From: Micromonospora sp. WMMD1102
Lineage (GTDB): Bacteria > Actinomycetota > Actinomycetes > Mycobacteriales > Micromonosporaceae
Assembly (NCBI RefSeq): GCF_029626265.1
Contig: NZ_JARUBN010000008.1
Span: 1-21,268, forward strand
DNA length: 21,268 nucleotides
Reading direction: 5' to 3'
Under the pieces are notes generated by a model. It was not told where the DNA came from and searched no databases. It saw nothing but the letters and a program-made list of their open reading frames with translations. Every line of letters starts with the position of its first letter. Positions within the stretch are counted from its first letter, which is position 1. Positions 1 through 21,268 of the stretch are shown piece by piece. The position numbers and the translations under genes were made by a program.

Positions 1-317
1 GGCACCCCGTGCTTGTGCGCGGTCCGGACCACCCAGGGGGAGAGCAGCGGGTACGGGTTGTGCAGGTGCAACACGTCCGGCCGGTGCTCGGTGATCAGCC
101 GGCTCAGCTCCTGCTGCGCCTTCGGCGCGTAGATCGGGGAGATCGGCAACAGCGCCTTGGCGGTCGGGGAGAACTCCGCGATCTCGTCGGAACTCCGCAG
201 GAAGGGACGGACGGTCACCCCGGCGGCCCGGAGCTGGACGATCTCCTGGTCGACGATGGTGTTCTCGCCGGACGGCTGCGCCTCGCGGTACCGGTTGTGC
301 GCGACGATCACCTGCAC
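1..317 (-). CDS. Glycosyltransferase family 4, N-terminal part (runs off the left edge)
   Basis: Read on the minus strand from a GTG at 317, the frame stays open to the window edge (105 codons). It begins VQVIVAHNRYREAQPSGEN and continues through an HRPDVLHLHNPYPLLSPW segment. This is the N-terminal Rossmann half of a GT4 (GT-B fold) glycosyltransferase: the HNRY start and the D-V-L-H-L-H-N motif are typical of family members acting in exopolysaccharide synthesis. A GGAGGAG stretch lies about 10 bases upstream of the GTG, which supports this start. The ATG at 337 is in another frame and stops quickly. The donor-binding C-terminal domain lies outside the window, so substrate cannot be judged. 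A polyprenyl sugar transferase 1.4 kb away, divergently oriented, suggests an exopolysaccharide locus (inference). Confidence 0.8.
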   Translation of the reverse strand, partial: MQVIVAHNRYREAQPSGENTIVDQEIVQLRAAGVTVRPFLRSSDEIAEFSPTAKALLPISPIYAPKAQQELSRLITEHRPDVLHLHNPYPLLSPWVVRTAHKHGV

Positions 318-401
318 GCCGGTCGCCCCTCCTCCATGATCGGGTCCTTCCCGTCCCGCGCGTCGGGCGCGTGGCCGGGATTGAACGCTACCGTTTATCC
401 C

Positions 402-1274
402 GTGCCCGAGTTACCTGAGGTGGAGGCGCTCGCCGGCTACCTGCGCGAGCGGGCGGTCGGCCGGCGGGTCGACCGGATCGAGGTGGCGGCGATAAGCGCC
501 CTGAAGACGTACGATCCGGCGCCGTCGGCGGCTGCCGGACGGCAGGTCACGACGGCGGGCCGGCACGGCAAGTTCCTCGACGTGACGCTGGCCGGCGACG
601 GTGTGCCGGACGTGCACCTGGTGGTGCACCTGGCCCGGGCCGGCTGGCTGCACTACCGGGAGTCGTTCAACTCGGGCCTGCCGCTCAAGCCGGGCAAGGG
701 CCCGATCGCGCTGCGGGTACGACTCGACGACGGGTCCGGTTTCGACCTGACCGAGGCCGGTACCCAGAAGAAGCTCGCCGTGTACCTGGTGACCGATCCG
801 GCGCAGGTGCCCGGGGTGGCCCGGCTCGGGCCGGACGCGCTCGCCGCCGAGCTGTCCACCTTCGCCGAACGGCTGCGCGGTCGACGGGGCCAGGTCAAGG
901 GCGTGCTGACCGACCAGGAGGTGCTGGCCGGGATCGGCAACGCGTACTCGGACGAGATCCTGCACACCGCGAAGCTGTCGCCGTTCGCGCTCACCAACCG
1001 GCTCACCGACGAGCAGTTGGCGACGCTGCACGCGGCGACCCGGCAGGTGCTCGGGGACGCCGTGGAGCGCTCGCTCGGCCAGCGGGCGGCGGAGTTGAAG
1101 GGGGAGAAGCGGGCCGGGCTGCGGGTGCACGCCCGGACGGGGCTGCCCTGTCCGGTCTGTGCCGACACGATTCGTGAGGTGTCGTTCGCCGACTCGAGCT
1201 TGCAATACTGTCCGAAGTGTCAGACCGGCGGCAAGCCGCTCGCCGACCGCCGGCTCTCCCGGCTGGTCCGTTGA
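402..1274 (+). CDS. Fpg/Nei-family DNA glycosylase / AP lyase
   Basis: A 290-residue base-excision repair enzyme that removes oxidised bases and nicks the abasic site. After the initiator it reads PELPEVEAL; the N-terminal proline is the catalytic nucleophile and the next glutamate is also catalytic in this family. A GRHGKF segment near residue 65 carries the conserved lysine, and GIGNAYSDEIL near residue 180 matches the helix-two-turn-helix DNA-binding region. The C-terminus has a zinc finger, CPVC and CPKC separated by 16 residues. The GTG at 402 is chosen because proline must follow the initiator; an open frame upstream to base 9 has no family similarity. No Shine-Dalgarno is visible, but TACCGT at 389-394 sits 7 bases before the GTG, which fits a leaderless transcript. 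Fpg and Nei subtypes cannot be separated by eye. Confidence 0.93.
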   Translation: MPELPEVEALAGYLRERAVGRRVDRIEVAAISALKTYDPAPSAAAGRQVTTAGRHGKFLDVTLAGDGVPDVHLVVHLARAGWLHYRESFNSGLPLKPGKGPIALRVRLDDGSGFDLTEAGTQKKLAVYLVTDPAQVPGVARLGPDALAAELSTFAERLRGRRGQVKGVLTDQEVLAGIGNAYSDEILHTAKLSPFALTNRLTDEQLATLHAATRQVLGDAVERSLGQRAAELKGEKRAGLRVHARTGLPCPVCADTIREVSFADSSLQYCPKCQTGGKPLADRRLSRLVR

Positions 1275-1326
1275 CCGGTCGGCGGCCCCGCTTGATCGAT
1301 CGGGTTCGCTGGTTGCGTGCTTGTGT

Positions 1327-1362
1327 TTGTATGTTGAGCGAAACTGCTTGTACGTTGAGTGA
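1327..1362 (+). repeat. Two direct repeats in helical phase (possible operator)
   Basis: TTGTATGTTGAGCGA at 1327-1341 recurs as TTGTACGTTGAGTGA at 1348-1362, with 13 of 15 bases identical and start points 21 bases apart, about two helical turns. The block is AT-rich in a GC-rich setting, downstream of the glycosylase gene and upstream of the putative -10 box of the sugar transferase. The spacing suggests a binding site for a dimeric or tandem-binding regulator (inference). Confidence 0.45.
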
Positions 1363-1550
1363 TCCCGGCCCCTACTCCGGGTCGAAACCGCCCACTGGGC
1401 AAGAAACCGGCAACCGCCGGGCTCTACCGCCACCGTGCTCCGTCGGTATAGTGACCCCGGTCTGCGACTCCGCTGCGGGCGGTCCGGCTCTCGTTGCTGG
1501 CGAGGCGGGCGGCGTGCTGTCCCTCGGGTCGGCGTCACCGACGATCACGA

Positions 1551-1589
1551 TTCGTCCGGCCGCGCCACGAGACGGCGCTGGCGGACGAA
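1551..1589 (+). promoter_or_regulatory. Strong leader hairpin upstream of the sugar transferase
   Basis: TTCGTCCG (1551-1558) pairs with CGGACGAA (1582-1589). Inside it, CC (1560-1561) pairs with GG (1580-1581) and GCGCC (1562-1566) with GGCGC (1574-1578). This gives 15 base pairs with two single-base bulges (G1559, T1579) and a 7-base loop. It lies about 100 bases before the start codon and could be an attenuator or a structured leader. Confidence 0.5.
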
Positions 1590-1637
1590 CCGGGATCGGG
1601 GCCGGCAGGGGAGAGACTGAGACGGTGGGCGACCCGA

Positions 1638-1657
1638 GCCCCTTACGGCAGAGGGGC
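1638..1657 (+). promoter_or_regulatory. Second leader hairpin before the sugar transferase
   Basis: GCCCCT (1638-1643) and AGGGGC (1652-1657) form a perfect 6-bp stem with an 8-base loop. It lies 14 bases upstream of the GGGAGG ribosome binding site (1672-1677), so it could affect access of ribosomes (inference). Confidence 0.4.
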
Positions 1658-1688
1658 GGCACGTGTCACGCGGGAGGACGTGGGTGAG

Positions 1689-3248
1689 GTGACGACAAGC
1701 CTCCAACGCCCGGTAGGCAACGGCCAACCGAGTACTCTGCGTCACGTCGACAGCTTCGAGATCCAGCCACCGACCGCTCCGCAGCCGAACGGGGTCCCCC
1801 GCTCGGCGTGGGCGCGGGCGCGTCGGCGGGTCTCCCGCTGGCACCGGCCGTACATCGCGATCCTGCTGCTGCTCGACTTCGGCGCGGCGGTCCTGGCGAG
1901 CTGGCTCGCGATCCAGTCGTTCGACCAGGCGGCGGCCGGTTTCACCGACGCGGACAAGGACCCCACCTGGTTCCATACCGTCTCCTACCTGCTGTTGCCG
2001 CTCGGCTGGCTGATCGTGCTCTGGGCCAACGGCGCGTACGACCGCCGCTACCTCGGGCTCGGCACCGACGAGTTCAAGCGGGTCACCCGGGCCGGCGTGG
2101 CGGTCGCGGCCAGCGTCTCGTTCCTCGCCTTCGCCACCAAGACCGACCTGTCCCGGTGGACCGTCGGCACCGCGCTGCTCGGCACCCTGCTGCTGGTCCT
2201 GGTCGCCCGTTCCACCGCCCGGCTGCTGCTGCACACCGTGCGTCGCCGGGCCGGGCAGGCCGCCCAGCGGATCGTGCTGGTCGGCACCCTGCCGGAGGCG
2301 CTGGAGGTCTACAAGGCGATCAAGCGGGTGCCCGCCGCCGGGCTGGTGCCGGTGGCGATCCACCTCACCGACGGTTACGCCGCTGCCCGGGGCATCGAGA
2401 CGCCGATCCCGGTCTACGCCGGCCGCGACATCCTCTCGCTGGTCCGGGAGGTCGGCGGCGACACCATCGCGGTCTGCGGGTCGGCCAGCACCGAGCCGGG
2501 CGAGCTGCGCCGGCTGGCCTGGCAACTCGAAGGCTCCGGCGTCGACCTGATCGTGGCGCCGCAGCTCACCGACATCGCCGGCCCCCGGGTGCACATCCGG
2601 CCGATCGAGGGCCTGCCGCTGCTGCACGTCGAGGAGCCGACCCTCTCCGGCCCGGCGCTGCTGGCCAAGAACCTGCTGGACCGGTTCGCCGCCGGGCTGG
2701 GGCTGCTGCTGCTGGTCCCGCTCTTCGTCGCGGTCGCGGTGGCGATCCGGATCTCCGACCCCGGGCCGGTCTTCTTCCGGCAACCCCGGGTGGGGCACGA
2801 GGGCCGGACGTTCCGGGTCTGGAAGTTCCGGACCATGTACGTCGACGCCGAGCAGCGGCTGGCCAGCCTGGTCGACCAGAACGAGACCGACGGCATGCTC
2901 TTCAAGATCAAGGAGGATCCCCGGGTCTTCCCGGCCGGGCGGTTCCTCCGGGCCAGCTCACTCGACGAGCTGCCCCAGCTGATCAACGTGCTCCGGGGCG
3001 AGATGTCCCTGGTCGGCCCCCGCCCGCTCCCGGCCGACGACGGCGACTTCCTCGGCGACGTCCGGCGCCGGCTGCTGGTCCGGCCCGGCATCACCGGGCT
3101 GTGGCAGGTCTCCGGCCGCTCCGACCTCTCCTGGGACGAGGCGGTCCGGCTCGACCTCTACTACGTCGACAACTGGTCGCTGGCGTACGACCTGAGCATC
3201 CTGTGGCGGACCGTCGGGGTGGTACTGGCCCGCAAGGGCGCCTACTAG
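1689..3248 (+). CDS. Polyprenyl-phosphate sugar-1-phosphate transferase (exopolysaccharide initiation)
   Basis: This integral membrane enzyme transfers a sugar-1-phosphate from a nucleotide sugar to a polyprenyl phosphate carrier, the first step of exopolysaccharide assembly. The roughly 519-residue protein has the WbaP/WcaJ-type layout: four hydrophobic segments in the first 170 residues, a central CoA-binding-like domain (AAQRIVLVGTLPEALEVYKA), another membrane segment (RFAAGLGLLLLVPLFVAVAV), and the catalytic bacterial sugar transferase domain with WKFRTM, RRASS-like LRASSLDELPQL, MSLVGPRPL and RPGITGLWQVSGRS. The GTG at 1689 is preferred because GGGAGG lies 11 bases upstream; GTG 1680 is too close to it. 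The sugar cannot be read from the sequence. The divergent GT4 gene at the left edge fits an exopolysaccharide role. Confidence 0.92.
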   Translation: MTTSLQRPVGNGQPSTLRHVDSFEIQPPTAPQPNGVPRSAWARARRRVSRWHRPYIAILLLLDFGAAVLASWLAIQSFDQAAAGFTDADKDPTWFHTVSYLLLPLGWLIVLWANGAYDRRYLGLGTDEFKRVTRAGVAVAASVSFLAFATKTDLSRWTVGTALLGTLLLVLVARSTARLLLHTVRRRAGQAAQRIVLVGTLPEALEVYKAIKRVPAAGLVPVAIHLTDGYAAARGIETPIPVYAGRDILSLVREVGGDTIAVCGSASTEPGELRRLAWQLEGSGVDLIVAPQLTDIAGPRVHIRPIEGLPLLHVEEPTLSGPALLAKNLLDRFAAGLGLLLLVPLFVAVAVAIRISDPGPVFFRQPRVGHEGRTFRVWKFRTMYVDAEQRLASLVDQNETDGMLFKIKEDPRVFPAGRFLRASSLDELPQLINVLRGEMSLVGPRPLPADDGDFLGDVRRRLLVRPGITGLWQVSGRSDLSWDEAVRLDLYYVDNWSLAYDLSILWRTVGVVLARKGAY

Positions 3249-3355
3249 CCGTACGTCCGGGCCGTAGCCGGACCCACGGGTCGGGCGGCGGGGGATTCCG
3301 GCCGGATCGTGGCTTGGCGAACCGGCCGACCAACCGTCAGGATCTCTGGGTGGGG

Positions 3356-4570
3356 ATGCCCGACCTGTCCACGGCGGTCGCCGTGGTGGCGATGATCAGT
3401 GCGCTGGCGGCTGCGCTGTTCGCCGTCGTGCGGCTGCGCGCCCGGCGGGGCATCGCCACCGCCACCCAGCGGGCCACCTACGACGTGCTGCACACCGCCG
3501 GGCTGGCCGCCGAGCCACTGCGGGCCGGGCTCACCCCGGCCGGTGCGGCCAAGGCGGTACGCCATCTGCGTACCCTGGTCGGCTCCGCCGGGCTCGCGCT
3601 GGCCGAGCCGGACCGGCTGCTCGCCATCGACGGGCGCGGCGGCCACCACGGCGAGCAGTTGCTGGCCGCCGCCGCCGGCACCATCCGGACCCGCCGGTCG
3701 ACGGTGCTCGGCGAGTCCGACCTGCGCTGCGACCGGGTCGACTGCCCGGTCCGGGGCGCCGTGATCGCCCCGCTGACCGGCCCGGACGGGCGGGCCGGGG
3801 CGGCGCTGGTGGCGATCGCCGACGACCAGCCGGCCCCCGGGCTGGTGCAGGCCGCCCTGGAAACCGCACACTGGGCCGGCGCCCAGCTCGCCCTCGCCGA
3901 ACTCGACTCGTCCCGGGAGCGGCTGGCCCGGGCCGAGGTGCGCGCCCTGCGCGCCCAGATCAGCCCACACTTCATCTACAACGCGCTGACCGCGATCGGC
4001 TCGTTCGTCCGGACCGACCCGGAGCGGGCCCGGGAACTGATCCTGGAGTTCGCCGAGTTCACCCGCTACTCCTTCCGGGCGCACGGCGAGTTCACCACGC
4101 TCGCCGAGGAACTGCGCTCGATCGACAGGTACCTGACGATCGAGCGGGCCCGGTTCGGCGACCGGCTCCAGGTGAAACTCCAGATCGCCCCGGAGGTGCT
4201 GCCGGTCAGCCTGCCGTTCCTCTGCCTGCAACCGCTCGTCGAGAACGCGGTCCGGCACGGGCTGTCCCGCAAGCCGGGGATGGGGATGCTCAGCATCGAG
4301 GCCCGGGACGCCGGGGCAGAGTGCCACATAACGGTCGAGGACGACGGGGTGGGGATGGACCCGGCGGTGCTGGTCGCCGGGATCGCCGACGCCGCCGCCG
4401 ACCCGGCCGACGACTCCGGCCAGCACGTCGGACTCTCCAACGTGGACGAACGACTCCGGTCGGTCTTCGGGGACCAGTTCGGCCTGGTCGTCGAGACCGA
4501 CCTCGGATCGGGTACGAAGGTGAGCATGCGGATACCGAAGTTCCACCGTCATGTCCGGGCGAGCGCGTGA
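3356..4570 (+). CDS. LytS/YehU-type sensor histidine kinase
   Basis: A 404-residue membrane-anchored kinase of the His_kinase (LytS) family. One hydrophobic N-terminal segment (about residues 4-25) is followed by a GAF-like region (about 60-180), then the H-box ISPHFIYNALTAIGSF with His205 as phospho-acceptor, and a HATPase domain with QPLVENAVRHGL and DDGVGMD, ending in a GLSNVDERL glycine box. It lacks the multi-spanning 5TM sensor of classic LytS, so it probably senses through the GAF-like region. The ATG at 3356 is used; GTG 3350 is a real alternative because AGGA lies 7 bases before it. The partner regulator begins 10 bases after the stop, so they form an operon. The signal is unknown. 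Confidence 0.9.
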   Translation: MPDLSTAVAVVAMISALAAALFAVVRLRARRGIATATQRATYDVLHTAGLAAEPLRAGLTPAGAAKAVRHLRTLVGSAGLALAEPDRLLAIDGRGGHHGEQLLAAAAGTIRTRRSTVLGESDLRCDRVDCPVRGAVIAPLTGPDGRAGAALVAIADDQPAPGLVQAALETAHWAGAQLALAELDSSRERLARAEVRALRAQISPHFIYNALTAIGSFVRTDPERARELILEFAEFTRYSFRAHGEFTTLAEELRSIDRYLTIERARFGDRLQVKLQIAPEVLPVSLPFLCLQPLVENAVRHGLSRKPGMGMLSIEARDAGAECHITVEDDGVGMDPAVLVAGIADAAADPADDSGQHVGLSNVDERLRSVFGDQFGLVVETDLGSGTKVSMRIPKFHRHVRASA

Positions 4571-4580
4571 GGGCTGAACC

Positions 4581-5336
4581 GTGACCGGTTTCCTGCGCGT
4601 GCTGGCCGTCGACGACGAGCCACCGGCGCTCGACGAGCTGGCGTACCACCTGCGGGCCGATCCACGGGTCTCCCGGCTGCACACCGCCGGAGACGCCACC
4701 GAGGCGCTGCGGGTGCTCCGGGACGCCGACGTCGACGTGGTCTTCCTGGACATCCGGATGCCGGGGCTGGACGGCATGGAGCTGGCCCGGGTACTCCGCC
4801 GGTTCGCCCGGCCACCCGCGATCGTCTTCGTCACCGCGTACGACGACGGCGCCGTCGACGCCTTCGACCTCGGCGCCACCGACTACGTCCGCAAACCGGT
4901 CCGGGCCGAACGACTCGCCGAGTCGCTGCGCCGGGTCGTCGGCTCCCGGGTGGTACCCGCCCATCCGGCGGCCCTGGCCCGGGCCGAACCCGACCCGACG
5001 ATCCCGGTCGAGCTGGCCGGCACCACCCGGATGCTGCCCCGCTCGGCCGTACGCTGGGTCGAGGCGCAGGGCGACTACGCCCGGCTGCACACCTCGGACG
5101 GGTCACACCTGGTCCGGGTGCCGCTGGCCACCCTCGCCGAACGCTGGGCCGACGCGGGATTCGTCCGGATCCACCGGTCGTACCTGGTGCAGCTCCGACT
5201 GATCGCCGAACTCCGGCTCGCCAACTCCGGGTACGTGGTGGTGATCGACGACTCCGAACTGCCGGTCAGTCGCCGGCACACCCGGGAACTGAAGGACAAG
5301 CTGGTCCGCGCCGCCAAGCAGGACTGGAACCGCTGA
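4581..5336 (+). CDS. LytTR-family response regulator
   Basis: A 251-residue regulator. The receiver domain (about residues 5-120) has the acidic pair D11/D12 in VLAVDDEPPAL, the phospho-acceptor D57 in VFLDIRMPG, T84-type FVTAYDD and the lysine of YVRKPV. The C-terminal LytTR DNA-binding domain (about 140-245) has RWVEAQGDYARLHT, FVRIHRSYLV and LPVSRRH, which are typical of the family. It starts with GTG 10 bases after the kinase stop, so the two are co-transcribed and very likely form a two-component system. The same kinase/regulator pairing is common in actinobacteria, often near transporter genes, but no transporter is seen here. Target genes are unknown. Confidence 0.93.
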   Translation: MTGFLRVLAVDDEPPALDELAYHLRADPRVSRLHTAGDATEALRVLRDADVDVVFLDIRMPGLDGMELARVLRRFARPPAIVFVTAYDDGAVDAFDLGATDYVRKPVRAERLAESLRRVVGSRVVPAHPAALARAEPDPTIPVELAGTTRMLPRSAVRWVEAQGDYARLHTSDGSHLVRVPLATLAERWADAGFVRIHRSYLVQLRLIAELRLANSGYVVVIDDSELPVSRRHTRELKDKLVRAAKQDWNR

Positions 5337-5361
5337 CGAGGTCGGCGGCGTCGGGCGTACC

Positions 5362-5393
5362 GCCGGTCAGAGGTGCTGCCGGTCAGGGGTGCT
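5362..5393. repeat. 16-bp tandem duplication at the convergent gene end
   Basis: GCCGGTCAGAGGTGCT (5362-5377) is followed directly by a copy with one mismatch (5378-5393). The second copy includes the stop codon of the sigma factor gene, so the duplication lies in the 46-base gap between two convergent genes and the end of one of them. No strong terminator stem is seen in that gap. Confidence 0.6.
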
Positions 5394-6642
5394 GCCGGGG
5401 GTCGAGTTCGGCGGCTCGTGCGGTGAGGTGGCGCCGCTCGGGCAGGCTGGCGGTGCGCCGGGCCGCCGCCCGGTAGCCGGCCGCCGCCCCGGCCCGGTCC
5501 CCGGAGAGTTCGGTCAGGTGGGCGCGGGTGGCGAGCAGCCGGTGGTGGGTCGCCATCCGCTTGTCCGCGGCGACGGTCTCCAACAGCTCCAGCCCGGCCG
5601 CCGGCCCGCGCACCATGGCGACCGCGACCGCCCGGTTCAGCGTCACCATCGGGTTCGCCGCGGTGAGCTGTTCGAGCAGCTCGTAGAGGGCGAGGATCTG
5701 CGGCCAGTCGGTCCTGTCGACGTGCTCGGCCTCGTCGTGCACCGCCGCGATCGCCGCCTGCACCTGGTAGGGCCCGACCGGCCCCCGGGGCAGCGTCTCG
5801 GTGATCAGCGCGACGCCCTCGGCGATCCGCTCCCGGTCCCAACTTCCCCGGTCCTGCTCGGCCAGCGGCACCAGGCTGCCGTCCGGCCGGGTCCTGGCCG
5901 GCCGCCGGGCGTCGGTGAGCAGCATCAGCGCGAGCAGCCCGGCCACCTCGGGATCCTCCGGCAGCAGCCGGTGCAGCCAGCGGGTGAGCCGGATCGCCTC
6001 GTCGGAGAGCCGCGGCGCGGTCAGCTCCGGCCCGGTCGTCGCGGTGTAGCCCTCGTTGAAGACCAGGTAGAGCACGTGCAGCACCGCGCCCAGCCGCTCG
6101 GCCCGGTCCGGCCCGTCCGGCGGCTCGAACGGCAGGCCGCTGCTCCGGATCATCTGCTTGGCCCGGCTGATCCGCTGCGCCATCGTCGCCTCCGGCACCA
6201 GGAAGGCGGCGGCGATCTGCCCGGTGGTCAGGCCGCCGACCGCGCGCAGCGTCAACGCGATCCGGCTGGCCTGCGACAGCGCCGGATGACAGCAGAGGAA
6301 GAGCAGGGTCAGCGAGTCGTCCCGCTCGGTGCCCGGGTCGGCGTCCGCCGGCCGGCCCAGCAACTCGGCCTGCGGGGTCGCCGCGAACACCGCGTCCTCC
6401 CGCCGCCGCCGGGACGCCTCGCTGCGGAACTCGTCCAGCAACCGGTGCACGGCGACCGTCACCAGCCAGCCCCGGGGATTGTCCGGAATCCCCTCGGCCG
6501 GCCAGCGCAGGGCGGCCCGGAGCAGCGCCTCCTGGGTGGCGTCCTCGGCCGCGTCGAACCGGCCGTACCGGCGGACGAGCGCGCCGAGGACCTGCGGCGC
6601 CAACTCGCGCAGCAGCTCCTCCACGGCCCGGTCGACGCTCAC
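5383..6642 (-). CDS. ECF sigma factor of the ECF42 type (C-terminal TPR extension)
   Basis: A 419-residue RNA polymerase sigma factor. The N-terminal sigma region 2 includes RYGRFDAAEDATQEALL and NPRGWLVTVAVHRLLDEF; region 4 includes RAVGGLTTGQIAAAFLVPE and the recognition helix before AQRISRAKQMIR. It is far longer than a standard ECF sigma factor: about 230 extra C-terminal residues are helical, with TPR-like signatures such as ALYELLEQLTAANPMVTLNR. This architecture and the neighbouring DGPF protein define the ECF42 group, where the C-terminal extension takes the place of an anti-sigma factor in controlling activity. GTG 6642 is chosen because family similarity starts there and it lies 25 bases after the upstream stop. 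It is the second gene of a two-gene operon. Confidence 0.93.
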   Translation of the reverse strand: MSVDRAVEELLRELAPQVLGALVRRYGRFDAAEDATQEALLRAALRWPAEGIPDNPRGWLVTVAVHRLLDEFRSEASRRRREDAVFAATPQAELLGRPADADPGTERDDSLTLLFLCCHPALSQASRIALTLRAVGGLTTGQIAAAFLVPEATMAQRISRAKQMIRSSGLPFEPPDGPDRAERLGAVLHVLYLVFNEGYTATTGPELTAPRLSDEAIRLTRWLHRLLPEDPEVAGLLALMLLTDARRPARTRPDGSLVPLAEQDRGSWDRERIAEGVALITETLPRGPVGPYQVQAAIAAVHDEAEHVDRTDWPQILALYELLEQLTAANPMVTLNRAVAVAMVRGPAAGLELLETVAADKRMATHHRLLATRAHLTELSGDRAGAAAGYRAAARRTASLPERRHLTARAAELDPRQHP

Positions 6643-6667
6643 CCGTGATCGACGTTCCCGTGCACGG

Positions 6668-7033
6668 TCAGGCCAGGTCTGCGGCGGACTCGTGCAGGAT
6701 CGGCCAGACCTCGACCGGTTCCTGGTCCGCCCAGGGCATGTCGGCGGCGATCTCGTACGCCCGCGCCTCGCTGTCGCAGTCGAGCAGGTAGAAGCTGGCG
6801 ATGTACTCCTTGGTCTCCAGGTACGGCCCGTCGGTGACGGCCGGGGCGCCACCCTCGCGCCGGACCAGCCGGGCCGCGGCGGCGTCGGCCAGCCCGTACC
6901 CGCCGAGCAGTTCACCGGTCTCGTGGTAGCGCCTGTTGAACGCGTCCTGCTTGGCGATCTCCTCCGGCCACGACTCCGCCGGGATCGAGTCCCACTTCTC
7001 CTGGTTGCCGTAGATCAGCAGCAGGTACTTCAT
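6668..7033 (-). CDS. DGPF/YCII-related domain protein
   Basis: A 121-residue single-domain protein of the YCII/DGPF family. It begins MKYLLLIYGNQEKW and carries the signature TDGPYLETKEYIASFYLLD in the middle; the family has a ferredoxin-like dimeric fold. Its biochemical role is unknown, but it is the characteristic genetic partner of ECF42 sigma factors and usually part of their regulon. GGAGG lies 7 bases before the ATG, which fixes the start. The sigma factor gene follows on the same strand after 25 bases. A promoter matching the ECF42 consensus lies about 60 bases upstream, so the pair is probably autoregulated. Confidence 0.9.
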   Translation of the reverse strand: MKYLLLIYGNQEKWDSIPAESWPEEIAKQDAFNRRYHETGELLGGYGLADAAAARLVRREGGAPAVTDGPYLETKEYIASFYLLDCDSEARAYEIAADMPWADQEPVEVWPILHESAADLA

Positions 7034-7091
7034 CTCGGATCCTCCGCCTCGCTCGTCCTGCCGTACCCGGTCGGCACGCCGTCACCCTACG

Positions 7092-7118
7092 GACGGAGCC
7101 GGCGCCGCGTCCTCGACA
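7092..7118 (-). promoter_or_regulatory. Predicted ECF42-dependent promoter
   Basis: On the minus strand TGTCGA (7118-7113) is followed after exactly 17 bases by CGTC (7095-7092). ECF42 sigma factors are known to use TGTCGA at -35 and CGTC or CGAC-like at -10. The site lies about 60 bases upstream of the DGPF gene, so the sigma factor should transcribe its own operon. Another TGTCGA at 7229-7224 has no -10 partner. Confidence 0.75.
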
Positions 7119-7237
7119 TCGCCGGCCAGCCACGATCGGCGGTGCGGTTGCCGGACGGTGCGACAATGCACTACTTCGCAGGGTGCGTGCCGCCGGACCT
7201 GCCGGCAGCCCGGCCGGGCGATATCGACATCAGCGCT

Positions 7238-7263
7238 CCGGCCGCGCCACGTGGCGCGGCCGG
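7238..7263. promoter_or_regulatory. Perfect 11-bp hairpin before the carboxypeptidase gene
   Basis: CCGGCCGCGCC (7238-7248) and its exact complement GGCGCGGCCGG (7253-7263) flank the loop ACGT. The stem lies 24 bases before the ATG at 7288, just ahead of the GGGGGA ribosome binding site. It may be a leader structure of that gene. The rest of this 254-base divergent gap holds the ECF42 promoter and a 12-base palindrome at 7208-7219. Confidence 0.5.
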
Positions 7264-7287
7264 CGTACCACACGGGGGATCTGACCG

Positions 7288-8589
7288 ATGCTCGACGCCG
7301 AGACGACCCAGGTACTCGAACCTGTGCCGCCACCGTCACCGCCACCAGCGCCGAAGCGGAGTCGCGCCCGCGGCTACTGGCTGCTGGCCATCGGGATGCT
7401 GATCGTGCTGCTGGCCGGTGCCACGCTCTACGCGATCGCGCCGCTGCGCACCCCGCTGCCCACGGCGGCCGTCACGCGTACCCTGCCGGAGGCGACGAGG
7501 ATTCCCGGCAAGGCGCCGGTGGTGCCGTGGCCAAGGACCGGGCAGGCCGCGCTCTCGGTCGAGGGGGTCGGCTCGTTCGGCACCTCCGGCGGGAACGAGC
7601 CGGTGCCGATCGCCAGCGTGACCAAGGTGATGACCGCGTACGTCATCCTCACCGAGCACCCGCTCGACCGGGGCGAGCACGGGCCGAAGCTGACGGTCAG
7701 CGCGGCACAGGCCGCCGCGTACCCGGCGGAGCTGGCCCGGGGCGAGTCCCTGGTGCCGGTCGTCGCGGGCGCGGTCTTCACCGAACGCCAGGCGCTCCAG
7801 GCGGTGCTGCTGCCGTCGGCGAACAACATGGCCCGGATCCTCGCCGCCTGGGACGCCGGCAGCGTCGAGGCGTTCGTCGAGAAGATGAACGACACCGCCG
7901 ACGCGCTCGGGATGAAGGACACCCGCTACACCGACCCGTCCGGGCTCGACCCGGGCACCGTGAGCACCGCCGTCGACCAGGTGATCCTGGCCCGCAAGGC
8001 GATGGAACTGCCGGCGTTCGCGGAGATCGTCGCGCAGAAGAAGGCCACCCTGCCGGTCGCCGGCGAGGTGAAGAACTACAACTCGCTGGTCGGCCGGGAC
8101 GGCGTGGTGGGGATCAAGACCGGCTCCACCGACGAGGCCGGCGGCTGTCTCGTCTTCGCCGCCGTCACCAGGGTCGGCGGTCGGAAGATCACCATCGTCG
8201 GTGCCGTGCTCGGCCAGCCCGGCGCGAACACCCCGGTGCAGCTCGACCGGGTCTTCAAGGCGACCCGCCCGCTGGTCCGGACCGCCGCCGCCGCGCTCAC
8301 CGTGCATCCGGTCGTCAAGGTCGGCGACCAGGTCGCCACCGTGCAGGGCCCGCTCGGCACCGGCACCACGATCCACGCCGGGAAGGAGCTGTCCGTGGTC
8401 GGCTGGCCCGGCATGCGGGTACGGCTGGACGTCGACATCCCGGCCGTACCGGACCGGCTTGCGGCGGAGACCGAACACGGCTCGATCACCGCGGTCGCCG
8501 GCCACGGTGCGCCGGTCACCGGCACACTCCGCTCCGGGGTACGCCTCGAACCGCCGAGCGACTGGGACCGGATCCGGCAGCACCGCTGA
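7288..8589 (+). CDS. D-alanyl-D-alanine carboxypeptidase (PBP5-like, peptidase S11)
   Basis: A 433-residue membrane-anchored peptidoglycan carboxypeptidase that trims the terminal D-Ala of stem peptides. A short proline-rich cytoplasmic tail (residues 1-28) precedes one membrane segment (about 31-50, YWLLAIGMLIVLLAGATLYA), so the enzyme faces outside. The serine penicillin-binding motifs are all present in order: SVTK with S110 and K113, SANN at 177-180, and KTGS at 277-280. A C-terminal region rich in beta strands follows. GGGGGA upstream of the ATG supports the start. It is transcribed alone, diverging from the DGPF/sigma operon and ending at a strong terminator. Low-molecular-weight PBP is certain; carboxypeptidase against endopeptidase activity is inferred. 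Confidence 0.92.
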   Translation: MLDAETTQVLEPVPPPSPPPAPKRSRARGYWLLAIGMLIVLLAGATLYAIAPLRTPLPTAAVTRTLPEATRIPGKAPVVPWPRTGQAALSVEGVGSFGTSGGNEPVPIASVTKVMTAYVILTEHPLDRGEHGPKLTVSAAQAAAYPAELARGESLVPVVAGAVFTERQALQAVLLPSANNMARILAAWDAGSVEAFVEKMNDTADALGMKDTRYTDPSGLDPGTVSTAVDQVILARKAMELPAFAEIVAQKKATLPVAGEVKNYNSLVGRDGVVGIKTGSTDEAGGCLVFAAVTRVGGRKITIVGAVLGQPGANTPVQLDRVFKATRPLVRTAAAALTVHPVVKVGDQVATVQGPLGTGTTIHAGKELSVVGWPGMRVRLDVDIPAVPDRLAAETEHGSITAVAGHGAPVTGTLRSGVRLEPPSDWDRIRQHR

Positions 8590-8597
8590 GCGGGGCT

Positions 8598-8639
8598 CGG
8601 GGCCCGGTCGGACGTTCGTGCCGTCCCGACCGGGCCCCG
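8598..8639. terminator. Bidirectional terminator
   Basis: CGGGGCCCGGTCGG (8598-8611) and its exact reverse complement (8626-8639) form a perfect 14-bp GC-rich stem with a 14-base loop. It lies between the convergent carboxypeptidase and VOC genes (8 and 14 bases from their stops). There is no U-tract, as is usual in actinomycetes. Confidence 0.8.
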
Positions 8640-8653
8640 CAGCGGTAGCGGGT

Positions 8654-9070
8654 TCAGGACGTCGGCTGGGTAAACCGGATGCTGTTGCCGAACGGGTCGC
8701 GCAGGCCGCAGTCGATACCGTACGGCCGCTCGGTCGGCTCCTCGGTGAACTCGACACCCTTGCCGAGCAGCGTCTCGTACGTCTTCCGGCAGTCGTCCGT
8801 ACTGAAGATCAACCAGCCACCGGTCGCGCCCTTCGTCAGCAGCTCGCGTACCTGCTGCGCCGTCTCCTCGGACAGGGCCGGCGGCCCCGGCGTCGTCAGC
8901 AGGATCTGCCGCTCCGGGTCGCCGGGGACGTTGACGGTCAACCAGCGCATGAAACCGAGATCGGTGTCGGTATTGACCTCCAGGCCGAGCTTGCCGACGT
9001 AGAAGTCAAGGGCCTCGTCCTGGTCGAGGACGAAAATCTGCGAGTGCGTGATGGCGTTGAACATGCCCAT
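8654..9070 (-). CDS. VOC (glyoxalase/bleomycin-resistance fold) protein
   Basis: A protein of about 138 residues with the paired beta-alpha-beta-beta-beta units of the vicinal oxygen chelate fold. It opens with ITHSQIFVLDQDEALDFYVG, a His and strand pattern typical of metal-binding VOC proteins, and ends with ERPYGIDCGLRDPFGNSIRF, the standard second half. Such proteins act as lyases, dioxygenases or drug-binding proteins; nothing here selects among these. Start codons at 9073 (GTG), 9070 and 9064 (ATG) are all possible and none has a clear ribosome binding site. The AraC-type gene lies 68 bases upstream on the same strand, so regulator and VOC gene are probably co-transcribed, a pairing common in actinobacteria. 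Confidence 0.87.
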   Translation of the reverse strand: MGMFNAITHSQIFVLDQDEALDFYVGKLGLEVNTDTDLGFMRWLTVNVPGDPERQILLTTPGPPALSEETAQQVRELLTKGATGGWLIFSTDDCRKTYETLLGKGVEFTEEPTERPYGIDCGLRDPFGNSIRFTQPTS

Positions 9071-9138
9071 CACGCTACGGATCGGCCGGGCCGAGAACTT
9101 ATCCGAAACTGCTCAGTCTGCTGTGCCGTATCCGCAGC

Positions 9139-9546
9139 TCAGCGCAGATCGACGGTGGGTCTCGTCCAGGCCATCGTGAAACAGTTCGGCACGTTCGGGG
9201 GCGCTGCCGGGCGCTCCTTCCGGTACTCCCTCGGGGAGCTGCCGACGATCTCCCGGAAGGTACGGCTGAAGGTGCCGAGGCTGCCGAAACCGACACCGAA
9301 GCAGATGTCGGTGACACTGCGGTCGGTCTCCCGGAGCAGGAACATCGCCCGCTCGACCCGACGCCGCTGGAGGTAGCGGTGCGGCGTCTCGCCGAACGTC
9401 GCCCGGAAGGTACGCGTGAAGTGCGCCTCCGAGACGTGCGCGATCCGGGCCAGCGCCGGTACGTCCAGCGGCTGCGCGTACGCCCGGTCCATCGCGTCCC
9501 GGGCCCGAAGCATCCGGCGGTTGTTCTCCTCAGCGGCCCGACTCAC
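9139..9546 (-). CDS. AraC-family transcriptional regulator (DNA-binding domain only)
   Basis: A 135-residue protein consisting almost only of the AraC double helix-turn-helix: PLDVPALARIAHVSEAHFTR forms the first, SVTDICFGVGFGSLGTFSRT the second, followed by the family signature FREIVGSSPREYRK. The usual N-terminal ligand-binding domain is absent, which is normal for this short subclass. A GTG at 9546 with GGAAG just before it is the likely start. The VOC gene downstream is its probable target or partner. The C-terminal tail of about 20 residues is not conserved in the family. Confidence 0.9.
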   Translation of the reverse strand: MSRAAEENNRRMLRARDAMDRAYAQPLDVPALARIAHVSEAHFTRTFRATFGETPHRYLQRRRVERAMFLLRETDRSVTDICFGVGFGSLGTFSRTFREIVGSSPREYRKERPAAPPNVPNCFTMAWTRPTVDLR

Positions 9547-9576
9547 ACTTCCATCACACCACGGCGTCCCGCCGCG

Positions 9577-9665
9577 TCAGACGCCCCAGATCAGCCCGGT
9601 GCCGAGCACCGCCACCACCGGGCGCCGGCTGAGCCGCTGCTGTAGGTAGAGCTGCGCCAGCCGAA
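9577..9665 (-). pseudogene. Possible C-terminal remnant of a membrane protein
   Basis: On the minus strand, a frame ending with the TGA at 9577-9579 reads LAQLYLQQRLSRRPVVAVLG then TGLIWGV. It looks like the last membrane helix and end of a transporter-like protein, but no family is recognised and no upstream part exists: at 9664-9675 the sequence changes at a 12-bp repeat that also bounds the dehydrogenase fragment. It may be chance coding potential. Confidence 0.25.
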
Positions 9666-10105
9666 CATCAGTTCAGGGTCCGCTGGGTCACTACCGCCAG
9701 CGGGCCGAGTACGGGTAGGGCTGTCCCTACAGCGGTGCTCCAGCGTTCCTGATGCTGCCGGTCAGCGGGAAGGTGACCCCGGTGAGCTGCTCGGAGGCCG
9801 TCCACAGGCGCCGTGCGAGGGCGTCGTCGCGGGCAGCTGCGGAGCGGCCAACCAGCCTGGCCCCACCGCGCGTCTGCAGGAAGCCGGTCGGGCCGGCGTA
9901 GCTGTTGCCCGGGATGTCCGCCACCGCCGCGTAGAGGGTGGGCAGCGCCCCGTCCTCCTCGCTCTGCGAAAGCAGGTTGACGACTCTCCGCTGGAGCGCC
10001 TCGATCCAGGGGCGTTCGCCGGCCGGGCGCAGCAGGTTCGTGGCCGCCATTCCGGGATGCGCGCGGATCACACCGGTCCAAAGCACCGGTCCAAACATCA
10101 GTTCA
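9664..10105. repeat. 12-bp direct repeats bounding a gene fragment
   Basis: AACATCAGTTCA occurs at 9664-9675 and again at 10094-10105, exactly 430 bases apart. The interval contains the dehydrogenase fragment. Beside the right copy a 13-bp unit, CACCGGTCCAAAG, is tandemly duplicated (10071-10095), at the point where similarity to the dehydrogenase stops. The pattern suggests recombination or insertion joints. Confidence 0.55.
9727..10080 (-). pseudogene. Short-chain dehydrogenase, C-terminal fragment
   Basis: On the minus strand the frame reads AHPGMAATNLLRP, then NLLSQSEEDGALPTLYAA, NSYAGPTGFLQTRGG and ARRLWTASEQLTGVTFPL. These match the last third of an NAD(P)-dependent retinol dehydrogenase-like SDR, where the HPG(M/W)-T motif follows the active site. 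The Rossmann dinucleotide site and the catalytic Tyr-x-x-x-Lys are missing, so it cannot be active. Similarity starts abruptly near 10065 at a small tandem repeat, and the upstream open frame to 10227 is unrelated sequence. It marks the edge between the core and accessory parts of the window. Confidence 0.75.
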
Positions 10106-10369
10106 CACCAGGCAGAAGGCGAAGGACGTGTCTCGACGTCTCGCTTACAAGCTCCGCGCATCGCGTCCGCACACGCCGGGAACGGCTGCACGCTCCGAAC
10201 TTCGTCCATGCCAGCGCTCGTCAACACGCCACCGTCCGACCCGACTGCTGTCAGTCGGGCCTTCCGGGCTGCGGTATCGTCTGGCGCCGGCTATTCGAGT
10301 AATCCTGGCGCCAACGTCTGTTTGTGGTTCCCGAGGTAGCGGTAATCGGACGTACTGGAGGTTGATCGC
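10106..10369. other. Gap of 264 bases before the LRR gene, with a hairpin
   Basis: No gene is supported. A perfect hairpin at 10240-10259 (CCCGACTG, loop CTGT, CAGTCGGG) could be a terminator. TATCGT about 100 bases before the LRR start is a possible -10 box, unsupported by a clear -35. Confidence 0.35.
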
Positions 10370-10858
10370 GTGGCTTCGAAGGTCGACGATCGGATTCAGA
10401 AAGCACTGCGTCGCGGTGCCTCTTCGTTGAATCTTGCTGAGCTTGAATTGGCGTTCCTGCCCGAGACGCTGGGCAACCTCACCAACCTCACCGAGCTCCA
10501 CCTGTACGACAACGAGCTCACCGCGCTGCCCGACACACTGGGCAACCTCACCAACCTCACCAACCTCTACCTGGCCCACAACCAGCTCACCGCGCTGCCC
10601 GACACACTGGGCAACCTCACCAACCTCACCAAGCTCCACCTGACCAGCAACCAGCTCACCGCGCTGCCCGACACACTGGGCAACCTCACCAACCTCACCA
10701 AGCTCCACCTGACCAGCAACCAGCTCACCGCGCTGCCCGACACACTGGGCAACCTCACCAACCTCACCGGGCTCTACCTGCACGGCAACCAGCTCACCGC
10801 GCTGCCCGGCGCCCTAGGCAACCTCACCGACCTCAGCGATCAGCTCCCCTGGTTCTGA
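10370..10858 (+). CDS. Short leucine-rich-repeat protein
   Basis: A 162-residue protein. A charged N-terminus (VASKVDDRIQKALRRG) is followed by five to six leucine-rich repeats of 23 residues with the pattern LPDTLGNLTNLTxLxLxxNQLTA, ending abruptly in DLSDQLPWF. The repeats should form a curved solenoid for protein binding. There is no signal peptide or membrane segment, so it is cytoplasmic. GGAGG 8 bases before the GTG at 10370 fixes the start. Bacterial LRR proteins of this type are often longer or fused to signalling domains; the missing C-terminal cap and the adjacent debris suggest a shortened relative. Partner and function are unknown. Confidence 0.8.
   Translation: MASKVDDRIQKALRRGASSLNLAELELAFLPETLGNLTNLTELHLYDNELTALPDTLGNLTNLTNLYLAHNQLTALPDTLGNLTNLTKLHLTSNQLTALPDTLGNLTNLTKLHLTSNQLTALPDTLGNLTNLTGLYLHGNQLTALPGALGNLTDLSDQLPWF
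10457..10837 (+). repeat. 69-bp tandem DNA repeats within the LRR gene
   Basis: Units start at 10457, 10526, 10595, 10664 and 10733, with a partial sixth at 10802. Units three and four (10595-10663 and 10664-10732) are identical at every base, including synonymous sites, so the array has expanded recently. In-frame units of 69 bases allow the protein to gain or lose one repeat without a frameshift. Confidence 0.92.
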
Positions 10859-11277
10859 ACCGCCGCAAAGCGAGACCACCCTTTGGCCATCCCGTCTGCC
10901 ATCGACCCGCCCAAACGTGGAAGCGGGCCGCCGCCCGGCTTGCCACGTCAAGCGGACCTTGACTTCCTGGTGAACGGCGACGAGTCGGGGACGGGGGTGA
11001 CGGCGCGCTCCATGTAAGGGCAGGCCATCGGCCTGCCCACGACTCCTGCCCAAGGGTCGCAGAGGCTCTGAGGTCAAGTGCGGCCCGCAGGGCCGTCGCT
11101 TGCGATACGTAGCGCCCTTGAGCTTGGAGGAGCAGCCCGGCACAATCGCGCCGGCCACCCCGGCCCCGACGGCCGAAACCCGCTGCGCGGACCCGGCGTG
11201 CCCTTTTCTGCGCCGCGTCGCTCGGGCACGGCGTGGCCGGCCGCCAGCGACGAACCTCCACCACTCTCAGACCGATC
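10859..11277. other. Gap of about 420 bases after the LRR gene, hairpins only
   Basis: No supported gene. An imperfect hairpin at 10915-10948 (ACGTGG with CCACGT outside, AAGC and GGGC inside, two bulges) lies 57 bases after the LRR stop and may be its terminator. A perfect 9-bp hairpin at 11018-11038 (GGGCAGGCC, loop ATC, GGCCTGCCC) is a second one. Open frames on both strands show no recognisable domain. Confidence 0.45.
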
Positions 11278-11690
11278 CAGGGCTTTCGCAAGGTCGAGAT
11301 ATGCCCGTTTTAGACAAGTCCAAGGAGTCGTAGGGATCGGTACGGGTCTCGGCCGTTTCGGCGGAGGGCTGGCGCGATCGAGGTGACGCCGTCCAGGCGG
11401 AGAAGGCTGATTGCGGTGTTGCGGAGGGTGGCTAGGGCGCGGGATGCGTTGCCCGTCCGCAGCCGGCTGGCGTCCTCGCGGTAGGTGGTGTCGCGAACAT
11501 GGTGAAGTACCTCGATGGCCCAGTGTCCGCGTAGCCAGTCGGCCACGTCGGCAGGGCTGGCCTGAGCTGCGGTAAGGCTGGTGATTGCGTACACGGTGAC
11601 GGTGGACCAGTGGCCGGTGGCCGCGTTGTACCGGCGGCGTCGGATCCGCAGCGCCTGAACCGCGTACGGCAAGTCCAGCGTGAGCGGTCC
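11278..11690 (-). mobile_element. ISAs1-family insertion sequence, end fragment
   Basis: One IS end is kept: CAGGGCTTTCGCAA starts at 11278 and resembles the CAGGGCTATTGCGT end of the intact ISAs1-family element at 12275. About 30 bases inside it is the natural stop of the transposase. The other end and more than half of the transposase are missing; the sequence switches near 11690 to an unrelated gene remnant. It is a different member from the intact copy, as the protein ends clearly differ. Confidence 0.75.
11310..11690 (-). pseudogene. ISAs1-family transposase, C-terminal fragment
   Basis: The minus-strand frame reads [16 protein letters not shown], then [35 protein letters not shown] and [15 protein letters not shown], ending in [14 protein letters not shown]. 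These are the last roughly 125 residues of an ISAs1 (DDE) transposase, including the catalytic glutamate region (HWAIE, then [13 protein letters not shown]). The two catalytic aspartates and the N-terminus are missing, so it is inactive. The same segment can be aligned by eye with the end of the intact transposase at 12378-13637. Confidence 0.85.
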
Positions 11691-11692
11691 GA

Positions 11693-11824
11693 GGCAAGGG
11701 CGGCAAGCCGAAGAAGAGCGACACCTCGAAAAAGGGCGACGGGCCGAAGAAGGCGGGCAGGGGCAAGCGGCGCGGCGACGACCCGGACGACGGGATGGCC
11801 GGCGCGGTGGCCCGGCGGCGCTAA
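11693..11824 (+). pseudogene. Lysine-rich C-terminal remnant of an unidentified gene
   Basis: A plus-strand frame ending in TAA at 11822-11824 reads [20 protein letters not shown] then [20 protein letters not shown] and RRR. The strongly basic, low-complexity tail resembles the end of a real actinobacterial protein rather than random sequence. Its start is cut off where the ISAs1 fragment begins. It points towards the tRNA-Gly scar, so it is probably the host gene that lay downstream of that tRNA before integration (inference). No family is recognised. Confidence 0.4.
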
Positions 11825-11871
11825 TGGCCCGTGGATGGCCCAAAGCATGATCGCGGCTCGGAGCATATCAG

Positions 11872-11957
11872 AGGCCCTGGCTGGGACTGATGTCCTGACC
11901 AGGGCCTTTCGGTTGGAGCGGGTGACGGGAATCGAACCCGCACTGTCAGCTTGGGAA
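11872..11957 (-). repeat. att-like direct repeat, copy 1 (tRNA-Gly 3' half plus terminator)
   Basis: An 86-bp block that recurs almost unchanged at 14719-14805. It contains a tRNA-Gly(CCC) 3' half (11914-11957, minus) and its downstream hairpin, AGGCCCTGG (11872-11880) with CCAGGGCCT (11899-11907). Identity ends exactly at the anticodon loop, the usual crossover place of tyrosine recombinases that use tRNA genes. It is interpreted as the left end of an integrated element. Confidence 0.8.
11914..11957 (-). pseudogene. tRNA-Gly(CCC) 3' fragment, copy 1
   Basis: The minus strand reads from the anticodon loop TTCCCAA through GCTGA, the T arm (GCGGGTTCGATTCCCGT), the acceptor strand CACCCGC, discriminator T and an encoded CCA. 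The 5' half (acceptor strand, D arm, anticodon 5' stem) is absent; the next bases do not pair with GCTGA. It is not a functional tRNA. Confidence 0.85.
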
Positions 11958-12055
11958 GTGTCGAAGGTAGGCCGCCTGACCAACTGGCGCCCTGGTCACG
12001 GCGATCATCTAGCGGCCCCGGACGGCCTCCGCTGTCCTGGCCCAATGGCACGTTA

Positions 12056-12274
12056 ATGGCACGCCGTCGACATGAGCGCTTGGTCGACCTCACGCGCGAG
12101 GCGTGGAAGTCGATAGCCATCGGTGCTGGCGTCGCTTTGCGGATACCAGTTGATCTTATCCATGGGGTTTCCTCGGCTGCCGTTACAGCGCAGCCTCCTC
12201 AGCTCGGTTCACCTGTATCAATAGTCATGCGGGCCATCAAAGGCGAGTATCGGCCCGACCTATCCACCCAACAG
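12056..12274 (+). pseudogene. Small gene interrupted by the IS (first part; resumes at 13652-13687)
   Basis: From the ATG at 12056 the frame reads MARRRHERLVDLTREAWKSI through a hydrophobic stretch (AIGAGVALRIPVDLI) to STQQ at 12274, where the IS begins. If the IS and one copy of the 9-bp target duplication are removed, the frame continues as PVAARTLRYLP and stops at 13685-13687, giving 84 residues. Codon use is less GC-biased than in the core genes. No family is recognised, and an open frame of this size could be chance. In the present arrangement the frame runs into the IS and stops at 12349. Confidence 0.4.
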
Positions 12275-13642
12275 CAGGGCTATTGCGTGTTTGGTCGAGT
12301 GGCCGTTGAACTGGGGATTCCCGGGGTGGGCGGACCCTTGCGGGGTTGAGGAAGGCGGGTGAGGCCTGTAGGTGATCATGGAGTTCTCGACGCTCCCGGA
12401 CACCTTGAGGACCTCACCCGCGATGTCAGCATGCCCGATTCAGGTACTGTCCGCAGTTCGCACCCCCACCGACTCGCCACCGCGCCTTGTCACCGAGGGT
12501 GAAGAAGCTGGGCTCCAGCACTCGTTGGCCACCATCGCGGACCCCCGGTCCCCGCGTGGGGCGCGTTACCCGCTCGTCGGGCTACTGACCGTCGCGGTGT
12601 GCGCCGTGACCGCCGGCGCATCATCGTTCGCGGCCATCGCGGACTGGCTGCACGACCTCGATGACCTCGCCAGGGCCCGGCTCGGGTTCATCCGCGCCGT
12701 CCCGGCCGCGACCACGATCTGGCGGCTGCTGACCAGGTTGGACGCTGACCTGCTGGCCACCGTGCTCGCCGACTGGCTGCGTACCCGCGTCCCGCCTCCG
12801 GTCACGCCCCGACCTCGGCGGTACCGGATCGTCATCGCCATCGACGGCAAGACCATGCGCGGCGCCCGCCGCGCCGATGGCAGCCGGGTCCACCTGCTGT
12901 CCGCGCTGGACACCAGCACCGGCATCGTGCTCGCTCAGGTCACCGTGGCCGCGAAAAGCAACGAAATCCCCGCGTTCACCCCACTGCTGGACGCGGTCGA
13001 ACAGGTTCTGGGTAGCCTGGACGGCCTCATCTTCGTGGCCGACGCCCTCCATACACAGACCAGCCACGCGACCGAGGTCGCCGCTCGCGGCGCCGACCTG
13101 CTCATCCCGGTCAAAGGTAACCAGCCGACCGTGTTTGCCCAGCTCAAGGCCTTGCCCTGGGCCCAGGTCCCGGTGGGTGACCGACGCCGCGAAACCGGTC
13201 ACGGCCGGCGGGAGACCCGCACGGTCAAGGCGCTCACCGTAGCCACCCCCGGCGGTCTGCTGTTCCCTCACGCCGAGCAGGCCGTCCGGATCACCCGCAC
13301 CCGCACCCTCAAGGGCAAGACCACCAGGGAAACCGCCTACTACACCATCTCCCTCCCCGCCGAGCACGCCCAACCCGCGGACCTGCAGTCCTGGGCCCGA
13401 AACGAGTGGCTGATCGAGAATCAGGTCCATCATGTCCGCGACGTCACGTTCCGTGAAGACCTCCACCAAGCCAGAACCGGCACCGGCCCCGCAATCATGG
13501 CGACGCTACGTAACACCGCGGCCAGTTACCACCGCACCAACGGCGATACCAACATCGCCCGCGCCACCAGACGCGCCGACCGTCGCCCGCACGACCTCAT
13601 CACTGCAATGACCAGCAGCTACCCCAGAACGCAATGACCCTG
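12275..13642 (+). mobile_element. Intact ISAs1-family insertion sequence
   Basis: A complete 1368-bp element. The left end CAGGGCTATTGCGT (12275) is matched in inverted form by the right end (CAGGGTCATTGCGTT read on the minus strand from 13642). It is flanked by a perfect 9-bp target duplication, ACCCAACAG, at 12266-12274 and 13643-13651, within the 8-10 bp expected for the family. It carries one intact transposase whose stop codon lies inside the right end. Perfect duplications and an open frame indicate recent insertion. Confidence 0.93.
12378..13637 (+). CDS. ISAs1-family transposase
   Basis: A DDE transposase of about 419 residues that moves the surrounding IS. An N-terminal DUF4338/DDE_Tnp_1-associated region (HSLATIADPRSPRGARYPLV) precedes the catalytic domain with the first aspartate in IAIDGKTMRGARR, the second in FVADALHTQTSH, and the glutamate in WLIENQVHHVRDVTFREDLH. 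The end, MATLRNTAASYHRTNG, matches the fragment at 11310-11690. The ATG at 12378 is two codons after an in-frame GTG; neither has a good ribosome binding site. The stop lies in the right terminal repeat. Length is within the usual range (about 370-430), and no frameshift is seen. Confidence 0.94.
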   Translation: MEFSTLPDTLRTSPAMSACPIQVLSAVRTPTDSPPRLVTEGEEAGLQHSLATIADPRSPRGARYPLVGLLTVAVCAVTAGASSFAAIADWLHDLDDLARARLGFIRAVPAATTIWRLLTRLDADLLATVLADWLRTRVPPPVTPRPRRYRIVIAIDGKTMRGARRADGSRVHLLSALDTSTGIVLAQVTVAAKSNEIPAFTPLLDAVEQVLGSLDGLIFVADALHTQTSHATEVAARGADLLIPVKGNQPTVFAQLKALPWAQVPVGDRRRETGHGRRETRTVKALTVATPGGLLFPHAEQAVRITRTRTLKGKTTRETAYYTISLPAEHAQPADLQSWARNEWLIENQVHHVRDVTFREDLHQARTGTGPAIMATLRNTAASYHRTNGDTNIARATRRADRRPHDLITAMTSSYPRTQ

Positions 13643-13715
13643 ACCCAACAGCCAGTAGCGGCCAGAACACTGAGATATCTACCCTAAGCCTCTCGCGAGA
13701 TTCACGGTGGTGACG

Positions 13716-13994
13716 ATGGCTCGGCGTGCCGTCTGGGTGGCAGTGCTCAACATCAGCTGGCGAACCGCGGAGAAGATTGCGGCCAAACATCAACTGACCT
13801 GCGACGAGGTACGGGACGCCGTGGTCTGCGTTGCCGGGTTGACGTACAGCTGGGACATCGATGAACATCGTGGGGAGCGAGCGATCATCCAGGTCGAGCT
13901 TCGAGGAAGACGCGCCCTGGTTGTCCTATATCCATCCGATGACCCGATTGGGGACGTTTGGAACCTAGGCAGCGCTTACTTTGTTGATAGCTAG
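13716..13994 (+). CDS. Putative BrnT/RelE-like toxin
   Basis: A 92-residue protein. It contains an N-terminal helix pair (TAEKIAAKHQLTCDEVRDAV) and a strand-rich second half (RAIIQVELRGRRALVVLYP, then DVWNLGSAYFV). This helix-helix-strand pattern, with 'H-x-L-T-x-D-E-V-R-D' followed by 'G-R-x-A-L-V-V-L-Y', resembles BrnT-type ribonuclease toxins. Toxin first, antitoxin second is also the BrnTA gene order. Similarity was judged by eye only. In-frame GTGs at 13707 and 13710 are alternative starts. Only 64 bases separate the right target duplication of the IS from the ATG, so the native promoter may have been displaced. Confidence 0.55.
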   Translation: MARRAVWVAVLNISWRTAEKIAAKHQLTCDEVRDAVVCVAGLTYSWDIDEHRGERAIIQVELRGRRALVVLYPSDDPIGDVWNLGSAYFVDS

Positions 13995-14026
13995 CCAGCC
14001 ACACCAGGAGAAGGGATGATGACCCC

Positions 14027-14221
14027 ATGGCCAGCAACGACGAGTTCTATGAGGCTGACGAGCCGGTAGACAAGATCATAGAGGCGTTCAACCGGGGCGA
14101 GAAGGGCGTCACAGGGCGGCCGACCTGGTCAAACACCTCGTACCTGAAGCTACCGGGACGGGTGGAGCAGATCATCAGCAACCTGACCAACAAGTCGACG
14201 CGAGAGTTACCCGCCCACTGA
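14027..14221 (+). CDS. Putative small antitoxin
   Basis: A 64-residue acidic protein beginning MASNDEFYEADEPVDKIIEA and containing FNRGEKGVTGRP, a pattern I associate with small actinobacterial proteins next to BrnT-like genes. It has no clear DNA-binding fold. GGAGAAGGG upstream of the ATG is a good ribosome binding site. It follows the toxin candidate by 32 bases and its TGA overlaps the next ATG, so the three genes form one operon. One rare TTA codon occurs at codon 61. Its antitoxin role is inferred from size, charge and position. Confidence 0.55.
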   Translation: MASNDEFYEADEPVDKIIEAFNRGEKGVTGRPTWSNTSYLKLPGRVEQIISNLTNKSTRELPAH

Positions 14222-14640
14222 TGGCTTCACCCGTCGAAGCGCAGCTCATCCTCTGCGACGCTGCGCAGGCTGAGTCTGGCAAAGTCCACATGCTGGGGGC
14301 AGGTTGGTCCGTTACGTCCTCCCCCACCGCGCCCCATGCCGTTGCAGTCCTGATCAAGATCCCATGGGATCGGGCAAACCAGCGCCTCCCCCTCAAGCTA
14401 CAGCTACTGGACTCGGATGGGCGGCCAGTCAAGGTCCCTACAGCAGACGGTGAAGCCTCCATTGCAACCGAGGCCGGCGTCGAGGTCGGGCGACCACCCG
14501 GGTTGGCCCCTGGCACAATGCTTGATGCTTCTTTCGCTTTCAACGTCCCATCCCTTCCCCTCGCGCCGGGTCGCTACGAGTGGCGCATGACGTTTGCAGA
14601 ACAAGAGTATGTAGCAGCATTCACGGTCGGTCGTCGCTAG
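14221..14640 (+). CDS. DUF6941-like beta-sandwich protein
   Basis: A 139-residue protein of unknown function. It begins EAQLILCDAAQAESGKVHML and continues GAGWSVTSS and AVLIKIPWDRANQR, a profile I recognise from the DUF6941 family common in actinobacteria and some phages. The pattern of alternating strands with a final GRYEWRMTFAEQEYVAAFTV suggests an immunoglobulin-like beta sandwich. Its ATG overlaps the antitoxin stop (TGATG), implying coupled translation, which is unusual because DUF6941 genes are often solitary. No catalytic motif or signal peptide is seen. It is the last gene before the second att repeat. Confidence 0.7.
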   Translation: MASPVEAQLILCDAAQAESGKVHMLGAGWSVTSSPTAPHAVAVLIKIPWDRANQRLPLKLQLLDSDGRPVKVPTADGEASIATEAGVEVGRPPGLAPGTMLDASFAFNVPSLPLAPGRYEWRMTFAEQEYVAAFTVGRR

Positions 14641-14718
14641 CACGGACGACGACAGGGCCGACGCCCAGGTGTACCGGTGCTCATGGCGCACGACGTGAGT
14701 ATGGATCCTGAATATCGA

Positions 14719-14805
14719 AGGCCCTGGCTGGGACTGATGTCCTGACCAGGGCCTTCGTTGTTGGAGCGGGTGACGGGAATCGAACCCGCACTGTCAGCTT
14801 GGGAA
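14719..14805 (-). repeat. att-like direct repeat, copy 2 (tRNA-Gly 3' half plus terminator)
   Basis: An 87-bp near-copy of 11872-11957 with differences only in the short spacer between the hairpin and tRNA end. The hairpin AAGGCCCTGG (14718-14727) and CCAGGGCCTT (14746-14755) is a perfect 10-bp stem here. It has the same orientation as copy 1 and again stops at the anticodon loop, so it marks the junction of two elements inserted in tandem at one tRNA gene. Confidence 0.8.
14762..14805 (-). pseudogene. tRNA-Gly(CCC) 3' fragment, copy 2
   Basis: Identical to copy 1 over all 44 bases from the anticodon loop to the encoded CCA. The bases upstream on the minus strand (GCGAG before TTCCCAA) cannot pair with GCTGA, so there is no complete cloverleaf. 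It is a scar, not a working tRNA. Confidence 0.85.
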
Positions 14806-15109
14806 CTCGCTGAGGCGCCGATCCGAGCCAAGGTCAACGGGCCGCACTCCTGGTCACGGTGCCCGCAGGTGACCGTCGTTCCCCGTGGCTTCCCGGCGCT
14901 ACGGGCACGTAGGGGGCACGGGCGACGGCCCGGTACGCCTGGACGCCCACGACGGGCAGTGACCCGGGGCGCTCGGTGGCAAGCCAGTCCGGGGTGTGGA
15001 CTGGCGCGGCAGCCGGAAGCCCCAACCTCGACGGCGGCCAGCCCTGCCGGCTTCCGTACCGCCGCGAGGCTGTGGGATTGTCGAGGTATGCAGATCATCC
15101 AGAAGGGTC
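14806..15109. other. Gap of 304 bases right of att copy 2
   Basis: No gene is supported and no integrase end is recognised. A perfect 7-bp hairpin lies at 14984-15004 (CCAGTCC, loop GGGGTGT, GGACTGG). An 8-bp inverted pair, CGGAAGCC and GGCTTCCG, follows between about 15015 and 15057. These could be part of an element-end recombination region. Confidence 0.35.
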
Positions 15110-15463
15110 ATGCCGCGTAGGCGCCCGAGGCAGGTGCGAGCTTCCAAGCTTCGTGCCCGACAGCTGGACGGCCTTACGTTTCGCGTAGCCGGCCTCTCAT
15201 ACCGAGGGCTCCAAGCCATCGCATACCTGGAACGCTCCCGTTTCACGGAAGGTGCCGTCGCGCGGGCGCTTCGGGCGTGGGCGGACTTCGTCCAGGACCC
15301 GTGGCACCGGCTGTGGGACCCCCAGTACGGCTGTGGCATCTTGGAGTGTTGCCCGGACCTGCGAGAGGTTCGTCAGATCCTTGAAGCTGCGGCTTCCGTA
15401 CTGCCATCACGGGACGCCCGTCGATTCAGGGCAGACGTCGCCAAGATTGACGAGTTGTGGTGA
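15110..15463 (+). CDS. Conserved-looking actinobacterial protein of unknown function
   Basis: A 117-residue protein. A basic N-terminus (MPRRRPRQVRASKLRARQLD) is followed by FRVAGLSYRGLQAIAYLERS, ALRAWADFVQDPWHRLWDP and YGCGILECCPDLREVRQIL. The mix of helices, tryptophans and a C-x5-CC cluster looks like a genuine folded protein, and I recall similar short proteins on actinomycete accessory DNA, but no function is known to me. AAGGG lies only two bases before the ATG, so the start is uncertain; a downstream GTG is possible. It stands alone, followed by hairpins. Confidence 0.6.
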   Translation: MPRRRPRQVRASKLRARQLDGLTFRVAGLSYRGLQAIAYLERSRFTEGAVARALRAWADFVQDPWHRLWDPQYGCGILECCPDLREVRQILEAAASVLPSRDARRFRADVAKIDELW

Positions 15464-15875
15464 CCGTCTGGCAGCCAGTCGGGGGCGCGGGGGCGGTTCC
15501 CGCCAGGGTTCGGGGGCTTCCCGCCCCGGCCGCGAAGCGGTCCGGGGCGGTGCTCCGCCGGGCGGCCTGCCGCCCCGGCGCGGCGCCGCGCAGCGGCGCT
15601 CTTGATCAGGTACAGCCGGATTCGGCAGCACACGAGTTGCAGTGGTCCAAGCCCAGGGGGCAGGCGGACTGGGCGATGGCACGGTGCCCTTCGAAGCACC
15701 CTCGATCTGGTGGCGCCTCCCTGGCTTCTGGCCTGGTCAACCGGTTGAACCCGCCACACCCCCCTAGACAACCGGCTGCCGCAAATGAAGGAACCGAGAG
15801 GCGCGAGACAACGATCATGGGCGGCAGCTAACGTATGAGCTTGACCAGCGGTACCCAAACGAAGCGAGGAACCAG
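15464..15875. other. Gap of 412 bases with a cluster of GC-rich hairpins
   Basis: The left part holds three adjacent fold-back elements (15521-15591), described separately. The right part (15600-15875) has falling GC and no supported gene; it should hold the promoter of the methyltransferase, but no confident -35/-10 pair is seen. Confidence 0.5.
15521..15591. terminator. Three consecutive GC-rich hairpins
   Basis: Hairpin one (15521-15550) has a 13-bp stem, CCGCCCCGG+CCGC against GCGG+TCCGGGGCGG, with one bulge and a GAA loop. Hairpin two (15557-15579) has GGCGGC, loop CT, GCCGCC, with flanking GCCG/CGGC. The third element (15578-15591) is a perfect 14-bp palindrome, GCGCGGCGCCGCGC. Together they probably stop transcription between the unknown gene and the methyltransferase. 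Confidence 0.6.
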
Positions 15876-17144
15876 GTGTCAGCGCAGACGAAGGGCGAGA
15901 CGGCGAACCAAGCACCGCTCTTCCAGGTTGATGCCGCTTCCTCCGTTCCCGGCAAGACATCACTGTCTCCAAAGCGGCCACGGGTCGAGAAGTCCGGACT
16001 TGCAGATATCTTCCCCTACTATGCTGGCTTTTCCTTTGAGTGGGCCTGCCGGGAACTAAGAAGACACCCGATTCGAGTCGAAGAGCCAATCCTAGACCCA
16101 TGGAACGGAAGCGGGACGACTACGCTAGCAGCACGTCTTATAGGGCTGGCGTCGGTAGGGGTTGATCGAAATCCGGTAGCGAATGTTGTCGCGCAGCTTC
16201 GGCTAAGATCGGGAGCCGTTAGTATCTCTGAGGGTGATTCGCCTCCCGGCAGCAGAGACTTAGATCCCTCCGACCCTTTGCTCTCATGGTTCGAGTCGGA
16301 GACTGCCTCAAGGCTTCGGGATTGGACGCGGTATTCAGAATCACTGCCACAATCTCAGTCCGCTTTAACCTACGTGTCACTCTTCAACGTAGTACGCGCC
16401 CTCACTGGCAGTTTCCAGGGGTCAAACCCGACTTGGATTCGCAGAACGGGGCCAAACCGGCCAAGAGTAGCTGTACCACTGGACGTGCTAGATGGGCTCG
16501 TCCGTAACGAGCGATCGCGAATCGCGGATCGGTTACCACAACGAGTAGATGCATCGGGGCCCGTAGTGCTCGCCACAGGCTCGTCTCGCAGCCTCCCGCT
16601 GTCCGATAGCTGTGTGGGGAGAGTATTGACTTCGCCACCGTATCTAACCCGGATTGACTACGCGATCGCCTACGCAAGGGAATTTGCACTGGTAGGAGTA
16701 AACGTTTTTGAGGATAGGGAGATTCGGTCCGAACTCATGGGCACTACCCTCATACGAACTAATACGCCCGACAGCCTACCGCTCGGTACAGTCGCATCCA
16801 GCCTGCTCGAGCAGATTAGCGCACACGCTAGCCGAGCATCGAACGGCTACTACCTCAAGCAAGCCCGCCAGTACTTCGACGACCTCACGTGCAGCCTCGA
16901 TGAGATATCGCGGGTTTGTGTTGCCGGTGCAATAATGACGCTCGTAGTGCAAGATTCCTACTATAAAGAGTTACCCATCCACTTGGGGGCAATCTGCAAA
17001 GAGGAGGCGGAGCGTCGTGGTTGGGATCTAGTTGAGGAAGTACCATTTGAGGTCAACAGATCGCTCGTTTCTTTAAACAAATCCGCGCGCCAATATCAGA
17101 AAGGGCCGGTGTCAGAAACAGTGGTAACGCTGCGGAAGCAGTAA
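15876..17144 (+). CDS. Amino-methyltransferase for DNA (N4-cytosine or N6-adenine type)
   Basis: A 422-residue S-adenosylmethionine-dependent DNA methylase. Motif I, DPWNGSGTTT (residues 74-83), binds the cofactor, with the acidic residue in GLASVGVDRNPVAN after it. Motif IV, TSPPY (252-256), is the catalytic loop of exocyclic-amino methylases. The order I then IV and the roughly 170 residues between them, which may hold target recognition, exclude the common beta class. The C-terminus ends KSARQYQKGPVSETVVTLRK. AGGA 5 bases before the GTG supports the start. GC is visibly lower than in the core genes, with TTA at codons 220 and 366. Its context with DUF262 and HEPN genes suggests a self-marking role in defence. 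No restriction nuclease with a known fold is adjacent. Confidence 0.88.
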   Translation: MSAQTKGETANQAPLFQVDAASSVPGKTSLSPKRPRVEKSGLADIFPYYAGFSFEWACRELRRHPIRVEEPILDPWNGSGTTTLAARLIGLASVGVDRNPVANVVAQLRLRSGAVSISEGDSPPGSRDLDPSDPLLSWFESETASRLRDWTRYSESLPQSQSALTYVSLFNVVRALTGSFQGSNPTWIRRTGPNRPRVAVPLDVLDGLVRNERSRIADRLPQRVDASGPVVLATGSSRSLPLSDSCVGRVLTSPPYLTRIDYAIAYAREFALVGVNVFEDREIRSELMGTTLIRTNTPDSLPLGTVASSLLEQISAHASRASNGYYLKQARQYFDDLTCSLDEISRVCVAGAIMTLVVQDSYYKELPIHLGAICKEEAERRGWDLVEEVPFEVNRSLVSLNKSARQYQKGPVSETVVTLRKQ

Positions 17145-17267
17145 TAGACCTAACCAGCCGCTGACGACACACCGTACCTGATGGTGCTTTGGCAGTCGAC
17201 GTCCTACTCCGCCTTCTAACCTCACGGGCTATACCGCGCAACAGCCACGTCTGGTAGAACATGAACT
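17145..17267. promoter_or_regulatory. Intergenic region before the DUF262 gene
   Basis: The 123 bases between the methylase stop and the DUF262 ATG are long enough for a separate promoter. TATACC near 17230 and TTCTAA near 17214 are candidate -10 boxes. No Shine-Dalgarno precedes the ATG. Whether the sensor/effector pair is expressed independently of the methylase cannot be settled by eye. Confidence 0.3.
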
Positions 17268-18320
17268 ATGGCGATCGACCACTCGGTCCTACAAGCGGAG
17301 CTTGCAGAGCACCGGCAAGCAGTTGACGTGGACTTCTTCGACCTATCCTTACGGGAGCTGGCCAGGATGGTTGAGGAGAGGGAGGTCCGGATTGCGCCAG
17401 AGTTCCAGCGGCAATTCCGCTGGAATGATCAATTGCAGTCTGCGCTGGTTGAGTCCTTTTTGCTTGGGTTGCCCGTCCCAGCAATCTTCGTAGCCACGAA
17501 TGGTGATGGGACTTGGGAGGTTGTCGATGGCTTACAAAGGATTTGCACTCTCCTGAGATTCATGGCCATTGACGCGCCCGAGTCCGACCTTCTGCACTTC
17601 TCGCAACGGCCGCTTCGATTGACCGGACTTAAGACTCTCGAGGGTTTTCAAGGCGTATCGTACGAAGATCTTCCCCGCCCCATAAAGCTCATGTTTGAGC
17701 GCCGCTATCTTCGTATCCAAGTGCTGAGTGACAAATCAGACTTGGACGTGCGATTTGAGCTGTTCCGTCGTCTAAACCAAGGAGCAGTGGAGCTATCCGG
17801 GCAGGAAGTCAGGGCGTGCGTATATCGAGGTACACTGAATACTTTAGTCGAAAATTTGGCCGAATACGAGCCGTACACGAGACTGCTCAAGCTCAAAGAA
17901 GTCGACAAGAGGAATGGAACTGCAGCAGAGATGGTTCTCAAATTCTTCGCGTATCTCGATGACGTGGAAAGCTTCCAAGGAAGTGTCACGGGCTTTCTAA
18001 ACGAATACATGAAGAAGCATACTAATATCACCGACACCGAGGCACGGCGACAGGAGTTCCACAAGTGCGTTGATTTCTTGGGAGCCATCGTCAACGGGCC
18101 GTTCCTCCGATCAGGAACCAAGGTAACACCGCTTAACCACCTTGAAGCAGTACTCGTGGGGATCGCTCGCGTATTCAGGGCGGGAAAGGTGCCGATACGG
18201 CCGGAGGGCGACTGGCTCAACGACCCAGAGATGTTGGAGTTCGTCAGAACGGGCACCAATGCAAGAAGAAGCGTGATCGGCCGCGTGAATCGCGCAGAAG
18301 AACTCTTTAGCCCAAGATGA
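17268..18320 (+). CDS. DUF262 (GmrS/ParB-like fold) protein
   Basis: A 350-residue protein of the DUF262 family, whose members bind and hydrolyse nucleotides and act in defence systems such as GmrSD and SspE. The N-terminal core is intact: PEFQRQFRW (residues 44-52), the helix ALVESFLLGLPVPAIF, and the signature VVDGLQR (D87-G88-L89-Q90-R91; usual form DGQQR). RRLNQGAVELSGQEVRACVY follows, the typical continuation of this family. No DUF1524 HNH nuclease domain is present, so the protein probably depends on a partner for cleavage. Its stop overlaps the HEPN start by four bases (ATGA), showing tight coupling. TTA codons occur at 28, 89 (inside the signature) and elsewhere. GC is low for the host. 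Confidence 0.87.
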   Translation: MAIDHSVLQAELAEHRQAVDVDFFDLSLRELARMVEEREVRIAPEFQRQFRWNDQLQSALVESFLLGLPVPAIFVATNGDGTWEVVDGLQRICTLLRFMAIDAPESDLLHFSQRPLRLTGLKTLEGFQGVSYEDLPRPIKLMFERRYLRIQVLSDKSDLDVRFELFRRLNQGAVELSGQEVRACVYRGTLNTLVENLAEYEPYTRLLKLKEVDKRNGTAAEMVLKFFAYLDDVESFQGSVTGFLNEYMKKHTNITDTEARRQEFHKCVDFLGAIVNGPFLRSGTKVTPLNHLEAVLVGIARVFRAGKVPIRPEGDWLNDPEMLEFVRTGTNARRSVIGRVNRAEELFSPR

Positions 18321-19021
18321 CCTACGCGATAGAGACTATCTTCGAAGAGGCGTCACGGCTGATCGCTCGCGAAGATCGGCGACTACAGGCTCTAGACCAA
18401 GCCCGAGTGAATCTCATCCAGGACCAATTTGATGCCGACGGTGTTGCGGCGATGAATCGTGCACTCACGTTTGTCGTCTGCGCAGGGATTCTAGAGCAGT
18501 TGATGAGGGACCTCCCCGCAGCGCTTTCGTCCGATCTCTGCGCCCTGCGAGTCCCGCGTAAGCGACTTCCGATGGGTTTGCTCGCAATTCTTGAAGCCGT
18601 CGAGTTTAGGCGTTGTGCGGAACAAAACGTAGCATCATTCTCGTCTCGAGCAAAGTTGCTCCGAAGCATCTCGCTTCACTCGGGCGACGAGAGGTTGATC
18701 AGCGACTTCTCTGACGATCTCAAACTCGCCGACGGAAAGACAGTCAACGAGAGGCAGTTCTCTGCGCTATGGGAATTACTTGATCTTCCGGGGGAATGGC
18801 GCAACGACCCGAAGGATCTACTTCTCCTCAAGGAGATACAGGCAAAGCGGAACTCCATTGCACACTGGGAGCAAGATCCCGTTGCAGTTGGTCGCATGAA
18901 GACCTATGTCCAGTTACGCGAGACAACACGGTCGCTGGGCCTACTTCTTGACCATGTCCAGCTACATCTCTGCGACTGGCTTGATAAGATGGCTCGTCTG
19001 CAATTATTGTCAACCCCCTGA
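18317..19021 (+). CDS. HEPN-domain protein (MAE_28990-like), putative RNase
   Basis: A 234-residue, all-helical protein. Its C-terminal third has KEIQAKRNSIAHWEQDP with the HEPN catalytic signature RNxxxH (R178-N179 to H183), the RNase active site of HEPN toxins. The N-terminal helices (FEEASRLIAREDRRLQALDQ) and the length fit the MAE_28990/MAE_18760-like HEPN group, which was predicted from comparative genomics to sit beside DUF262 genes; I recall this association and could not check it here. The ATG overlaps the DUF262 stop by four bases, so the two are translated together. TTA codons occur at 154 and 230. It is the likely effector of the module. Alternative: a HEPN antitoxin or scaffold without activity. 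Confidence 0.75.
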   Translation: MTYAIETIFEEASRLIAREDRRLQALDQARVNLIQDQFDADGVAAMNRALTFVVCAGILEQLMRDLPAALSSDLCALRVPRKRLPMGLLAILEAVEFRRCAEQNVASFSSRAKLLRSISLHSGDERLISDFSDDLKLADGKTVNERQFSALWELLDLPGEWRNDPKDLLLLKEIQAKRNSIAHWEQDPVAVGRMKTYVQLRETTRSLGLLLDHVQLHLCDWLDKMARLQLLSTP

Positions 19022-19045
19022 CGCCAAGTGCAGAGCTACTATAGA

Positions 19046-19813
19046 TTAGGCGTAGATCTCGTATTCCAGCTCGGTTCTATCGGCAGAAAACGCCATTTCA
19101 CAAGCAACTTCAACAACTCTTACATCCGCCATCGTTCGGCGGGTTACGGCGATGATCGGTGCCCCCGGCGGTAATCGGAGTGCGTCAGCCTCCTCACCCG
19201 TAGGCATACGTGTCCGCACAAGCTCTTGAATCTTGGTCACGATAACGCCAAGGAGCCGTAGCTGCGCAACGTGTCCGCCAGGCCAAGGTTCGCGGCTAGG
19301 GTCAAATACCGTAGTGCCGGCGACCATATCGAGCAAATAGTAAGATGTGGTCAGCTGTTGGGGTACAGCGTGAGCGCTGGTGAGTAGACGGCGCTCCAGC
19401 AGCATCCTTCCGGGTTCGACGCCGAACAGTTGAGCAAGTTTAGGAGTGGCGGGTATCTCCTGGTGCTGCGCGTCGACCTGGTCGTCTTTGTCGACTCCGC
19501 TCGTGGTGGCCAACTGACCGGGCAGAGCTACGTCATGGGTCTTTATCTGGTAACGGTCGTACGCAAGTCGCCGTACAGGGAGGTCGGGGCGGGCGTAGGT
19601 GCCTCGGCCGTGTTCGGTCACGACCAGGCCCTCACTGCGGATCACGTTGATGGCTTCGCGGATAGTCCCGCGAGCGACGTGGAACTCGGCCGTTAGCGCG
19701 CTCTCGGAGGGGATGAGGGCACCAGCTGGTATGGCGCCTGCGGCGATGCGGCGTCGGAGTTCGTCGGCGATGGCGCGGTACCGGGGTTGTCTGTGCGGGG
19801 TTGGCACGGGCAT
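19046..19813 (-). CDS. GntR-family regulator, HutC subfamily
   Basis: A 255-residue repressor. The N-terminal winged helix-turn-helix (residues 8-75) includes RYRAIADELRRRIAAGAIPA, IPSESALTAEFHVARGTIRE and LVVTEHGRGTYARP. The C-terminal UTRA ligand domain (about 95-250) contains RMLLERRLLTSAH and GEEADALRLPPGAPIIAVTR. Such KorSA/TraR-type regulators control transfer and replication genes on actinomycete integrative elements. The ATG at 19813 is preceded by AGGTACGGTG; an upstream GTG at 19816 is adjacent. The gene converges on the HEPN gene with only 24 bases between stops. A promoter with an imperfect palindrome lies upstream, fitting autorepression. Upstream open frame to 20233 is not family-like. 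Confidence 0.92.
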   Translation of the reverse strand: MPVPTPHRQPRYRAIADELRRRIAAGAIPAGALIPSESALTAEFHVARGTIREAINVIRSEGLVVTEHGRGTYARPDLPVRRLAYDRYQIKTHDVALPGQLATTSGVDKDDQVDAQHQEIPATPKLAQLFGVEPGRMLLERRLLTSAHAVPQQLTTSYYLLDMVAGTTVFDPSREPWPGGHVAQLRLLGVIVTKIQELVRTRMPTGEEADALRLPPGAPIIAVTRRTMADVRVVEVACEMAFSADRTELEYEIYA

Positions 19814-19846
19814 CACCGTACCTGTCTGCCGTGTTCTCGGCAGCCA

Positions 19847-19874
19847 TCCATAGCCTTCATGGATGTATAGACAA
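19847..19874 (-). promoter_or_regulatory. Predicted GntR promoter with operator-like palindrome
   Basis: On the minus strand TTGTCT (19874-19869) and TATGGA (19852-19847) are separated by 16 bases, a plausible -35/-10 pair. The imperfect palindrome TGTATAGACA (19864-19873; TGT-N-TA-N-ACA) overlaps the -35. HutC-type regulators bind sites of this type, so this is a candidate self-operator. Confidence 0.5.
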
Positions 19875-20073
19875 GCTGCCTGGTTGTAGGTACCTTTCTG
19901 ATGTGCGGTCGGGGTAGCTGGTCTGGCAAGGGGTTGGCATGCCGTCACCTCGGCCGCGCATCCAAAGTGCATTGCCGCGCCGAGCAGTGGTTCGACGCGA
20001 TCCCGCGTGTGCCTGAGCTGGGCACGGCGATACCCGACGCCGCTCTCCGGGCGGTGCGCCGTGCCGTCATCGG

Positions 20074-20116
20074 GCCGGTGGCCGGTCCAGCCTCCGCCAG
20101 GAAGCCGGCCACCGGC
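20074..20116 (+). promoter_or_regulatory. Perfect 12-bp inverted repeat before the small-gene operon
   Basis: GCCGGTGGCCGG (20074-20085) is exactly complementary to CCGGCCACCGGC (20105-20116), with a 19-base loop. It ends 17 bases before the AAGGAGG ribosome binding site (20134-20140). The loop contains CCTCC (20091-20095), which could pair with that site. It may be a terminator, attenuator or translational switch. The rest of 19875-20145 shows no supported gene. Confidence 0.5.
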
Positions 20117-20145
20117 TCTCTCAATCACCCTGCAAGGAGGTCGTG

Positions 20146-20379
20146 ATGCGCCGTGTTCGCTTACCTGTCTGGCTCGCGTTCTGGCGGTCGCCTGGGCGCC
20201 ACAGTCGACGGCCAAGGTCGGCGCCGTCCACACGCCGAGTCGTGGCCTACGCGACTCCTCGGCCCGCTGTGCCGTCCTGGGCTACGGCTCGAACGCGTGA
20301 GTACGTCTGTTGGCGGGATGTGCCGCTGTTGACGCTCGGGCAGGAGTTCCGGGGACGTGGCGGGAGGTGGTCCCGGTGA
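20146..20379 (+). CDS. Small basic protein, first gene of a mobile-element operon
   Basis: A 77-residue protein starting MRRVRLPVWLAFWRSPGRHS and ending TLGQEFRGRGGRWSR. AAGGAGG five bases before the ATG is the strongest ribosome binding site in the window, supporting a real gene; GTG 20143 is a minor alternative. It is very rich in arginine, with a short hydrophobic patch near the N-terminus. Its TGA overlaps the next GTG (GTGA). I recall similar short genes beside GntR regulators on Streptomyces and Micromonospora elements, but assign no function. Confidence 0.55.
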   Translation: MRRVRLPVWLAFWRSPGRHSRRPRSAPSTRRVVAYATPRPAVPSWATARTREYVCWRDVPLLTLGQEFRGRGGRWSR

Positions 20380-20723
20380 GCAGGGCGCCTCGGCAGCGGC
20401 CCGAGGTAGCACATCCGCCGTGGTGTGTGCCTCAGCGGTGTGAGTTCGTGGTGCCGCCGCAGACGCAGCACCCGCTTCGCCATCACAAGGGTCCGGTACG
20501 GAGTTTCGGCGACCGGCGCGGCGGTGGCAGCGTCGTCGTGTACCTGTTCGCCGGGCAGGCAGGTCAGCCAATGATCGGGCTTCATGCTGTCGGCCGGTGG
20601 CGGGGATCCGGCGGGGCAGTGCTTCGGCTGGCCGAGGTATGGCGCCTCGCTCGGCACCTGGACGAGCTGCTGCACCAGGCCGGATTCACTCCACCACGGG
20701 CAGACGACGATGGCCGGGAGTGA
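20376..20723 (+). CDS. Small protein with N-terminal WC-x4-C motif (DUF6907-like)
   Basis: A 115-residue protein. It has HPPWCVPQRCEFVVPP near the N-terminus, a likely metal-binding cysteine pair, then a short beta section (GGSVVVYLFAGQAGQPMIGL) and a closing helix (LAEVWRLARHLDELLHQAGF). This arrangement of a WC motif followed by strands and one helix resembles the DUF6907 family of actinomycetes. The GTG overlaps the previous stop by four bases. The next gene has the same plan, so the two appear to be diverged paralogues. Function unknown. Confidence 0.65.
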   Translation: MSRAPRQRPEVAHPPWCVPQRCEFVVPPQTQHPLRHHKGPVRSFGDRRGGGSVVVYLFAGQAGQPMIGLHAVGRWRGSGGAVLRLAEVWRLARHLDELLHQAGFTPPRADDDGRE

Positions 20724-21066
20724 CCACAACGCCGCAGGGTTGCCGTGGACGAGGGACCTGCGGCGTGACGCGTGCCCCGTCTGGTGTCAGGGCTGCCTGG
20801 CCGCGGACACGAGGCACCGTAGCCGGATGGCGACCGTCGGCCGGGAGGGCAGCGGCTGGCTCAGCGTCCAACTCGTCGCCGATCGCGGCGCCGCGCACGC
20901 TCCGCTGTTGAAGGTCGACGTCACGCGCTACGGGTCTACCGAAACCGTGCTGCTCACGTTCGCGCAGACCGGCCGCATCCTCGCCGAGATCATCCACTTG
21001 CCGCATCCGGTCGGGGCCTGGCAGCTCCGAGAAGATCCGCTGCTTGGGGACGAGGGCGGTGACTGA
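20710..21066 (+). CDS. Second DUF6907-like small protein
   Basis: A 118-residue protein starting at ATG 20710, which overlaps the previous gene by 14 bases. It contains RDACPVWCQGCLAADTRHRS (WC-x2-C), a strand section WLSVQLVADRGAAHAPLLKV and VTRYGSTETVLLTF, and the helix GRILAEIIHLPHPVGAW. The fold plan repeats that of the preceding gene. A GTG at 20720 opens another frame with arginine- and proline-rich noise and was not used. It ends 61 bases before the next GntR gene. No function is assigned. Confidence 0.65.
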   Translation: MAGSDHNAAGLPWTRDLRRDACPVWCQGCLAADTRHRSRMATVGREGSGWLSVQLVADRGAAHAPLLKVDVTRYGSTETVLLTFAQTGRILAEIIHLPHPVGAWQLREDPLLGDEGGD

Positions 21067-21103
21067 CCGGCGCGACAGGTCGACGGCCCGGCAGACGTAT
21101 CAA

Positions 21104-21120
21104 CGTCTAGGCGGTAGCGT
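21104..21120 (+). promoter_or_regulatory. Leaderless promoter with operator-like site for the second GntR gene
   Basis: TAGCGT (21115-21120) fits an actinobacterial -10 (TANNNT) and lies 7 bases before the GTG, so the transcript would begin at the start codon. The imperfect palindrome CGTCTAGGCG (21104-21113), close to CGTCTAGACG-type HutC operators, sits directly upstream of it, where a bound repressor would block polymerase. Confidence 0.55.
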
Positions 21121-21127
21121 AAGCGCC

Positions 21128-21268
21128 GTGAACTCTCGTGACTGGCGTCCGCGCTACCTCCAGCTTGCGGAGGATCTGCGCGCCCGGATCGAGAGCGGCG
21201 AACTTCCCCGGGGTACGGCCATGCCGAGCGAGACGGAGTTGGCCGACTCCTCCGGCCTGTCCCGGACC
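21128..21268 (+). CDS. GntR-family regulator, N-terminal part (runs off the right edge)
   Basis: 47 codons are visible from GTG 21128. The sequence RPRYLQLAEDLRARIESGEL followed by PRGTAMPSETELADSSGLSR is the start of a GntR winged helix-turn-helix and resembles the GntR protein at 19046-19813 in the same region (RYRAIADELRRRIAAG). The subfamily cannot be set without the C-terminal domain. No Shine-Dalgarno is present, consistent with the leaderless promoter just upstream. Two such regulators around a small-gene operon is a layout typical of actinomycete integrative elements. Confidence 0.88.
   Translation, partial: MNSRDWRPRYLQLAEDLRARIESGELPRGTAMPSETELADSSGLSRT

Follow-up and report, generated by a model that had tools for sequence, protein, structure and literature searches.

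A stretch of 21,268 nucleotides from Micromonospora sp. WMMD1102 (the window) carries adjacent genes for a DNA methyltransferase (MTase), a DUF262 protein and a HEPN protein. As judged from sequence, these form a candidate defence operon against phages and other mobile genetic elements, and probably act jointly against viruses. The core of the operon is the DUF262–HEPN pair, a widespread two-gene unit. The operon has a low GC content and travels on an AICE of the pSAM2 type that is integrated at a tRNA-Gly gene. The best reading that we can offer is restriction-modification logic with an RNase in place of the DNase, in which RNA cleavage would be gated by methylation.

The three genes and their products

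All three open reading frames are intact (Table 1), with 422 residues and a GTG start for the MTase, 350 residues for the DUF262 protein and 234 for the HEPN protein. A previous sequence-only reading of the window had assigned the three families correctly, and each motif that it named (DPWNGSGTT, TSPPY, DGLQR and RNxxxH) was located. Its statement that DUF262 and HEPN share four bases agrees with the coordinates (the overlap is ATGA), as does its remark on composition with the GC content, which is 0.53–0.56 over positions 16001–19000 against 0.70–0.76 over 1–8000. The MTase and DUF262 genes are separated in the window by 123 bp, so that a single transcript for the trio is not assured; a promoter and terminator scan of the locus gave nothing above chance.

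Table 1 Features of the operon and its surroundings in the window
Feature	Position	Strand	Basis
Repeat of the 3' end of tRNA-Gly, probably the AICE's far attachment site	14742..14805	.	Repeat comparison
MTase (DNA methyltransferase) gene; motif IV follows motif I; TSPPY present	15876..17144	+	ORF, Pfam, motifs
DUF262 (GmrSD_N, ParB/Srx-fold) protein without DUF1524	17268..18320	+	Pfam, PADLOC, alignment, predicted fold
HEPN protein, probably acting as RNase effector (E60, R178, N179, H183)	18317..19021	+	Pfam, alignments, predicted fold
GntR/UTRA regulator belonging to the AICE, transcribed towards HEPN and bounding the cargo on the right	19046..20233	-	ORF, Pfam

In the MTase, DPWNGSGTT occupies residues 74–82 and TSPPY residues 252–256; the mark it makes is predicted to be, probably, N4-methylcytosine. 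Solved structures align to it around motif I only. Its Pfam N6_N4_Mtase score lies below threshold (E 1.3e-5, 25.7 bits against a cut-off of 26.7), as does that of the HEPN protein for HEPN_RiboL-PSP, PF18735 (E 0.0096, 16.3 bits against 28.4), and the family calls for these two proteins therefore rest on their relatives; PF01555 is precomputed for the best 120 of 1133 MTase relatives.

The DUF262 protein matches PF03235 (DUF262/GmrSD_N) with E 8.8e-22. Pfam finds no DUF1524 in any of the three proteins at E up to 1, in keeping with the earlier description of a DUF262 protein lacking this nuclease domain. DGLQR lies at residues 87–91, and D87, G88, Q90 and R91 are invariant across 54 aligned DUF262 proteins. 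The predicted fold (mean pLDDT 90.7) has BrxU and SspE as its best structural matches. PADLOC places NsnA, which we take to be the DUF262 protein of Menshen, first (E 1.9e-59); PD-T4-2_A also matches (E 3.1e-48, residues 29–347 of 350), and so does the REase_II model (E 8.7e-10). The PHROGs assignment is phrog_2598 (9.4e-85), a family without function.

The Rx4H site of the HEPN protein, RNSIAH, lies at residues 178–183, and an alignment of 14 close relatives, the window protein among them, keeps R178, N179 and H183 in all 14. In a wider alignment of 48 chosen proteins (that of the window and 47 from the 78 loci with HEPN), the only invariant columns are E60 and these three residues; L038, where HEPN is broken into two ORFs, and L045, where the pattern used finds no R-x4-6-H motif, were left out. 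The predicted fold (mean pLDDT 94.8) is all-helical and of HEPN type, and the best aligned solved structures are HEPN toxins, though Foldseek alone gave no identification; both predicted folds agree with the assigned families. PF18737, the MAE_28990 HEPN model, has no match in the window HEPN; it matches 7 of the 14 close relatives (E up to 10) and 41 of the 48 in the wider set (E up to 0.01). No PD-T4-2_B match is listed for the window protein at E up to 10, where HMMER filters drop most matches above 0.1, and one of the 14 close relatives has such a match (E 5.3e-4). A weak match to phrog_3846 leads to another family without function.

The element that carries the operon

ARAGORN finds no tRNA gene within the window. 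A second copy of the region has tRNA-Gly(CCC) at C1:7685423-7685496, about 9.4 kb past the window's right end, and a 64-bp piece overlapping its 3' end is repeated at the probable far attachment site (Table 1) and, less perfectly, at 11895-11958. Because integrase, RepSA (PF20199, E 9.4e-73, the match stopping at position 311 of 438), FtsK-type and GntR genes sit between the tRNA-Gly gene and the repeat copies, we identify the island as an AICE. Every hallmark of the pSAM2 type is present, namely a tyrosine integrase by a tRNA gene, RepSA, an FtsK-type transfer gene and att repeats. The island had correctly been called tRNA-targeted, though the tRNA-Gly gene itself is outside the window.

Distribution of the pair and of the trio

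HEPN lies immediately downstream of DUF262 in 78 of 80 genome loci; of the other two, L069 stops at a contig end and L029 has no HEPN. The pair is rare in the family (4 of 354 genomes at E 1e-60). This threshold missed the divergent DUF262 of genome G106, and its pair came to light only through the neighbouring MTase; the background therefore holds at least as many pairs as were counted. A class sample of 394 genomes added one further pair, without MTase (G688).

Most pairs have no such MTase beside them. A strong A4-family match adjoins the pair in 1 of the 80 genome loci, with four weaker ones; N6_N4_Mtase occurs in 4 of 56 upstream neighbours, and the A4 family in none of 49 viral loci anchored on a profile of the window DUF262's relatives, six of which have less than 700 bases upstream. 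Even a related AICE (L102), which shares its backbone with the window element, has the pair without this MTase. The trio is therefore not universal in the family, and absent methylation cannot be the general trigger of the pair.

The picture differs when the MTase is the anchor. The three MTase-bearing genomes among the 354 (the window's own, G277 and G106) all have MTase, DUF262 and HEPN in that order, as do 6 of 9 MTase-anchored loci on viral contigs, two of them identical. Of 11 matching plasmid records, three are from Roseomonas mucosa and have, to judge by their coordinates, a neighbouring DUF262 gene; the one inspected is annotated as methyltransferase, DUF262 and MAE_28990 HEPN. A profile built from seven trio members of another DUF262 lineage (lineage B) recovered the trio in 9 of 9 viral loci, six of these contigs being already known through their MTase. 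There is thus one DUF262 lineage with an MTase in every locus sampled, that is, in the nine viral contigs, the Roseomonas plasmid and G106, on which this constancy rests. Its MTases are down to 31% identical to each other, and the gene order is the same in all. Other MTases stand directly upstream of the pair in L051, L082 and L085; in L089 (Paraburkholderia) such a gene is the second one upstream. At least 9 of 57 other DUF262 relatives (P0016–P0072, at least 54% identity) share a genome with an MTase among the best 120 of 1133, as judged by equal longest-contig size, which indicates co-occurrence and not adjacency. The MTase is found without the pair in L112 and in G421, the latter being the one further MTase in the class sample.

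The two anchored surveys rule out chance adjacency of the trio. The linkage that the sequence-only reading had proposed to look for does recur, in order and in distant hosts, although for most pairs it does not hold. The constancy of the MTase in one lineage, the MTase-anchored trio, the combination in G106 and the other MTases found at this position elsewhere make it probable that the MTase has a working role in the system.

The combination in G106 suggests, from sequence comparison, that a window-type MTase has been joined to the other DUF262–HEPN lineage by partner exchange. Against the window group, its MTase is 49–52% identical and its DUF262 30–32%; subtracting the MTase identity from that of DUF262 gives -18 to -20 for the three pairs with G106 and -9 to +22 for the 42 others. 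In a quick DUF262 tree, G106 groups with lineage B (SH-aLRT 99; placement in the window group is rejected by the AU test, p 1e-4), as it does in the HEPN tree (support 98), whereas careful trees of the MTase group it with relatives of the window protein (99/98 and 100/98). An AU test on the MTase, run twice, did not reject a tree congruent with that of DUF262 (p 0.53). A topological proof was accordingly abandoned, and exchange, for which the case rests on distances and support values, is claimed as likely only.

Relation to known systems

By sequence, the window DUF262–HEPN pair is a distant relative of PD-T4-2, with which it shares the two-gene core and the DUF262 match. PD-T4-2 consists of DUF262 and a PF18735 HEPN in the account of PMC10952713, and its experimental test in E. 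coli is reported by Vassallo et al. 2022 (PMC9519451). It differs in that the window HEPN has no PD-T4-2_B match and in that the descriptions, in the excerpts available, name no methylase. The arrangement of all three genes appears in a table of Anantharaman et al. 2013 (PMC3710099), where MAE_28990 HEPN genes are operonic with those for a ParB nuclease (the DUF262 type) and a DNA methylase, an entry that carries neither a test nor a mechanism. RefSeq names the HEPN of trio loci, and of pair loci, after this family; the window HEPN itself scores, weakly, with PF18735 and not with the MAE_28990 model. We found no experimental account of the trio in the open-licence PMC literature, though one may exist elsewhere, and excerpts of the C. 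jejuni methylome and GmrSD phylogenomics papers do not mention HEPN. The view that the exact trio had no experimental description needs the qualification that the arrangement had been tabulated in 2013 and the PD-T4-2 pair tested.

GmrSD, BrxU, SspE and GrwAB share with the window a DUF262 protein with D-G-[LQ]-Q-R; unlike them, the trio has no DUF1524 nuclease, has HEPN in the effector's place and includes an MTase. In GrwAB (PMC12137116) and in the GmrS1/GmrSD2 pair of ECOR17, DUF262 proteins are paired with DUF1524 or HNH nuclease domains. Menshen is like the trio in its NsnA, but no NsnB or NsnC is listed for the window DUF262 or HEPN, nor for the MTase among the best 25 of its 35 matches. 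Type II restriction-modification likewise has an MTase with a linked partner, and PADLOC MTase_II matches the window MTase (E 4.7e-21); in the operon, however, Pfam recognises no restriction endonuclease, and the REase_II model falls on DUF262.

Proposed mechanism and alternatives

For the AICE cargo as an operon against phages and mobile elements, we regard the following division into mark, sensor and effector as evenly balanced between right and wrong. The MTase would mark resident DNA at a specific site. The DUF262 protein, of ParB/Srx fold and presumed to bind NTP as in GmrSD, BrxU and SspE, would survey DNA for the absent mark; on unmarked DNA it would switch its nucleotide state, presumably by NTP hydrolysis, and then release or activate the translationally coupled HEPN protein, which would cut RNA through its Rx4H site and so stop the infected cell. 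We put forward more tentatively, at somewhat below even, the fuller proposal of a restriction-modification system whose effector cuts RNA. In it, a DUF262 NTPase would read methylation and license or restrain the HEPN RNase, leading to abortive infection, and the system would have formed, or been reshuffled, on more than one occasion from exchangeable MTase and DUF262–HEPN modules.

The pairs that lack this MTase, that of L102 among them, and the MTases of L112 and G421, which have no pair beside them, would also be expected if the PD-T4-2-like pair acted alone, the MTase being an accessory (in anti-restriction for the element, for example, or tuning) and not a self-mark. We think this rather unlikely, given that lineage B keeps its MTase in 9 of 9 loci despite the low identities, with the same order everywhere, and that unlike MTases occupy the same slot. 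A type IV logic, in which DUF262 would respond to phage DNA that carries modifications, like its counterparts in GmrSD, BrxU and GrwAB, with HEPN replacing DUF1524 and the sensor ignoring the operon's own mark, would fit the structural matches to BrxU and SspE and the modification dependence of GrwAB described in PMC12137116; it is improbable, since it leaves unexplained why a methyltransferase is retained beside a modification sensor.

It is very improbable that DUF262 serves as the restriction enzyme and cuts the DNA, nicking by its ParB/Srx fold, with HEPN as a backup suicide RNase. The REase_II match, a distant MTase relative that adjoins an HNH endonuclease and the ParB/Srx nicking cited in PMC12839542 point that way, but Pfam finds neither DUF1524 nor another nuclease domain, and HEPN following DUF262 in 78 of 80 loci goes beyond the needs of a backup. 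The 4-bp overlap and carriage on AICE, plasmids and phages are consistent with a toxin–antitoxin pair that maintains the element, with HEPN neutralised by DUF262 and no sensing of phage; we give this hardly any weight, as the invariant DUF262 residues exceed what a bare antitoxin needs and PD-T4-2 is reported to protect its native strain against T4 (PMC9519451).

The preferred reading remains that of methylation-gated RNA cleavage. Restriction-modification as it is taught combines a methyl mark with a DNase. If the trio works as proposed, discrimination by a mark would drive an RNase, linking restriction-modification with abortive-infection immunity. Some DUF262–HEPN pairs have an MTase and others do not, and both kinds are found in related AICEs, so that the family provides a natural comparison of sensor triggers, which bears on the trigger of DUF262 systems without DUF1524, a question left open in the part of a 2023 review that treats them.

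The three genes and their families

The three genes of the module are consecutive and on the same strand, each an intact ORF (see the table). All of the motifs named in the sequence-only reading were found in their products. The DUF262 protein matches PF03235 (E 8.8e-22), and this assignment is firm. In the window proteins themselves the methyltransferase (MTase) and the HEPN protein lie just or well below Pfam's cut-offs, and their assignments therefore rest on relatives: PF01555 is precomputed for at least 120 MTase relatives among the matches listed, and a chosen set of 48 HEPN proteins from DUF262–HEPN loci gives matches with E 0.01 or better to PF18735 in 47 cases and to PF18737 (MAE_28990) in 41. 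The TSPPY motif, a mark of N4-cytosine methyltransferases, suggests that the MTase is such an enzyme; a few of its relatives, among the matches listed, bear names that break off at '(cyto'.

Coordinates of the module genes, the insertion sequence and MTases of another type found in three genome loci
Feature	Location	Strand	Remarks
MTase	window 15876-17144	+	intact ORF, motifs
DUF262 protein	window 17268-18320	+	intact ORF, PF03235
HEPN protein	window 18317-19021	+	intact ORF, start overlaps DUF262 stop by four bases
ISAs1-family IS	window 12276-13642		transposase ORF 12372-13637, NF033564 E 1.9e-61
Other-type MTase	L051 239-1036		directly upstream of DUF262-HEPN
Other-type MTase	L082 5165-6004		directly upstream of DUF262-HEPN
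Other-type MTase	L085 5197-5994		directly upstream of DUF262-HEPN

DUF262 and HEPN form a widespread pair

A DUF262 profile search of the genomes of 85,000 species gave a sample of 80 loci, the best of at least 354 confirmed relatives, and in 78 of the 80 a HEPN gene directly follows DUF262. The other two are L069, which stops at a contig end, and L029, which has none; the 78 include a HEPN split over two ORFs (L038) and one with no RN-type motif under the pattern used (L045). By record title the hosts are actinobacteria, proteobacteria, cyanobacteria, Bacteroidota, Bacillota and a Methanosarcina MAG. The window's own host family is probably Micromonosporaceae, to judge by close matches named Micromonospora musae and Catellatospora and by the Dactylosporangium name on an MTase identical to that of genome G106. 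At a mean identity of 25%, the 48 chosen HEPN proteins have only E60, R178, N179 and H183 as invariant columns, and the same four are invariant with 61 rows aligned. Across ten trios the DUF262 and HEPN identities correlate with a Spearman coefficient of 0.86; the correlation with MTase identity is lower (0.55 for DUF262 and 0.57 for HEPN).

The window-type MTase is clear in one of the 80 loci, that of Streptomyces olivochromogenes (L012), where it lies directly upstream (E 1.4e-188). Four weaker matches (E 1e-7 to 1e-4) occur in L023, where the gene is on the opposite strand, and in L051, L082 and L085, whose records are by title Peptostreptococcaceae, Campylobacteraceae and Campylobacter jejuni, respectively. 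The last three have a small MTase of another kind, 265–279 aa in length. Among the 56 nearest upstream neighbours scanned, N6_N4_Mtase was found in four, and other families of restriction type in a few: Eco57I, MmeI_Mtase and HSDR_N_2 in two each and BsuBI_PstI_RE in one. In the P2-like phage Peduovirus P24B2 (L087), DUF262 and a HEPN-size gene that follows it lie close to one end of the genome, and the other strand bears a phage DNA methyltransferase; a PADLOC search for HEPN in the second gene gave no hit.

Searches anchored on the methyltransferase

Taking the MTase as anchor keeps DUF262 out of the search criteria. The MTase was found in three of 354 genomes of the host family, one being the window's own, and all three have the order MTase–DUF262–HEPN. 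Among 394 genomes drawn evenly from the class it occurs in two, the window's own and G421, in which no DUF262–HEPN pair follows. Six of nine viral contigs hold trios, two of them identical; L112 has the MTase without the pair and L114 stops too early. Viral locus L111 (2046-5064) has the MTase, a divergent DUF262 with DGQQR and a 216-aa third protein with RHFYAH that the HEPN profile missed; it is possibly a third trio lineage with a HEPN outside the profile's reach. Eleven plasmid records match the MTase. In three, from Roseomonas mucosa, DUF262 is adjacent by coordinates, and the one examined is annotated as the full trio. Two of the eight more distant plasmid matches were examined; both MTases adjoin another MTase, one with an HNH endonuclease and one with an AAA ATPase.

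Two lineages and a likely exchange of partners

The DUF262 proteins of the trios fall into two groups, A (the window, G277 and L012) and B (genome G106, Roseomonas and viral contigs). A viral search anchored on group B gave nine loci, all trios; seven trio members supplied the profile, the MTase search had already turned up six of the contigs, and the loci are partly redundant (L123 and L124 identical, L121 and L122 alike in lengths and motifs). One of them, L128, has an MTase without the DPWNG pattern and the HEPN motif RHAVAH. When the anchor was the profile made from relatives of the window, 49 viral loci were obtained at a best identity of 41%, with HEPN adjoining DUF262 in 33 and a window-type MTase in none, six having less than 700 bases upstream. 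As far as sampled, the MTase is thus constant in group B, patchy in group A and rare elsewhere.

The G106 MTase, which over 419 columns has the same sequence as an MTase under the name Dactylosporangium, is 49–52% identical to group A MTases. The DUF262 protein of G106 is only 30–32% identical to group A and about 49% to group B. When MTase identity is subtracted from DUF262 identity, the three comparisons of G106 with group A give −18 to −20 and the other 42 give −9 to +22. Tree support values agree with an exchange, but an AU test on the MTase did not reject a congruent tree (p 0.53). Judged from these sequences, a module exchange between the MTase and DUF262–HEPN lineages in G106 is likely.

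The mobile element

The window takes up all of contig C8 (21,268 bases) in a host genome of 8.9 Mb, whose 8.67-Mb contig C1 holds a copy of the window region identical save for one ISAs1 insertion; the IS has a 10-bp target duplication on either side (12266-12275 and 13643-13652). Since the IS is missing from this otherwise identical copy, C8 appears to represent a variant of the sequenced culture that carries the insertion. On C1 one end of the element is formed by a tRNA-Gly(CCC) gene, after which come genes for an integrase, the replication initiator RepSA, an FtsK-type protein and GntR regulators: the element bearing the trio is an AICE of the pSAM2 type. A copy of the tRNA 3' end at window 14742-14805 marks its probable other end, and so places the trio between this end and a GntR gene. 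A second copy of the att-side repeat (11865-11957, 95% identical), 2.8 kb to the left, is perhaps a remnant of an older tandem element. For the RepSA ORF of the AICE (L004 9220-10716), the family match stops at position 311 of 438 and leaves out the C-terminal part, so the gene may be interrupted. A leucine-rich-repeat protein gene at window 10370-10858 has 69-bp in-frame direct repeats.

Genome G195 has AICE backbone DNA in common with the window (three stretches of 0.6–1.6 kb, 72–81% identity) and a DUF262–HEPN pair without the MTase; from this the cargo looks interchangeable. The AICE at locus L102 (5593-7789) shares backbone DNA with that of the window and has GntR, DUF262 and HEPN abutting and no MTase, which looks like a swappable cargo slot.

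Proposed mechanism and relation to known systems

The MTase would mark self DNA, DUF262 would read DNA and HEPN would cut RNA. DUF262 proteins (GmrSD, BrxU, SspE) are described as controlling a nuclease with NTPs (PMC10952713), and RNase activity is attributed to most HEPN toxin domains (PMC3710099). In group B and in that of the window, a sensor that attacks unmarked DNA would have gained the MTase. The role of the mark is the weak step, because most pairs lack a linked MTase and the passages on PD-T4-2, a DUF262 and HEPN system protecting E. coli against T4, in PMC9519451 and PMC10952713 name no methylase. In pairs without a linked MTase the trigger must be something other than missing methylation. 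The chances of the full mechanism are roughly balanced; those of a defence operon with a role for each of the three genes are better.

The trio is not categorically new: the arrangement is already in a 2013 table (PMC3710099), and a relative of its two-gene core has been tested by experiment. As far as open PMC papers go, the new points are a lineage with a constant MTase, its distribution across viral contigs, one plasmid and an AICE, and a probable module swap.
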